Shown here: positions 1-64,000 of the stretch, piece by piece
Layout of the letters: each line of letters opens with the position of its first letter
Numbering within the stretch: the first letter of the stretch is position 1
Origin: Clostridium sp. MSJ-8
Lineage (GTDB): Bacteria; Bacillota; Clostridia; Clostridiales; Clostridiaceae
Direction: 5' to 3'
Length of the DNA stretch: 64,000 nt
NCBI RefSeq assembly: GCF_018918325.1
Contig: NZ_JAHLQH010000032.1
Location: 1-64,000, forward strand
Notes under the pieces: generated by a model
Databases searched by the model: none
The model's input: the letters and a program-made list of their open reading frames with translations, nothing else
What the model was told of the DNA's origin: nothing
Translations under genes and position numbers: made by a program

Positions 1-117
1 AATAATAAATTATTCTATGATATTATGATTTTCTACAAAATTGTATATCACTAAAATCAAATAAAAATGTGATTATTTCTAAGAAGAAATTAAGAATACA
101 CAAAATTATTTACAGGC

Positions 118-1227
118 TCAATTTTCAGGATTAAGGCATTTTAACTCATCTAATACAAATAATCCGTCTTTTCTGATAAGAATATCATCAAAATATATTT
201 CTCCGCCACCATATTCAGGTCTTTGAATTAAAACTAAATCCCAGTGGATGGCAGAAGCATTTCCATTATAAGCATCATCATAACAACTACCTGGTGTAAA
301 GTGTATAGAACCACATATTTTTTCATCGAAAAGTATGTCTTTCATAGGTTTTAATACATAAGGATTAACACCAATAGCAAATTCACCTACATATCTTGCA
401 CCTTCATCTGTATCAAATATATCGTTGATTCTCTTAGTATCATTTGATGTTGCATTTATAATTTTTCCGTCTTTAAAGGTAAGAGAGACATTTTCATGTA
501 CAAAACCTTCGTATAATGAAGGCGTGTTATATGTTATAGTTCCATTTATTGAATCTCTAACAGGTGCTGTATACACTTCTCCATCAGGAATATTCATTGC
601 TCCATCACATTTGATAGCTGGTATATCCTTTATTGAAAATGTTAAGTCGGTTCCTTCAGCTACAAGACGTACTTTATCTGTTTTATTCATAAGATCTACT
701 AGGCTGTCCATAGCATTCGACATTTTAGAATAGTCTAAGTTACATACATCAAAATAGAAATCCTCAAAAGAATCAGTACTCATATTAGCAGCTTGAGCCA
801 TTGAATAGTTAGGGTATCTTAAGATAACCCATCTTGTTTTTGGTACTCTTATATCGCCATGAACCTTGTTCCAGAAATATTTATTATATATTGCTAATTT
901 TTCTGAAGGCACATCAGCTAGTTCTGATATATTGTTACTAGAACGAACTCCAATGTAACAATCTACATCATTCATTCTATCTGCTTCATATTTTGCCATC
1001 ATAGACATTTGATCTTCTGTACAACTCATAAGAAGAGCACGGTCTATTTCTTTATCTTTTAATGTTACTAGAGGTATAGCTTTTGCCTTATATGTTTCGT
1101 TTATTAATTCCTTAATAAGTGGTTTACATTCTCCTATACCTTCTATTAAAACTTTTTCTCCAGGTTGAACTTTACAAGAGTAGTTTATTAAATTATGTGC
1201 TAAAGTAGTATATCGTGGATCTTTCAT
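118..1227 (-). CDS. M29 family metallo-aminopeptidase (AmpS/PepS-like)
   Basis: A cytoplasmic, probably dimeric aminopeptidase that removes N-terminal residues from peptides using two metal ions. The 369-residue length is close to the 370-410 usual for family M29. The C-terminal half carries the expected metal ligands in order: Glu in GEVYTAP, Glu in GEFAIGVNP, His in SIHFTPG, a Tyr in the following loop, and His/Asp in AIHWDLV. The start is an ATG preceded by GGAGGTG on the minus strand. The gene is divergent from the propeller gene at 1354 and appears monocistronic. Family assignment rests on the ligand pattern; the exact substrate preference cannot be read from sequence. Confidence 0.9.
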   Translation of the reverse strand: MKDPRYTTLAHNLINYSCKVQPGEKVLIEGIGECKPLIKELINETYKAKAIPLVTLKDKEIDRALLMSCTEDQMSMMAKYEADRMNDVDCYIGVRSSNNISELADVPSEKLAIYNKYFWNKVHGDIRVPKTRWVILRYPNYSMAQAANMSTDSFEDFYFDVCNLDYSKMSNAMDSLVDLMNKTDKVRLVAEGTDLTFSIKDIPAIKCDGAMNIPDGEVYTAPVRDSINGTITYNTPSLYEGFVHENVSLTFKDGKIINATSNDTKRINDIFDTDEGARYVGEFAIGVNPYVLKPMKDILFDEKICGSIHFTPGSCYDDAYNGNASAIHWDLVLIQRPEYGGGEIYFDDILIRKDGLFVLDELKCLNPEN

Positions 1228-1353
1228 AAAATAAATACACCTCCAATTATTTATATATTAATTTATAAATAGTATAACACTAATAATGTACATATTTAAT
1301 ACATATTTTAATTATAGAAAAATATAAATAGATTAATAGGGGGGGAGTTTTGG

Positions 1354-2529
1354 TTGAGAAAAGTAATAAGGTTTGCTTCTATTTTTTTTCTTATAATTGT
1401 TGCTTCAATTTTAATATTTAGTTTTTCAGATAAGTATAAGATTGGAGTTATAAAAAATAATATTGAGTGTACAGTTATTGCAAAGTGCAATGATGATGCA
1501 AGAGCTATTGATGTTATAGATAATAGTATCTATGTAGCATATCCACATAGCGTTAAAGTAATATCACAAGATGGTAGGGTAAAAAAGTTATTTGATGTAG
1601 ATGAGAATATAGATGATATAGTCTGTTTATCAGATAGAATATATGTAATAAGTGATAGTAGTATATATGAATATAATAATTCTAAGGTTAATGTATTATT
1701 GAGTAATATACCAAGTGGAAATAATGATATAAAACATAAAATTTTAGTGTGTGGAGACAAAATTTTATTTACAGTACCTGCCAAAACTAATTCTGGAGTA
1801 TATGATGATAATAGTCTAGAGAAAATAGCTACATTTGAAGATGAAGCAATAGGAACAGCAAGTGTATATTCTGTAAATGTAGGTACAAGGAAAATTGAAT
1901 TATATGCAATGGGGATAAGAGGAATAAAGGGAATAGATATAAGTAGTGAAGGTAAAATATATGCAATATTTTCGGGGATGAATAATAAAGGCGTTAGACC
2001 TGTATGTAATGATACTGATTATATATATGAAATAAAAGAAAAAAAGAATTATGGCTGGCCTAATTATAGTGGAGGAGATCAAATAGATTCATCTAGATTT
2101 GCAAGAGATAAACTTATAGAATTTATAGGAGAACATAAAGTAATTGATATGGATAAACCTGTTTTTGTAGCTAACTCTTTAGGTGAATTAGAAGAACTTG
2201 GAGTGTATAAATGGAATAAAATATTACCTAAAGATTCAATAATATATGTAAATACATTGAAAAATGAAATAGAAGCTATAGTTAATAAAAAATATAAGAT
2301 TAGTTTATTACGATTGATAGATAAAAGTAATATAAAAGATATAACTGTTAAGGAGGATAAAATAATATTATTAGATAGTGGGGCAAATGCCATTTATAGC
2401 ATTAATTCAAAAAATGATTTTTCAAAAGGTAAGGTATCTATTGAGATTTTAGTATATTTATTTATTCTTGTTTTAGCAATAATTATGATTATAATGTTCA
2501 AGAAAAGAAAGGCAGATGAAAATGAATAA
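1354..2529 (+). CDS. Membrane-anchored beta-propeller protein, glucose/sorbosone dehydrogenase-like
   Basis: A 391-residue protein with an N-terminal hydrophobic segment (about residues 5-24), a long beta-rich region and a second hydrophobic segment near residues 360-382 followed by a KKRK tail. The middle holds GIRGIKGIDIS and, about 45 residues on, KKNYGWPNYSGGD. These match the G-x-R-N-x-x-G and NYGWP signatures of the soluble quinoprotein glucose dehydrogenase / sorbosone dehydrogenase propeller family. I see no clear set of PQQ- and Ca-binding residues, so catalysis is unproven and a binding or sensing role is possible. The start is TTG at 1354 behind a run of G (GGGGGGGAG); no better ATG exists nearby. 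It overlaps the next gene and looks like the first gene of a three-gene operon. Confidence 0.6.
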   Translation: MRKVIRFASIFFLIIVASILIFSFSDKYKIGVIKNNIECTVIAKCNDDARAIDVIDNSIYVAYPHSVKVISQDGRVKKLFDVDENIDDIVCLSDRIYVISDSSIYEYNNSKVNVLLSNIPSGNNDIKHKILVCGDKILFTVPAKTNSGVYDDNSLEKIATFEDEAIGTASVYSVNVGTRKIELYAMGIRGIKGIDISSEGKIYAIFSGMNNKGVRPVCNDTDYIYEIKEKKNYGWPNYSGGDQIDSSRFARDKLIEFIGEHKVIDMDKPVFVANSLGELEELGVYKWNKILPKDSIIYVNTLKNEIEAIVNKKYKISLLRLIDKSNIKDITVKEDKIILLDSGANAIYSINSKNDFSKGKVSIEILVYLFILVLAIIMIIMFKKRKADENE

Positions 2530-3022
2530 AACATTAGTTGTTAATATGAGTTATTTTAATCTAAATGGTGATATTTTAGATATTTCATGTGATGAGTATG
2601 GAATTATATATAATCTATCAAAAGATGTGCTAGATGAGATATCTTTAGATTATGTAGATGAAAATAATAAAAAGTTATTGTATGATAGAAAATATGATGC
2701 CTGTACGTTCTTTTTTAATATAAGTAAGATATTTAGTAATAGAAAAAGGAAAAAAATGATAAAAGAAGTATCACAATATATAAAAAAAGAAGGTCATATA
2801 TATTTATGGGATGTAAATAAAGATATTAGGGAAAATGTGAATAGTAAGATTGAAATAATTCTACCTAATGGAAATGTTAAAACAGGGATTTTAAAAAATA
2901 ATAATCCTTTTATTAAGTGCGGTTATGATGAGATAATAGATATTGTAAAACAATATTATATAATCGAAGAAACAAGAGTGTGGGAAAATATGTTTTTTAT
3001 AAAAGGAAGAAAAGAAAATTAA
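2522..3022 (+). CDS. Degenerate class I methyltransferase-like protein
   Basis: A small protein (about 166 residues) with the outline of a Rossmann methyltransferase. It has a motif-I-like strand and turn (LNGDILDISCDEYGIIYNL), a motif-IV-like D-x-C-TFFFNISKIF, and a post-IV helix-strand (EVSQYIKKEGHIYLWDV) resembling the KpGG-x-hhhhD segment. The glycine-rich GxGxG loop is missing, so SAM binding is doubtful. ATG at 2522 is chosen over ATG at 2516 because it sits 9 bases from AAAGG. It overlaps the end of the propeller gene and lies 34 bases before a B12 radical SAM gene, so the three are probably co-transcribed. Function is unknown. Confidence 0.55.
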   Translation: MNKTLVVNMSYFNLNGDILDISCDEYGIIYNLSKDVLDEISLDYVDENNKKLLYDRKYDACTFFFNISKIFSNRKRKKMIKEVSQYIKKEGHIYLWDVNKDIRENVNSKIEIILPNGNVKTGILKNNNPFIKCGYDEIIDIVKQYYIIEETRVWENMFFIKGRKEN

Positions 3023-3056
3023 ATAAACATGTATAGTAAAGGAGTAGCATAAGAAC

Positions 3057-4715
3057 ATGAAAGTATTATTAGTAGCGTTAAATTCAAAGTATATTCATAG
3101 CAATTTGGCAGTAAGATATTTGAGAGCATTTACAAAGGATATGGATTATGAAGGAAAAATAAGAGAATTTTCTATAAATGATAGAGAAGAGAGAATATTA
3201 AAGGAAATAATATATGAAAAACCAGACGTGGTTGCATTTTCTACATATATATGGAATGTAACTATGGTAACTGAATTAGCATCTCTTATAAAAAAAGTAA
3301 ATAAAAATATAGAAATAGTATATGGTGGGCCTGAAGTATCTTATGATAGTAGGGAATTTCTAGAAGAAAATGTAGGTGAATATGTTATAGAAGGAGAAGG
3401 AGAAAAAACATATAGAGATTTTATTGAATATAAATTAGGAAAAATTGAATTAAAAGATGTAAAAGGGTTACACTATAAAAAAGATGGTATTGTATATTCT
3501 AATGCTAGAAGAATGCCTATGGACATGAATGAAATTGTGTTTCCTTATGAAGAAGATGAAGATTTGAGTAATAAAATAGTCTATTATGAGTCTAGTAGAG
3601 GATGTCCATTTAATTGTATATATTGTTTATCTTCAACAACACATGGGGTTAGATTTTTAGATATAGAACGAGTGAAGAGAGAATTGCAGTATTTTATAGA
3701 TAAGAAGGTTAGGCTAGTTAAGTTTGTAGATAGAACTTTTAATTGTAATCACAAGCACACTATGGCTATATGGCAATTCTTGATTAATGCTGATACTGAT
3801 ACAGAATTTCATTTTGAAGTTTCGGCTGATATTCTTAAGGACTCTGAGATAGAGTTACTTAAAACAGCACCTAAGGGGAGGTTTAGATTAGAAGTTGGAG
3901 TACAAACAACTAACAATGAGATTCTTAGAAACATTAATAGATTTGTAAACTTCGAAGATATAAAGGAGAAAGTTGAAGAGCTTCAAGAACTTAAGAATAT
4001 AACTCAACATTTAGATTTAATAGCTGGCCTTCCAGGTGAGGATATGGAGTCGTTTATTAAGTCATTTAATGATGTGCATGAGATAATGCCTGAAGAAATT
4101 CAATTAGGTTTCTTGAAATTATTAAAAGGATCAGCTATGAGAGAAGAAAGCTCAAAATACAACATGGAATATTCTGACAAACCACCTTATGAAATATTAA
4201 CAACAAGTAAACTTTCGTATTTTGAAATTCAAAGACTAAAAAAAGTAGAGGAAATGGTCGATAAATATTACAACAGTAAAAAATTTGATAATATACTAGG
4301 TTTCTTCTATAGAAAGTTTGACACACCGTTTGATTTTTACGATAAGCTTGGAGACTTTTTTGAGCAAAAAGGTTATTTTGATAAAAACATTGGTAATTCA
4401 CAATACTATAAAGTATTCTTAGATTTTAATGTGGAGATGCTAGAAGGTGAAGAGGACTATTTAGTAGATATAATTAGATATGATTATCTTAGATTTAATA
4501 AAAAAAGAGGAATGCCTGAATTCTTAAAGGTGAATATTGATAGAGATATAGAACAAAAAATAAAAGAATACTATAAAGGTATATACTCATTTAAAGATTA
4601 TATTATAGAATTTTTTTCAATAGATATGGATACATATGTCTCTACAGGAGATGTTTATAAGCGAGATAATTACTACTTGGTAAATAATAATAATGAAATG
4701 ATAAAAATATATTAA
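3057..4715 (+). CDS. B12-binding domain radical SAM protein (DUF4080-type)
   Basis: A 552-residue protein with an N-terminal cobalamin-binding-like Rossmann domain (residues 1-135; VVAFSTYIWN, VYGGPEVSY) followed by a radical SAM barrel. The 4Fe-4S motif C183-PFN-C187-IY-C190 (SSRGCPFNCIYC) is intact, and the barrel shows VKFVDRTFN, LEVGVQTTN and LDLIAGLPGED as in the MiaB/BchE-like group. The extra C-terminal region (about 380-552) fits the DUF4080 family common in clostridia. Members of this superfamily do radical methylations, rearrangements or ring closures; the substrate here is unknown. It ends the operon begun at 1354. ATG start with an upstream AAAGGAG. Confidence 0.85.
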   Translation: MKVLLVALNSKYIHSNLAVRYLRAFTKDMDYEGKIREFSINDREERILKEIIYEKPDVVAFSTYIWNVTMVTELASLIKKVNKNIEIVYGGPEVSYDSREFLEENVGEYVIEGEGEKTYRDFIEYKLGKIELKDVKGLHYKKDGIVYSNARRMPMDMNEIVFPYEEDEDLSNKIVYYESSRGCPFNCIYCLSSTTHGVRFLDIERVKRELQYFIDKKVRLVKFVDRTFNCNHKHTMAIWQFLINADTDTEFHFEVSADILKDSEIELLKTAPKGRFRLEVGVQTTNNEILRNINRFVNFEDIKEKVEELQELKNITQHLDLIAGLPGEDMESFIKSFNDVHEIMPEEIQLGFLKLLKGSAMREESSKYNMEYSDKPPYEILTTSKLSYFEIQRLKKVEEMVDKYYNSKKFDNILGFFYRKFDTPFDFYDKLGDFFEQKGYFDKNIGNSQYYKVFLDFNVEMLEGEEDYLVDIIRYDYLRFNKKRGMPEFLKVNIDRDIEQKIKEYYKGIYSFKDYIIEFFSIDMDTYVSTGDVYKRDNYYLVNNNNEMIKIY

Positions 4716-4742
4716 TTATCTTGAAACATGTATATAAAGTTA

Positions 4743-4770
4743 TTGAAAAAAAGTTGAGATAGTGTATAAT
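4743..4770 (+). promoter_or_regulatory. Probable sigma-A promoter of the V-ATPase operon
   Basis: TTGAAA (4743-4748), a 16-base spacer and TATAAT (4765-4770), about 95 bases before the first operon gene. It is the only good match in the gap. Confidence 0.6.
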
Positions 4771-4865
4771 TAAATAATATAAAGTAATTAATACTATATT
4801 AAATATTAATTCATATATTATTAATTATTATATAAGAAATCCTTATACGTAAAGGTGGTGAGATT

Positions 4866-5178
4866 TTGGCATTAGAAGCAATAAAAGAAATTAAAACTGC
4901 AGAAGCTCAAGCTGATGAAATTATTAAAAATGCTAATATTGAGGCTAAGACAATTGTTCAGAATGCAAAGAAAGAGGCTGATGAGCAATACATAGCAGCA
5001 ATAGAAAAAGCTAAAGAAAAATGTAAATCAATTTTAGACAGCAAGATTAAAGAAGGCGAAGAGATAGCTCAGCCTATATTAGAAAAAGGTGATGTTGATA
5101 CTAAAGGGATTTATGATTTATCTGATGCTAAAAAACAAGAAGCTGTAAAAATAGTGGTTGAGAGGATAGTGAAGATGA

Positions 5179-5192
<14 letters not shown>
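4866..5192 (+). CDS. ntpF: V-type ATPase peripheral stalk subunit (G/H, NtpF-like)
   Basis: A 108-residue, highly charged coiled coil (alanine/lysine/glutamate heptads such as AEAQADEIIKNANIEAKTIV) that pairs with subunit E to form the peripheral stalk of A/V-type ATPases. Subunit identity comes mostly from position: it is the first gene and is followed by I, K, E, C, G, A, B and D, the enterococcal ntp order. The start is TTG at 4866 with AAAGGTGG just upstream. Its last 14 bases overlap the subunit I start. Confidence 0.8.
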
Positions 5193-7624
<2,432 letters not shown>

Positions 7625-7650
7625 TATTTAGCGGATTGGAGTAGGTAGCT

Positions 7651-8250
7651 ATGGCAAATATAAGCACTCTAACTTCTAAGATCCTTAAGGATGCAGAAGA
7701 TAGAAAGGAAAGTATTTTACAAGCTGCTAATGCTGAAAAAGCAGAAATCCTTGAAAAGAAGTCAAAAGAAGCTAAGGTATTAGAAGCTGAAATGACTGAA
7801 AAGGCAGAAAGAGAAGCTCAAACTAGTAAAGAAAGAGTAATCTCAGGAGCTGAATTAAAATCAAGAAATAAAAAATTAGCAGCAAAGCAAGTAATAATAA
7901 ATGAAGTGTTTGAAAAAAGTGTTGATGCATTATGTGCATTAAATGCTGATGAATACACAGACTTTATAAAAAATACTATTGTAAATTTAGATATTGATGG
8001 TGATGAATCATTAGTACTAAATGAACAAGGAAAAAAATTATTAAATGATACTGTACTAAAAGAAATTAATGATGGTCTTGTATCAAAAGGAAAAAAAGGT
8101 GAAATAAAAATAGCTAACGAAGTTGGCAACTTCAAAGGTGGTTTCATACTAGAAAAAGGTGGAATAGAAATAAATAATACTTTTGAAGCATTAGTTTTAT
8201 CTTTAAGAGAAGAATTAGAATTTGAAGTAGCAAAAGTTTTATTTAATTAA
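7651..8250 (+). CDS. ntpE: V-type ATPase subunit E (peripheral stalk)
   Basis: A 199-residue stalk protein: an N-terminal helical, alanine/glutamate-rich half (to about residue 90) and a mixed alpha/beta C-terminal half ending in LSLREELEFEVAKVLFN, as in A/V-ATPase E subunits. The C-terminal GGFILEKGGIEINNTFEALV segment is typical of the family. It would pair with the small coiled-coil subunit of 4866-5192. ATG at 7651 lies 26 bases after ntpK with GGAGTAGGT upstream. Confidence 0.92.
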   Translation: MANISTLTSKILKDAEDRKESILQAANAEKAEILEKKSKEAKVLEAEMTEKAEREAQTSKERVISGAELKSRNKKLAAKQVIINEVFEKSVDALCALNADEYTDFIKNTIVNLDIDGDESLVLNEQGKKLLNDTVLKEINDGLVSKGKKGEIKIANEVGNFKGGFILEKGGIEINNTFEALVLSLREELEFEVAKVLFN

Positions 8251-8261
8251 GGAGGTTCATT

Positions 8262-9263
8262 ATGAAAGCAATGCAATTTACTCAAGTAATTCCAAGACTT
8301 AGAGTATTAGAGACTAGACTCCTTGATAAAGCTAAAATTGACAGAATGATAGATTCAGATTCTGCAGAAGCATCAATAAAAGTGCTACAAGAAACAGAGT
8401 ATGCCAACGTGATGTCAGAAGTTAAGAGAGCTGAGGATTATGAAATAATGCTTAGCTCAGAACTTAAGAGAATATATAATGAAATGTATTCTATGAGTCC
8501 ATCAAGAGCTTTAATAGACCTTATGGGAATAAAATATGATTATCACAACATAAAGGTAATAATAAAAGGAATGATTCTTGAAAAAGATTTTTCTGATTTA
8601 TTAATACCAGTTGGAGTAAATGATATAAACAAACTAAAGTATTCAATTGAGAATAATGAGTTATCAGGATTTGCTCCAATAATGAGAAAAGCAATAGAAG
8701 AAGCTATTGAAGATTATAATTCAAAGAAGGACCCTCAAAGAATAGACGTAATCTTAGACAAGTATATGTTTGAAGATATGAAGTTAATAGCTAAAGAAAT
8801 AGATGATAAATTCGCTGATAAATATGTTAGTTCATTAATAGATTTAACTAATGTAAAAACTTTACTTAGAGTAAAGAAACAAAACAAGAGCAGAGAATTT
8901 TTATTATCAGTAGTTATTGATGGAGGCTCTATTGATAAGGAAACATTAGCAGCATTGTTAACTGATTCAGTTGAAAACATTCCTGGAAAGTTAAGCTATA
9001 CAGATTATGTTGATGTTTTAAAGAATGGAGTAGAGGAATATTCTAAAAATGGTTCAGCAGGACTTTTAGAAAAGCTAATTGATAATTACATAATGGATAT
9101 GATGAAAGATGCGAAATTAATACCATTTGGAATAGAACCTGTCTTAGCATATATTTATGCAAAGGAAACAGAAATAAAAGTAATTAGAATTATAATGGTA
9201 GGCAAACTCAATAATATTGCTGGGGAAGTAATAAGAGAAAGGCTGCGTGATATATATGTATAA
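8262..9263 (+). CDS. ntpC: V-type ATPase subunit C (d-subunit homologue)
   Basis: A 333-residue, almost fully helical protein of the AC39/C family, which seats the central stalk on the rotor ring. Family-like stretches include the N-terminal [18 protein letters not shown], a central [18 protein letters not shown], and the C-terminal [22 protein letters not shown]. The start has a strong GGAGGT 7 bases ahead. The end overlaps the start of the next gene. Confidence 0.93.
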
Positions 9264-9567
9264 GAAAATAGGAGTAGTTGGTGATAAAGATTCAGTTTTA
9301 GCATTCAAAGCACTAGGAATAGATGTATTTCCAGTAGTAGAAAGCGATGAAGCAAGAAAAATTATCGACAAATTAGCTATGAACGATTATGCAGTTATCT
9401 TTGTAACAGAACAAGTTGCTCAAAATATAGAAGAAACTATTGAGAGATATAACAATAAAACACTTCCCGCTGTAATATTAATTCCTAGCAATCAAGGATC
9501 ATTAAATATAGGATTACAAAGAATTAGCGATAACGTAGAAAAAGCTGTAGGCGTTAATATTTTATAG
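9256..9567 (+). CDS. ntpG: V-type ATPase subunit F (NtpG)
   Basis: A small Rossmann-like subunit of the central stalk, about 103 residues. The start [22 protein letters not shown] is typical of the family (K-I-x-V-[IV]-G-D), as is the C-terminal [17 protein letters not shown] at 9256 gives the usual N-terminus, although an in-frame GTG at 9247 sits nearer the GAAAGG site; both remain possible. It overlaps ntpC by a few bases. Confidence 0.9.
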
Positions 9568-9584
9568 GAAGGTAGGTTGGTAAG

Positions 9585-11363
9585 GTGAAGACCGGAAGAA
9601 TAATTAAAGTTTCAGGACCTTTAGTAGTTGCTGAAGGAATGGACGAAGCAAATACTTATGATGTTTGTAAGGTTGGAGAAAAAGGACTTATCGGTGAAAT
9701 TATAGAAATGAGAGGCGATAAGGCATCAATCCAAGTTTACGAAGAAACTGCAGGTATAGGACCTGGAGACCCAGTTGTTACAACTGGAGAACCACTAAGC
9801 GTTGAGTTAGGACCAGGACTAATAGAATCAATGTTTGATGGTATACAAAGACCACTAGATGAATTTTGGAAGGTAGCAAAATCTGACTTCCTTACAAAGG
9901 GTATATCAGTTCCATCATTAAACAGAGAAAAGAAATGGGCATTTAAAGCAACAGCTAAAGTTGGTGATGAAGTATCTGGTGGAGATGTTTTAGGAACAGT
10001 TCAAGAAACATCAGTTGTTGAACAAAAGATAATGGTTCCACCATATATGAAAGGTAAAGTAAAATCTATCCAAGAAGGTGAATTTACAGTAGTTGATACA
10101 ATTGCTGTTATTGAAACTGAAGATGGAGATAAAGAAGTTCAATTAATGCAAAAATGGCCAGTAAGAAAAGGTAGACCATATGCTGAAAAGCTTAATCCAA
10201 AAGCCCCTATGACAACTGGTCAAAGAGTTATAGATACTTTCTTCCCAGTAGCAAAGGGTGGAGCAGCAGCAGTTCCAGGACCATTCGGAGCTGGAAAAAC
10301 AGTTGTACAACACCAAATAGCTAAATGGGGAGATGCTGAAATAGTTGTATATGTTGGTTGTGGTGAACGTGGTAACGAAATGACAGACGTTCTTAACGAA
10401 TTCCCAGAACTAAAAGATCCAAAGACTGGTGAAAGCTTAATGAAGAGAACAGTTCTTATAGCTAACACTTCAAACATGCCAGTTGCAGCTAGAGAAGCTT
10501 CTATATATACAGGTATAACAATAGCTGAATACTTTAGAGATATGGGATATTCAGTATCTATTATGGCTGACTCTACATCAAGATGGGCAGAAGCATTAAG
10601 AGAAATGTCAGGTAGACTTGAAGAAATGCCTGGTGATGAAGGATATCCAGCATATTTAGGATCAAGACTTGCTGATTATTATGAAAGAGCTGGAAAGGTT
10701 GTATGTTTAGGAAATGGTAATAGAGAAGGAGCAATAACTGCTATAGGTGCGGTATCACCTCCAGGAGGAGATATTTCAGAACCAGTATCACAAGCAACTT
10801 TAAGAATTGTTAAGGTATTCTGGGGACTAGATGCTCAACTTGCTTATCAAAGACATTTCCCATCAATTAACTGGTTAAATTCATATTCTCTATACCAAAG
10901 TACAATAGATGCTTGGATGGATCAAAATGTTAAACCAGATTGGTCAGATTTAAGACAAGAATGTATGTCTTTATTACAAGATGAAGCAAACCTTCAAGAA
11001 ATCGTAAGATTAGTAGGTATAGATGCTTTATCAGAAAAAGATAGATTAAAATTAGAAGTAGCTAAGTCAATTAGAGAAGACTATTTACAACAAAATGGTT
11101 TCCACGAAATTGATACATATACTTCATTAGATAAGCAATATAAGATGCTAAAAGTTATTATTGGTTTCAAGAGAGAAGCTGAAAGAGCACTTGATAATGG
11201 TGTTTATTTATCAGAAGTTTTAGCATTAGAAGACATCAGAGATAGAATTGCTAGAAGTAAATATGTAAAAGAAGATGAATTAGAAAAGATCGATCAAACA
11301 GCTGAAGATCTTAAGAAAGCTATCGACGACTTAATAAACAAAGGAGGGGTACAAGATGCTTAA
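9585..11363 (+). CDS. ntpA: V-type ATPase catalytic subunit A
   Basis: The ATP-hydrolysing subunit, 592 residues. The P-loop GPFGAGKT is near residues 232-239, followed by the catalytic Glu in GCGERGNEM and Walker B around [16 protein letters not shown]. The extra A-subunit insertion (about residues 110-200) that separates it from F-type beta is present. The start is GTG at 9585 behind GGAAGG and GGTTGG; no ATG fits the usual N-terminus ([18 protein letters not shown]). The last 8 bases overlap ntpB. Confidence 0.97.
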
Positions 11364-12735
11364 GGAATATAAAACAGTTACAGAAGTTGTTGGCCCTTTG
11401 ATGGTTGTTGAAGGCGTTGAAGGTGTTAAATACGATGAATTAGTAGACATCGAGTTACAAACTGGAGAAAAGAGAAAAGGTAAAGTACTAGAAGTTAGTG
11501 GTTCAAAGGCCATGGTACAAATCTTCGAAGGTTCTTCAGGAATTAACTTAAAGGGAACAAAAGCAAAATTTTTAGGAAGACCACTTGAAATAGGATGTTC
11601 AGAAGACATGCTAGGAAGAGTATTTACAGGAATGGGTGTTCCAAAAGATGGTGGTCCAGCTATCATTCCAGAGGAAAGAAGAGATATAAATGGTGAAGCA
11701 ATTAACCCAGTAGCTAGAGATTTCCCTTCAGAATTTATTCAAACAGGAATATCAGCTATTGATGGACTTAACACTTTAGTTAGAGGACAAAAGTTACCAG
11801 TTTTCTCTGCTTCTGGTTTACCACACAAGGAATTAGCAGCACAGATAGCAAGACAAGCGAGAGTTCTTAACAATGATTCAAAATTCGCTATAGTTTTTGC
11901 AGCTATAGGTATTACATTCGAAGAAGCTCAATTCTTCATAGATGAATTTGAATCAACAGGAGCTATTGATAGATCAGTTCTATTTATGAACTTAGCATCT
12001 GACCCAGCTATCGAAAGAATTAGTACTCCAAGAATGGCATTAACTACTGCTGAATATTTAGCATACGAAAAGGGAATGCAAGTACTAGTTATAATGACAG
12101 ATATAACAAATTATGCAGAAGCATTAAGAGAAATTTCTGCAGCGAGAAAGGAAGTTCCTGGTAGAAGAGGTTATCCAGGTTATTTATACACTGACCTTTC
12201 AACATTATATGAGAGAGCAGGTAGAATAAGAGGTAAAGAAGGTTCCATTACACAAATTCCAATACTTACAATGCCTGAAGAAGATAAGACTCACCCAATC
12301 CCAGACTTAACTGGATATATCACAGAAGGTCAAATAATTCTTTCAAGAGAATTATATAAAAAGGGTATAGAGCCACCAATAGATGTTTTACCATCATTAT
12401 CAAGATTAAAAGATAAAGGTATTGGTAAGGGAAAAACAAGAGAAGATCATGCTGATACAATGAACCAATTATTCTCAGCATATGCACAAGGTAAGCAAGC
12501 AAAAGAATTATCTGCTATCCTTGGAGAATCAGCATTATCTGATACAGATAAAAAGCTAGCTAAGTTCGCAGAAGCTTTTGAAGAGGAATATGTTTCTCAA
12601 GGATTTAACACAAATAGAACAATAGAAGAAACTCTTAACTTAGGATGGAAGTTATTAAAGATGCTTCCTAGAACAGAACTTAAGAGAATCAGAGATGAAT
12701 ACCTTGAAAAATATATGCCAAGAGAGGATGCGTAG
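11356..12735 (+). CDS. ntpB: V-type ATPase non-catalytic subunit B
   Basis: A 459-residue subunit that alternates with A in the head. It keeps the B-family fold but has no functional P-loop: the equivalent position reads [14 protein letters not shown], as expected for B. The family motif [30 protein letters not shown] (in two parts) and [13 protein letters not shown] are present. The start ATG overlaps ntpA, with AGGAGGGG 6-8 bases ahead, which favours coupled, equal production of A and B. Confidence 0.97.
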
Positions 12736-12738
12736 CAT

Positions 12739-13380
12739 ATGGCAAAGCTTAATGTTAATCCTACCAGAATGGAACTTAGCAGACTTAAGAAAAGACTGTC
12801 TACCTCTACAAGAAGTCACAAGCTGTTAAAAGATAAGCAAGATGAGTTAATGAGACAATTCATTAATTTAGTTAAATATAATAATACATTAAGAAAAGAA
12901 GTTGAAGGACAACTAGAAGGATCTCTAAAGGACTTCGTTATGGCAAGAGCTGTAATGAGTTCTGAGTTTCTAGAAGAAGCTATAGCTTACCCAAAGGAAC
13001 ATATATCAGTTGATGTTGGAGAGAAAAACGTTATGAGTGTTTCTGTTCCAGTAATGAATTTCAAGAGGGAGCTAGAAGGTGATGAAGGTAGTATATATCC
13101 TTATGGATTTGCTAACACTTCAGCAGATTTAGATGATGCTATAGCAAAATTATATGGAATTCTACCTAAGCTACTAGAATTAGCAGAAGTAGAAAAATCA
13201 TGCCAACTTATGGCTGATGAAATAGAAAAGACTAGAAGAAGAGTTAATGCTCTTGAATATATGACAATACCACAATTAGAAGAAACTATAAAATATATTC
13301 GTATGAAGCTTGATGAAAATGAAAGATCAGCAACTACACGTCTAATGAAGGTTAAGTCAATGATAGAACAAAGAGGTTAA
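12739..13380 (+). CDS. ntpD: V-type ATPase central rotor shaft subunit D
   Basis: A 213-residue, mostly coiled-coil shaft subunit. The N-terminus ([32 protein letters not shown]) and C-terminus ([28 protein letters not shown]) are typical of the family. It starts 4 bases after ntpB and is the last gene before a strong terminator, so the operon ends here. No NtpJ-type K+ transporter follows. Confidence 0.95.
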
Positions 13381-13391
13381 TTTCTGGATGT

Positions 13392-13444
13392 AAAAGCGTA
13401 TTTTCACAGTTAAACTTTAACTGTGAAGATGCGCTTTTTAACTT
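13392..13444 (+). terminator. Terminator of the V-ATPase operon
   Basis: A long hairpin: AAAAGCG pairs with CGCTTTT at the base, and TTCACAGTTAAA pairs with TTTAACTGTGAA above it. A T-rich tail follows. It sits 11 bases after the ntpD stop. Confidence 0.9.
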
Positions 13445-13447
13445 TTC

Positions 13448-13466
13448 AAGGAAATTATATTTTATT
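13448..13466 (+). repeat. Copy of the dispersed GGAAATTATA post-terminator element
   Basis: AAGGAAATTATATTTTATT just after the V-ATPase terminator matches the core of related copies near 18.2, 21.6, 25.9, 39.1 and 45.3-45.4 kb. Confidence 0.4.
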
Positions 13467-13494
13467 TGATTAAAGTGCAGGATAATAGTATAAT
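13466..13494 (+). promoter_or_regulatory. Probable sigma-A promoter of the WecA/TagO-like gene
   Basis: TTGATT (13466-13471), a 17-base spacer and TATAAT (13489-13494), 55 bases before the start codon. Confidence 0.6.
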
Positions 13495-13548
13495 CTAATG
13501 TGAATTATAATATGAAAACTAAAAGAGAAAATTAGAGGAGAATATGAG

Positions 13549-14496
13549 ATGCGTTATATATTAATTTTATTAGTGGCATTTGTTATATCTTTTTTATTAA
13601 CTAAACCACTTATAAAACTATCTCAAAAGATAGGATTTACAGATAAGCCAACAAAAAGAAAGGCGCATGCAGCACCTATACCGTTATCAGGAGGTATAGG
13701 AATATATATAGGATTTTTTATTTCATTTTTAATATTTGTAACTGAGATTGATGAACATAAGTTTTGGATTTTTATAGGAGCAACATTAATATTATTTATA
13801 GGAATATTTGATGATACATATAAGTCTAGAAAAAAAGAATTTCCTATATTGCCTAGATTAATTGTACAGTTATTTGCTGCTTATTTAGTTTATAGAGCAG
13901 GAATAGTATTTAGAGGATTTGACAATCCATTTACAAATGAATATATATTATTACCAGAATATCTTCAATGTATTCTTACTATAACATGGATATTTGGAGT
14001 AACAACAGTTATTAATTGGTCTGATGGAATGGATGGATTAGCAGGTGGAATATCTGTAGTTTCTTCATTAACCTTTTTTTGTGCAGCATTAATATTAGGT
14101 CAAACATGTTCAGCAGAAACATCAATATGTTTAGTAGGTGCTATTCTAGGTTTCTTGATATATAATAAGTATCCTGCACAGGTATTTATGGGGGATTCAG
14201 GAGCTAACGTTATAGGATTTTTACTTTCTATAATAGCATTAGATGGAGCATTTAAACAAGCAACAGTAATGAGTTTGTTTTTACCTATATTTGCATTAGC
14301 TGTTCCTATTTTTGATAACATATTTGTTATTTTTAAGAGACTTTTTGATGGAAAACCTGTATATCAAGCAGATAGAAGCCAAATACATTTTAGACTTAAG
14401 TCTAAAGGTATGTCTACAAAGCAAGTTGTTAATTTTATTATTTTTATTAGTTTAATATTTAGTACAATTTCTATAGTATTATTAATTATAAAATAA
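13549..14496 (+). CDS. Polyprenyl-phosphate GlcNAc-1-phosphate transferase (WecA/TagO-like, MraY family)
   Basis: A polytopic membrane enzyme (315 residues, about ten hydrophobic segments) that moves a sugar-1-phosphate from a UDP-sugar to undecaprenyl phosphate, the first step of teichoic acid or surface polysaccharide synthesis. Diagnostic loops are present: DKPTKRKAHAAPIPLSGG, GIFDDTYKSRKKEFP (DD), NWSDGMDGLAGG (N-x-x-DGxDGLA), FMGDSGANVIGF and DRSQIHFRL. The last two favour the WecA/TagO branch over MraY, and no mur genes are nearby. ATG at 13549 is 8 bases from AGAGGAG. Confidence 0.88.
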   Translation: MRYILILLVAFVISFLLTKPLIKLSQKIGFTDKPTKRKAHAAPIPLSGGIGIYIGFFISFLIFVTEIDEHKFWIFIGATLILFIGIFDDTYKSRKKEFPILPRLIVQLFAAYLVYRAGIVFRGFDNPFTNEYILLPEYLQCILTITWIFGVTTVINWSDGMDGLAGGISVVSSLTFFCAALILGQTCSAETSICLVGAILGFLIYNKYPAQVFMGDSGANVIGFLLSIIALDGAFKQATVMSLFLPIFALAVPIFDNIFVIFKRLFDGKPVYQADRSQIHFRLKSKGMSTKQVVNFIIFISLIFSTISIVLLIIK

Positions 14497-14520
14497 ATTA
14501 TTTTAAGGAGGAATTTATAA

Positions 14521-14976
14521 ATGGAAAAAGTAGAAAGTTTTGAATTAGATCATAGAAAAGTAAAGGCACCCTATGTGAGAAAATGTTGTGTGCTAGAAGG
14601 ACCTAATGGAGACAAAGTAACTAAGTTTGATCTTAGATTTTTACAACCTAACAAGGAAGCATTTGGTACAGCAGCAATGCATGGACTTGAACATTTATTA
14701 GCTCATGAATTACGTAGTAGAATGGAAGGAATAATAGACTTTTCACCTATGGGATGTAGAACAGGATTCTATATAAGTATATTTGGAGATGTTGAACCTA
14801 GTGTAATGAAGGAAGCATTAGAAGCTTCATTAAAGCAAGTTTTAGTAGCAACAGAAATACCAGCTGCAAATGAGATACAATGTGGTAATTATAGAGATTT
14901 ATCTCTTTTTGGTGCACAAGAATATGCAAAAGAGGTTTTAGAAAAAGGTTTTTCATTAAATATATACGGAGAATAA
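14521..14976 (+). CDS. luxS: S-ribosylhomocysteine lyase (AI-2 synthesis)
   Basis: Splits S-ribosylhomocysteine into homocysteine and DPD, the precursor of autoinducer-2. The 151 residues include the metal site H54-GL-E57-H58 (MHGLEHLLAHELR), the conserved FSPMGCRTGFY with the catalytic Cys, and the third metal ligand Cys121 (IQCGNYRDLS). The gene is followed after 3 bases by the MetH activation protein and then metH, so its homocysteine product feeds straight into methionine synthesis. ATG follows TAAGGAGG. Confidence 0.97.
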   Translation: MEKVESFELDHRKVKAPYVRKCCVLEGPNGDKVTKFDLRFLQPNKEAFGTAAMHGLEHLLAHELRSRMEGIIDFSPMGCRTGFYISIFGDVEPSVMKEALEASLKQVLVATEIPAANEIQCGNYRDLSLFGAQEYAKEVLEKGFSLNIYGE

Positions 14977-14979
14977 AAT

Positions 14980-15663
14980 ATGAATTTTAAGGGATTAAGT
15001 ATTCCCAAGAAGGAAGTGCTTCGATATCTAGGTCATAAGAATCAAGAGATAAACGGGAATATTGATAGACTTATAGATGAAACTATAGAAGAAGCAAAAG
15101 AGTTAATTGCTCCTAAGAAAGTTGTTGCAAGATATAGAATAACAATAAAGGATACAGGAGTTTATTTAGATAATACTAATCTTGTCTTAACAGGAGAGGA
15201 TATTAAAAATCATTTAAAGTACTCAAAGGATATATATATAATGGCTGTAACACTTGGAAGTGTGATTGAGAAAAAGATTGCGTATTATGAAAAGATAGAT
15301 TTAACTAAAGCTATTATATTAGATTCATGTGCAACAACAGCAGTTGAGGAGTTTTGTGATTATATAGAAGAAGATATTAAGAAAATAGCAGAAAATGAAA
15401 ATATGGGGATAACATTTAGATATAGTCCTGGATACGGTGATTTACCTATAGATATTCAAAAGGATTTTTTAGATACGCTTAATGCAACTAAGGTTATAGG
15501 TCTTACTGTATCTAGGCATAATCTTCTTATGCCTAGAAAGTCTGTAACTGCTATTATTGGATTAATACCAAAGGATAAAGAATTAAATAAAAGAACATGT
15601 GAAGTATGCAGTAATTATGAAAACTGCAAATTTAGAAAAGAGGGTGTAAGCTGTGGAAGTTAA
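14980..15663 (+). CDS. Stand-alone MetH reactivation-domain protein
   Basis: A 227-residue protein matching the vitamin B12-dependent methionine synthase activation domain. In long MetH proteins this domain is the C-terminal, SAM-binding part that re-methylates oxidised cobalamin. Family-like stretches are EVLRYLGHKNQEINGNID at the start, the central LDSCATTAVEEFCDYIEE, and FRYSPGYGDLPIDIQKDFL, which resembles the R-x-SPGYGDxP loop at the SAM site. A Cys-rich tail (TCEVCSNYENCKFRKEGVSC) is added at the C-terminus, as in many clostridial forms. It overlaps metH by 11 bases, so the two are probably translated together. Confidence 0.9.
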   Translation: MNFKGLSIPKKEVLRYLGHKNQEINGNIDRLIDETIEEAKELIAPKKVVARYRITIKDTGVYLDNTNLVLTGEDIKNHLKYSKDIYIMAVTLGSVIEKKIAYYEKIDLTKAIILDSCATTAVEEFCDYIEEDIKKIAENENMGITFRYSPGYGDLPIDIQKDFLDTLNATKVIGLTVSRHNLLMPRKSVTAIIGLIPKDKELNKRTCEVCSNYENCKFRKEGVSCGS

Positions 15664-18046
15664 AAAATATATAGAAGATAATATCCTTGTATTCGATGGA
15701 GCAATGGGGACAATGCTACAGAATAAAGGACTTAAGTTAGGTGAACACCCTGATGTATTAAACATTACAGAAAAAGAAAAAGTAATGGAAGTATATAGAG
15801 AATACATAGAAGCGGGAACTATGGTTATAACAACTAATACTTTTGGTGCTAATGAGTTAAAGTTAGAAGCATCAGGATATTCTGTTGAAGAAGTAATAGA
15901 TGCTGGTATAAAACTTGCAAAGGAAGCAATAGGAGATAAAGATATATTAGTAGCTCAAGATATTGGACCTATAGGACAACTTTTACAACCTATGGGAACA
16001 TTAAGCTTTGATGAAGCTTATGATATTTTTAAAAGACAAGTAGTTCAAGGTGAAAAATCAGGAGCAGATTTATTTATTGTTGAGACAATGACAGATCTAT
16101 ATGAAGTAAAAGCTGCAGTACTTGCTATTAAGGAGAACACTAATCTTCCTGTTTTTTGTACAATGTCATTTGAAGAAAACGGAAGAACATTTACTGGGTG
16201 TACTCCTGAGAGTATGGTACTTACATTAGAAGGATTAGGCGTTGATGCAGTTGGAGTTAATTGCTCTTTAGGACCTAAGGAATTAGAACCTATGGTTGAA
16301 AGAATAGTTAATGCAGCTAATATTCCTATAGTGGTTCAGCCTAATGCAGGATTGCCTAAGATATCATTTGGAGAAACTTATTATGATCTTACTGTAGGAG
16401 AATTTATAGGCTATATTAATAAGTTTATTGATATGGGGGTAAGTATAGTTGGAGGATGTTGTGGTACAACTCCAGAATTCACTAAAGCTCTTAGAGAAAT
16501 AGCTGATTCTAAGAAAAGGGTGAAGAGAGAAAAAATATCCTATTCTGCTATATGTACACCATCAAAAGTTGTAAACATAGATAGTGTAAAGGTAGTAGGT
16601 GAAAGAATTAACCCTACAGGAAAGAAGAGATTTAAAGAAGCACTAAAAAATAATGATTTAGATTATATAATTAAGCAAGCTATAGAACAAGTAGAAGCTG
16701 GTGCTGATGTTCTTGATGTAAATGTAGGGTCACCTGATATAGATGAAAATGCAATGATGATAAAAGTGGTTAAAGAGATTCAAGGCATAACTGATACACC
16801 ACTTCAAATAGATTCTTCTTATCCAGAAGTAATTGAAAGTGGATTGAGATACTATAATGGTAAGCCTATAGTTAATTCTGTAAATGGAGAAGATGAAGTA
16901 TTAGATAGAATACTTCCTGTAGTAAAGAAATATGGAGCGAGTGTTGTAGGATTAACACTAGATAGTAGAGGTATACCACCTACTGCAGCTGAAAGATTTG
17001 CCATAGCACAGAAAATAGTAAATAGAGCAGCTGATTATGGAATAGATAAAAAAGATGTATTTATAGATTGCCTTGTTCTTACTGCATCAGCACAACAAGC
17101 AGAAGTACAAGAAACACTTAAGGCTCTTAGAAGAGTTAAAGAAGAGTTAGGAGTTAAGACATTATTGGGAGTATCTAATATTTCATTTGGACTTCCTTGT
17201 AGAGAAATAATAAATGAAACATTCTTGGCATTAGCATTAGCTAATGGATTAGATTTACCTATAATGAATCCTAATAGTACAGGAATGATGGATGTTATAA
17301 ACGCTTATAGAGTTCTATATAATATAGATAAAGGCTCAGAGCACTATATTAATATGTATGGCAATATGACTATAGAACGTGGCTCAAGAACATCTAATGG
17401 TGGAGTAAGTGATAGCCTAGAGAAAACAGATGATATACAATATATAGTTTTAAAGGGATTAAAGGATGAAGCTGCAATTGCAACAGAGAAGTTATTAGAA
17501 ACTAATGATGAGTTGACTGTTGTTAATGATTATCTTATACCAGCATTAGATGTTGTTGGAGAAAGATATGAGAAAGGAATAATATTCCTTCCACAATTAA
17601 TTCAATCAGCAGAAACTGTACAGAAAGCTTTTGAAGTAATAAAAGCTAGACTATCACAAAATAGTGATAATAATATATCAAAAGGACAGATCGTATTAGC
17701 AACAGTAAAGGGAGATATTCACGATATAGGTAAAAATATAGTGAAAGTTATATTAGAAAACTATGGATATGATGTAATAGACTTAGGCAAAGATGTAGAA
17801 ATAGATTTAGTTGTAGAAACAGCACTTAAATATAATGTTAAATTAGTAGGATTAAGTGCACTTATGACTACAACTATAAAGAGTATGGAAGAAACAATAA
17901 AAGCCTTAAGAGATAATGGATATAAAGGTGAAGTTGTTGTTGGTGGAGCAGTTTTAACACAAGAATATGCTGATATGATAGGGGCAGATTATTATGCTAA
18001 TGATGCAAAAGAAACAGCAGAGATAGCTAAGAAAGTATTTAGTTAA
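15653..18046 (+). CDS. metH: Cobalamin-dependent methionine synthase lacking the activation domain
   Basis: Transfers a methyl group from methyltetrahydrofolate to homocysteine through cobalamin. Domains in its 797 residues are a homocysteine-binding barrel (1-285; zinc Cys in GVNCSLGP and GGCCGTTPE), a pterin-binding barrel (about 310-565; GERINPTGKKRF, DVNVGSPDIDE), a helical cap (about 580-665) and the B12 domain (670-797) with D688-I-H690-DI-G693 (KGDIHDIGKN), which supplies the lower His ligand. The roughly 330-residue reactivation domain of Escherichia coli MetH is absent; the upstream gene supplies it. The start is GTG at 15653 with GAGGG 8 bases before. Confidence 0.95.
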   Translation: MEVKKYIEDNILVFDGAMGTMLQNKGLKLGEHPDVLNITEKEKVMEVYREYIEAGTMVITTNTFGANELKLEASGYSVEEVIDAGIKLAKEAIGDKDILVAQDIGPIGQLLQPMGTLSFDEAYDIFKRQVVQGEKSGADLFIVETMTDLYEVKAAVLAIKENTNLPVFCTMSFEENGRTFTGCTPESMVLTLEGLGVDAVGVNCSLGPKELEPMVERIVNAANIPIVVQPNAGLPKISFGETYYDLTVGEFIGYINKFIDMGVSIVGGCCGTTPEFTKALREIADSKKRVKREKISYSAICTPSKVVNIDSVKVVGERINPTGKKRFKEALKNNDLDYIIKQAIEQVEAGADVLDVNVGSPDIDENAMMIKVVKEIQGITDTPLQIDSSYPEVIESGLRYYNGKPIVNSVNGEDEVLDRILPVVKKYGASVVGLTLDSRGIPPTAAERFAIAQKIVNRAADYGIDKKDVFIDCLVLTASAQQAEVQETLKALRRVKEELGVKTLLGVSNISFGLPCREIINETFLALALANGLDLPIMNPNSTGMMDVINAYRVLYNIDKGSEHYINMYGNMTIERGSRTSNGGVSDSLEKTDDIQYIVLKGLKDEAAIATEKLLETNDELTVVNDYLIPALDVVGERYEKGIIFLPQLIQSAETVQKAFEVIKARLSQNSDNNISKGQIVLATVKGDIHDIGKNIVKVILENYGYDVIDLGKDVEIDLVVETALKYNVKLVGLSALMTTTIKSMEETIKALRDNGYKGEVVVGGAVLTQEYADMIGADYYANDAKETAEIAKKVFS

Positions 18047-18074
18047 TATAATTTTATATAAATTATATTAGGAT

Positions 18075-18167
18075 AAAAAATTATTGATGTACATAAATTA
18101 TAGAATAAATAAGCTAGTTTATAATGCTGAATAGTTCTATAATTTGTGATATAATCAATAATTTTTT
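18075..18167. repeat. Long nested inverted repeat after metH (probable terminator)
   Basis: Outer arms AAAAAATTATTGAT (18075-18088) and ATCAATAATTTTTT (18154-18167) match perfectly over 14 bases. Inner arms AAATTATAGAA (18095-18105) and TTCTATAATTT (18135-18145) match over 11. The right arm ends in a T run, so it could stop metH transcripts, but the 93-base size is larger than the other terminators here. Confidence 0.55.
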
Positions 18168-18187
18168 ACTCTATAGGAAATTATAGT
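18166..18187 (+). repeat. Copy of the dispersed post-terminator element
   Basis: TTACTCTATAGGAAATTATA (18166-18185) is identical over 20 bases to the minus-strand copy at 45411-45430, and directly follows the metH inverted repeat. Confidence 0.45.
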
Positions 18188-18204
18188 GTAGATAAGAAGT
18201 TTTA

Positions 18205-20496
18205 ATGAGGTATTTAGTAAATATGGATAAGAAAATAAAAGAAGAGGAATTAGTTCTTAAAGATAAAAGAAGATTAATAGCAGAAGAGATAGATGAAAAG
18301 AAAGCAAATATAAATGATATAGATAAAAAAGTTAAGATATTAACAAAGGCTGCTAAGGGAAGTTATAGTGAAGAAAAAGAAACTACAGAGAAGATATATG
18401 ATGTATTAGCAAAAGATATAGATTCAATGGAAGAAGCTATGAAAGCACCTTATTTTGGAAGGGTAGATTTTCGAGAATACAAAGGTAGAGAAGAAAAGAT
18501 ATATATAGGCAAAAAAGGTATAAGTAGTACCAAGGATGGAGATGAGATAGTAGTCGATTGGAGAGCACCAGTTGCTGATTTATATTATAGTGGAACAGGT
18601 GGAGATGCATATTATAAAGCACCAAGTGGAGTTATAAACGGTAAGCTAGATCTTAAGAGAAAGTTTATGTTTAAGGATGGTAAGATAGACCAGATATTTG
18701 ATGAAGGCATAAATGAACTTATGATAAATGGAGAAGAAGGAACAGAGCTTGTAGATGAATTCTTAAAGGTTAATCTAGAAGAAAGTCGTGGAAAGAAGTT
18801 AAAAGAAGTAGTTGCTACTATTCAAAAAGAACAAAATGAGATAATAAGATGGCCTAAAAATCTTCCTATAATAGTTCAAGGTTCTGCTGGTTCAGGGAAG
18901 ACAACAGTAGCTCTTCATAGATTAGCATATTTAATTTATAGATATGGAGATTCTATGAAAGGCAAGGACATATTAGTTTTAGCACCTAATAAATTATTTT
19001 TGGATTATATATCAGATATATTACCTAGCCTTGGAGCAACTGAAGTTAAACAAAGTACTTTTGAAGAACTAATATTATCTAAACTTAAATTAAAAGGAAA
19101 GATATATAATAAAGATGAAAAACTTAAAAATATAATGGAAGAAAAAGATGGAGATAAGAAGAAGCTATTAATAGAATCTAGTAGAATAAGAGGAACTATT
19201 GATTTTAAGGAGATGCTAGATAGATATGTAACATTAGTTGAAAGTAGTGCTATAAATATAGAAAGCATTAAAGTAGAAGGTGAGGTTCTATTTGATGCAA
19301 AGGAAATAACTAGGCTATATACAAAGGATTTAAAGTCTTATCCTATTAATAAAAGAAAAGATGAAATAAAAAGATATCTTAACCTAAAAATAAAAGAAAA
19401 ATTACAATTGATTCTTCTAAAAATAGATAATGAATATGATAAAGCTATAAAGGACATAAAGATGAGTTCTCTTGAAGGAGAGGATAGAAGACTTAAGCTT
19501 GTAGCAGTATATGATGAGAGAGATGAAAAGAAAAATAAAATAAAAAATACAACTAAGAAAGTGTTTAATGATTATTTTAAGAATTGGAGAGGAATAAATT
19601 CAAGGGATATTTTATACAATTTTTATAATGATGATACTTTATTTAGCATAGTTACAGATGATAAGATATCAGATGAGCTATGGCAATATATGAAGGAAGA
19701 ATTTATAAATAATTGTGAAAATGGAATAATTGATGAAGATGATCTCCCAAGTTTAGCATATATAAGGATACTATTAGAGGGAATAGAAGAAAAAGAGAAG
19801 TTCCAACATATAGTTGTGGATGAAGCACAAGATTACAGTCCTTTCCAAGTTTTAGTTGTTAATAATTTTGCAAAGGGAAATTCATTAACATTAGTTGGAG
19901 ATTTAGCTCAAGGAATATATTATTATAAAGGATTAAAGACTTGGAATGATATAACTAGTGGATTATTTAATAATAAAGCTACTTATGTACAATTAACTCA
20001 AAGTTATCGTTCAACAGTAGAGATAATAGATTTTGCAGAAAAGACATTACAAGCTCAGAAGTTAGGATTAAAAGATGCAAAACCGGTATTAAGACATGGA
20101 GATAAACCAAAAGTAATAGAAATATTAGAAGATAAGGATTATATAGAAGAAATTGATAAGATTATAACTAAAATAAGAGATGAGGGAAAGAAATCAGTAG
20201 CATTAATATGCAAAGATATTGATAGAGCAACTGCAATATCGAAATTGCTTAAGAGAAAAAGCAAATATTCTTTTGATCTTATAAAAGGAAAAGAGAAATC
20301 TATAGAGCAGGAAAATGTTATAATACCATCATATTTAACAAAGGGCTTAGAATTTGATTGTTGCATTATAATTAATCCTACTGTAGAAGATTATGGAGAA
20401 AACATATTAGATGAGAGATTATTGTATGTAACATTGACTAGAGCATTACATTATGAATATATATTAATAAAGGATGAAATTACTACTTTAATATAA
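18205..20496 (+). CDS. HelD-like superfamily 1 ATPase (RNA polymerase recycling factor)
   Basis: A UvrD/Rep-like motor protein. HelD proteins of Firmicutes pull stalled RNA polymerase off DNA. Seen here are an N-terminal charged coiled coil (residues 1-80), Walker A QGSAGSGKTTVALHRLAYL (about 226-244), Walker B VVDEAQDYSPFQ, GDLAQGIYYYKG (motif III), SYRSTVEI (motif IV), LTKGLEFDCCII (motif V) and YVTLTRALHYEYI (motif VI). The 763-residue length and long N-terminal coil fit HelD better than UvrD or PcrA. ATG at 18205 has a weak AGAAG site; the in-frame ATG at 18223 (MDKKIKEEE) is an equally plausible start. Confidence 0.87.
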   Translation: MRYLVNMDKKIKEEELVLKDKRRLIAEEIDEKKANINDIDKKVKILTKAAKGSYSEEKETTEKIYDVLAKDIDSMEEAMKAPYFGRVDFREYKGREEKIYIGKKGISSTKDGDEIVVDWRAPVADLYYSGTGGDAYYKAPSGVINGKLDLKRKFMFKDGKIDQIFDEGINELMINGEEGTELVDEFLKVNLEESRGKKLKEVVATIQKEQNEIIRWPKNLPIIVQGSAGSGKTTVALHRLAYLIYRYGDSMKGKDILVLAPNKLFLDYISDILPSLGATEVKQSTFEELILSKLKLKGKIYNKDEKLKNIMEEKDGDKKKLLIESSRIRGTIDFKEMLDRYVTLVESSAINIESIKVEGEVLFDAKEITRLYTKDLKSYPINKRKDEIKRYLNLKIKEKLQLILLKIDNEYDKAIKDIKMSSLEGEDRRLKLVAVYDERDEKKNKIKNTTKKVFNDYFKNWRGINSRDILYNFYNDDTLFSIVTDDKISDELWQYMKEEFINNCENGIIDEDDLPSLAYIRILLEGIEEKEKFQHIVVDEAQDYSPFQVLVVNNFAKGNSLTLVGDLAQGIYYYKGLKTWNDITSGLFNNKATYVQLTQSYRSTVEIIDFAEKTLQAQKLGLKDAKPVLRHGDKPKVIEILEDKDYIEEIDKIITKIRDEGKKSVALICKDIDRATAISKLLKRKSKYSFDLIKGKEKSIEQENVIIPSYLTKGLEFDCCIIINPTVEDYGENILDERLLYVTLTRALHYEYILIKDEITTLI

Positions 20497-20534
20497 ATAA
20501 AAATTTAAAACGAAATATTATTATATTTTTATAC

Positions 20535-20562
20535 TTGAAGTTTAATATAATTATGATATATT
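20535..20562 (+). promoter_or_regulatory. Possible promoter of the DUF1292 gene
   Basis: TTGAAG (20535-20540), a 16-base spacer and TATATT (20557-20562), 33 bases before the start codon. Confidence 0.4.
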
Positions 20563-20595
20563 ATATATTGAATTAAAGGTTAGGGAGTGAAAAAC

Positions 20596-20853
20596 ATGCT
20601 AGATAATAATGAAGAAAAACAAATAATGTCATTTAAAGATGAAGATGGCAATAAGGTTGATTTTGAAGCAGTTGCAAGAATTTTCTTGGGGAAACAAGAA
20701 TATCTATTACTAGCACCTTTAGATGAAGAGGATAGTGAAGATGTGTTTGCATTTAGAATAGATACAAAAGATGGAAAAGAAGAATATAATCTGGTAGAAG
20801 ATGATAAAGAATTTCTAGAGGTAAAGAAAGAATATAAAAAGCTTTTATATTAA
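20596..20853 (+). CDS. DUF1292 family protein
   Basis: An 85-residue, very acidic protein ([36 protein letters not shown] in parts) of the small DUF1292 family widespread in Firmicutes. Pattern elements are the D-E-x-G start, the central F-x-[VI]-x-x-x-x-Y-x-[AL]-[LI]-x-P strand pair and a C-terminal helix ([16 protein letters not shown]). Function is unknown. ATG at 20596 is chosen over GTG at 20587 because GGGAG ends right before that GTG, leaving 9 bases to the ATG. Followed after 23 bases by another small acidic protein. Confidence 0.85.
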
Positions 20854-20876
20854 TTTAATGTCTGGAGGTTATATAT

Positions 20877-21269
20877 ATGAATTATGAAAATATCTTAGAT
20901 ATTATGGAGGAAAATGGTTTATCAGATTGTGATGTAATTAAGAATTCGGATGATCATATTGTAGTTGAATTTTGTTATGATTTTGATAATGATGAGAAAC
21001 AAGCAGCAAAATCTTATGCAAATGATGAAAGTGGAATGAATAGCGATAGTCCTGAATGGATGGAAGATTATTACGTCCCTTATCTATATGATGTTGCAAA
21101 GGACAATATACAAGAGATAATAGAAGATATATGCGACGAATATGATTTAGAGGCAGAGTTCAGAAAGATAGATAATGCTGATGATAGTGAATACATAAAG
21201 GCTCTAGTAGTATTTTGTACTGAAGAATGTGAGTCAGATATAGAGGAAATAATTAGCGATTTTGTGTAA
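20877..21269 (+). CDS. Acidic hypothetical protein
   Basis: A 130-residue soluble protein I do not recognise. It is strongly acidic, with many Asp/Glu runs (DFDNDEKQ, IIEDICDEYDLEAEF, ECESDIEEIISDF), no signal peptide and no membrane segment. Two cysteines (CDV, CTEECES) are spread without a metal motif. A clear CTGGAGG lies 9 bases upstream of ATG, so it is probably translated. It is spaced like the second gene of an operon with the DUF1292 gene and precedes the 6S RNA promoter. Confidence 0.7.
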   Translation: MNYENILDIMEENGLSDCDVIKNSDDHIVVEFCYDFDNDEKQAAKSYANDESGMNSDSPEWMEDYYVPYLYDVAKDNIQEIIEDICDEYDLEAEFRKIDNADDSEYIKALVVFCTEECESDIEEIISDFV

Positions 21270-21278
21270 AAATAATTG

Positions 21279-21306
21279 TTGAAAACCATTAGAAATGTGC
21301 TATAAT
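21279..21306 (+). promoter_or_regulatory. Promoter of the 6S RNA gene
   Basis: TTGAAA (21279-21284), a 16-base spacer and a perfect TATAAT (21301-21306). A start near 21313 fits the RNA below. Confidence 0.75.
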
Positions 21307-21312
21307 AAAGTC

Positions 21313-21512
21313 ATAAAAGATATTCCTGAGATGTTCGCGTAGCTTATTATGTTCAACCTACATAACATATAAGGGATTTGCAACATTGTTATGGCTGTCG
21401 GGCTTCAGTAATCCATTACATGGCAGGAGAAGGCAAAAGTAACATGAGCTTAACCCACCTGCGAGGCGCAGGTCTGAGCAACTAAGCAGACGGCATGTTG
21501 GGGTATTTGATT
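21313..21512 (+). ncRNA. ssrS: 6S RNA
   Basis: 6S RNA binds sigma-A RNA polymerase by mimicking an open promoter and damps transcription in slow growth. The 5' part contains CCTGAGATGTTCGCG, the hallmark 5' sequence of 6S RNAs, and the 3' part contains GGCATGTTGGGGTATT, which can pair with GATATTCC...GAGATG at the 5' end to form the closing stem. The roughly 200-base length, GC content above the surroundings (GCGAGGCGCAGG arm), its own promoter and an immediate terminator all agree. Ends are approximate. Confidence 0.85.
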
Positions 21513-21519
21513 AATGAAT

Positions 21520-21558
21520 TGAAACCACTTAATCTTTGATTAAGTGGTTTTTAATTTT
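21520..21558 (+). terminator. Terminator of the 6S RNA gene
   Basis: A perfect 13-bp stem (AAACCACTTAATC / GATTAAGTGGTTT, 21522-21550) with a TTT loop and a T-rich tail. Confidence 0.9.
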
Positions 21559-21593
21559 TAGGCAATTATATTTTGTTCATAGTTGTGGATAAC
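21559..21593 (+). repeat. Copy of the dispersed post-terminator element (long form)
   Basis: A 35-base stretch starting AGGCAATTATATTTTG right after the 6S terminator. It matches the copy at 39093-39127 at 30 of 35 bases. It ends with TGTGGATAA, which equals a DnaA-box 9-mer, probably by chance. Confidence 0.5.
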
Positions 21594-21681
21594 TATCTTA
21601 GATATAGTGCATAACTAAATTCAAGGCATACAAACCTAAAGAGTAAAAAAGAAAAATAGTGATATGAAATGGGGATAAAAT

Positions 21682-22215
21682 ATGAAGATATGTGTATATG
21701 GAGCAGCTAGAGAAGAAATTAATGAAATATACAAAATAGAAGCGGAAGCTTTAGGAAGATTGATCGGTGAAAGAGGACATACATTAGTTTTTGGCGGTGG
21801 AAGATATGGAATGATGGGGGCAGTGGCTAGAGGTGTTAAGGAAAAATGTGGACACATAATAGGAGTTTCACCTGAATATATACAAGCTAAACAAAGTATT
21901 CTTGAAGATTGTGATGAAATTTTTTCTCCAGCTACGTTACAAGATAGGAAAAAGATGTTTGAAGATATAAGTGATGCTTTTATTATTCTTCCAGGTGGAA
22001 TTGGAACATGTGATGAATTATTTGAAATTTTGGCACAGAAAAGTCTAGGACAAGTTAATAAAAAGGTATGTGTATTAAACATAAATGGATATTATAATAG
22101 AATAGATGAAATGCTAAAATATATGATGCATGAAGGATTTATAAAATCAGATATTAATGCTCTATATAAGATATTTAATAATATTGATGAGTTATTAGAT
22201 TATGTGGAAAATTAA
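21682..22215 (+). CDS. LOG family nucleotide 5'-monophosphate phosphoribohydrolase
   Basis: A 177-residue Rossmann protein of the LOG/YvdD group, which splits nucleoside 5'-monophosphates into base and ribose-5-phosphate (cytokinin-activating enzymes in plants). The diagnostic PGGIGTCDELFE (PGGxGTxxE) is present, as are the nucleotide-binding FGGGRYGMMG and DRKKMFEDISDAF with the substrate-binding Arg. Bacterial members act in nucleotide turnover; the natural substrate here is unknown. ATG at 21682 has only a weak GGGGA upstream. It stands alone between the 6S gene and the ABC exporter. Confidence 0.88.
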   Translation: MKICVYGAAREEINEIYKIEAEALGRLIGERGHTLVFGGGRYGMMGAVARGVKEKCGHIIGVSPEYIQAKQSILEDCDEIFSPATLQDRKKMFEDISDAFIILPGGIGTCDELFEILAQKSLGQVNKKVCVLNINGYYNRIDEMLKYMMHEGFIKSDINALYKIFNNIDELLDYVEN

Positions 22216-22391
22216 TCAAGGCAGATTTATTTTCAATGCATATTATGAATAAATAGGCGAATATATGGTGATAATATAAAAAGAAAAATATCAATTTACT
22301 ATTGATAAAAATACATATTAGATATTAAATAGTAATTGTTAACGATATAATGACATAAGAAGATTATGAATTTTCTGTAAGGGGGAAAGTT

Positions 22392-24119
22392 ATGAAATTT
22401 ATATTATCTATATTGAAGAAGTATAGAAAGGAATGTATAATTGCGCCATTATTTAAGATGCTAGAAGCTATATTTGAACTTTTTGTTCCTATTGTAGTTG
22501 CTTCTGTAATTGATAATGGGATAGCTTATAACAATAAGACTTATATAATTAAGATGGTTGTATTGCTTGTAGTTTTAGCTATAGTGGGATTAAGCTGTTC
22601 TATAACAGCACAGTATTTTGCAGCGAAAGCAGCTGTTAATACTGCAACTTCACTTAGAAGTAAATTATTTAAGCATATTCAATCATTGTCATTTACTGAA
22701 TTAGATACATTAGGAATATCTACTTTAATTACTAGGATGACTAGTGATATTAATCAAGTACAGAATGGAATAAACATGGTTCTACGTTTATTTTTAAGAT
22801 CTCCGTTTATAGTTTTTGGTTCAATGATTATGGCATTTACTATAGATTTTAAGGCTGCACTTATATTTTTATTTACAATACCTGTTTTAAGTATTGTAGT
22901 TTTTGGTATTATGAAGATAACAAGACCTTTATATAAGAAGTCTCAAACATCATTAGATAGAATATTAGGAATAACTAAAGAGAATTTATCTGGTGCAAGA
23001 GTAATTAGAGCTTTTAATAATGAAGATATAGAGAGACGAGATTTTTATAAAGCAAATGAAAATTTATCTTCAATACAAAAGTTAGCAGGAAAGATATCTG
23101 GGCTTATGAATCCACTTACATATATAATAATTAATGTAGCTATTATAATATTAGTATGGACAGGAGCAATAAGAGTAGATAATGGTATTCTAACTCAAGG
23201 TCAAGTTATAGCACTATATAATTATATGTCTCAAATATTAGTTGAATTAATTAAGCTTGCTAACTTAATAGTTAATGTAACTAAGGCAGTAGCATGTGCT
23301 AATAGACTTTCAGATGTATTTGAGATAAATAGTTCTATGAAGGAAGGAAATATAAATGAATTTTCTTCAGATTCTGAATATGAAGTAGAATTTAAAAATG
23401 TAAGTTTTAAGTATCAAGGTTCATCTGAAGATGCATTGACTAACATTAATTTTTCTGTTAAGAAAGGCGAAACAATTGGAGTAATAGGAGGAACAGGATC
23501 TGGTAAGTCTTCTTTGGTCAATCTTATTCCTAGGTATTATGATGTTACAGATGGAGAGATTTTAATAGATGGACGTAATGTTAAAGAATATACATTTTCA
23601 GCAATGCAGAAAAAGGTTTCTATAGTATTTCAGAAGGCACAGTTATTTAAAGGAACAATAAAAAGTAATTTATTAATTGCTAATGGAGAAGCAAGCGAAG
23701 CTGAAATCAAAAATGCTATTGATATATCTCAATCTACAGAGTTTATAGAGAATAAGGACAAAAAGATTAATTCTGAAGTAGAACAAGAAGGTAAGAATTT
23801 ATCAGGAGGTCAGAAGCAAAGACTTACTATTGCTAGAGCATTAGTTAAAAATTCAGATATATTAATTTTAGATGATAGTGCTTCAGCACTTGATTATGCT
23901 ACAGATGCAAAGCTTAGAAAAGCTCTTGCAAATATGAAAAATTCACCTACAGTCTTTATAGTATCACAAAGAACAGCATCTATTATGCATGCAGATAAAA
24001 TTATAGTTCTTGATGATGGTAAGGTAGTAGGTATAGGCAATCATAGAGAATTACTCGATAGATGTGAAGTATATAGAGAGATATATGATTCACAATTTAA
24101 AAAGGAGGGGGATAACTAA
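22392..24119 (+). CDS. ABC exporter half-transporter, degenerate-site subunit
   Basis: Six membrane helices (residues 1-310) plus a nucleotide-binding domain. Walker A GGTGSGKS and signature LSGGQ are normal. Walker B reads ILILDDSASALD with Asp where the catalytic Glu should be, and the H-loop reads IVSQRTAS with Gln for His. These are the marks of the degenerate site of heterodimeric exporters such as BmrCD, LmrCD and TM287/288. It overlaps the partner gene by one base (TAATG). It probably exports drugs, lipids or peptides; the substrate cannot be inferred. ATG follows AAGGGGGAAAG. Confidence 0.92.
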   Translation: MKFILSILKKYRKECIIAPLFKMLEAIFELFVPIVVASVIDNGIAYNNKTYIIKMVVLLVVLAIVGLSCSITAQYFAAKAAVNTATSLRSKLFKHIQSLSFTELDTLGISTLITRMTSDINQVQNGINMVLRLFLRSPFIVFGSMIMAFTIDFKAALIFLFTIPVLSIVVFGIMKITRPLYKKSQTSLDRILGITKENLSGARVIRAFNNEDIERRDFYKANENLSSIQKLAGKISGLMNPLTYIIINVAIIILVWTGAIRVDNGILTQGQVIALYNYMSQILVELIKLANLIVNVTKAVACANRLSDVFEINSSMKEGNINEFSSDSEYEVEFKNVSFKYQGSSEDALTNINFSVKKGETIGVIGGTGSGKSSLVNLIPRYYDVTDGEILIDGRNVKEYTFSAMQKKVSIVFQKAQLFKGTIKSNLLIANGEASEAEIKNAIDISQSTEFIENKDKKINSEVEQEGKNLSGGQKQRLTIARALVKNSDILILDDSASALDYATDAKLRKALANMKNSPTVFIVSQRTASIMHADKIIVLDDGKVVGIGNHRELLDRCEVYREIYDSQFKKEGDN

Positions 24120-25858
24120 TGAAAGATAAAACAATAAAAAAATTAATGAGTAGACTAAAGAAATATAAGGCACTTATTATATTTTCGCTTATTTTTGCTT
24201 TAGTAACAGTTATTCTTACATTATATCTTCCAATAATTATTGGAGAAGCAATTGATTGTATAGTGTCTAAAGGAAATGTTGACTATGATAAGATAATAAC
24301 ATTATTAATAAGAATAGGCATTGTGATAGCTATTACAGCAGTAGTACAGTGGGCTATGAATATATGTAATAACAAAATTACTTTTAATATAACTCGAGAT
24401 ATTAGAAATGAAGCTATTAATAAGATTGAAACTGTTCCTCTTAAATTTATTGATGCACATTCTCATGGAGATATAGCAAGTAGAGTTATTGCCGATGTTG
24501 ATCAATTAGCTGATGGACTACTTATGGGATTTACTCAATTTTTCACAGGAATAATTACTATTTTAGGTACACTTATATTCATGTTTTCCATTAATGTATG
24601 GATAGCATTATTAGTTGTATGCTTGACACCATTGTCATTATTAATAGCAAAATATATAGCAAGCCATACTTATTCAATGTTTAAAGTGCAATCAGAGATA
24701 AGAGGAGAAGAAACTTCATACATTAATGAGATTTTAGGTGGAGAAAAGGTTGTTAAATCATTTGGTTATGAAGATAAAGCTATTGAAACATTTGATGAAG
24801 TAAATGATAGATTGAAGCATGCATCATTAAAAGCATTATTTTATTCATCAATAACAAATCCAGCAACTAGATTTGTTAATAGTCTTGTTTATGCAGGTGT
24901 AATACTTATAGGATCATTTTCTGTTATATCTGGAGGATTATCAATAGGACTTCTTACTTGTTTCTTGAGTTATGCAACTCAATATACAAAGCCTTTTAAT
25001 GAAATTTCAGGGGTTATTACTGAACTTCAAAATGCTTTTGCATGTGCTGCAAGAATATTTGAACTTATAGAAGAGCCTTCAGAGGTTGAAGATAGTGATG
25101 ATGCAATATCTATTACAGATGTTCAAGGTAATGTTGAATTAAAAAATGTAAGTTTTTCTTATGTAAGTGATAAAAAACTTATAGAAAATTTTAATATCAA
25201 TGTAAAACCAGGAGAGAGAGTAGCAATAGTAGGTCCTACAGGATGTGGAAAAACAACAGTAATTAATTTATTAATGCGTTTCTATGATGTAAATAGTGGA
25301 GATATATATGTTGATGGAAATAAAATCAAAAACATTACTAGAAAAAGTTTAAGAAAATCATATGGAATGGTATTACAGGATACATGGCTTAAGTCTGGAA
25401 CAATAAGAGAAAATATTATTATGGGAAAGATGGATGCAACAGAAGAGGAGATTATAAATGCATGTAAGGAAGCACATTCATATGAATTTATAAGAAGAAT
25501 GCCTAAAGGATTAGATACATATATTACAGAAGATGGAGGCGGATTGTCTCAAGGACAAAAACAATTGTTGTGTATTACAAGGGTAATGCTTACATTACCA
25601 CCAATGCTTATATTAGATGAAGCAACATCTTCAATAGACACAAGAACAGAAATGAAGATACAAAATGCTTTTGCTAAGATTATGAAAGGCCGAACTAGTT
25701 TTATTGTAGCACATAGATTATCAACTATTCAGAGTGCAGATATAATATTAGTAATGAAAGATGGTAAAATAATAGAACAAGGTAATCATGAAGAATTGAT
25801 TAAACAAAATGGATTTTATGCTAATTTGTATAATAGTCAATTTGAAAATATATCATAA
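24119..25858 (+). CDS. ABC exporter half-transporter, catalytic-site subunit
   Basis: Partner of the preceding gene, 579 residues, with six membrane helices and an ATPase domain. Here Walker A GPTGCGKT, Walker B MLILDEATSSID (catalytic Glu kept) and the H-loop His (IVAHRLST) are intact, while the signature is changed to LSQGQ. In the dimer the normal Walker A/B of this subunit faces the normal LSGGQ of its partner, and the weak LSQGQ faces the partner's degenerate site. The complementary pattern shows that the two proteins form one asymmetric exporter. A terminator follows directly. Confidence 0.93.
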   Translation: MKDKTIKKLMSRLKKYKALIIFSLIFALVTVILTLYLPIIIGEAIDCIVSKGNVDYDKIITLLIRIGIVIAITAVVQWAMNICNNKITFNITRDIRNEAINKIETVPLKFIDAHSHGDIASRVIADVDQLADGLLMGFTQFFTGIITILGTLIFMFSINVWIALLVVCLTPLSLLIAKYIASHTYSMFKVQSEIRGEETSYINEILGGEKVVKSFGYEDKAIETFDEVNDRLKHASLKALFYSSITNPATRFVNSLVYAGVILIGSFSVISGGLSIGLLTCFLSYATQYTKPFNEISGVITELQNAFACAARIFELIEEPSEVEDSDDAISITDVQGNVELKNVSFSYVSDKKLIENFNINVKPGERVAIVGPTGCGKTTVINLLMRFYDVNSGDIYVDGNKIKNITRKSLRKSYGMVLQDTWLKSGTIRENIIMGKMDATEEEIINACKEAHSYEFIRRMPKGLDTYITEDGGGLSQGQKQLLCITRVMLTLPPMLILDEATSSIDTRTEMKIQNAFAKIMKGRTSFIVAHRLSTIQSADIILVMKDGKIIEQGNHEELIKQNGFYANLYNSQFENIS

Positions 25859-25864
25859 AGATAC

Positions 25865-25900
25865 GCTGTATAGGACGATAAATTCTATACAGCTATTTTT
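25865..25900 (+). terminator. Terminator of the ABC exporter operon
   Basis: GCTGTATAGGA pairs with TTCTATACAGC (one G-T pair) across a 7-base loop, then TATTTTT. Confidence 0.88.
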
Positions 25901-25917
25901 CTATAGAAAATTATAAT
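25901..25917 (+). repeat. Short copy of the dispersed post-terminator element
   Basis: CTATAGAAAATTATAAT directly after the exporter terminator; one base differs from the CTATAGGAAATTATA core. Confidence 0.35.
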
Positions 25918-26074
25918 TAAAGGTTCTTCAATTAGCGTTTTATAGAAAATATATTTAAAATGTATATTGTGATAATAATATGTGTGATATAGTATAAAAA
26001 AGAAATAGATTTAGAGATGTGTAAATAAGTTAATTGTATAAGATAAATAGTAAGAGAAAGGAAGTGGAACAAAA

Positions 26075-27562
26075 ATGAGTATTAATTATAAAGTGAGAAA
26101 AAAATTTGAAGAAGCAAAGTATCTATCAGTAGAGAATGCTGAGAGGTATAGAGTAATTCTAAGATTAGCATATGAAGAATATGAACAGATGAAGTTTTGG
26201 TTTTATAAAGAAGATATATATGAATTAATAACAAATATAGAAGGATTTGAGGAATATACACTAGATAATTTGAAACAAGATTTAGATTCTCTAGAAGAAT
26301 GGGGGAATCTTATTACAGTTCAAGATGCAAGCAGAGTAAAGACACTAGAAGAATTTAAAAATAGAAGATATAAGTATCAGATTTCTTCTAATACAATAGA
26401 GCTTGAGAGAACTTTAATTGCAATTGAGAATATAAATGAAACTTCTAGGGGGTCTTTAGAAATATCACTTATTGAGAACTTCAGAGATAAGTTATTGTGT
26501 ATTAAAGAAATAGATATGCAAGATAATCAAAAGGTATATTCATGGTGGATGAATTTAAGTGAAGAATTTAGAAGATTAAATGAGAATTATAAAGATTATA
26601 TTAGTAAGTTCTATTCTCCTAAAACGGAGGTTATACTAAAAACTACGGAGTTTCTATTATTCAAAGAGAATTTTATAAGATATTTAAGGCAATTTGTAAA
26701 AGGATTGCAGACATATGTTCCCTATATAAAAGAGATATTTGAAAAGATGGATGAACAGATAATTGTGCAATTAATTAACAATGTTATTGAATATGAGAAA
26801 AAGATAAATAATATAGATTCTTCATCATATGATGAAGAAAATGAATTCCGCATTATGTATGGAATGTATGATAATATGAAAAATTGGTTTATAGGCACTA
26901 ATAAAAAAGAAGCTATGATAGATAGTTTATTAGAGAATACTAATGAGATTATTAGAAAAATTACTACTTATGCGCTACAGATAATTGAGATGAATTCTCT
27001 AGGCGGAAATAGAAAAGAAGAATATAAAACAATAATTAATTTATTTAACAAATGTGAAGATATAGATGAAGCTCATAAGTTATCTTCAGTTGTATTTGGA
27101 GTACTTAACTCTAGACATATAGTATGTAATATTGATAGAGAAACTGAAAGTATTAATAGTAGTATATTTGAAGAAAAACCAACTAAGGTTATTGTAAAGC
27201 CAAGAAATAGATATAGAGAAAAAACTGCTAGCAGATCTCCTATAAGGGATAAGTCGGCAGAAAAAGAAAAAATAAGAAAAGAGATATTAAAGAAAAGAGA
27301 AAGAGAACAAGAACTTTTAGAAAGTAGAATAAAAGATAATAAGCTTGTATTTGCAAGTCTACAAGATATATCTAGAGAAGAGAGAAATATATTTTTAAAA
27401 TGGTTGTCTGTAGGATTAAATAGTAATGGTGCATGGACAAAAAATGAATATGGAAGATATTATAAAGTGGATATAACTAATAAGGATAAAAATATAGTTA
27501 TAAGTTGTCAAGATGGTGATTTTATTATGCCAGAATACGAGTTGATTTTTAAGGAGAAATAA
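26075..27562 (+). CDS. jetA: Wadjet system subunit JetA (DUF2397/TIGR02677-like)
   Basis: A 495-residue protein, first gene of a type I Wadjet operon. JetA is the kleisin-like linker of the JetABC SMC complex, which senses and destroys circular plasmids. Seen are the N-terminal winged-helix-like region (RYRVILRLAYEEYEQMKFW), a long helical middle, the basic stretch KVIVKPRNRYREKTASRSPIRDK (about 369-392) and a C-terminal domain ending KWLSVGLNSNGAWTKNEYGRYYKV, as in TIGR02677 proteins. The assignment depends on these features plus the exact A-B-C-D context. ATG has GAAAGGAAG 11 bases ahead. Confidence 0.88.
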   Translation: MSINYKVRKKFEEAKYLSVENAERYRVILRLAYEEYEQMKFWFYKEDIYELITNIEGFEEYTLDNLKQDLDSLEEWGNLITVQDASRVKTLEEFKNRRYKYQISSNTIELERTLIAIENINETSRGSLEISLIENFRDKLLCIKEIDMQDNQKVYSWWMNLSEEFRRLNENYKDYISKFYSPKTEVILKTTEFLLFKENFIRYLRQFVKGLQTYVPYIKEIFEKMDEQIIVQLINNVIEYEKKINNIDSSSYDEENEFRIMYGMYDNMKNWFIGTNKKEAMIDSLLENTNEIIRKITTYALQIIEMNSLGGNRKEEYKTIINLFNKCEDIDEAHKLSSVVFGVLNSRHIVCNIDRETESINSSIFEEKPTKVIVKPRNRYREKTASRSPIRDKSAEKEKIRKEILKKREREQELLESRIKDNKLVFASLQDISREERNIFLKWLSVGLNSNGAWTKNEYGRYYKVDITNKDKNIVISCQDGDFIMPEYELIFKEK

Positions 27563-27565
27563 GAA

Positions 27566-28693
27566 TTGAAATTTGATGATTTGTTAGAAAATTATATTAT
27601 ACTAAAAGATAATGATAGAGAGTTTTATTACGATATAAAAGATAATATAGATAATTATAGTGAATTTATAAATGAGATATTAGCTTATGATGTGATTATC
27701 AAAGATGACTTTATTAAATTAGAAAAGATTCCTGCAATACCAGAGTCTTGGATGGGGATTACTGATTTTAAAACTAAAAAAGAATACATATTTTTTATGC
27801 TTTTATTAATGTTTTTAGAGGAAAAAAATAAAGAAGATCAATTTGTTTTATCAAATATTACAGAATACATAATGAATTATTATCCTGATGAAAAGATAGA
27901 ATGGACTAATTTTACTAATAGAAAATCTTTGATTAATGTTCTTAAGTTTTCTCTCAAAATAGGAATAATGAGAAAGAATGATGGAGAAGAGGAGGATTTT
28001 TCTAGGAGTGAGTATGTAGAGGTATTATATGAATCTACAGGTATATCTAGATATATAGTTAGAAGGTTTAACTATTCCATAGAAGATGTTGAAGATTATA
28101 GAGATCTTATTAATAATGTTTGGGATGGAATAAATGAAGATAAAGGTAGCGTAAGAAAAAGTAGAGTATTTAGGAGACTTACATTATCTCCTATAGTCTA
28201 TAAAGATGATGGAAATGAGAGTGATTATGATTATATCAAGAAAAATAGGAGTTATATAGCTAATATTTTTGAAAAATATTTAGGTTGGACAGTTCATTTT
28301 CACAAGAATGCTGCTCTAGCAGTTCTAGAATCTCAGAGTACATTAAGAGATACTTTCCCTAACCAAAAAGGTGAAGCTTCTATAACACTTTTTGTTAATA
28401 GAGAAATATTGAAAAGGGTACAAGAAGGAAATCTTAAACCTAAGGAAAATGACATAATAATTTTAGATGAATCAGAATTTGATAATATTTTAATTAAGGT
28501 TAGAGAAGAGGAAGGACATGGATTTGCTAAGATTTATAGAGAGGCAAGTACAGAGAGATATATTTTAGATATAAAAAAATACATGGAATCATATTCTTTC
28601 ATTAAAAGAGAAGAAGGAATAATTAAACTTATGCCATTAATAGGAAAAATAATAGGAGAATATCCAAAAGATTATAAGGGAGATGAAAGGTAA
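27566..28693 (+). CDS. jetB: Wadjet system subunit JetB (DUF2398/TIGR02678-like)
   Basis: A 375-residue winged-helix KITE-like partner of JetA/JetC, in the order expected for type I Wadjet. Family-like stretches are the N-terminal DNDREFYYDIKDN, the central ESTGISRYIVRRF and RRLTLSPIVYKDD, and EKYLGWTVHFHKNAALAVLE, which resembles the conserved G-W-x-[VL]-x-[VL]-H-x-x-x-A-x-L segment of DUF2398. The start is TTG at 27566, 9 bases after AAGGAG inside the end of jetA; no ATG fits. It stops immediately before jetC. Confidence 0.85.
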   Translation: MKFDDLLENYIILKDNDREFYYDIKDNIDNYSEFINEILAYDVIIKDDFIKLEKIPAIPESWMGITDFKTKKEYIFFMLLLMFLEEKNKEDQFVLSNITEYIMNYYPDEKIEWTNFTNRKSLINVLKFSLKIGIMRKNDGEEEDFSRSEYVEVLYESTGISRYIVRRFNYSIEDVEDYRDLINNVWDGINEDKGSVRKSRVFRRLTLSPIVYKDDGNESDYDYIKKNRSYIANIFEKYLGWTVHFHKNAALAVLESQSTLRDTFPNQKGEASITLFVNREILKRVQEGNLKPKENDIIILDESEFDNILIKVREEEGHGFAKIYREASTERYILDIKKYMESYSFIKREEGIIKLMPLIGKIIGEYPKDYKGDER

Positions 28694-31600
28694 GTGGATA
28701 GATGGGTAGCAAATAAATTTGGATTAATAAATTTTTGGAAATATGATGAACAAGAATTTAAGTTATCTAATGGAAAAATAATATTTAGAGGAAGCAATGG
28801 AAGTGGAAAATCAGTAACTACTCAAAGCTTTATTCCTTTATTATTAGATGGAGATAAAAGTCCTAGTAGACTTGATCCATTTGGATCAACAGCTAGAAAG
28901 ATAGAGAATTATGTATTAGTTGATGAAAAAGAAGATGATAGAATATCTTATTTATATATGGAGTTTCACAAACCAAGTACTGATAATTATATAACAATAG
29001 GAATGGGGCTTAGAGGGAGAAGAGGTAAAAAATTAGAATCTTGGTATTTTATATTGAAAGATGGAAGAAGAATAAATAAGGAGTTGTTTTTATATAAGAA
29101 TACAGGGGCAAAGTTTTCTTTAACTTCCAAACAACTTGAGATTGCTTTAGGAGAAGGAAATGTATATACTACTAGTCAAAAGGAGTATATGGCAAAGGTA
29201 AATGAAAATTTATTTGGCTATTCTGATATTGATAGTTATAAGGATTTATTAAAGCTATTGATTCAGATAAGGAGTCCTAAGTTATCTAAAGATTTTAAAC
29301 CAACTGTAATATATGAAATATTAAAGGAATCATTAAATACATTGTCAGAAGATGATTTAAGAGCAATGGCAGAAGCAATGGATAATATGGATAGCTTAAA
29401 TATGAAGCTTGAAGAATTAAAAAAGAGTAGAGAAGCTTGTGAAAAAATAATAGAAGTATTAAATAGATATAATGTGGAAAAGCTATATAATAAGGCTATT
29501 AATTATAACAAAGAGCTTAAAAAAGTTAATAATATAGATAAACAACTAGAATTAAATAAACAAGAACTAGAGAATATTATTGTAGAAGTTAATGAAGATA
29601 AACTAAAGCTGAAGGAGTTAGAGAATATATTAGAACAAGCGAAGATAAAAGAAACCTCATTAAAAGGTAGTAAAGAGTATGCCTTAAGTGATGAAATAAC
29701 TAAGCTTGAGCATAAACTATACGATTTGCAACAAGAACTTCAACTAAAAGAAAGAAGATACAATAATAAATATAATGATTATCTTTATAAAAAAGATAAA
29801 AAGAAACAAATAGAAGATAAAATATATAGAATAAATAATAAGTTAAAAGAAAAACTAGATGATGAAAAATATTACAGAGAAGGTATATATTTTAACCATA
29901 AAGAAGATATTTATGGAATAATAAATGAGGAATATGTAGATAAGATTGATAATTTAATTATATATTTAGAAGAATACTCAAAGTTAATTGATAATATATA
30001 CAATAAGATAGTTCAATATGAACAAAAGAAAAAAGAATTAAATGATATAGAAGAAAATAAGAATAAACAAGAAAGTAAAGTAGAAGGCATCAAAAATAAT
30101 TTAAATGAAGCAAAGGAATATTTAACTACAGTTAAGAGCGAATATATTGATAGCTTAAATTCATACATATATTCCCTAAAAGAATTAAAAATAAAAAGAG
30201 AAGATATACTAGATATACACAAGAGAGTAAATGGAATATATGATAAGAATCAAAAAGATGTTATAAGAAATAAGATAACAGATATATATAGAAATATATC
30301 TAATGAACTTGAGATAGATAATATAAAGATACAAAATGCTATAAATCTTATTGATGAAGAGATAGAGATTAAGAAGAAATGTATAGAAGAATTATCTTCT
30401 AAAAAGCAAATAATAGAGGATAGTAATGAGTTATCTAAAGTAAAGAATATATTAGATACATATGATATTCCATATATAGATTTTTATAAATCGATTGATT
30501 TTAATGAAGATGTGGATGATTTAGAGAAGAATATTATAGAAGGACATTTACTTAATATGGGAATAATAGATTCACTTATCATTCCTCATAAGTATAAAGA
30601 GGAAGTGTGCAATTTATTAAATAATAAGACTTACAAGATAATATTTTCTAATATTCCTGAAGAGGTAGATAATATATGTAAATATTTTAGATTGGAAGAA
30701 AATGAATTTAATAAAACTTATAAAGAAGATACTCTAAATGTATTAAAGGCTATAGGACATTATGATGCTTATGTTACATCAGAAAATAGCACTCAAATTA
30801 TTAAGAACAAAGGTTATAATATAGGTATTCTACAAGGTAATACTGAAGATACTTATATATCAAAATATATTGGTATAGAATCTAGAGAAAATTATAGAAG
30901 AGTTCAAATTCAAAGTTTTGAGAAATATATATATGAATTACAAATTCAAAAAGAAGAAAAAAATAAAGAGATATTATCATTAGAAAACAGAAAGGCTATA
31001 TTATTAAAAGAAAAAGAAGAATTTCCTGATATATCAGATATTATGGAAAGTATTAAAATAATAGACCAAAAAGAAGAAGAATTAGATAGAGAAGAGAAGG
31101 AATTAAACTTTATAGAAGGTAAATTTGTTCAAATTAACAGAGAGAAACAAGAGATAAATAAACAGATTTTTGATGCATCTCAGTCTATAAATATACCTAA
31201 GGAAAAACATATATATGAAGAGGTTAAAGAAGGAATATCTGATTATAGGAAGACTTTATATAGCATTAAGGAATATTCAAATGAAATATTTAGTGAAAAT
31301 AAACAAAAACAATATATATGTGAAACTATAAAATCAATTGAAAGTGATATTGATGAGTTATCTTATGAGGTTGATAAACAAAAAAACTCAATTGAAAAAA
31401 TAAATAACCATATAAAAGGGTTAAATGAGGCAATTAAAGCTTATAACATTGGAAAACTAAAAGAAGAATATAGAAAGGTAACTGAGATAATAGAAAAGAG
31501 TCCATTAGAAATTCAACATATATCTAAGCAGTTAGGTAATAAGGAAGCAAATGTAGAAAATAAAAAGGCTGCAATAATTAAGTTAGAAGATGATTTAAAT

Positions 31601-32758
31601 AATGAAAAGAATAAACTAAGGATTTATGAATTAATGTTAAAGGATGAATTATCTTTGCAGTACATAGATGAAATAAAATCCTATGATATTAATAAATCTG
31701 TTAAATGGGTTATAAAATATTATGAAGAGAAAGCAATTAAAAATGAAAATATTTTAGAAAAATTATTTAATACATTTAATATGTATAAAGGCAGTCTTAT
31801 AGATTATCATCCAAAACCAATAGAAATATTTAACCAATATGATCGAGAAGAGGATGATGAGATAAATGAAATTCTAAAAGAAGGAATTAGAACAGATATA
31901 GTTGTTAAATTTCAGAAAAAAAACATAAGTATATATGTACTTAAGGAATATATTGAAGGAACGTTAGAAGAACAGAATATGCTTATAAATGCGAAGGAAA
32001 GGGAAGTGTTTGAAGATACGCTTATAAACACTCTTAGTACTAAAATTATAGCCAAAATAGTAAGAGCTCAGAAATGGGTTAAAGATATAGATAAGCTTAT
32101 GAGTAACATGAATACATCTAGTGGATTTAAATTATTTTTAGAGTGGAAACCTAAGAAATCAGATAGTGAAACTGAGCTAGATATAAAAGAGCTTATGGAT
32201 ATATTACAAAAACCTCACTTTATGTCTGAGGATAAGAGAAATAAAGTTTCAGAACATTTTAAGGAAAAACTAAAAAAACAAAAAAGAATACTTAATGAAG
32301 ATGGAACAAGAAAAAATTATCAAACAATAATAAAAGAAGTATTAGATTATAGAGAATGGTTTGAGTTTAAGCTTAAATTTATAAAAGGAGATAAAGATAA
32401 AAAGGAATTAACTAATAATCAATTCTTTGTTTTGTCAGGAGGAGAGAAAGCAATGGCTATGTATATTCCATTATTTGCAGCAGTAAATGCTAGATACAAT
32501 GCAGCTGACAAAAAAGATTCTCCTAGAATAATTGCATTAGATGAAGCATTTGCAGGCGTTGATGAAAATAATATAAGTTCTATGTTTGATCTTATAGAAA
32601 GTTTAAATTTAGATTATGTACTTAATTCACAGGTATTATGGGGAACATATGAGAGTGTTAAGCAATTATCAATATACGAATTGATAAAAGAAGGTGAAGA
32701 TATAATAATTCCTATAAGATATACATGGAATGGAAAGATAAAAGAGATGGGGATGTAG
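28694..32758 (+). CDS. jetC: Wadjet system SMC-like ATPase JetC (TIGR02680-like)
   Basis: A 1354-residue SMC ATPase that extrudes DNA loops; in Wadjet it identifies small circles. The N-terminal FRGSNGSGKSVTTQSFIPL (P-loop near 33-40) and LLDGDKSPSRLDPFGS are the hallmark start of TIGR02680. The middle is two long coiled-coil arms with a hinge-like globular break around residues 600-740. The C-terminal head has signature FVLSGGEKAMAMYIPLFAA (about 1247) and Walker B IIALDEAFAGVDENN (about 1281). The GTG start at 28694 directly abuts the jetB stop, so coupling is likely. The reading frame is whole and the motifs are intact, so it looks active. Confidence 0.95.
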   Translation: MDRWVANKFGLINFWKYDEQEFKLSNGKIIFRGSNGSGKSVTTQSFIPLLLDGDKSPSRLDPFGSTARKIENYVLVDEKEDDRISYLYMEFHKPSTDNYITIGMGLRGRRGKKLESWYFILKDGRRINKELFLYKNTGAKFSLTSKQLEIALGEGNVYTTSQKEYMAKVNENLFGYSDIDSYKDLLKLLIQIRSPKLSKDFKPTVIYEILKESLNTLSEDDLRAMAEAMDNMDSLNMKLEELKKSREACEKIIEVLNRYNVEKLYNKAINYNKELKKVNNIDKQLELNKQELENIIVEVNEDKLKLKELENILEQAKIKETSLKGSKEYALSDEITKLEHKLYDLQQELQLKERRYNNKYNDYLYKKDKKKQIEDKIYRINNKLKEKLDDEKYYREGIYFNHKEDIYGIINEEYVDKIDNLIIYLEEYSKLIDNIYNKIVQYEQKKKELNDIEENKNKQESKVEGIKNNLNEAKEYLTTVKSEYIDSLNSYIYSLKELKIKREDILDIHKRVNGIYDKNQKDVIRNKITDIYRNISNELEIDNIKIQNAINLIDEEIEIKKKCIEELSSKKQIIEDSNELSKVKNILDTYDIPYIDFYKSIDFNEDVDDLEKNIIEGHLLNMGIIDSLIIPHKYKEEVCNLLNNKTYKIIFSNIPEEVDNICKYFRLEENEFNKTYKEDTLNVLKAIGHYDAYVTSENSTQIIKNKGYNIGILQGNTEDTYISKYIGIESRENYRRVQIQSFEKYIYELQIQKEEKNKEILSLENRKAILLKEKEEFPDISDIMESIKIIDQKEEELDREEKELNFIEGKFVQINREKQEINKQIFDASQSINIPKEKHIYEEVKEGISDYRKTLYSIKEYSNEIFSENKQKQYICETIKSIESDIDELSYEVDKQKNSIEKINNHIKGLNEAIKAYNIGKLKEEYRKVTEIIEKSPLEIQHISKQLGNKEANVENKKAAIIKLEDDLNNEKNKLRIYELMLKDELSLQYIDEIKSYDINKSVKWVIKYYEEKAIKNENILEKLFNTFNMYKGSLIDYHPKPIEIFNQYDREEDDEINEILKEGIRTDIVVKFQKKNISIYVLKEYIEGTLEEQNMLINAKEREVFEDTLINTLSTKIIAKIVRAQKWVKDIDKLMSNMNTSSGFKLFLEWKPKKSDSETELDIKELMDILQKPHFMSEDKRNKVSEHFKEKLKKQKRILNEDGTRKNYQTIIKEVLDYREWFEFKLKFIKGDKDKKELTNNQFFVLSGGEKAMAMYIPLFAAVNARYNAADKKDSPRIIALDEAFAGVDENNISSMFDLIESLNLDYVLNSQVLWGTYESVKQLSIYELIKEGEDIIIPIRYTWNGKIKEMGM

Positions 32759-32763
32759 GGGAA

Positions 32764-34044
32764 GTGAGAGAAGCACTAGATTTTATCGAAAATAATAGAA
32801 TATACAAGAATATATTTAAGAGCATATATAATAAATATAAGAAGTATGGAAAGATAACTGGAAGTTTTAGTATATATCCTAAGAATGATGAGGATGTAAA
32901 AGTGCTAATGAATTTTGACATAAGTGTTATAACAGATAGAAAGGCTACAATAAGATCTAAAGTTGTACAAGAATTATTTGAAAATAAATTTAAAAATATT
33001 GATTTTTTAGAGCTGTTAGAGGAAGTTGTAGGTAAAGAATTAATTACTAACAAAGAAGTTAAAGAAAATGAAACTAACAAACTTAAAAATTTTTATGGAG
33101 AAGTTATAAAAGAATCAGATGAAGGATATGGAAAACGATGGTTTATTTATGTTGTTTCAGAAAAGTCAAAAGGTTATTCAATAATAAAAAAGCGTTATAA
33201 CGATAAAAGTGAATCAACAAATAAATTAAAGTTACAACTTATATATATTAACAATTGTTTAAGTAACTTACCATATATAAAGGGGGGAAAGGAAAATATA
33301 TCAGTTTTTTCAGCCCAATTAACAAAAAATCCTCATTTTTTGGATTATGATAAGTTTACAGGTAAGTTGTTTATTTATGGTTTGCAATTTATAACAAGAT
33401 TAGAAATAGATATTTCTAGAGTTGTAAATATAAATGAACTATATTATAAGGTAGGAATATTAAAAGATGAAATATCTAATCATTCTACAATATACAATAT
33501 AGATTGCTATGATTATAATAATATGTTTATAGAACATATAAATGAATTTTTTAAGTGGGGAGAAACTTTAGAACTTTCTATAAGAAATATTCTTAAGATA
33601 GAGTATTTTATTGCAAAAAGAAGTATTATATATATTTTTGAGAATCCAGCAGTATTTAATGAAGTACAGAAGAGGACTATAAAGGATGATGTTTCATTAA
33701 TGTGTACTAGTGGACAGATTAATTTATCTTCATATTTAATATTGGATAAGATAAAAGATATACAGAAGATATATTATGCTGGTGATTTCGATCCGGAAGG
33801 TTTGATTATAGCAGATAAAATCGCAGATAGGTATGGAGATAAAGTGGAATTTTTATTTTATGATGTAGATACGTTTAATGAGATAATATCATCAAAAAAA
33901 ATAGATGAGAAAAGAATAAGTATGTTGAATAACATAAAAAGTCCTAAATTAAAAAAAATTACAGATGCAATAAGAGAAAAGAAACTAGCTGCTTATCAAG
34001 AATTATTGATAGATAAATATGTTAACTATATAGAAAATAATTAA
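32764..34044 (+). CDS. jetD: Wadjet system nuclease JetD (Toprim, DUF2399/TIGR02679-like)
   Basis: The Toprim nuclease that cuts plasmids caught by JetABC. The C-terminal DUF2399 Toprim core is visible: an acidic strand before the core, then YYAGDFDPEGLIIADKIADRYG with the D-x-D-x-x-G metal site, and VEFLFYD. The N-terminal part (REALDFIENNRIYKNIFKSIYNKYKKYGKITG) resembles the matching domain of TIGR02679. GTG at 32764 places GGGGA 10 bases upstream and gives the family-like N-terminus. An in-frame ATG at 32725 would overlap jetC by 34 bases with no visible ribosome site. A perfect hairpin follows, closing the operon. Confidence 0.9.
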   Translation: MREALDFIENNRIYKNIFKSIYNKYKKYGKITGSFSIYPKNDEDVKVLMNFDISVITDRKATIRSKVVQELFENKFKNIDFLELLEEVVGKELITNKEVKENETNKLKNFYGEVIKESDEGYGKRWFIYVVSEKSKGYSIIKKRYNDKSESTNKLKLQLIYINNCLSNLPYIKGGKENISVFSAQLTKNPHFLDYDKFTGKLFIYGLQFITRLEIDISRVVNINELYYKVGILKDEISNHSTIYNIDCYDYNNMFIEHINEFFKWGETLELSIRNILKIEYFIAKRSIIYIFENPAVFNEVQKRTIKDDVSLMCTSGQINLSSYLILDKIKDIQKIYYAGDFDPEGLIIADKIADRYGDKVEFLFYDVDTFNEIISSKKIDEKRISMLNNIKSPKLKKITDAIREKKLAAYQELLIDKYVNYIENN

Positions 34045-34100
34045 AAAATTAATGTTTTTTGAAAGAAAGTGATTCTTTAATATTATGATAAAAATGAGGT

Positions 34101-34135
34101 TATCGCACTAAAAAATAGTGCGATACTTTTTCTTT
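34101..34135 (+). terminator. Terminator of the Wadjet operon
   Basis: Perfect 10-bp stem TATCGCACTA/TAGTGCGATA with an AAAAA loop, then CTTTTTCTTT. Confidence 0.93.
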
Positions 34136-34136
34136 A

Positions 34137-34175
34137 TGTAAACGTATTGAATAAAAAGAAAAAAATTGGTAGAAT
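34137..34175 (+). promoter_or_regulatory. Promoter of amylase 1 with overlapping CcpA-type operator
   Basis: TTGAAT (34147-34152), 17 bases, TAGAAT (34170-34175). TGTAAACGTATTGA (34137-34150) resembles the catabolite-responsive element TGWAARCGYTWNCW and overlaps the -35 box. The same layout recurs at 36646-36684. The rest of the 34045-34309 gap holds the jetD terminator and an AT-rich leader of about 130 bases. Confidence 0.65.
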
Positions 34176-34309
34176 ATAAAATATGAAATATGTGAATTTT
34201 TTGTGATTTAATTGTAAATATTATATTGGGTAATATTATTTATTTTCTTATATTTTTGTAAGAAAGTATAATATTAAAATATTTATTTAAATTATAAGGG
34301 GGAAATAAT

Positions 34310-36523
34310 ATGAAAGGAAAAAGAAAACTTTTAGTTAGTATATTATTATCAATAATAATACTAACAGGATCTTTTCTTGCTACATCTTTAGTTGCTAATG
34401 CTGCTTCTAATAGCAATATTATTGTTCACTTCTATACAGAAGATTGGAAGAGTCCAAGAGTATATTATTGGAATGCTCATCCAACTAATATAGAAACTAC
34501 TTGGCCAGGTAAAAAGATGACTAGTGAAGGCAGCAATTGGTTTACTTATACTTTTGAAGGCAAGACTAAGATTAATTTGATTTTTAATAATGGAGGTTCT
34601 AATCAAACTCCTGATTTAGAAGGAATTAAAGCAGGCGAATGGTGGTATAAGAATGGTCAATGGACAAGTTATGATCCTGATGATAGACCACAAACTTCAG
34701 GAGACTTCAGAGATGAAACAATATATTTTGTTATAACTACAAGATTCTATGATGGTGATGAGAGTAATAATGTTCATTGTTGGGATGACAAGAAGGCAGG
34801 AAATACTGATTCAGATCCAGCATGGAGAGGAGACTTTAAAGGTCTTATACAGAAATTAGATTATATCAAGGCTATGGGATTCTCAGCAATATGGATAACT
34901 CCTGTAGTAGAAAATATGAGTTATTATGATTATCATGGATATCATGCAATTAATTTTGCAAAGGTAGATAGTAGATACGAATCAAAAGATTGTACTTATC
35001 AAGACCTAATAAATGCATGTCATGAAAAAGGAATAAAACTTATACAAGATATAGTACTTAATCATACATCTAATAATGGAGAAGAAAATATATTCCCATT
35101 AGTAAGTAAACAAGAAGGAAAAGAAGATACAGCAGAAAATGTTGTTAGAGCATCTAATAGTTTATTAGATTCAAGTTATGATTCATTAAACTCTGCTGGA
35201 AAGCATGATGCTAGATATGCATTAATGAAGAATTTAACTACTAATAATGGAATATATCATAATTCTTCAATAAATTATGAAGGCTTTACAGTAACTACAG
35301 GACAATTTGCAGATGATTGCGTTGATTTAAATACAGAAAATCCAACAGTTTATAATTATTTAATTAATTGCTACAACAGATATATAGATATGGGTGTAGA
35401 TGCATTTAGAATTGATACTGTTAAGCATATTTCAAGATTGACATTTAATAAAACATTCTTACCAGCATTTAAGGCAAGAGGTGGAAAAGACTTCTTTATG
35501 TTTGGTGAATGTGCAGCTAGAGTACATGAGATATGGAATAAAGGAGTACCAGGAGTATCATCACAATTCTTTACATGGAAGGAAGATAAAGAATATCCAT
35601 GGAGTGATAATCCAAATGATTATGAATTAAATTGTAAGAGTACAGAGCTAGAATTTAATGATAATTCAAGTGTAGAATCTCAGAGAACTTCTGATAATGC
35701 ATTCTTAAAAGGTAATGAATATCATACTCCAGATTATTCTCAAAATTCAGGCCTTGCAATGATAGATTTTACAATGCACTGGAATTTTGATAACGCAAAT
35801 AATGCATATGGAAAAGCTCTAGAAGAAGACAGGTACTATAATGATTCAACTTGGAATGTAGTATATGTTGATTCACATGATTATGGTCCAGATAGTAAGA
35901 TAAGATACAATGGTGGAACAACAGCTTGGGCTGAAAATTTAGATTTAATGTTCTCATTTAGAGGTATACCTTGCGTATATTATGGATCAGAAATTGAATT
36001 TAAATCAGGACAACCTATAGATGAAGGAAATCAAATAGCATTAAAAGATAGTGGTAGAGCATATTATGGAGATAATATAGAAGGTTCAGTTGTAACAACA
36101 GATTATGGTGTATATAGTAATGCAACAGGACAAATGGCAACAACATTAAATAGTCCTTTATCAAAGCATATACAAAGATTAAATCAAATAAGAAGAGCAA
36201 TTCCTGCACTTAGAAAAGGACAATATTCAACAGAAGGATGTAATGGTAATATGGCATTCAAGAGACGTTTTACAGGAAATGATTCATTAACAGGAAAAGA
36301 TGTAGATAGCTTTGTATGTGTGGCTATATCAGGACAAGCAACATTTACAGGAATTCCAAATGGAACTTATGTAGATGCAATTACAGGCAATAAAGTAACA
36401 GTAGGAAATGGAACATTAACTACAGATTCTATAGGACAAGCTAATATGAGAGTATATGTGTTGCAAAACTCTTCAACTCAAACTGGAAAGATAGGTTCTG
36501 TAGATTCTCAATTCTTAAAATAA
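34310..36523 (+). CDS. Secreted GH13 alpha-amylase with N-terminal CBM26-like module (amylase 1)
   Basis: A 737-residue extracellular starch-degrading enzyme. A Sec signal peptide (1-31, cleavage near VANA-AS) is followed by a starch-binding module (about 35-122; VHFYTEDWKSPRVYYWNA, WPGKKMTSEG, LIFNNGG) like CBM26. The GH13 barrel has nucleophile D369 (DAFRIDTVKH), acid/base E400 (FMFGECA) and D524 (VDSHDYG). A beta-rich C domain ends the protein; no cell-wall anchor is visible. ATG has AAGGGGGAAA upstream. The gene has its own promoter and terminator. Its N-terminal 120 and C-terminal 130 residues nearly match the paralogue downstream. Confidence 0.95.
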   Translation: MKGKRKLLVSILLSIIILTGSFLATSLVANAASNSNIIVHFYTEDWKSPRVYYWNAHPTNIETTWPGKKMTSEGSNWFTYTFEGKTKINLIFNNGGSNQTPDLEGIKAGEWWYKNGQWTSYDPDDRPQTSGDFRDETIYFVITTRFYDGDESNNVHCWDDKKAGNTDSDPAWRGDFKGLIQKLDYIKAMGFSAIWITPVVENMSYYDYHGYHAINFAKVDSRYESKDCTYQDLINACHEKGIKLIQDIVLNHTSNNGEENIFPLVSKQEGKEDTAENVVRASNSLLDSSYDSLNSAGKHDARYALMKNLTTNNGIYHNSSINYEGFTVTTGQFADDCVDLNTENPTVYNYLINCYNRYIDMGVDAFRIDTVKHISRLTFNKTFLPAFKARGGKDFFMFGECAARVHEIWNKGVPGVSSQFFTWKEDKEYPWSDNPNDYELNCKSTELEFNDNSSVESQRTSDNAFLKGNEYHTPDYSQNSGLAMIDFTMHWNFDNANNAYGKALEEDRYYNDSTWNVVYVDSHDYGPDSKIRYNGGTTAWAENLDLMFSFRGIPCVYYGSEIEFKSGQPIDEGNQIALKDSGRAYYGDNIEGSVVTTDYGVYSNATGQMATTLNSPLSKHIQRLNQIRRAIPALRKGQYSTEGCNGNMAFKRRFTGNDSLTGKDVDSFVCVAISGQATFTGIPNGTYVDAITGNKVTVGNGTLTTDSIGQANMRVYVLQNSSTQTGKIGSVDSQFLK

Positions 36524-36532
36524 TATAATAGA

Positions 36533-36571
36533 AAATACCTTTAGGGAAAGTTTCCTTAAGGGTATTTTTTA
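36533..36571 (+). terminator. Terminator of amylase 1
   Basis: AAATACC pairs with GGTATTT at the base of an imperfect hairpin, followed by a T run. Confidence 0.85.
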
Positions 36572-36645
36572 GTTAAATAAAGAATGTTAAAATCGCCATA
36601 ATTCATATATAATTCTTTATTCTTAAATTTGTTCTAAAAAATGTA

Positions 36646-36684
36646 TGTAAACGTATTGAAATTTATTGATAAATCGAGTAGAAT
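36646..36684 (+). promoter_or_regulatory. Promoter of amylase 2 with overlapping CcpA-type operator
   Basis: TTGAAA (36656-36661), 17 bases, TAGAAT (36679-36684). The operator-like TGTAAACGTATTGA (36646-36659) is identical to the one before amylase 1 and again overlaps the -35 box. Confidence 0.65.
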
Positions 36685-36765
36685 AATTTATATAAAGTAT
36701 TAATTATTTATTACTTTTTTATGAATTACAAACTAATACAATTGATATAGTGTTTTGACTATACT

Positions 36766-36779
36766 TGTAAACGTTATTT
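36766..36779 (+). promoter_or_regulatory. Second CcpA-type operator in the amylase 2 leader
   Basis: TGTAAACGTTATTT differs by one base from TGWAARCGYTWNCW. It lies about 75 bases after the predicted transcription start, where a bound repressor could block elongation. With the promoter and terminator entries this accounts for the 366-base gap; the remainder is AT-rich with no ORF. Confidence 0.55.
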
Positions 36780-36889
36780 TGATTAATATTATTTATTTTC
36801 TAATGTTCATTGTAGTTTCTATATTACATAAGGGGGAATAAAGGAAAATAATATATTAAAATATTTTTTAAAATTATCAAGGGGGAAAT

Positions 36890-39037
36890 ATGAAGAAGAA
36901 AAGAAAACTATTAATTAGTATCTTAATGGCTGTTGTATTACTATGTGGATCTTTTCTTGCAACATCTTTAGTTGCTAATGCAGCTTCTGATAGTAATATT
37001 ATTGTTCACTTCTATACAGAAGATTGGAAGAGCCCAAGAGTATATTATTGGAACGCACATCCTACTAATATAGAAACTACTTGGCCAGGCAAGAAGATGA
37101 CTAGTGAAGGTGACAATTGGTTCACTTACACTTTTGAAGGCAAGACTAAGATTAATCTTATTTTTAATGATGGTGGTTCAAATCAAACTCCTGATTTAGA
37201 AGGAATCAAATCAGGCGAATGGTGGTATAAAGACGGTAAATGGACATCTAAGAACCCTGATTATCATACAAATTATGAGAGATCTGGAGATTTTAGAGAT
37301 GAAACTATTTACTTCCTTATAACTACAAGATTCTATGATGGTGATGAAAGCAATAACTATCGTTGTTCAGAAGATAAAAAGGCACAAAACCCTGATTACG
37401 ATCCATCATGGAGAGGAGATTTTAAAGGACTTATAGAAAAACTTGATTATATCAAGGCACAAGGATTCTCAGCTATATGGATAACTCCGGTAGTAGAGAA
37501 TAGAAGTGGGTATGATTATCATGGATATCATGCATATAATTTCACTAAAGTTGATTCTAGATACGAATCAGATGGTGTAACTTATCAAGATTTAATAGAT
37601 GCATGTCATGAAAAAGGAATAAAAGTAATTCAAGACGTTGTATTCAATCATACTTGTAACTGGGGAGAAGAAAACTTACTACAAAGAAATAGTGATGTAT
37701 ATGCAGAGAGAAACCAAGTTGTTATGAATGGTAAAGAAGACACAGAAAATATCTATCACCATAATGGATTCTGTGGCGGTGGTGACTGGGATAACTATTC
37801 AGCACAAAATAAAACAATTGCAGATGACTGTTTCGATTTAGAAACAGAAAATCCAAAGGTATACAATTATCTAGTTGATGCTTATAAGAACTACATTAAT
37901 ATGGGTGTTGATGGATTTAGAGTTGATACTGTTAAACATATTAATAGATTAACATTAAATACTGCTATATTACCAGAATTACAAAAGACTGGTGGAGATA
38001 GTTTCTATATGTTTGGTGAAGTATGTACTAAGGGTCATGATGTATGGTATCGTGATCAACCAGGAATATCTACATGTTTCTATACTTGGGATGATGATGA
38101 TTCTTGGAAGAGTAAATGGAGTGATACTGATTTAGCAACTAATGAAGCATTAGTTGAATCACATTATGTAGCACATTCTAATATGTCAAACCAACCAACT
38201 AGTGATAATGCATTCTTAAAGGGAAATGAATATCATACTCCAGATTATTCAAAGAAATCTGATATGGGTGTAATTGACTTTCAAATGCATTGGAGTTTTA
38301 TAAATGCTAAAGGTGCATTTGATACTGCTAAGGGAGAAGATAAATACTTCAATGATTCTACATGGAATGTAGTATATGTTGATTCACACGACTATGCTCC
38401 AGATGAATGCCAAAAATTAAGATACAATGGTGGAACAACTGCATGGGCAGAAAACTTTGATTTAATGTATACATTCCGTGGAATTCCATGTGTATACTAT
38501 GGAAGTGAAATAGAGTTTAAAGCTGGAAAGCAAATAGATGTTGGACCAAATGATAAGCTTGAAAATACAGGTAGAGCATACTTTGGAGATAATATAGAAG
38601 GTTCAGTTGTAACAACAGATTATGGTGTATACACTAATGCAACAGGACAAATGGCAGAAACATTAAATAGTCCGCTATCAAAACAACTACAAAGATTAAG
38701 TCAAATAAGAAGAGCAATTCCTGCACTTAGAAAAGGACAATATTCAACAGAAGGATGTAATGGAAATATAGCATTCAAGAGACGTTTCACAGGAAATGAT
38801 TCATTAACTGGAAAAGACGTAGATAGCTTTGTATGTGTAGCAATATCAGGACAAGCAACATTTACAGGAATTCCAAACGGAACTTATGTAGATGCAATTA
38901 CAGGAAATAAAGTAACAGTAGGAAATGGAACATTAACTACAGATTCTATCGGACAAGCTAATATGAGAGTATATGTATTACAAAACTCTTCAACTCAAAC
39001 TGGAAAGATAGGACAAGATACTGATTACTTAAAATAA
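36890..39037 (+). CDS. Secreted GH13 alpha-amylase with N-terminal CBM26-like module (amylase 2)
   Basis: A paralogue of amylase 1, 715 residues, with the same order: signal peptide (1-31, VANA-AS), CBM26-like module (35-122), GH13 barrel and C domain. Catalytic residues are D346 (DGFRVDTVKHI), E377 (YMFGEVC) and D501 (VDSHDYA). The barrel differs from amylase 1, with a different loop between the VxNHT strand and the ADDC strand (LLQRNSDVYAERNQVVM) and a shorter B-domain region, so substrate range may differ. LLCG in the signal peptide is not a lipobox, since -1 is Leu. Separate promoter and terminator. ATG follows CAAGGGGGAAAT. Confidence 0.95.
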   Translation: MKKKRKLLISILMAVVLLCGSFLATSLVANAASDSNIIVHFYTEDWKSPRVYYWNAHPTNIETTWPGKKMTSEGDNWFTYTFEGKTKINLIFNDGGSNQTPDLEGIKSGEWWYKDGKWTSKNPDYHTNYERSGDFRDETIYFLITTRFYDGDESNNYRCSEDKKAQNPDYDPSWRGDFKGLIEKLDYIKAQGFSAIWITPVVENRSGYDYHGYHAYNFTKVDSRYESDGVTYQDLIDACHEKGIKVIQDVVFNHTCNWGEENLLQRNSDVYAERNQVVMNGKEDTENIYHHNGFCGGGDWDNYSAQNKTIADDCFDLETENPKVYNYLVDAYKNYINMGVDGFRVDTVKHINRLTLNTAILPELQKTGGDSFYMFGEVCTKGHDVWYRDQPGISTCFYTWDDDDSWKSKWSDTDLATNEALVESHYVAHSNMSNQPTSDNAFLKGNEYHTPDYSKKSDMGVIDFQMHWSFINAKGAFDTAKGEDKYFNDSTWNVVYVDSHDYAPDECQKLRYNGGTTAWAENFDLMYTFRGIPCVYYGSEIEFKAGKQIDVGPNDKLENTGRAYFGDNIEGSVVTTDYGVYTNATGQMAETLNSPLSKQLQRLSQIRRAIPALRKGQYSTEGCNGNIAFKRRFTGNDSLTGKDVDSFVCVAISGQATFTGIPNGTYVDAITGNKVTVGNGTLTTDSIGQANMRVYVLQNSSTQTGKIGQDTDYLK

Positions 39038-39043
39038 TATAAT

Positions 39044-39088
39044 AAAAAAATGCCTTTAAGGAGTATTCCTTAAGGGCGTTTTTTTACT
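39044..39088 (+). terminator. Terminator of amylase 2
   Basis: GCCTTTAAGGA pairs with TCCTTAAGGGC (one G-T pair), then TTTTTTT. Confidence 0.9.
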
Positions 39089-39090
39089 TA

Positions 39091-39127
39091 TATAGGAAAT
39101 TATATTTTGTTTATAGTTGCGAATAAG
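39091..39127 (+). repeat. Copy of the dispersed post-terminator element (long form)
   Basis: TATAGGAAATTATATTTTG and the next 18 bases directly after the amylase 2 terminator; 30 of 35 bases match the copy after the 6S terminator. Confidence 0.5.
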
Positions 39128-39286
39128 CATTTAAAATCTATAGAGCTAAAAAGTAGATGTACTTAAAAGCACATCAGAATAAATTAATAATTAAATATAA
39201 TAAGGTTACTAAAAATAATGATATTATATTATAATTTTATTTTGTAAAAAAATGAGATATATTTACATAGAAAAGGTTTACAGTAT

Positions 39287-39315
39287 TTGACAAACAATTA
39301 CAAAAAAAGTATTAT
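39287..39315 (+). promoter_or_regulatory. Promoter of the subtilase gene
   Basis: TTGACA (39287-39292), 17 bases, TATTAT (39310-39315), a near-consensus sigma-A promoter. Confidence 0.75.
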
Positions 39316-39380
39316 GTAGTTGAAAGGATAAAAATGTAAGAGGATTATAAAGAAAATGACTACAAAAATAGAATGTATTT

Positions 39381-39394
39381 TGTAAGCGTTTTTA
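39381..39394 (+). promoter_or_regulatory. CcpA-type operator in the subtilase leader
   Basis: TGTAAGCGTTTTTA matches TGWAARCGYTWNCW except at one base. It lies about 60 bases downstream of the predicted transcription start, a road-block position. The rest of this 399-base gap is a terminator, a repeat and AT-rich sequence. Confidence 0.55.
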
Positions 39395-39436
39395 AATGAT
39401 TAAACTTACGCAAAAAATTAAGGGGGAATATTATTA

Positions 39437-42400
39437 ATGAAAAAAAATCAAAATGTACTAAAAGCTATAATAAGCGTATTAGTTTCATTAGCGATTTTTG
39501 TAAACCTTACACTAAGCATAGGAATTACAGTAAGTGCGGACGAAGTTAATAGTAGTACAAAAGAACAAAAAACAAATGAAGAAAAAGTGGTTAGTAAAGT
39601 AACTAATCCAGATCAAGAAAATATAAAAGAATCTAATGGCGAAAAATATGTAAATAATAGTATATTAATTTTCTTTAAAGAAGATATTAAAGAAGAAAAT
39701 GTTGATTCTGTAGTGAAATCAATAAATGGTACTGTTGTTGGACAAGTTTCAGAATTAAATGAATATCAAGTAGAAGTTAAAGAAAGCACATTAGATGAAT
39801 TAAATAAGATGACAGAAGATGTTATGAATAACTATAGTGAATATGTTGATTATGCATGTGTAGATTCAATATCAGAAAGTGCATCAATAGAACCTAATGA
39901 TCCATGGGGAGGAGATAATGAATGGAATTCAGAACAACCTTATGGTAATAACTGGGGAATGGAAGCTATACAAGCACAAGAAGCATGGCAATACAATAAC
40001 ATATTTGATGAATCTGTAAATAAGGTTAATGTAGGAGTAGTTGATGGAGGTTTTGATACAACAGTAGAAGATTTTCCGGATGATTATGTAAAGTATACAG
40101 ATAGTGGTGTAAATTTACCTTATGATCATGGAACATTTGTAACTGGAATTATTGCTGCAAAGGCAAATAATAACAAAGGTGTTACAGGACTTGTATGGAA
40201 TCCAGGAAAAATTTATTTAGCATCAGTAGCTTCTGATTCTTATGGATATTTAACATTAAGTGGATTATCTAAAGGATTAGTAGATGTAATTGATAATGGA
40301 GCAAATGTTATTAACTGTTCATTTGGTGGTGGTAATTCAAATGATAGTAGAGTAGCAGCTATATTAATGGCAAGAATGTTAAAAAAGGGACATGACTTTG
40401 TTATAGTTCAAGCATCAGGAAATAGCTCTGCAGATGCAGATTATTCATATTGGTTTGCTGGAATAGGTGATACAGAATTAGAAATAGCAAGTAAATTATA
40501 TGATGTAAATGAAGGCGATATAAAAGATAGAATAATAGTAGTAGGTGCAGCAGAATTACAACAAGATGGTTCATATATGCAAGCTGAATATTCTAATGGT
40601 GGAAAAAAGGTAAATATATGTGCACCAGGTTCAGCTATATATTCTCAAGCAGCTCAAAATAATTATTATTCAGCAAATGGTACTTCATTTGCAGCACCAC
40701 ATGTAGCAGGTATTGTAGAATTAACATGGAGAGCTAATCCTAAACTTACAGGTGCAGAAGTAAGAGATATAGTTTGTGATTATAATAATACTATTTATGA
40801 TGTAGTAGATAATCCAAGTTCTTATTATACAACTGGAGACTATAGAATGGCTAATGCCAAGTTATCAGTAGAATCTGCATTAAAAACTAGAGATGATTTG
40901 GTTACTATATATTATAATAGTGATTCAGATATTAATGTTTCTTATGTATTGGATAATCAAAGTTGGAAAAATGCAAAAACAATTGCAATGAATGATAACG
41001 AAGATAACAATGGATATTCAAAATCTATAACAATACCAATAGAAAATGCTAAGTATATGTTAGCTAAGTTTGGAAAAAATAATAATTGGGATGCTAATAA
41101 TGGTAGTTACTATAAGTTAACACCAGGGGCATATACAATAGATGGTGGAAAAATAAATGAAACTGTTGATAAATTCGCAACAATAAAAATTAATAATTTT
41201 ATTACTGATGAAGGAACAACAACAACAGCAGGAGACCATGTTAAGTTATCAACAAAAGTATCTAATATAGTTGGAAATGCTCAATATAAATACACTGCAA
41301 TAGATGAAGCTGGAAATGAAGAAGTAATAAAAGATTATTCATCTGAAAATGAAGTTACATGGTTTGCACTAAAAGAAGGCAATTATACTTTAGTTGCAAG
41401 TGTAAAAGATGATAGAGGATATGTTACAACAAAGAAAATGAACTTTACAGTAACAAGTAGAGCAAAAGTAGTTAACTATTCTATTAATCCTTCTAATGTA
41501 GGGGAAGTAGGAAGAGAAGTTTCAATGGGCGTAGATACAATAGGTGGAAAAGGAAGAGTTAAATGTTTATTCATAGCTCAAGGTGGAGATTATCCATATG
41601 GACAGAAGGATAAATATTTTAGTATGTCAGATTATAGATATGGTGCATGGACTCCAGATATGACAGGAACCTACAGAATATATTGTGATACGGAAGATGA
41701 AGCTGGAGTACACAATAGACAATATTTATTTACTTATAAAGTAACAGAACAAGGTAGTAATCCTATTAAATTTAGTGCTTTAAATACAAGTAAATCTTCA
41801 AACATTGAAGTTGGAGAAGATATACTTATTAACTTTAATTATTATGGTGGACTTAAATCAGGAGAAAATTTTATTTATACTGTAATAACAGCAACAAATG
41901 AAGATGGAACTGTAGAAGAAATCAGTAATAATTTTTATTATAGCCAAATATTAAATTCTATAAAATGGGCACCTACTAAATCAGGAAAATGGACAATAAA
42001 TATTAAGCTAGGTGACAATACAGATAAATATAAAGCCTCAGAAGATATAACTATAAACGTTAATGAATATAAGAAAAATACTCAAAGTGATAATACAACA
42101 ACTATTTATTATAAAGGATATACTAATCCATATATTCACTATGGAATAAATAATAAGTGGACAAGTGTTCCAGGTGTAAAGATGGATACAACTAATGAAC
42201 TATCAGGATATACTCATAAATATACAATAGATCTTGGAGATAGTGATGCAGTTTCGGTTTGCTTTAATGATGGTAATGGAAACTGGGATAGTAAAAATGG
42301 TCAAAACTATACATTTGGTTCAGGTGTTTACACATATTCAAATGGTAAATGTGAAAAGATAGGTGATAATAGTAGTGATTTTGCAGTATCATATTTCAAA

Positions 42401-43795
42401 GGAGATTATGATAGTCCTAGATCAGCTCAAACAAATATAACCTTCCGAGCAGAAACAATTAAAGCAGAAGGTAATGTTACTTATACATTTGAAGCTACTA
42501 ATGAAAGCGGAGAAAAAACAACTATTGGATCAGGAAGTAGTAATAAGGTAACATGGAAACCTAGCAAGGCAGGTAATTATGTTGTATCGGTAACTGCTAA
42601 AGATTCAAAAGGTCATACAGATAGAAAGACTATGAACTATAAGATTAATGATAAAGTTAGAATTTCAAAGTTTACATTGGATAAATCTAAAATAATAGTT
42701 GGAGAACCTGTTACATTATATGCAGAAGCTGAAGGTGGTACAGGAAAATATGATTTTTCTTTCTTTGTATGTAATATGGATGAAACTTCTTTTGGAGGAA
42801 TAAGTGGAGGTCAAACTTCAAATAGTTTTACATGGACTCCAACATATTCTGGAGATATTAAAATAGGAGCAAGTGTTAGGGATGAGAGTGGTAGTACAGC
42901 AGAATATATAATTCCAATTACAATAGAAAAGTGTGAAGTACAACCATTAAAAATCTATAATGTTTATTCAACAGATAAAAATATAGTTAAAAATAAAGAG
43001 TGCAATATAAATGTTATTATGTATCAACCAGGTGTTGGAACTGTTAAATATAATGCTTATGCAGTATATGAAGATGGAACAAAAGAAACAATAGTAACAA
43101 ATTATGATAATAACGTAATAAAATGGACTCCAAGTAAATCAGGCAATTGTATGGTATTTGTAAATGCTGAAGATTCTATAGGTCAAAAAGCATATTTACA
43201 AACAAACTTTAAAGTAGTAGATAAGGTAGAAAACCATGTTACTATCTACTATAATGGTTCTGAAAATACTAATATTCATTATAAGATAGGAAATGGAACA
43301 TGGACTACTGCACCTGGAGTTCCAATGATAAAAACTGATGAAATAGAAGGATATACTCATAAAATAACTATTCCATTAGGAGAAGAAACTAAGATCACAT
43401 GTTGCTTTAATGATGGAAAAGGTAATTGGGATAACAATAATAAAAATGATTATACTCTAGAAGCAGGAGATTATCTGATAGATAATGGAGAAGTTAATCA
43501 AGTAACATTACCAGATTCATTAGCAATAAATTATGCATGGTTAAGTAAAGGAACAATAACATTAGGGGAAAGCATAGATATTACGACAAAGGTATTATCT
43601 GCAAAGGGAGATTGCAAGTATACAATAGTTGCGATAAACCAAGATACAGGTAAATTTGAAGAAATAGCAAAAGAAGATAAAAGTTCAGTTTCTTCATGGA
43701 AACCAAGTGAAAAAGGTACATGGTATGTATATTTACTAGTTGAGGATGAAGGATATGGCAATGATGGCGGAATAATGAAGCTAATTGTTGAATAA
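39437..43795 (+). CDS. Secreted subtilase (S8) with starch-binding-like and Ig-like repeats
   Basis: A 1452-residue secreted serine protease. Signal peptide 1-35 (cleavage near VSA-DE) and a propeptide to about 150 precede the S8 domain with triad D203 (VVDGGFD), H231 (YDHGTFVTG) and S417 (NGTSFAAPHVAG) and oxyanion N329 (ASGNSS). The C-terminal two thirds holds three CBM25-like modules (about 487-575, 887-975 and 1267-1357; IYYKGYTNPYIHYG, CFNDGNGNWD). Between them are several Y_Y_Y/Ig-like repeats ending in WKPSKxGxYxVxVxAxD. The module type and the neighbouring amylases suggest it works while bound to starch; its protein target is unknown. No sortase signal is seen. Confidence 0.92.
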   Translation: MKKNQNVLKAIISVLVSLAIFVNLTLSIGITVSADEVNSSTKEQKTNEEKVVSKVTNPDQENIKESNGEKYVNNSILIFFKEDIKEENVDSVVKSINGTVVGQVSELNEYQVEVKESTLDELNKMTEDVMNNYSEYVDYACVDSISESASIEPNDPWGGDNEWNSEQPYGNNWGMEAIQAQEAWQYNNIFDESVNKVNVGVVDGGFDTTVEDFPDDYVKYTDSGVNLPYDHGTFVTGIIAAKANNNKGVTGLVWNPGKIYLASVASDSYGYLTLSGLSKGLVDVIDNGANVINCSFGGGNSNDSRVAAILMARMLKKGHDFVIVQASGNSSADADYSYWFAGIGDTELEIASKLYDVNEGDIKDRIIVVGAAELQQDGSYMQAEYSNGGKKVNICAPGSAIYSQAAQNNYYSANGTSFAAPHVAGIVELTWRANPKLTGAEVRDIVCDYNNTIYDVVDNPSSYYTTGDYRMANAKLSVESALKTRDDLVTIYYNSDSDINVSYVLDNQSWKNAKTIAMNDNEDNNGYSKSITIPIENAKYMLAKFGKNNNWDANNGSYYKLTPGAYTIDGGKINETVDKFATIKINNFITDEGTTTTAGDHVKLSTKVSNIVGNAQYKYTAIDEAGNEEVIKDYSSENEVTWFALKEGNYTLVASVKDDRGYVTTKKMNFTVTSRAKVVNYSINPSNVGEVGREVSMGVDTIGGKGRVKCLFIAQGGDYPYGQKDKYFSMSDYRYGAWTPDMTGTYRIYCDTEDEAGVHNRQYLFTYKVTEQGSNPIKFSALNTSKSSNIEVGEDILINFNYYGGLKSGENFIYTVITATNEDGTVEEISNNFYYSQILNSIKWAPTKSGKWTINIKLGDNTDKYKASEDITINVNEYKKNTQSDNTTTIYYKGYTNPYIHYGINNKWTSVPGVKMDTTNELSGYTHKYTIDLGDSDAVSVCFNDGNGNWDSKNGQNYTFGSGVYTYSNGKCEKIGDNSSDFAVSYFKGDYDSPRSAQTNITFRAETIKAEGNVTYTFEATNESGEKTTIGSGSSNKVTWKPSKAGNYVVSVTAKDSKGHTDRKTMNYKINDKVRISKFTLDKSKIIVGEPVTLYAEAEGGTGKYDFSFFVCNMDETSFGGISGGQTSNSFTWTPTYSGDIKIGASVRDESGSTAEYIIPITIEKCEVQPLKIYNVYSTDKNIVKNKECNINVIMYQPGVGTVKYNAYAVYEDGTKETIVTNYDNNVIKWTPSKSGNCMVFVNAEDSIGQKAYLQTNFKVVDKVENHVTIYYNGSENTNIHYKIGNGTWTTAPGVPMIKTDEIEGYTHKITIPLGEETKITCCFNDGKGNWDNNNKNDYTLEAGDYLIDNGEVNQVTLPDSLAINYAWLSKGTITLGESIDITTKVLSAKGDCKYTIVAINQDTGKFEEIAKEDKSSVSSWKPSEKGTWYVYLLVEDEGYGNDGGIMKLIVE

Positions 43796-43807
43796 TTATT
43801 AATTTAG

Positions 43808-43855
43808 TAGCCTTATAGTACAAAATTAATTTTTGTATTATAAGGCTATTGTATT
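43808..43855 (+). terminator. Terminator of the subtilase gene
   Basis: TAGCCTTATA pairs with TATAAGGCTA; inner GTACAAAA pairs with TTTTGTAT. The T tail (TTGTATTTT) is imperfect. Confidence 0.75.
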
Positions 43856-43974
43856 TTAAAGCTGTTAATAATATACTAGTTCTTCTTGTAAATATTAGAT
43901 ATTAGTATTATATTTATAGTGTAATTAATAGAGAAAATATTTTGTGCATTATTTTCTAAAAGGAGGAGAGAATT

Positions 43975-44547
43975 ATGATTATTACAATAGCAAGAGAATG
44001 TGGATGCAATGCAGATAAAATAGGTGAAGAATTATCTAATATATATAAGATACCTTGTTATAACAAGAAAGAAATTATAGATATAGCAAAGGAAAAAGGA
44101 GTATATGAAAGAAATCCTAACTTCTTCTCAGAGAATCCTGTTAACAGTTTTTTGTATGCAATTGCAGAAGGAGCACTTAATGATGATGTTTTAGAAATAC
44201 CATTAAAAGCATTAAGAGCAACTATAGGTACTCAAGATTGTATTCTTATTGGAAGATGTGGAAATTTTGCACTTAGAGATGAGAAAGATGTTTTTAGGGT
44301 ATTTATAAGTGGAGATATAGATAAAAGAATAAATAATATTATGAAGAAACATGATATTTCAAGAAAAGAAGCAGAAGAATTAGTGCATGAAATAGATAAA
44401 AAGAGAAGCGATTTTCATACCTATTATACTAAAGAAGTATGGGGATATGCAGGTAACTATGATTTATGTATTAATGAAAGTATGTATGGTGTTAAAGGAA
44501 CTGTTGACATTATTACGGAGCTAGTTGGAGGAAAAAAGTTTGATTAA
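43975..44547 (+). CDS. Cytidylate kinase-like family protein
   Basis: A 190-residue P-loop-type protein of the cytidylate-kinase-like group common in clostridia. The N-terminus (IITIARECGCNADKIGEELSN) replaces the usual GSGGxxIA loop, the middle has CILIGRCGNFAL, and VFRVFISGDIDKRINNIMKKHDIS resembles the lid and substrate region. True CMP kinases are longer (about 220) and end differently, so the substrate may not be CMP. A strong AGGAGGAG lies ahead of ATG. The next gene starts inside its end. Confidence 0.85.
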   Translation: MIITIARECGCNADKIGEELSNIYKIPCYNKKEIIDIAKEKGVYERNPNFFSENPVNSFLYAIAEGALNDDVLEIPLKALRATIGTQDCILIGRCGNFALRDEKDVFRVFISGDIDKRINNIMKKHDISRKEAEELVHEIDKKRSDFHTYYTKEVWGYAGNYDLCINESMYGVKGTVDIITELVGGKKFD

Positions 44548-45121
44548 AAAATGCGTACAATGCAATAAAGAATTTGACATAAGTAAAGGTGAAGAAAAGT
44601 TTTATAGAGATAAGAATCTAGAATTACCTAAACGTTGTAAGGAATGTAGAGAAAAAAACAAGAAAAGTATCACTTATAATAATAATTCGATAAATTCTAA
44701 TTATAAATCTAATAATAAGAAGAAAACTATTAATTCTAAGATTATTATTGCAGCTATAGCAACGATATTGTTAGTAATAGGCGGAATAATAAATGGATTT
44801 AATGAAAGTGGCAATATAAATTTTAATAATAACAAAAAAGAGTCTATTAGTTCGGAATATACATTTAGAAATGATGAATATCTAACACAACATTTTAACA
44901 AACATGGAGCAGAATTTGGTTATAGTACAAAAGAAGAGTATCAACAAGGGGCAAATGCTGTAATTAATTCTACTGAAGCATTACATAAAAAAGAAGCTGA
45001 AGACAATGATGATATATATTATATAGAAGAATCTAATGAATTTGTAGTTGTATCTACGGATGGGTATATTAGGACATATTTTAAACCTAATAGCGGTATA
45101 GATTATTATAATAGACAATAA
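44540..45121 (+). CDS. Zinc-ribbon membrane protein with polymorphic-toxin-like C-terminal domain
   Basis: A 193-residue protein in three parts. The first is a short treble-clef zinc ribbon (CVQC at 5-8, CKEC near 38-41) of the kind seen in many clostridial proteins. The second is one membrane helix (IIIAAIATILLVIGGIING, about 72-90). The third is a C-terminal domain, HFNKHGAEFGYSTKEEYQQGA then SNEFVVVSTDGYIRTYFKP. From memory this resembles RNase-like domains at the ends of polymorphic toxins, which often read HF-x-x-HG-x-EFG and NEF-x-VV-x-x-DG-x-IRTYFKP. TTG at 44540 is chosen because GGAGG lies 8 bases ahead. The start overlaps the preceding stop codon. Confidence 0.65.
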   Translation: MIKKCVQCNKEFDISKGEEKFYRDKNLELPKRCKECREKNKKSITYNNNSINSNYKSNNKKKTINSKIIIAAIATILLVIGGIINGFNESGNINFNNNKKESISSEYTFRNDEYLTQHFNKHGAEFGYSTKEEYQQGANAVINSTEALHKKEAEDNDDIYYIEESNEFVVVSTDGYIRTYFKPNSGIDYYNRQ

Positions 45122-45156
45122 ATAAAGAGAAAAAGCAAAAAAGTTAATGGAATATA

Positions 45157-45330
45157 TTGACAATTGGAAATAAATGTTATAAAGTATAAGAGTAGTAATT
45201 ATTAAATATATTGCAAACTAAGTTATCTAGAACAAAATCCTCAAGGTTACTATAAGGAACCGTGGATTTTGTTTGGCCATTATGACAGGTTTTAAAACTT
45301 GTTTTTAAGTCCTGTCAAGGCACTTTTTCT
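45157..45330 (+). ncRNA. Candidate structured RNA of unknown family
   Basis: TTGACA at 45157 with a plausible -10 (TAAAGT, 17-base spacing) leads into strong folds. AACAAAATCC (45231-45240) pairs perfectly with GGATTTTGTT (45264-45273), enclosing a GGTT/AACC stem. TGACAGG (45283-45289) pairs with CCTGTCA (45311-45317), and AAGGCACTTTTT follows, a possible terminator. No open reading frame is present. I cannot match it to a known riboswitch or RNA class. It may instead be a leader, or just the terminators of the preceding gene. Confidence 0.35.
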
Positions 45331-45336
45331 TTGCTT

Positions 45337-45430
45337 TACTCTATAGGCAGTATACTTTTGTATTGCTTAGGAACTATATTTGCAATATTCTTTCTTAGGC
45401 TTGAATTTTATATAATTTCCTATAGAGTAA
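45337..45430. repeat. Inverted pair of the dispersed post-terminator element
   Basis: TTACTCTATAGG (45337-45348) and CCTATAGAGTAA (45419-45430) are perfect inverted copies facing each other. The right one extends on the minus strand to TTACTCTATAGGAAATTATA, identical to 18166-18185. The element follows a hairpin on each strand. Confidence 0.5.
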
Positions 45431-45491
45431 AAAAGTGCTTTTGGCATAGAGAAAAAAGGTAAATGAGAGATTTTAAAAAAGCCAAAAGCAC
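45431..45491 (-). terminator. Terminator of the Spo0E-like gene (minus strand)
   Basis: GTGCTTTTGGC (45435-45445) and GCCAAAAGCAC (45481-45491) form a perfect 11-bp stem. Read on the minus strand the stem is followed by TTTTTT. The 35-base loop is long. Confidence 0.65.
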
Positions 45492-45516
45492 AATATAAAA
45501 TTATTTTTATAATAAA

Positions 45517-45744
45517 TTAAGCGGATATTTTATCATAAAAATAATTATTATCATAAAAATAGTCATTATAATAAATATTTTTGCGATGTTTTTTATACAT
45601 CCTATTTTGTAACAAAGTAATATAATTATCTAAGTCTTGTGATAAATATATCATAAGACAATTAGTTGGTTTCATAAATAATAATAAAAAATTTAACAAA
45701 TTTTTTCTGAATTTTATCTTATTTCTTAATTTTTTGTTTGTCAT
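45517..45744 (-). CDS. Spo0E-like aspartyl-phosphate phosphatase
   Basis: A 75-residue protein whose middle, LMIYLSQDLDNYITLLQNRM, carries the S-Q-x-L-D-x-x-I signature of Spo0E-family phosphatases. These small two-helix proteins dephosphorylate Spo0A and so delay sporulation. A first basic helix (KLRNKIKFRKNLLNFLLLF) precedes it as expected. The C-terminal tail (NIYYNDYFYDNNYFYD) is rich in Tyr, Asn and Asp and is unusual. ATG at 45744 is 6 bases from AGAGGTG; an in-frame GTG at 45753 lies inside that site and is unlikely. It is alone on the minus strand with its own terminator. Confidence 0.65.
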   Translation of the reverse strand: MTNKKLRNKIKFRKNLLNFLLLFMKPTNCLMIYLSQDLDNYITLLQNRMYKKHRKNIYYNDYFYDNNYFYDKISA

Positions 45745-46064
45745 TTTAAGCACCTCTATTCCAATTATGTAAATATTATACTAATATATTATATCATTCT
45801 TAGACAAAAGTAAAATATTTTCGTAAACCATTTTGTGACAAAAATACCTAAAAAGAATAAAAAATTATATTTTTTCACTAGTTTTTGAAATGAAAAAATG
45901 TAGAATAAAAAAATATAAGGTGGTAAAAATAAAGAATATCACTAAATAAAAATGTTATTTTTAGTTATGTTTAAATAATGAAAATGATTTTAGCTATAAA
46001 CTTGATAATATACAATATAAAAGGTAAAATTATTGTATATAATTTATGGATAAGGAGATTTTTT
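45745..46064. other. Divergent intergenic region
   Basis: About 320 bases of very AT-rich sequence between the Spo0E-like gene (minus) and the DUF896 gene (plus). It holds TTTTGTCTAA on the minus strand (45809-45800), one base away from a Spo0A box (TGTCGAA core), a TTTTGT-G-ACAAAA palindrome (45831-45843) and the promoter listed next. No further gene is supported. Confidence 0.4.
46002..46030 (+). promoter_or_regulatory. Probable promoter of DUF896-hprK-M18 genes
   Basis: TTGATA (46002-46007), 17 bases, TAAAAT (46025-46030), 35 bases before the DUF896 start codon. Confidence 0.5.
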
Positions 46065-46250
46065 ATGAACATAAGCAATATGGCAATAGAAGAAGTTGTA
46101 GAACATATAAACAGACTATATAAGAAAAGTCAAGAAGAGGGCTTAACAGAAGACGAGAAGACTTTTCAACAAGCGTTAAGACAGAGGTATATAGATAATG
46201 TTAAGAGAAACTTTAGAGCTCAACTAGAAGGAATTAAGCCAAACAGATAA
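46065..46250 (+). CDS. DUF896 family small protein (YnzC-like)
   Basis: A 61-residue helical protein with the family pattern: an N-terminal helix (MAIEEVVEHINRLYKKSQEEGLTEDE), the E-x-x-x-Q-x-x-LR-x-x-YI-x-x-[VF]-[KR] core (EKTFQQALRQRYIDNVKRNF) and a short tail (AQLEGIKP). Bacillus subtilis YnzC belongs here and its role is unclear. ATG at 46065 has AAGGAG 8 bases ahead; an open frame runs further upstream without a ribosome site. Followed by hprK after 21 bases. Confidence 0.9.
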   Translation: MNISNMAIEEVVEHINRLYKKSQEEGLTEDEKTFQQALRQRYIDNVKRNFRAQLEGIKPNR

Positions 46251-46271
46251 TTATATAGGGGTGGATTTTAT

Positions 46272-47180
46272 ATGTCAGTTACAATTGAAAAATTAATCGA
46301 AGATTTTGAATTAGAAGTATTAGTAGAAGGAGACATATCAAAAGAGATAACAATAAATGATATAAATAGGCCAGGATTACAACTTGCAGGATTCTATAAT
46401 TATTTTGAGCCTAAGAGAATTCAAGTTATGGGTAAGGCTGAACTTAGTTTTTTAAATGATATGCAGTTAGAACAACGTAAGAAGAGATTAGCCAAGTATT
46501 TTTCTAATGAGATGACTTGCGTTATAATAGCTAGAGGTCTTGAGGTACAAGATGAGTTTATAGAATTAGCAAGTAAACATAATTCACTAGTACTTAGAAG
46601 TAAATTATCAACAACTAAACTTATTAGTAAGCTTACTATGTATCTTGCATCTAAGTTAGCACCAGAGACTAGATTACATGGAGTTTTACTAGATGTATAT
46701 GGAATTGGAATATTAGTTACAGGTGAGAGTGGAATAGGTAAGAGTGAAACTGCATTAGAACTTATTAAGAGAGGACATAGATTAGTAACTGATGATGCAG
46801 TAGATATAAGAGAAATAGATGGAGAATTAATAGGAACATCTCCAGATATAACTATGGGTATGCTAGAAGTTAGAGGAATAGGAATTATAGATGTTTCAGC
46901 TCTATATGGTTTAAGCTCAACTATTCCTGAGAAATCAATATCATTTGTAATGCATTTTGAGCATTGGAAGGATGATGGAGATTATGATAGATTAGGTACA
47001 GATAATGAATATGTAGAGATATTAGGTGTTAAGGTTAAGAAGCTTACGTTACCAGTTAGAACTGGAAGAAATATTGCGGTGCTTATAGAAGCAGCAGCAG
47101 CTAATTATAGATATTCATTATTATCAGATACATCTCCTATAGAAATTATAGAGAGAAGAATAGATAATTCATTAAAATAA
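46272..47180 (+). CDS. hprK: HPr kinase/phosphorylase
   Basis: Phosphorylates Ser46 of HPr when glycolytic intermediates are high and reverses the reaction when phosphate is high. HPr-Ser-P then activates CcpA. The 302-residue protein shows an N-terminal MurF-like domain (1-130) and a C-terminal kinase domain with P-loop GESGIGKSETALEL (about 151-164), the HRLVTDDAV loop with the catalytic Asp, and the HprK signature LEVRGIGIIDV. It lies about 3.4 kb from the starch block whose promoters carry CcpA-type operators. ATG follows AGGGGTGG. Confidence 0.97.
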   Translation: MSVTIEKLIEDFELEVLVEGDISKEITINDINRPGLQLAGFYNYFEPKRIQVMGKAELSFLNDMQLEQRKKRLAKYFSNEMTCVIIARGLEVQDEFIELASKHNSLVLRSKLSTTKLISKLTMYLASKLAPETRLHGVLLDVYGIGILVTGESGIGKSETALELIKRGHRLVTDDAVDIREIDGELIGTSPDITMGMLEVRGIGIIDVSALYGLSSTIPEKSISFVMHFEHWKDDGDYDRLGTDNEYVEILGVKVKKLTLPVRTGRNIAVLIEAAAANYRYSLLSDTSPIEIIERRIDNSLK

Positions 47181-47199
47181 GAAAATGAGGCGATGTTTT

Positions 47200-48585
47200 A
47201 TGAAAGAAAAAGTAAAGAATGCATGGGAGAAATATGATGAAGCATCGATAAAGGATGTTTTTGATTTCTCAGAAGGATACAGAAAATTCATTTCTGATTG
47301 TAAGACAGAGAGAGAATGTGTTAGGGAATCTATAAGATTAGCAGAAGCTAAAGGCTATGTTAACTTACAAGATATTATTAAAAACAAAACACCATTAAAG
47401 CCAGGGGATAAGGTATATGCTGATAATATGGGAAAGGCAATAGCACTATTTCTTATAGGAACAGAAGATATAAGTAATGGTCTTAAGATATTAGGTGCAC
47501 ATATTGATTCACCTAGACTAGATCTTAAGCAAAATCCATTATATGAAGATACAGATATGGCTATGTTAGATACTCATTATTATGGTGGAATAAAAAAATA
47601 TCAATGGGTTACACTACCTCTAGCAATTCATGGTGTAGTTGCGAAGAAAGACGGAAGTGTTATAAACATTAATATAGGTGAATCAGATAATGATCCAGTT
47701 GTTGGAATAACTGATTTACTTATTCACTTGTCTCAAACTCAATTAGAGAAAAAGGCAAGAGTAGTTATAGAAGGTGAAGATTTAAATGTCTTAATAGGAA
47801 GCATTCCTCAGAAGACAGAAAAGAAAGATAAAGTAAAAGCAAACATACTAAACATACTAAAAGAAAAATATGATTTTGAAGAAGATGATTTCTTATCAGC
47901 AGAATTAGAAATTGTTCCTGCAGGAAAAGCAAGAGATTACGGTATAGACAGAAGTATGATAATGGGATATGGACAAGATGATAGAATATGTGCATATACA
48001 TCACTTATGGCTATGTTAGAAATGCAAAAATGTGATAAAACATGTGCATGTTTATTAGTAGATAAAGAAGAAATCGGTAGCGTTGGAGCTACAGGAATGC
48101 ATTCTAAATTCTTTGAGAATATGGTTGCAGAGTTAATTGATAGAACTGGAGAATATTCAGAGTTAAAATTAAGAAGAGCATTAACTAACTCTAAGATGTT
48201 ATCATCAGATGTAAGTGCTGCTTTTGACCCTAACTATCCTGCAGTAATGGAGAAGAAGAATTCTGCATATTTTGGTAGAGGTATTGTATTTAATAAGTAT
48301 ACAGGTTCAAGAGGAAAATCAGGTTCTAATGATGCTAATGCAGAATATATGGCTGAACTTAGAAGAATAATGGATGACAATGATGTATCATTCCAAACAG
48401 CAGAATTAGGTAAAGTTGATCAAGGTGGCGGTGGTACAATAGCTTATATAACTGCTAACTATAATATGAATGTAATTGATGCAGGTATAGCTATTCTTAA
48501 TATGCATTCACCTTGGGAGATATCAAGTAAAGTAGATATATATGAAACATATAGAGGATATATTGCATTCTTAAATGAAGCATAA
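47200..48585 (+). CDS. apeA: M18 family aminopeptidase
   Basis: A zinc aminopeptidase of the aspartyl aminopeptidase family (461 residues). Metal and catalytic residues follow the M18 order: His in LGAHIDSPRLDLK, Asp in GQDDRICAYTS, the Glu pair in VDKEEIGSVGATG, Asp in MLSSDVSAAFDP and His in LNMHSPWEI. This is the longer clostridial form with KKYQWVTLPLAIHG. ATG at 47200 is chosen over ATG at 47185 because GAGG lies between them at a suitable distance. It is close behind hprK and probably shares its transcript. Confidence 0.93.
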   Translation: MKEKVKNAWEKYDEASIKDVFDFSEGYRKFISDCKTERECVRESIRLAEAKGYVNLQDIIKNKTPLKPGDKVYADNMGKAIALFLIGTEDISNGLKILGAHIDSPRLDLKQNPLYEDTDMAMLDTHYYGGIKKYQWVTLPLAIHGVVAKKDGSVININIGESDNDPVVGITDLLIHLSQTQLEKKARVVIEGEDLNVLIGSIPQKTEKKDKVKANILNILKEKYDFEEDDFLSAELEIVPAGKARDYGIDRSMIMGYGQDDRICAYTSLMAMLEMQKCDKTCACLLVDKEEIGSVGATGMHSKFFENMVAELIDRTGEYSELKLRRALTNSKMLSSDVSAAFDPNYPAVMEKKNSAYFGRGIVFNKYTGSRGKSGSNDANAEYMAELRRIMDDNDVSFQTAELGKVDQGGGGTIAYITANYNMNVIDAGIAILNMHSPWEISSKVDIYETYRGYIAFLNEA

Positions 48586-48630
48586 TATCATTTTAAAATT
48601 TCAAATGAATTAGTTAATTATAAAAATACT

Positions 48631-48722
48631 TAAGGTCTTTTCTATGAAAATGTTGAAGTTATAATGAGTAATATTATCCAATAAATAACTTCAACACGGT
48701 TATGGAAAAGACCTTATATTTT
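48631..48722. terminator. Long bidirectional-looking hairpin between convergent genes
   Basis: TAAGGTCTTTTC (48631-48642) pairs with GAAAAGACCTTA (48705-48716), and TGTTGAAGTTAT (48651-48662) with ATAACTTCAACA (48685-48696), both perfectly. It lies between two genes that end facing each other, so it could serve both. Confidence 0.75.
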
Positions 48723-48772
48723 ATAAAAGTATATATGATTGGTTGTGAATTTGACATAAAACTACATCTAAA

Positions 48773-49612
48773 TTACAGAAGCTTAGATTTGTAAAACTCA
48801 TAGAATTCATTAAAATATTCTATTGGATAAGGAATTTTACCTATATCACCATGTTTGGTGTCTGTTATAGAATTACCATGACAATCAGAACCACCAGTTA
48901 TTAATAGATTATTTTCTCTAGCTAATGCTACTAATCTTTTTTCATCATCTGGAGTGTTTTGATAATAAATAGCTTCCATTGCATCAAATCCTAAGTTCAT
49001 AAAGTCAGAAACAGGTGAATATTTTATTAGAACAGGATGTGCAAGAGATACTATACAATTATATTTTTTTAGTAGAGCTATGCCTTCTTCTGTTGGAATT
49101 CTACATACAGGTTCATAAGCAGGGCATCCTTTACCTATAAAATTATCAAAAATGTAATCTGTAGTATAATTATAGCCTTGAGCAATTATTTCAGCAGCAA
49201 TGTGAGGTCGTGCAATTATATTTTTGCTTCTTTTTCTTACATTGTCAAAATCTATATCTATATTGCAGTTGTTTTTTAATTTTTCTATCATAATCTTGGC
49301 TCTATTGAATCTTCTATTTTCTAATTCTTCTAAAAAACTAATAAGCTCAGGATTATTGTAATTATCATCAGTAAAATATCCAAGTATATGTATACTTTCT
49401 TCATTATATTCAGTAGAGAGTTCTATTCCTGGAATAAATGTTAAAGGTAAGATTTTGCTAACATTTATTGCTTCAGGTAAACCAGATACAGTATCATGAT
49501 CAGTTATTGCAAAAAATTCAACATCATTATTAAGTGCTCTGTTAATCATTTCAGTAGGTGTAAGTAATCCATCTGAGAAAGTTGTATGGTTATGTAAATC
49601 AGCTATAGCCAT
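48773..49612 (-). CDS. PHP domain phosphoesterase
   Basis: A 279-residue metal-dependent phosphoesterase of the PHP family, similar in layout to RNase AM/YciV-type proteins. Ligand motifs in order are DLHNHTTFSDG (H-x-H), FFAITDHDTVSG (DHD), FIPGIELSTEY (Glu), ARPHIA (His), VSLAHPVL (His) and GGSDCHG (D-x-H). It probably cleaves 3',5'-nucleotides or short RNA, by family analogy only. The minus-strand ATG at 49612 has AAAGGAG 10 bases ahead. It is divergent from pabA. Confidence 0.9.
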   Translation of the reverse strand: MAIADLHNHTTFSDGLLTPTEMINRALNNDVEFFAITDHDTVSGLPEAINVSKILPLTFIPGIELSTEYNEESIHILGYFTDDNYNNPELISFLEELENRRFNRAKIMIEKLKNNCNIDIDFDNVRKRSKNIIARPHIAAEIIAQGYNYTTDYIFDNFIGKGCPAYEPVCRIPTEEGIALLKKYNCIVSLAHPVLIKYSPVSDFMNLGFDAMEAIYYQNTPDDEKRLVALARENNLLITGGSDCHGNSITDTKHGDIGKIPYPIEYFNEFYEFYKSKLL

Positions 49613-49728
49613 ATGTAAATAACTCCTTTCATAAAAACAATATATTATATATTTTACTATAATAAAAAAGAATATACCAAATAAATGTGTTATAATCGTG
49701 TATGATAAAGATTGAAAGGAACATAAAT

Positions 49729-50316
49729 ATGTTACTAATGATAGATAATTACGATTCATTTGTATATAATCTTGTTAGATATTTTAGAGAACTAGATGAA
49801 GATATAGAAGTATATAGGAATGATAAAATAACAATAGAAGAGATAGAAGAGAAACACTATGAAGGAATAATAATATCTCCAGGTCCTAAGAATCCCAAAG
49901 AAGCAGGATTATCTCTAGAAATAATAAACAAATTTAAAGGAAAAGTTCCTATACTAGGAATATGTTTAGGACATCAATGTATAGGGGAAAGTTTTAATGC
50001 AAAGATAACAAAAGGTGAATATCCAGTTCATGGTAAGGTAAGCAAAGTGATACATAATAATGAAGGGATATTTAAAGATTTAAAGAATCCGCTTAATGTA
50101 ACTAGATATCATTCACTTATAGTGTCTAAGATAGACTTTCCAGAGGAACTTGTTATTACAGCCGAAACTTCAGATGGAGTAATAATGGGAATTAGACATA
50201 GAGAATATCCTATATATGGAGTTCAATTTCATCCAGAAGCAGAACTTACAGAAGAAGGGCATAAATTATTAAAGAATTTTATATATGAATGCAAGAGGTT
50301 TAATAATGAATTTTAG
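49729..50316 (+). CDS. pabA: Aminodeoxychorismate synthase glutaminase subunit
   Basis: Supplies ammonia from glutamine to PabB for p-aminobenzoate. A 195-residue class I amidotransferase with LMIDNYDSFVYNL, the nucleophile Cys in GICLGHQCIGE and the His/Glu pair in VQFHPEAELTEEGH. The PabA rather than TrpG role is inferred from the neighbours (pabB, pabC, fol genes). ATG at 49729 follows GAAAGGA by 8 bases and gives the usual start. First gene of the folate operon; overlaps pabB. Confidence 0.95.
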   Translation: MLLMIDNYDSFVYNLVRYFRELDEDIEVYRNDKITIEEIEEKHYEGIIISPGPKNPKEAGLSLEIINKFKGKVPILGICLGHQCIGESFNAKITKGEYPVHGKVSKVIHNNEGIFKDLKNPLNVTRYHSLIVSKIDFPEELVITAETSDGVIMGIRHREYPIYGVQFHPEAELTEEGHKLLKNFIYECKRFNNEF

Positions 50317-51649
50317 AATTAAACAATTAGATAAGAATTATAATAGTCTTAACGTATTTAAACTATTTAATTATGACAATAATATATATCTAGATAGTGC
50401 AAAGCTAGATTCTAAGTTAGGAAGATATTCTTTTATTGGAGTTAATGTATTATCAACATTTATGAGTAGAGGTCATGATGCATATATAGATGGTAATAAG
50501 GTTTTAGGAGAACCTTTTGAAGTATTGGAGAAATTAATTTCTAAATATAATATAGCATATGATTCCAACATTCCATTTGTAGGAGGACTTGTAGGGTATT
50601 TTTCTTATGATATGGGAAGAATATTAGAAGAGTTACCTGATACTTCAGAGAGTTTTATAGATATTCCTGATAGTATATTTTATTTATATGAGAATATAAT
50701 CATATTTGATCATGAAAATAATAAGACATACATAACAGCATTAGGATTTATAGAAAATAGTATAGAAAATATATATAATACAATATTAAACAAATATTCT
50801 GATGAAGAGTTAGAAATAGAACTTGGAGCAGAGAATACAGAATTTTATTCTAATTTTACAAAAGAAGAATATATAAAGGCTATTTCTAGTATGAGAGAAT
50901 ATATAAGAAATGGGGATATGTATATTGCTAATATGACCAGAGATGTATGGTGTGATAACTATGAAGATTCATTTACTATATATGAGAAACTTAGAACTAT
51001 TAATCCGGCTCCATTTGCTGCATATATGGATTGCGGAGATTTTCAGATTATTTCATCATCACCTGAGAGATTTATGTATGTACAAGATAGAAAAGCATAT
51101 ACTAGACCTATTAAGGGAACTAGACCTAGAGGATATAATATAGAAGAAGATAATAAGAATAGAGAAGAATTAATTAATTCTGAGAAGGATAAGTCAGAAT
51201 TACTTATGATAGTAGATTTAGAGAGAAATGACCTAAGTAAAGTATGTAAAGCATCAACAGTTAAGGTTACTGAATTATTTAAGATTGAAGAGTATGCAAC
51301 AGTATTTCACCTTGTATCTGAGATAGAAGGTGTGCTTGAAGATAATGTTTCTAGTGTAAGATGTATTAAGGAGTGTTATCCTGGAGGATCTATTACTGGA
51401 GCACCTAAGATAAGAGCAATGGAGATAATAGAAGAATTAGAAGGACTTAAGAGAAATATATATACAGGGTGTATAGGATATTTTGATATAAGAGGTAATT
51501 GTGATTTTAATATAGCTATTAGAACAATAATTAAAAAAGATAATAAAGCATATTTTGGCGTAGGTGGCGGAATAACTTATGAAAGTGATGCAGAAGCAGA
51601 ATGGTATGAAACTATAGATAAGGCAAAGGCTCTAATGAGAGTATTATAG
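50306..51649 (+). CDS. pabB: Aminodeoxychorismate synthase component I
   Basis: Converts chorismate and ammonia to 4-amino-4-deoxychorismate. A 447-residue chorismate-binding enzyme with the PabB marker PIKGTRPRG, whose Lys takes the place of the Ala in anthranilate synthase (PIAGTRPRG). SEKDKSELLMIVDLERNDL and GSITGAPKIRAMEIIEE form the chorismate and Mg2+ sites. ATG at 50306 is chosen over 50285 for its AGAGG site; the overlap with pabA is 11 bases. Confidence 0.95.
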   Translation: MNFRIKQLDKNYNSLNVFKLFNYDNNIYLDSAKLDSKLGRYSFIGVNVLSTFMSRGHDAYIDGNKVLGEPFEVLEKLISKYNIAYDSNIPFVGGLVGYFSYDMGRILEELPDTSESFIDIPDSIFYLYENIIIFDHENNKTYITALGFIENSIENIYNTILNKYSDEELEIELGAENTEFYSNFTKEEYIKAISSMREYIRNGDMYIANMTRDVWCDNYEDSFTIYEKLRTINPAPFAAYMDCGDFQIISSSPERFMYVQDRKAYTRPIKGTRPRGYNIEEDNKNREELINSEKDKSELLMIVDLERNDLSKVCKASTVKVTELFKIEEYATVFHLVSEIEGVLEDNVSSVRCIKECYPGGSITGAPKIRAMEIIEELEGLKRNIYTGCIGYFDIRGNCDFNIAIRTIIKKDNKAYFGVGGGITYESDAEAEWYETIDKAKALMRVL

Positions 51650-51661
51650 GGGGAATTTATT

Positions 51662-52405
51662 ATGCGTGATATATTATATAATGAAGATAAAGTTTATGTT
51701 GATCAAGGTGTATTTTTTGGTAAAGGAGCATTTGAAACAATAGCATATTATGATAAACCAGTATTGTTAGATTATCATATTGAGAGATTAAAGAAGGCTC
51801 TAGATGTTTTAAATATGGATCAGCTAGAAGAGAAGAAGTTAAGAGAATTTATAGATGACAAATTATCTCTACATAATACATCTTTTAAGATAACTGTAAC
51901 TGATAAAAATATTATAATATCAACAAGACCTATACCATATACAGAAGATATGTATAGAGATGGATTCAACCTGACTGTATCAGAAGTAAGGAGAAATAAG
52001 ACTTCTAGACTTACTTACATAAAATCTTGTTGTTATTATGAAAATATATTACAGAAGCAAGAAGCAGTAAAAAAAGGATATAATGATTTGATTTTTTTGA
52101 ATGAAGAGGATAAAATTACAGAAACAAGTTGTGCTAATATATTCTTTGTGAAGGATAAAAAGATATATACACCAAAGGTATCAGAAGGATTGCTAGAAGG
52201 TGTAATAAGAAGATGGATTATGGATAATTATGAGGTTATAGAGACTTCTATAGATATAGAAGATATATCAGAATATGATGAAGTATTTATAACAAATAGC
52301 TTAATGGGAATTATGAAAGTTTCTAAAATAAATAATACATCCTATAATAATGGAGAAATTAGTAGTATAATAAGAAAAGATTATGAAAACACCAAGATAA
52401 ATTAG
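51662..52405 (+). CDS. pabC: Aminodeoxychorismate lyase (class IV PLP enzyme)
   Basis: Splits 4-amino-4-deoxychorismate into p-aminobenzoate and pyruvate. A 247-residue fold type IV PLP protein: the N-terminal GVFFGKGAFETIAYYDKPVLLDYHIERLK, the PLP Lys in TYIKSCCYYENILQKQEA, ITETSCANIFFVKD and GLLEGVIRRW are in place. Identity as PabC rather than branched-chain or D-amino-acid transaminase comes from context between pabB and folE. AGGGGGAAT precedes ATG. Confidence 0.9.
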   Translation: MRDILYNEDKVYVDQGVFFGKGAFETIAYYDKPVLLDYHIERLKKALDVLNMDQLEEKKLREFIDDKLSLHNTSFKITVTDKNIIISTRPIPYTEDMYRDGFNLTVSEVRRNKTSRLTYIKSCCYYENILQKQEAVKKGYNDLIFLNEEDKITETSCANIFFVKDKKIYTPKVSEGLLEGVIRRWIMDNYEVIETSIDIEDISEYDEVFITNSLMGIMKVSKINNTSYNNGEISSIIRKDYENTKIN

Positions 52406-52420
52406 GAGGAATTAATTGAA

Positions 52421-52978
52421 ATGATTAATAAGGATAAAGTAAAAGAAGGAGTAAAGCTTATACTAGAAGCTATAGGAGAAGATCCTAATAGAGAAGGTCT
52501 TATAGAAACTCCAGATAGAATTGCTAGAATGTATGAGGAGATTTTTTCTGGACTAGGTCAGACAGCTGAAGAACATTTATCTAAAACTTTTACTGTAGAC
52601 AATAATGATTTAGTAATAGAAAAAGATATTACATTTTATTCAATGTGTGAACATCATTTAGTTCCTTTCTATGGTAAGGCGCATATTGCATATATTCCAA
52701 ATGGAAAGGTTGCAGGTTTATCTAAACTAGCAAGAACAGTAGAAGTGTATGCCAAGAAACCTCAATTACAAGAGCAATTAACAGCAGAGATAGCAGATGC
52801 AATACAAGAATATTTAGGAGCTCAAGGGGTAATGGTTGTAATAGAAGCTGAGCATATGTGTATGACTATGAGAGGCGTTAAGAAACCAGGAACTAAGACA
52901 GTAACTACAACATATAGAGGAAAATTTGTAGAAGACAAGGAATTAAGAAATGAAGTTTTCTACTTATTAGATAGATAG
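52421..52978 (+). CDS. folE: GTP cyclohydrolase I
   Basis: Makes 7,8-dihydroneopterin triphosphate from GTP, the entry step of the pterin branch. At 185 residues it is the normal length. Zinc ligands are Cys and His in [17 protein letters not shown] and the Cys in [14 protein letters not shown], and [23 protein letters not shown] is a strong signature. ATG follows TAGGAGG. The next gene begins at the base right after its stop. Confidence 0.97.
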
Positions 52979-53452
52979 ATGAATAAGGTAAATGAGATAC
53001 TTCATAACAAAAAATACACAAAATATCTTAATGAATTAAATGAATTAGAACAAGATAGGGAGTTCTGTAAGCATACAATGGAGCATTTTCTTGATGTATC
53101 AAGAATAGCTTACATTAAGGTTTTAGAGAATAATCTTAATTATTCAAAGGATATAATATATGCAATTGGACTATTGCATGATATAGGGAGAGTACTTCAA
53201 TATAATAAAGGAATTCCTCATGATGAAGGAAGTGTAATTATAGCTAGAGATATATTATCAGAAACCTCTTATACAGAAGAGGAAGTAGAAATAATCCTAA
53301 GGGCAATTGATTCTCATAGAAGAAAAACTGTTGGGGAACTAGAGAATATAATATATACTAGTGATAAGGAATCTAGAAATTGTTTTATGTGTTTAGCTGA
53401 GAAGGAATGTTATTGGAGTAAGGACAAGAAAAATTTTGATATAATTATATAA
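52979..53452 (+). CDS. HD domain hydrolase within the folate operon
   Basis: A 157-residue HD-superfamily phosphohydrolase: CKHTMEHFLDVSRIAY (first His), GLLHDIGRVLQY (the HD pair), PHDEGSVIIARDIL (His) and AIDSHR. The tail CFMCLAEKECYW is Cys-rich. It abuts folE and precedes folP, and no Nudix-type dihydroneopterin triphosphate pyrophosphatase is present in the operon. It could therefore remove phosphates from dihydroneopterin triphosphate, but this is inference. The start ATG directly follows the folE stop. Confidence 0.87.
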   Translation: MNKVNEILHNKKYTKYLNELNELEQDREFCKHTMEHFLDVSRIAYIKVLENNLNYSKDIIYAIGLLHDIGRVLQYNKGIPHDEGSVIIARDILSETSYTEEEVEIILRAIDSHRRKTVGELENIIYTSDKESRNCFMCLAEKECYWSKDKKNFDIII

Positions 53453-53470
53453 ATAAAGAGGTAATTAATT

Positions 53471-54280
53471 ATGAAAATAGGAACAAAAGAATTTAATTTA
53501 GGCGAAAGAACGTATGTAATGGGGATACTTAATGTTACTCCTGATTCATTTTCTGATGGTGGAAAATTCAATGAATTAGATGCAGCTGTTGAGAGAGCTG
53601 GAAAGCTTATAGAAGAGGGAGCAGATATAATAGATATAGGAGGAGAGTCAACTAGACCTAACTTCGAAGTCGTTTCAGTAGAAGATGAAATAGAGAGAGT
53701 TGTACCAGTTATAAAAGCTATAAAAGCTAAATATGATATTCCTATATCTATAGATACATATAAGGCTGAAACTGCAGAAGCAGCAATATTAGCAGGAGCA
53801 GATGTTATTAATGACATATGGGGATTTAAAAAAGATAAAAATATGGCAAAGGTAGCTGCTAAATATGATGTACCATGTATATTAATGCATAATAGAGATA
53901 ATACTGATTATGATAACTTGATGAAAGACATAATAACTGATTTAACTGAATGTATAAGCATAGCACTTGAAAATGGTGTAGACAGAGATAAGATAATACT
54001 TGATCCAGGAATAGGATTTGGAAAGACTCTAGAACAAAACTTAAGTGTAATGAATCATTTAGAAGACTTAAAGAAATTCGAATTACCTATACTTCTTGGA
54101 ACATCTAGAAAGTCAATGATAGGATTAACATTAGATCTTCCAGTAGATGAGAGAGTTGAAGGAACAATTGCTACTACTGTATTAGGAATTGTAAAAGGTT
54201 GTGAATTCATAAGAGTTCATGATGTTAAGGAAAATAAGAGAGCATGTGTAATGACAGATGCAATGTTAAAAGCTAAATAA
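53471..54280 (+). CDS. folP: Dihydropteroate synthase
   Basis: Joins p-aminobenzoate to dihydropterin pyrophosphate; the target of sulfonamides. A 269-residue TIM barrel with signatures MGILNVTPDSFSDGG, DIGGESTRPNFE, DVINDIWG, DPGIGFGKT and LGTSRKSMIG. The R-x-H near the C-terminus (FIRVHDVKENKRA) binds the pyrophosphate. ATG follows AAGAGG, 18 bases after the HD gene. Confidence 0.97.
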   Translation: MKIGTKEFNLGERTYVMGILNVTPDSFSDGGKFNELDAAVERAGKLIEEGADIIDIGGESTRPNFEVVSVEDEIERVVPVIKAIKAKYDIPISIDTYKAETAEAAILAGADVINDIWGFKKDKNMAKVAAKYDVPCILMHNRDNTDYDNLMKDIITDLTECISIALENGVDRDKIILDPGIGFGKTLEQNLSVMNHLEDLKKFELPILLGTSRKSMIGLTLDLPVDERVEGTIATTVLGIVKGCEFIRVHDVKENKRACVMTDAMLKAK

Positions 54281-54297
54281 TAAGGGGCTTAGAATAT

Positions 54298-55122
54298 ATG
54301 GACAAGATATATTTAAAAAATGTAGAGATATTTGCAAATCATGGAGTGTTTAACGAAGAAAAAACATTAGGACAGAAATTTGTATTGGATTTAGAGTTAA
54401 CATTAGATCTAAGAGAAGCTGGTGTTACTGGGGATTTAACTAAATCAGTGCATTATGGCGAGTTATGTCATGGAATAGAGAAAGAATTTACTAGATGTTC
54501 TTATGATCTTATTGAAACTGCAGCAGAAAAGATAGCAGAATATACATTATGTAATTATCCAGAAGTAAAGTCTGTTAAAGTAACACTAAAGAAACCTTGG
54601 GCACCAATAGGTAGACATTTAGATTATGCTGCTGTAGAGATAGAACGTGCTTGGCACACAGCTTATTTGTCAATAGGTAGCAATATGGGTGATAAGAAGC
54701 ATAATCTTGAAGTAGCTATAGAGAAGATTGCAGAAGGTAAGGATACTATAGTACAAGAAATATCTAGTTTTATTGTTACAGAACCATGGGGGTATACTGA
54801 TCAAGAAGAATTCCTAAATGGTGCAGTTAAATTAAAAACTCTTCTTACTCCTAGAGAACTTATGCAGAAGCTTTTAAACATAGAGAGTGATATGAAGAGA
54901 GAGAGAATTGTTAGATGGGGACCTAGAATTATAGATCTTGATATAATTATGTATGATGATCTAGTAAGTGATGATGAAATGGTTATATTGCCTCATCCTA
55001 GAATGGAAGAGAGGGAATTTGTACTAAAACCATTATGTGAAATTAACCCTAATATCGTTCATCCATTAAGTAAAAAGCGTGTATTTAGATTATTAGAGGA
55101 ACTTCAAGATCAAAGTAAGTAA
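54298..55122 (+). CDS. folB-folK: Bifunctional dihydroneopterin aldolase / HPPK (FolB-FolK fusion)
   Basis: One 274-residue chain with two enzymes. Residues 1-117 are the aldolase FolB (FANHGVFNEEKTLGQKFVLDL, HYGELC, KKPWAPIG). Residues 121-274 are the pyrophosphokinase FolK (AYLSIGSNMGDKKHNLE, TEPWGYTDQEEFLNGAVKL, RWGPRIIDLDIIMYDD, LPHPRMEEREFVLKPL). Together they turn dihydroneopterin into hydroxymethyl-dihydropterin pyrophosphate for FolP. Such fusions are known in Firmicutes. It is the last gene of the operon; dihydrofolate synthase and reductase are not in the window. Confidence 0.95.
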   Translation: MDKIYLKNVEIFANHGVFNEEKTLGQKFVLDLELTLDLREAGVTGDLTKSVHYGELCHGIEKEFTRCSYDLIETAAEKIAEYTLCNYPEVKSVKVTLKKPWAPIGRHLDYAAVEIERAWHTAYLSIGSNMGDKKHNLEVAIEKIAEGKDTIVQEISSFIVTEPWGYTDQEEFLNGAVKLKTLLTPRELMQKLLNIESDMKRERIVRWGPRIIDLDIIMYDDLVSDDEMVILPHPRMEEREFVLKPLCEINPNIVHPLSKKRVFRLLEELQDQSK

Positions 55123-55229
55123 TTACAATAAATGAATTAAAATGTAATATGTGAAAAGATTATTAGTGTTTTTTTAGTACTTATTTTCTTTTCCATAAGT
55201 ATGTTGAAATATTATTTACTATAAAGTAA

Positions 55230-55275
55230 AACAAAAAGGCGGTTACATTATAATGTGTAAGCGTCTTTTTGTGAG
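55230..55275 (+). terminator. Terminator of the folate operon
   Basis: ACAAAAAGGCG pairs with GCGTCTTTTTGT around an inner TTACA/TGTAA stem; a T run lies inside the right arm. It could also stop minus-strand transcripts from the pyruvate-kinase-like gene. Confidence 0.7.
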
Positions 55276-55295
55276 CTTGTAGTAGATTTAGATTA

Positions 55296-55388
55296 TTATA
55301 AAAAAATACAAATAGTTTTATATATAAGATAAATAGTTAATATGCCTATTGCAATCCAGGCAACAGATAATGAAGCTTTCTTATTCAA
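55296..55388 (-). CDS. Possible 30-residue single-span membrane peptide
   Basis: A short minus-strand frame overlapping the pyruvate-kinase-like stop codon by 8 bases. It reads NKKASLSVAWIAIGILTIYL and then IYKTICIFL after a TTG start, that is, a basic start followed by one good membrane helix. AGAGG lies 12 bases upstream, further than ideal. No homologue comes to mind, so it may be chance; the position and hydrophobic pattern fit a coupled small protein. Confidence 0.3.
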   Translation of the reverse strand: MNKKASLSVAWIAIGILTIYLIYKTICIFL

Positions 55389-56394
55389 TGTTATTTTGAT
55401 ACCTCTCAATAAGTGATTTTAACATTCTAACGGATTTAATAGGGTGTTTTCCATAGGAAGTTTCACCGCATAAAATGAATCCGTCTATATTTATTTTTAT
55501 ATAATTATATATGCATTCAACTTCGGTAAGAGTTGGTGAAGTGCTCTTTTTTAAGGAATCTAATAGATGAGTTGCTATAATAATTTTTTTGTTTTGAGAT
55601 TGAGTTTTATTTATTATAATATCTTCTATAAGTGGAGCTTCTAATAAGGAGGTTTCTGGAATTAAGTCGCCTCTTCCTATAATTATTCCATCACATTCAT
55701 TTAGTATAGAGTTTATATTGTTGTAACCTACTAGAGTTTCGATTTTGGCAAAAACTTTAGGGCTTGAATTAGAATGAGACTTAATGTAATTTTTTAGATG
55801 TATTAAATCTAAAGAATCTTCAACAAAAGATTGCGAGATAATGTCTATAGAGTTTTTAAGACCCCAATTTAAGTATTTTTTATCATTATTAGATAAATGA
55901 TTAGAGCATTTCTTTAACCCTGGAATGTTGCAGCCTTTTGTTTCTCGTATTATTCCATTATTTTTGGATATAGTAAGTATTCCTTTAGAGGATATATCTA
56001 GTATGTTAAAATTTAGCGTGCCATCTTTTATGGATATATTAGTTATTGGAGAAGCTATAAGTGAATCATTGTCAATGGTAAGAGGAACTATTAAGATATT
56101 TTTTTGAGTATTAAGGGAAGTATAGACGTCTTCTCCACAAAATAGAACTTTGGTTCCTGTGTTTATAGATAATGTGTTTTTTAATTTATTGCTTACTCGT
56201 ATCTTAGAACCAGCAAGGTCTAAGAGAATATGTATGTTATGATTATTCTTTTGAGTGTAGTTAATTATATCTTGAAATTCATAAGTAGTACCATGTGCAG
56301 CATTTAATCTTATTGTATCTAGACCACTATTTATTAAGTTAGAGAGTATAGATTTATTCTTGGTATTCATACCACTAGTTCCTATTATATACAT
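55381..56394 (-). CDS. Truncated, divergent pyruvate kinase-like protein
   Basis: A 337-residue protein covering the pyruvate kinase barrel but lacking the C-terminal regulatory domain (true enzymes are 470-590 residues). Recognisable pieces are DTIRLNAAHGTTYEF (replacing RLNFSHG), DLAGSKIRV (DTKGPEIR-like), VFAKIETLVGYNN (Lys and Glu kept), DGIIIGRGDLIPE (metal Asp kept) and KKIIIATHLLDSL. The Ser of NFSHG is Ala and the B domain is divergent, so normal pyruvate kinase activity is uncertain. ATG at 56394 has AAAGGAG 7 bases ahead. It stands apart from any glycolytic gene. Confidence 0.75.
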   Translation of the reverse strand: MYIIGTSGMNTKNKSILSNLINSGLDTIRLNAAHGTTYEFQDIINYTQKNNHNIHILLDLAGSKIRVSNKLKNTLSINTGTKVLFCGEDVYTSLNTQKNILIVPLTIDNDSLIASPITNISIKDGTLNFNILDISSKGILTISKNNGIIRETKGCNIPGLKKCSNHLSNNDKKYLNWGLKNSIDIISQSFVEDSLDLIHLKNYIKSHSNSSPKVFAKIETLVGYNNINSILNECDGIIIGRGDLIPETSLLEAPLIEDIIINKTQSQNKKIIIATHLLDSLKKSTSPTLTEVECIYNYIKINIDGFILCGETSYGKHPIKSVRMLKSLIERYQNNIE

Positions 56395-56516
56395 ACAAAG
56401 ACTCCTTTAAAATAACATTCTTTATTATTATTACTATTTATGAAGAATTTATATCACATAAATATAAAAAAACTGAATAAATTTATAAATATAATTTATT
56501 TTATGTTGGGGGAATA

Positions 56517-57008
56517 ATGGTGAAGAAAATAAATCTAATATATTTAGCTTTTGTTTTAGTAATAGTATTACAAGGTTGTTTTTTTGATGATCCAAAATAT
56601 GTTCATATAAAAGAAAAAGGAAGCTTAAATTATTATTCAAATGAAGTTTATAATAAAATATTATTAGGTGAAGAATATACAATTGAGGTTTTTTATACAG
56701 ACATAACAGAAGCTAGTCCTATAGATGAAACTGAATCTAAAATAATAGAAAATTTTTTTTCTAGTTTAGAAGAAAAGAATTATAAAAAATATAGAGATAT
56801 TGAAGAGATAGAACCTTATCAGATAAGAATAAAATTCAAATCAGGAGATAAGTATATAATAAAGATTTATGATAAAGATAGAGCAAGAGTGTTTCCTTGG
56901 GACGGCGTATTTAATGAAGATGTTATTGATATGAAGGGGGTTCCCTTAAGATATAATCTATATGATTTTTGTAAGACTGTAGAAGAGAGAAAAAATTATA
57001 TGCAATAG
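56517..57008 (+). CDS. Small lipoprotein (DUF4883-like)
   Basis: A 163-residue exported lipoprotein: a hydrophobic N-terminus (INLIYLAFVLVIVLQGC) ends in lipobox LQGC with Cys at about residue 21. The mature part is acidic with Tyr-rich strands (YSNEVYNKILLGEEYTIEVFYTD split in two, RIKFKSGDKYIIKIYDKD). From memory it resembles the clostridial DUF4883 family; function is unknown. ATG follows TTGGGGGAA. The next gene lies 86 bases on. Confidence 0.7.
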   Translation: MVKKINLIYLAFVLVIVLQGCFFDDPKYVHIKEKGSLNYYSNEVYNKILLGEEYTIEVFYTDITEASPIDETESKIIENFFSSLEEKNYKKYRDIEEIEPYQIRIKFKSGDKYIIKIYDKDRARVFPWDGVFNEDVIDMKGVPLRYNLYDFCKTVEERKNYMQ

Positions 57009-57094
57009 TAGGTATAAAAAAATTAAGTATGGGAATAATAAAAAATGCAGATTAAGTAGGAAGGAGTAATTTCTGAATAAGATAGGGTTCAGAA

Positions 57095-57895
57095 GTGATA
57101 GTTTTGAATATATTTAAGAGGATTTTTTATATTTTTTCAGCTTTATTTTTGGTATATATAGTATATAAGATTTCGATATTATTACTTATGGTTGGATTAG
57201 ATACTATGTCTAGAGAATTCTTTTTATTAGTTCTAGGAATATATTTAGTTATACCATTAGTTAAAAACCTTAGATTGAAGACATCAGATTTGAATTGTAT
57301 AGAGATAAATAATAATATTAGTAGAGTATGTAAGAAGATAAAGGATTCTAAGACTACTAGTCTGTTAGGATTAACATTGAAGTATAACAATATAGAGAAA
57401 TATTTTGATGCTATTATTATTAATAAACATGGAGTATTTAATATTGTATTCTGTGATTATAAGGGGAATATAGTAGTTTCAGAATATAATTCGTGGAAGA
57501 AAGTCAATAATAGAAGAGAAGAAACATTAGTATCACCTATCAATAAGATTAGAGAAAATAGAGAATTACTATCAAAAGTATATAAGGAAGAAGAGATAAA
57601 CGACTTAATTGTTATGATAGATGAAAGTGTAGATGTGACAGAAGAAGAAAGCAGTAGTGTACCTATAGTTATGTATATGGATTTAGCTGATTATATAGAT
57701 AATTTTGATAATGAAGAGGAATATAATGAGGATGAATTATATGATAAACTATATCCTATTATAGTTACAGAAAGAGAACTGCAACAAGATAATAAGTTAT
57801 TTCAGAAATATCTAGATTATAAGTGGCAATATCGTAGTAGAATTACAATTATATCATTTGCTGCAGTTTTGTATATATTTAAGATGATAGGATGA
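57095..57895 (+). CDS. Membrane protein with a degenerate NERD-like domain
   Basis: 266 residues. Two hydrophobic segments near the start (about 6-33 and 41-57) and one near the end (about 246-263) suggest a membrane-tethered cytosolic domain. The middle (about 95-165) follows the nuclease-related NERD pattern: FDAIIINKHGVFNIVFCDYKGNIVV, a Trp, then SPINKIRENRELL. NERD domains usually read V-[IV]-E-V-K-N at the strand where this protein has VFCDYKG, so the nuclease Glu and Lys seem lost. GTG at 57095 has AGGG 7 bases ahead; a TTG at 57104 is an alternative. Confidence 0.6.
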   Translation: MIVLNIFKRIFYIFSALFLVYIVYKISILLLMVGLDTMSREFFLLVLGIYLVIPLVKNLRLKTSDLNCIEINNNISRVCKKIKDSKTTSLLGLTLKYNNIEKYFDAIIINKHGVFNIVFCDYKGNIVVSEYNSWKKVNNRREETLVSPINKIRENRELLSKVYKEEEINDLIVMIDESVDVTEEESSSVPIVMYMDLADYIDNFDNEEEYNEDELYDKLYPIIVTERELQQDNKLFQKYLDYKWQYRSRITIISFAAVLYIFKMIG

Positions 57896-57949
57896 TAAAA
57901 ATTTCTCACATATAAATTCATAGGCTTACATGTTTATGGATTTTGTTAA

Positions 57950-58000
57950 CAAAAAAATGCCTATTTCAATTTATTAAATGAAATGGGCATTTTCATGTAT
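57950..58000. terminator. Hairpin between convergent genes
   Basis: AAATGCCTATTTCA pairs with TGAAATGGGCATTT (one G-T pair), with A-rich sequence before and T-rich after, so it can act on both strands. Confidence 0.75.
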
Positions 58001-58022
58001 GAAATAATTTTTTTTTTTAGAA

Positions 58023-58334
58023 CTATTTCTTTGGTTCATAATTAAATTTTATAGATATTTCTTTAATTTCTCCACTAGAATTTTTTCTGATGTTGATATG
58101 TTTTATATCAGCACAATCAATATCTAATTGATGAGTAAGTTCAGTTATAGTAGCTTTTACTTTTTTAGTAACACCACCGTCAACTATAACTTGAAATCTA
58201 GATTTTCTACATATAGTTTCATCTCTGTTATCATCTAAGATTACATAATATTCTGGAGCTTCTTCAATAACTGTATATTCCTTATTAATTGTTAAACTTG
58301 AACATAAGTTATTATCAATACATTTAACTATCAT
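58023..58334 (-). CDS. Small hypothetical protein (DUF6501-like)
   Basis: A 103-residue soluble protein. The N-terminal half (MIVKCIDNNLCSSLTINKEYTVIEE, then YYVILDDNRDETICRKSRFQVI in parts) looks like a small SH3-like beta barrel of the DUF6501 kind seen in Firmicute and phage small proteins. The C-terminal part is mixed helix and strand. Function is unknown. GGGGGT lies 9 bases before ATG on the minus strand. Monocistronic. Confidence 0.7.
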   Translation of the reverse strand: MIVKCIDNNLCSSLTINKEYTVIEEAPEYYVILDDNRDETICRKSRFQVIVDGGVTKKVKATITELTHQLDIDCADIKHINIRKNSSGEIKEISIKFNYEPKK

Positions 58335-58553
58335 AAATAATACCCCCTGATTCTTTACATGATGTGATTATAAAATTATTTACAACTTAAATATAATACA
58401 GAAATTTAAAGTTGTCTACTGTTTAATAAAAATAAATTTTATATTTTATGTAAAGGTATAAATATAGAATATAAGCTTAAGTAAAAGTTTACAATTTGTT
58501 AATTGAAATTTATTTACAAAAGTAGAATAATATACATGAAGGGGGAGAGATTT

Positions 58554-58937
58554 ATGGAAGTATTAAACAATGTTATATCAATTAAAACAGAAGATTTATT
58601 ATTAAAAAAAGCAAAAGAATTAGGGTTCTTAGAAAACAATAGTTTATATTATTTAAAGAACTTATATATAAAGAATTACAAACCTATATTATATGTATTT
58701 AATGACAAGAAGTTTATAAAACTTAGGATGGAAGGAAATTCAATTAATATATCTATGTATAATAAATCAGATATAAGAACAATAAAATGTGATATAGATG
58801 AAGATGAGAGATATAGATTGATTATAGAGTTTGGTGATGAAGTAGAATGTTTTGATGGATATAATGATACTTCTGATCAATATTCTAGTAGATTTAATGA
58901 GATAATTAAAGACATCTTAATATATTTATATAAATAA
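58554..58937 (+). CDS. Hypothetical protein
   Basis: 127 residues, not recognised. It starts EVLNNVISIKTEDLLLKKAKEL, has strands FNDKKFIKLRMEGNSINISM and YRLIIEFGDEVECFDGY, and ends in a helix (RFNEIIKDILIYLYK). There is no signal peptide or membrane helix. ATG at 58554 follows GGGGGAGAG by 5 bases, a strong site; an open frame upstream lacks one. It has its own terminator. Confidence 0.65.
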   Translation: MEVLNNVISIKTEDLLLKKAKELGFLENNSLYYLKNLYIKNYKPILYVFNDKKFIKLRMEGNSINISMYNKSDIRTIKCDIDEDERYRLIIEFGDEVECFDGYNDTSDQYSSRFNEIIKDILIYLYK

Positions 58938-58950
58938 CACTCAAAATAAA

Positions 58951-59012
58951 AAAAGAGTTTGTCATAAAGTAGTAAATTTATATTCTATTACTTTGGCAAA
59001 CTTTTTTTTTAT
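58951..59012 (+). terminator. Terminator after the 58.6-kb hypothetical gene
   Basis: AGTTTG(TC)A and AAGTAGTA pair with TATTACTTT and (GG)CAAACT in an imperfect long stem, followed by TTTTTTTTT. Confidence 0.8.
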
Positions 59013-59114
59013 TTTGGTTTTAATTTCAATTTTTATAAAAATAAGAATATGTTAAGAGGGTGAGGAATAATTATATAGTGTATTATTATGTTCAATTTTA
59101 AAGGGGTATTTTTA

Positions 59115-60350
59115 ATGAAGAAGATTATTTTATTAGAATCATCATTACAAAGCAAGGAAAAATCATTATATTCATTAACTAAAGCTCAAATTGTTTTATT
59201 ACTAAATAAATACGGATTAAATGTAGATATAAAGATTATATCTATAGGAAACAAGAATAAGGTTCATAAAATAATATACAAGGACGACATAGTGCTAATT
59301 AAGGAATATGGAATACCTAAGAGAGAACTAATTCATTCATATATATATTCTAAGCTAGGTAGCTTTGGAAATAGTAAAAATACATTACTTAAGGAAATAG
59401 AATCTGCAGATTATATATGGGATATGAGTAATGGCGAAGGATTCAATGATGGAAATGGAGTTAAGAGCTATATATTATCAATGTTAAATAAAAAGCTTGT
59501 ATTAAATAAGAATAAACCACTTATATTGATGCCACAATCTATAGGACCATTTGATAGTAAAATTAGAGAAAAATATGCAAGAAAAGTGATAGAATCTGCT
59601 AGAGAAGTGTTTGTACTAGATGGGTATAGTAAGGACTATATAGAACAAGATTTGAGGTGCATTAGAAGAGTTAATGTGTTACCAGATCTATCATATTACT
59701 ATGAAGAAAAACAGAGGGAATTAGTGCATGAAAATAATAAAAAAAATAGAATAACTGTTGGAATAAATATAAGTTCTAAGTTAGATAAAGAATTAATTAC
59801 TTATAAAAGTATGATAATGGATATTATAGATGAGTTATTGAAGGATTCAAGGATAGATATATTGCTTATACCTTATGAAGAAGTTTATAGTGAAGAGAGT
59901 CATGAAGACTATAGGTTCTGTAATTCAATAGCTTATGGAAATAATAATGAAAGAGTAGAGAGTATAGGTAGGTATTATGAAGAAGAAGCTCTAAGAAGAA
60001 TAATACACAAGTGTGATTTTTTAATAGGCAGTAGCCCTATAGCTTGTATAGATGCAATTAGTATGTTAGTTCCAACTTATATTATTAGTGGTAATTTATC
60101 TTTTATAGATAATCTCAAGAGAAAAAATCTAGAGGATTGTATAGGTAATCTACAGAAAAGCAATAAAAAGGAGATTATAGATAGAATCATAATTCAATTT
60201 AATAATAGGGAAGAGATAAGAAGAAGATTATATGATGTAAATTATATAGCTAGAAAAAAAATAGAGGGCATAATAGAATGTGTAGATGCAGAGTATAAGG
60301 CAAGATGTTGTACTTTAGAGAATGATAGTGTGCCTAGTAACATTTTATAA
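59115..60350 (+). CDS. Polysaccharide pyruvyl transferase family protein
   Basis: 411 residues with the PF04230 outline of CsaB and related enzymes, which add pyruvate ketals to surface sugars. The strand and loop LILMPQSIGPFDSKIREKYAR and VLPDLSYYY are typical. The region that normally reads D-x-x-[IV]-G-x-R-L-H-A reads CDFLIGSSPIACIDA, with neither the Arg nor the His. Activity may thus differ from true pyruvyl transferases. ATG at 59115 is 9 bases from AAAGGGG; an ATG at 59088 has no ribosome site. The lysozyme gene follows after about 40 bases. Confidence 0.7.
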   Translation: MKKIILLESSLQSKEKSLYSLTKAQIVLLLNKYGLNVDIKIISIGNKNKVHKIIYKDDIVLIKEYGIPKRELIHSYIYSKLGSFGNSKNTLLKEIESADYIWDMSNGEGFNDGNGVKSYILSMLNKKLVLNKNKPLILMPQSIGPFDSKIREKYARKVIESAREVFVLDGYSKDYIEQDLRCIRRVNVLPDLSYYYEEKQRELVHENNKKNRITVGINISSKLDKELITYKSMIMDIIDELLKDSRIDILLIPYEEVYSEESHEDYRFCNSIAYGNNNERVESIGRYYEEEALRRIIHKCDFLIGSSPIACIDAISMLVPTYIISGNLSFIDNLKRKNLEDCIGNLQKSNKKEIIDRIIIQFNNREEIRRRLYDVNYIARKKIEGIIECVDAEYKARCCTLENDSVPSNIL

Positions 60351-60391
60351 GTATAAATAATACTTATAGAATGAGAAGGGAGGCCTTTTTT

Positions 60392-61321
60392 ATGAATGGA
60401 ATAGATATTAGTGTATATCAATCTGGAATTAACTTTAAGGCTTTAGACAAGAGTATAATATATTGTTATATAAAGGCAACAGAAGGAGTTGGATTTGTAG
60501 ATAAAGGTTTTAGAACAAACCTTAATAATATAAAACAAACAAATATTAAATATGGGTTCTATCATTATTTTAGTGAAAAAAGTGATCCTAGTGAACAAGC
60601 TAAGGATTTTTATAATGCTATAAGAGGAACTGGTTATAGTTTGATTCCGGTATTAGATATAGAGAGTAATGTAGCAAAAAGAAGCAGAAGTGCAGTTTCT
60701 GATAGAGCATTGCAGTTTCTAAGGAAATTTAAGGAGTTAAGCAATATAGATTGTATTGTGTATACCTATACTTCATTTGCAAATAGCTATTTAGATAAAA
60801 GATTAAGTAGTTATAAATGCTGGATTGCAGATTATAACCAATCTCAAACTGTAAAACCTAATTATGTGTGGAGTAATTTTGTAGGACATCAATATAGTGG
60901 ATCTGGAAGAATATCTGGTTATAGAGGTAATATAGACCTTGATAATTTTACAACAGGAATTGAAATGACTACTGTAAACAATGTTGTAGGTGGACAAGTA
61001 TCTAATGAATCAACTACTTCTCATGCTATTTCAATATTACAAGGAGAATTAAATAAACAATTTAATGCCAATTTGGTGATTGACAATATTGCTGGGCCGA
61101 AAACCCTTAATGCATGTATTATGGTAAGAGAAGGAGCAAGGGGCAATATAACTAGATGGATTCAGAGTAAACTTAATTCATTAGGATATAATTGTGGATC
61201 TACTGATGGAATATTTGGTTCTAGAACTAAAGAGGCAGTAGTTAAGTATCAGAGAGATAATAAACTTGTGATTGATGGAATTGTTGGAAAGAATACTTGG
61301 AGAAAGTTATTAGGATTATAG
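60392..61321 (+). CDS. GH25 lysozyme with C-terminal peptidoglycan-binding domains
   Basis: 309 residues. The GH25 muramidase barrel (1-190) shows GIDISVYQSGINF, CYIKATEGVGFVD, YGFYHYF, VLDIES with the catalytic acids, CWIADY and GNIDLDNF. Two peptidoglycan-binding-1-like modules follow (about 215-250 and 255-309; GNITRWIQSKLNSLGY, TDGIFGSRTKEAVVKYQ, DGIVGKNTWRKLL). There is no signal peptide. Clostridial and phage endolysins share this layout, but no phage genes are close. ATG follows GGGAGG by 8 bases. Confidence 0.93.
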   Translation: MNGIDISVYQSGINFKALDKSIIYCYIKATEGVGFVDKGFRTNLNNIKQTNIKYGFYHYFSEKSDPSEQAKDFYNAIRGTGYSLIPVLDIESNVAKRSRSAVSDRALQFLRKFKELSNIDCIVYTYTSFANSYLDKRLSSYKCWIADYNQSQTVKPNYVWSNFVGHQYSGSGRISGYRGNIDLDNFTTGIEMTTVNNVVGGQVSNESTTSHAISILQGELNKQFNANLVIDNIAGPKTLNACIMVREGARGNITRWIQSKLNSLGYNCGSTDGIFGSRTKEAVVKYQRDNKLVIDGIVGKNTWRKLLGL

Positions 61322-61351
61322 ATTAAATAGCATTTGATATTACAGCAATGT

Positions 61352-61381
61352 CGCCGAGGATATTTAGTAAATGAATCGGCG
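61352..61381. other. GC-rich inverted repeat, function unknown
   Basis: CGCCGA and TCGGCG flank an 18-base AT-rich loop downstream of the lysozyme gene. The GC richness stands out locally, but no T tract follows. Confidence 0.3.
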
Positions 61382-61427
61382 GTAATACATATAACTAAAA
61401 AATTATATTATCTTATATCTAGTAGGG

Positions 61428-61480
61428 GAAAAACAAAAAAATAGCTATATAACTAGGTCTACAACCTAGTTATATAGCCA
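61428..61480 (-). terminator. Terminator of the tRNA-Leu gene
   Basis: A perfect 15-bp stem (GCTATATAACTAGGT / ACCTAGTTATATAGC). Read on the minus strand it is followed by a T-rich tract (ATTTTTTTGTTTTT). Confidence 0.9.
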
Positions 61481-61497
61481 TTCTCACAAAATATAAG

Positions 61498-61577
61498 TGC
61501 CGCCAGTGGGACTTGAACCCACACGGTTGCCCGCATGATTTTGAGTCATGTGCGTCTGCCAATTCCGCCATGGCGGC
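61498..61577 (-). tRNA. tRNA-Leu (anticodon CAA)
   Basis: On the minus strand GCCGCCA and TGGCGGC form the 7-bp acceptor stem with discriminator A. The T arm GTGGG-TTCAAGT-CCCAC is perfect. The anticodon arm has a 7-base loop CTCAAAA, giving anticodon CAA for the Leu codon TTG. The short variable arm fits a class II tRNA of 80 bases. CCA is not encoded. A terminator follows at once. Confidence 0.95.
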
Positions 61578-61724
61578 AAGCAACAATAATATATTAGCAC
61601 AACATATAGATTAACACAAGAAGAAATTTTAAAAATATGATAAAGTAATTTGTTGTTGTAGTATGAAATTTAAATTATAATTATTTATGTAAAGAAAATA
61701 ATGAAAAATAGGGGTATAACGTAC

Positions 61725-62927
61725 ATGAAAGATTATGAAAAAGCAGTTATTGACATATTGAAGAGTTCAATAATAAACCCTAATGATAAGTATACATTGG
61801 CAGATAATATAGATGCTATTGATGTATTAGAAGAAGCAAAGGAACAAGGGATTTTATCATTAATATATTATTACCTAGATAGGAACACTCTAGATAGATT
61901 TAGGGGAGATAAAAGATTCGAAGATATAAAGAAACAGATGATAGTAATAAGTTCAATGGAGAGTCTTAGATTAGTTAAGATTATGAAAGTAATTCATGAT
62001 TTAAATGATTTAGGTGTAGACATAACTATACTTAAGGGACTACAAGTGAAAAAATATTATCGTAGAAGTGAATTCAGAGAGATGAGCGATGCTGATTTAC
62101 TTATAAAAACTGAAGATTATGAAAAGGTGAAAAAGTATTTTTTAGATAAAGGATGTAAAGAAGAAACTGAAGATCATGATGTTCATAGATCTTATGTATA
62201 TGAAGGAATATTATATGAAATACATTTTAAGCTTATAAATAGCTATTTTTATAGATATGATAAGGATGAATTTGAAAAGAATGTATGGAATAACTTAATT
62301 CAAAGTAGTTATTATAGTGAGTTTGATATAGATAATTTATTGATTTACTTAATAATGCATACTGTTGTTCATGCAAAATTCAGTGGATTTGGTATAAGGT
62401 TTTTGTATGATATGGCTCTTATAATACAAAAAGAAAATAAAAAAATAGATTGGGATTATCTAATGAGTGAATTAGATAAATATGGAATAAAAAAATTTGC
62501 TAAAGGTATATTTAAAACTATTAATGATTATTATGGGGTAGAGATAAACCAAGAAATAATAGAAGATATAGAAGCAAAAGCAAGTAAAATGATTGTAGAT
62601 AATATGATTATATCAGGAAAGAATGGGAAGAAATTAGAAAATCCAGACTTTACAATGCTATCTAGATATGGTGAAAAGAAAAATGCACATTCATTTAGAT
62701 ATAAAAAATTAAGAATGTATTTTCCGTTAAAGAAGACCCTTGCAAAGGTTGAAGGGTACGAATATGTTATGAAATATCCAATAACATATATATATGCCTG
62801 TCTACATTATCATACAAAAGAAGGATTATTTAAAAAATATAGTAGAAGTGAAAGAAAAGAATATTGTAGGCAAGCTATTGAGATAGGAAAAAATAGGAAA
62901 GAATTGGTGGAATATTTTGAATTGTAA
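61725..62927 (+). CDS. Nucleotidyltransferase family protein (NTP_transf_5-like)
   Basis: A 400-residue protein of the uncharacterised nucleotidyltransferase group (PF14907-like). The palm region reads DLGVDITILKGLQVKKYY followed by REMSDADLLIKTEDYEKV: a hLKG strand and a D-x-D metal pair. HDVHRSYVYEGILYEIHFKL carries a likely third acid. The rest is helical. Relatives are often linked to surface polysaccharide genes, but none is adjacent. ATG at 61725 has AGGGG 10 bases ahead; ATG at 61701 has none. Apparently monocistronic. Confidence 0.8.
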   Translation: MKDYEKAVIDILKSSIINPNDKYTLADNIDAIDVLEEAKEQGILSLIYYYLDRNTLDRFRGDKRFEDIKKQMIVISSMESLRLVKIMKVIHDLNDLGVDITILKGLQVKKYYRRSEFREMSDADLLIKTEDYEKVKKYFLDKGCKEETEDHDVHRSYVYEGILYEIHFKLINSYFYRYDKDEFEKNVWNNLIQSSYYSEFDIDNLLIYLIMHTVVHAKFSGFGIRFLYDMALIIQKENKKIDWDYLMSELDKYGIKKFAKGIFKTINDYYGVEINQEIIEDIEAKASKMIVDNMIISGKNGKKLENPDFTMLSRYGEKKNAHSFRYKKLRMYFPLKKTLAKVEGYEYVMKYPITYIYACLHYHTKEGLFKKYSRSERKEYCRQAIEIGKNRKELVEYFEL

Positions 62928-63008
62928 ATGGATAGTAATAAAATTAAAAAAATAAACAAAAAACTTGAAAGATTTACGCATAATAAATAAAAAATTTAAA
63001 ATATAAGG

Positions 63009-63037
63009 TTGTTTGACTTCTATAAATTTGTTAAAAT
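63009..63037 (+). promoter_or_regulatory. Probable promoter of the NifU-like gene
   Basis: TTGTTT (63009-63014), 17 bases, TAAAAT (63032-63037), about 100 bases before the start codon. The leader between shows no known riboswitch. Confidence 0.45.
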
Positions 63038-63142
63038 GATTGATGGGTAGAAATACTCTTGAGGTAAGGTTAGTTGACCAATTATAAAAAAATATCGATT
63101 ATTTTAAAGTAATTTATAATAATTTGGGAGGAGAAAACAAGT

Positions 63143-63835
63143 ATGATGTATTCAAGAGAAGTTGAAGAAATGTGCGTAGTTGCTAAAGGCGTAAATCATG
63201 GACCAGCACCAATTCCTGAAGAAGGAAAATGGGTACAAGCTAAAGAAATCACTGATATATCAGGATTAACTCATGGTATTGGTTGGTGTGCACCTCAACA
63301 AGGAGGATGTAAATTAACATTAAACGTTAAAGACGGTATAATCCAAGAAGCATTAGTTGAAACAATAGGATGTTCAGGAATGACTCATTCAGCTGCTATG
63401 GCTTCAGAAATATTACCAGGAAAGACTATATTAGAAGCATTAAACACAGACTTAGTTTGTGACGCTATAAACACAGCTATGAGAGAATTATTCTTACAAA
63501 TAGTTTATGGTAGAACTCAAACTGCTTTCTCAGAAGGTGGATTACCAATAGGAGCAGGCCTTGAAGATTTAGGAAAGGGACTTAGATCACAAGTTGGTAC
63601 TATGTACGGAACTTTAGCTAAAGGACCTAGATACTTAGAAATGGCTGAAGGATATGTAACAGATGTTGCATTAGATGCAGATAGCGAAATTATCGGATAT
63701 AAATTCGTTCACCTTGGCAAGATGATGGAAATGATCGGAAAAGGTATGGATGCAAATGAAGCTTTAGAAAAAGCTAAAGGCCAATATGGAAGAGTTGACG
63801 ATGCAGTTAAGCTAGTTGACCCAAGACATGAATAG
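63143..63835 (+). CDS. NifU/IscU-like iron-sulfur cluster scaffold protein
   Basis: 230 residues. The middle follows the IscU/NifU-N pattern: GWCAPQQGGCKLTLNVKDGIIQEALVETIGCSGMTHSAAMASEIL has Cys where the scaffold usually has metal ligands, followed by IV-x-GR and a helical C-terminus. In clostridia this long form is annotated as an iron-sulfur cluster assembly scaffold and is regularly followed by a GGGtGRT gene, as here. The codon use differs from the neighbours (more GAA/GGA/GCT and few rare codons), suggesting high expression. A very strong GGGAGGAG precedes ATG. Confidence 0.8.
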   Translation: MMYSREVEEMCVVAKGVNHGPAPIPEEGKWVQAKEITDISGLTHGIGWCAPQQGGCKLTLNVKDGIIQEALVETIGCSGMTHSAAMASEILPGKTILEALNTDLVCDAINTAMRELFLQIVYGRTQTAFSEGGLPIGAGLEDLGKGLRSQVGTMYGTLAKGPRYLEMAEGYVTDVALDADSEIIGYKFVHLGKMMEMIGKGMDANEALEKAKGQYGRVDDAVKLVDPRHE

Positions 63836-63866
63836 TATAAAGGATTTTTAAGGAGGAATATTTATC

Positions 63867-64000
63867 ATGGCATTATTTGAAAGTTATGAAAGAAGAATAA
63901 ATCAAATCACTCCAGTATTAGAAAAATACGGAATGAAAACTTTAGAAGAAGCAAAAGAAGTATGTGCTTCAATCGGAATAGATCCATATACAATAACTAA
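63867..64000 (+). CDS. GGGtGRT protein, N-terminal part (cut by the window edge)
   Basis: The first 44 codons, starting MALFESYERRINQITPVLEKYG and EEAKEVCASIGIDPYTI, match the start of clostridial GGGtGRT-family proteins as I remember them. The gene begins 31 bases after the NifU-like gene with AAGGAGG upstream, so the pair is one transcript. Function of the family is unknown. Confidence 0.75.
   Translation, partial: MALFESYERRINQITPVLEKYGMKTLEEAKEVCASIGIDPYTIT

Follow-up and report, generated by a model that had tools for sequence, protein, structure and literature searches.

A type II Wadjet (jetABCD) gene cluster at a variable site in Clostridium sp. MSJ-8

Gene layout and subunit identity

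The window (i.e. the whole stretch of 64,000 nucleotides of Clostridium sp. MSJ-8 that was analysed) contains four closely spaced open frames on the forward strand at 26075-34044, in the order jetA, jetB, jetC and jetD, and reading of these frames revealed no frame break. The first, jetA (26075..27562, 495 aa, ATG start), encodes a type II kleisin subunit (DUF2397), jetB (27566..28693, 375 aa, TTG) a type II KITE subunit (DUF2398), jetC (28694..32758, 1354 aa, GTG) an SMC-like ATPase, and jetD (32764..34044, 426 aa, GTG) a Toprim nuclease with DUF3323 and DUF2399; kleisin and KITE are the roles assigned to JetA and JetB in the literature. The intergenic gaps are 3, 0 and 5 nt, with jetC starting straight after the jetB stop codon, and from this spacing it seems that the four genes form one operon and share a transcript. 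Shine-Dalgarno-like sequences, read by eye, lie upstream of jetA, jetB and jetC.

The GTG at 32764 taken as the start of jetD coincides with the start codon position in three relatives (L070, L135 and L140). The ORF lister gave a longer frame of 439 aa, starting at ATG 32725, while a start at 32755 was ruled out, the codon there being GTA. The original prediction had thus read the four start codons (ATG, TTG, GTG, GTG) correctly, as it had the complete set of four Wadjet genes in the order A-B-C-D. Its direct stop-start contacts are real for jetB/jetC (0 nt), but not for jetA/jetB (3 nt) or jetC/jetD (5 nt). With only one of three junctions direct, and with non-ATG starts that are not conserved, the tuned subunit ratios deduced from them find no support: the nearest start in relatives is ATG for 13/18 jetB, 13/16 jetC and 13/16 jetD genes (counts limited to genes readable by a simple heuristic).

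One terminator-like stem is found after the ABC exporter gene, ahead of jetA (25865..25893, forward strand), and another after jetD (34101..34125, forward strand, scored on both strands), as expected for the self-contained cassette that had been described. Between 25700 and 34500 four such stems were found, versus a mean of 0.7 in shuffles. The GC content of the jet genes is 0.24-0.26, compared to 0.27-0.33 for 12 other genes in the window; GC3 overlaps, so that the low GC is weak evidence of foreign origin.

The best PADLOC models for the four proteins are JetA2, JetB2, JetC2 and JetD2, with matches spanning nearly the full length of each. JetA scores 559 bits with JetA2 and 284 bits with TIGR02677 (cut-off 166), and also matches PF09660; JetB scores 428 bits with JetB2 and 151 bits with TIGR02678 (cut-off 125), and matches PF09661. 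For JetC, JetC2 gives 1282 bits versus 71 for JetC1, and TIGR02680 gives 668 bits (cut-off 463). JetD reaches 371 bits with JetD2 versus 13.6 with JetD3 and 13.0 with JetD1, and lies above the cut-offs of PF11796 and PF09664. Three of the TIGR models on which the original prediction was to be checked are therefore matched above cut-off, whereas the fourth, TIGR02679, is matched by JetD at 114 bits (E 8.5e-33), below its curated cut-off of 196. Under PADLOC naming, these models stand for type II subunits.

Judged by its profile matches, the system in the window is a Wadjet of type II, and not of type I as had been stated. Type I is ruled out by the scores of JetC (71 bits for JetC1 versus 1282 for JetC2) and JetD (13 versus 371 bits for JetD1 and JetD2), together with JetD proteins of types I and III from the same genus, used as controls, which sort to JetD1 and JetD3 in the PADLOC scan. 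Type III is likewise ruled out, since the window JetD scores only 13.6 bits with JetD3, compared to 328 bits for the type III control (L147). JetD falls below the cut-off of PF09983 (JetD_C; 15.4 versus 22 bits). By itself PF09983 is not a clean divider of types, as the type II JetD of some congeners pass it narrowly, at ~22-23 bits.

Catalytic motifs of JetC and JetD

The SMC motifs that had been reported as intact are all present in JetC. The Walker A motif or P-loop, GSNGSGKS (residues 33-40, 28790..28813), is invariant at residues 33 and 35-40 among 12 aligned JetC sequences; in the same alignment residues 1248-1254 of the ABC signature LSGGEKAMA (residues 1247-1255, 32432..32458) and residues 1282-1286 of the Walker B motif IIALDEAF (residues 1279-1286, 32528..32551, within a PF13558 SbcC_Walker_B match) are invariant as well.

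In JetD, the first acidic residue of the Toprim domain is E293 (33640..33642), which is invariant in 17/17 clostridial JetD2 and in 11/11 of a wider set. The DxD pair D341 and D343 (33784..33792) is part of the DFDPEG motif noted earlier, here located at residues 341-346. E293, N294, D341, D343 and G346 are invariant in all 11 JetD2 of the wider set, which covers three phyla (Clostridia, Alicyclobacillus, Cupriavidus, Pseudonocardia and Streptomyces). Comparison of the JetD2 profile with type I JetD (E 1e-6) places the Toprim triad in register, with E293 aligned to E266 and D341/D343 to D312/D314 of a type I JetD. Searches of the PDB with JetD gave no credible match, i.e. a chance-like best E of 0.022 with the single sequence and nothing up to E 10 with the profile; this says little about the window JetD, because a type I JetD of the same genus has no PDB match at E 0.001 either.

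Residue 411 was considered as a type-II-specific catalytic tyrosine, being Tyr in 17/17 clostridial JetD2 and Glu in type I, and was rejected: in five plasmid-borne relatives the residue is Phe, Pro, Ser, Met and His, so that Tyr411 is a feature of the clade. Close by, Glu413 is conserved in 10/11 sequences.

Genomic site, distribution and proposed function

Between the 6S RNA (21320-21508) and the DUF896-hprK genes is a variable site (21509..45977) that holds the cassette, along with amylases, a subtilase, a LOG-like gene and a pair of ABC exporter genes. The original prediction had suggested looking for the same site without the cassette in close relatives; 22 congeners were examined, and in all 12 in which the site was readable the jet genes are absent. 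In line with the original prediction, a Pfam scan of 15 flanking proteins gave no match to a transposase or integrase family. A small protein at 20877-21269 has no Pfam match, and no direct repeats were found within either of the two stretches at the cassette ends (451 and 421 bases), each searched separately.

Within the genus, TIGR02677 is matched in 12 of 68 genomes (E<=0.001) and type II jetA is present in 11 of 68, the own genome included in both counts. This patchiness, together with a JetAB tree that conflicts with the tree of the neighbouring chromosomal helicase gene, points to horizontal spread of the Jet genes. Helicase and JetA identity are not significantly correlated among nine congeners (Spearman -0.54, p 0.14), and the tree conflict is the better evidence for spread of the two. 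Identity to relatives ranges from 30 to 62% (62% for the nearest JetA), and in two congeners the operons lie near a Septu PtuA-like gene and a type IV restriction-like gene. On plasmids, the order A-B-C-D recurs in 5/5 annotated loci (seven were fetched, two being without annotation), and 19 of 20 plasmid-borne JetC relatives are on records of 149 kb or more, which is weak evidence, as any 8 kb operon may often sit on long plasmids.

An SMC/MukB-like ATPase encoded together with two partner subunits could also be a condensin akin to MukBEF/MksBEF, acting in the organisation of the host chromosome, and JetD would then be an accessory. This seems extremely unlikely: a canonical SMC is encoded elsewhere in the same genome (C1:39908-43450, above the model cut-off), the JetA family is missing from most genomes of the genus, and the operon includes a gene for a conserved nuclease subunit, which a condensin operon is expected to lack.

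Instead, it is concluded with a probability of about 0.9 that jetABCD encodes a functional type II Wadjet anti-plasmid system, as suggested by all four subunits matching type II models with intact motifs. From the literature on other systems, we infer loop extrusion, size sensing and cleavage for this one too. JetA, JetB and JetC would form a paired, ATP-driven loop extruder, which would load on DNA and reel it in; on a small circle the DNA would run out, upon which the extruder would stall and offer a bent segment to JetD, whose Toprim domain would make a double-strand cut. The chromosome would escape cleavage, its length being too great for full extrusion. Counted against this reading are the TIGR02679 score of JetD below cut-off, the lack of a PDB match for JetD, the weak resemblance of the JetC hinge to that of 9qe0, and one MobA-type relaxase gene in the own genome, though that gene has housekeeping genes around it on a contig of 81 kb.

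Circular replication intermediates of phages or integrative elements could in general be substrates too, but a defence directed chiefly against these rather than plasmids is very unlikely, given that the Wadjet systems described in the literature, as far as the available accounts go, act on plasmids. A search of 50,697 phage records turned up no JetD relative, a result that carries little weight in either direction.

That the locus is a silent or non-functional relic is about equally improbable. A decayed or changed locus of the same type II clade does exist in the genus (L071 in genome G024): jetA and jetB are open frames there and the JetC (1193 aa) has all three ATPase motifs, but it lacks the part around the hinge (residues ~581-746 of the window JetC), and no recognisable JetD was found in that genome. 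The window, in contrast, has four open frames, intact motifs and the Shine-Dalgarno-like sequences, and its invariant columns are retained despite 30-62% identity among relatives. Loop extrusion was reported to persist in a Wadjet core lacking the elbow-to-hinge segment (PMC12647877), and the G024 complex might therefore itself be a natural, nuclease-free and hinge-less extruder put to new use instead of a relic, although this is very unlikely.

If jetABCD is indeed a functional Wadjet, the strain is predicted to resist small circular vectors, as was seen for C. cellulovorans. At the time of PMC10586767, most Wadjet research had been on type I, which makes complete and well-bounded type II examples helpful. 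The present one adds a further type II system, whose insertion site is mapped and can be read in its empty form in congeners; it is intact but ordinary and of a kind already known, so that its value is mainly practical and comparative and the overall picture of Wadjet is unchanged.

Comparison with known Wadjet systems

A literature search pairing Wadjet with DUF2397 retrieved no paper. The type I systems of E. coli GF4-3, Pseudomonas aeruginosa PA14 and Corynebacterium glutamicum (MksBEFG) share the general mechanism, as outlined in PMC10586767, whereas their subunit families differ from those in the window, as is evident from the far lower JetC1 and JetD1 scores; the Toprim triad of clostridial type I JetD is nevertheless in register with that of the window JetD by profile comparison.

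As in the window, the jetABCD genes of Clostridium cellulovorans 743B (Clocel_0831-0834) are chromosomal. The Wadjet of Bacillus cereus Q1 is of type I. It is Q1 with which the Wadjet of C. cellulovorans was compared in PMC12287153, where deletion of the native jetABCD increased plasmid conjugation by approximately five orders of magnitude. Because of the comparison with Q1, and because the deletion spanned ~6.4 kb (from 10.7 to 4.3 kb) versus 8 kb for the window operon, the C. cellulovorans and window systems are probably of different types.

The type II systems of Clostridium algifaecis (L002), C. carboxidivorans (L003) and 10 other genomes of the genus above the TIGR02677 cut-off have the same motifs as the window system. 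All clostridial type II loci in which the four genes were found have the order A-B-C-D of the window, while those of other Clostridia lie at other genomic sites.

By sequence, the JetABC chains of 9qe0/9qe1 are the only solved relatives of the window JetA, JetB and JetC, and we take these entries to be the nvJET complex of Neobacillus vireti LMG 21834, which likewise has four subunits. JetA matches 9qe0_E at E 9e-75, JetB matches 9qe0_D at E 4e-59 and JetC matches 9qe0_A at E 2e-182 over residues 3-1349. The alignments cover almost the whole length of the proteins (612, 255 and 204 bits across the three subunits), with a JetC of 1354 aa compared to a chain of 1371. The exception is the JetC hinge, which is only weakly alike in sequence; the nvJET hinge is reported to have no central channel. 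The type II Wadjet of N. vireti, according to PMC12647877, cleaves naked circular DNA.

Identity and type of the jet operon

The four jet genes follow one another on the forward strand as intact open reading frames, jetA at 26075-27562, jetB at 27566-28693, jetC at 28694-32758 and jetD from a GTG at 32764 to 34044 (426 aa), with gaps of 3, 0 and 5 nt between them and with terminator-like stems ahead of jetA (25865-25893) and 3' of jetD (34101-34125). The mechanical ORF for jetD opens at ATG 32725, but since the codon matching GTG 32764 is the start in three relatives (L070, L135 and L140), the latter is most likely the start here. The original prediction had described the genes as present and intact, with the ATPase motifs and DFDPEG, all of which was confirmed, and had also proposed tuned subunit ratios, for which the analysis gave no support.

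It had further read the operon as type I, and this has to be revised. The PADLOC type II models are the best for all four proteins (JetA2 559, JetB2 428, JetC2 1282 and JetD2 372 bits), and the only matches to other types at E ≤ 0.001 are to JetC1 models, at just 71 and 25 bits. When same-genus JetD proteins of other types were run against the PADLOC models as controls, those of loci L142 and L146 were assigned to JetD1 and that of L147 to JetD3, while the window JetD was assigned to JetD2 and scored 13 to 14 bits against JetD1 and JetD3. By these scores and controls, the operon is a complete type II Wadjet at the level of sequence, i.e. a further example of a class that is already known. The three control loci also show type I and type III JetD to be present in the genus. 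The family assignments expected earlier held for three NCBIfam models, TIGR02677, TIGR02678 and TIGR02680, which exceed their cut-offs in the window Jet proteins, whereas TIGR02679 reached E 8.5e-33 for JetD, yet remained under its cut-off. JetA, JetB and JetC each matched one PDB sequence (phmmer, E ≤ 0.001), namely the chains so named in 9qe0/9qe1; we take these structures to be the Neobacillus vireti type II complex cited in PMC12647877.

The genome holding the window has a single JetD of the type II kind, and its canonical SMC is encoded elsewhere, apart from jetC. PF09983 (JetD_C) has no match in this genome at E ≤ 0.001; the model is not type-specific at the margin, as some congeners' JetD2 score about 22-23 bits, and part of its matches, which occur in 26 of 68 genus genomes, are type II JetD.

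Counted from GTG 32764, residues E293, N294, D341, D343, E345 and G346 of JetD are invariant in an alignment of 17 clostridial JetD2 (the window and 16 relatives), and E293, N294, D341, D343 and G346 are still invariant in a wider set of 11 (six clostridial proteins plus those of Alicyclobacillus, Cupriavidus, Pseudonocardia and two Streptomyces). Because this conservation is wide, it argues for the window JetD being a working nuclease. A comparison of the JetD2 profile with five type I JetD proteins aligned 142 columns (E 1e-6, probability 91), in a register that places E293 on E266 and D341/D343 on D312/D314. In MksG, a type I relative, metal is bound by E236 and D279, and alanine mutants of these residues are drastically impaired in activity, according to PMC10123090.

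A variable site and its cargo

In congeners, a recurrent gene order runs from a UvrD-like helicase (window 18205-20496), which we presume to be HelD, through a small gene (20877), 6S RNA, DUF896 and hprK to an M18 peptidase. The helicase was found in 55 of 68 genus genomes, the window's own included (E ≤ 1e-100), and 22 loci from 22 of the helicase-bearing genomes were read. Twelve were readable, having both 6S RNA and DUF896 on the locus (M18 was not found in two), while two that reach a contig end and eight with the helicase alone within 20 kb are uninformative. Comparison with relatives at the same site, as the original prediction had proposed, indeed reveals presence versus absence: jet genes between 6S RNA and DUF896 are absent from all 12 readable congener loci. 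Ten of these carry no window cargo gene there, and G060 and G061 have an amylase at the site and lack both the LOG-like gene and the ABC exporter pair, as well as jet. The window interval from 6S RNA to DUF896-hprK (21509-45977), with 24.5 kb of cargo, is thus a variable site; the direction of change, i.e. gain here or loss elsewhere, would be read from the patchy distribution. In two congener loci (L108 and L109), a stretch of about 10-12 kb instead separates the helicase from the small gene that precedes 6S RNA.

In scans of 18 other window proteins PADLOC found no further defence system, the matches being to generic ABC and subtilase models. Two adjoining amylases with CBM26 modules (34310-36523 and 36890-39037), parts of which are 70% and 82% identical, look like a tandem duplication, and a subtilase bearing starch-binding modules comes next. 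Elsewhere in the same genome, a lone MobA/VirD2-type relaxase gene (L158:9771-10625) lies amid housekeeping genes (enolase, NAD synthase) and is perhaps the leftover of a mobilisable element.

Distribution and history of the jet genes

With the window's own genome counted in, 12 of 68 genus genomes have a TIGR02677 match at E ≤ 0.001 (above the cut-off in 11), and across the order 27 of 225 genomes have one to TIGR02680 at E ≤ 1e-20. G060 and G079 are jet-free at the site, yet have a type II system elsewhere in the genome. In a JetA+JetB tree of 19 rows the window clusters with G007, G013 and G060 (98/97), whereas in a helicase tree of 10 rows G007 clusters with G047, G059 and G069 (100/99), whose Jet rows fall in clades other than that of G007. 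This conflict points to horizontal spread of the jet genes, within the limits that the Jet-tree branch of G059 is long, that G013 has no helicase row, and that the Jet tree omits G069's second type II system (its jetA divided between contigs C93 and C21).

A search of 50,697 phage records yielded no relative of JetD, and a JetC relative was present in 20 of 72,556 plasmid records. Nineteen of these are at least 149 kb long, and the remaining record, of 73 kb, matches just 11% of JetC. As a raw count, with no fewer than two linear records from Streptomyces and a 'plasmid' record of 11.9 Mb, the size pattern is only suggestive. In two congeners the type II jet operon has a Septu PtuA-like or a type IV restriction-like gene in its vicinity (L069:15861-17018 and L070:7406-9853), and so likely sits in a defence island. 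An Alicyclobacillus dauci plasmid carries a type II jet operon and, after it, a PemK/MazF-family gene and a Cas12b gene, the latter split into two parts in the annotation (L163:9457-12077).

The most unusual item met lies outside the window. The type II JetC of G024 (L071, i.e. G024:C23:10000-29999, at 7716-11297, reverse strand) keeps its frame open over 1193 aa but is missing the equivalent of residues 581-746 of the 1354-aa window JetC, about 166 residues around the hinge, and its match to the JetC of 9qe0 falls into two segments (5-567 and 742-1355). Because the missing part is placed between the coiled coils, it would hold the hinge. Other full-length JetC frames among the matches listed from the order span 1349 to 1383 aa, and none of them is a second JetC of this kind; G065, G083 and G223 have JetC in pieces only, unusable for length comparison. 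A profile search of G024 found no JetD at E ≤ 0.001, and a relic is the likelier reading of the locus.

Comparison with known Wadjet systems

By analogy with other Wadjet systems, as described in PMC12287153, the window copy would act by loop extrusion and cleavage: JetABC would extrude DNA loops, and JetD would cut a small circle once its DNA is exhausted. In Clostridium cellulovorans, deletion of the native jetABCD raised conjugative plasmid uptake by about five orders of magnitude (same source). For type II, PMC12647877 reports that the N. vireti system cleaves naked circular DNA and has a channel-less hinge, and that it is blocked by a tethered obstacle which type I can pass.
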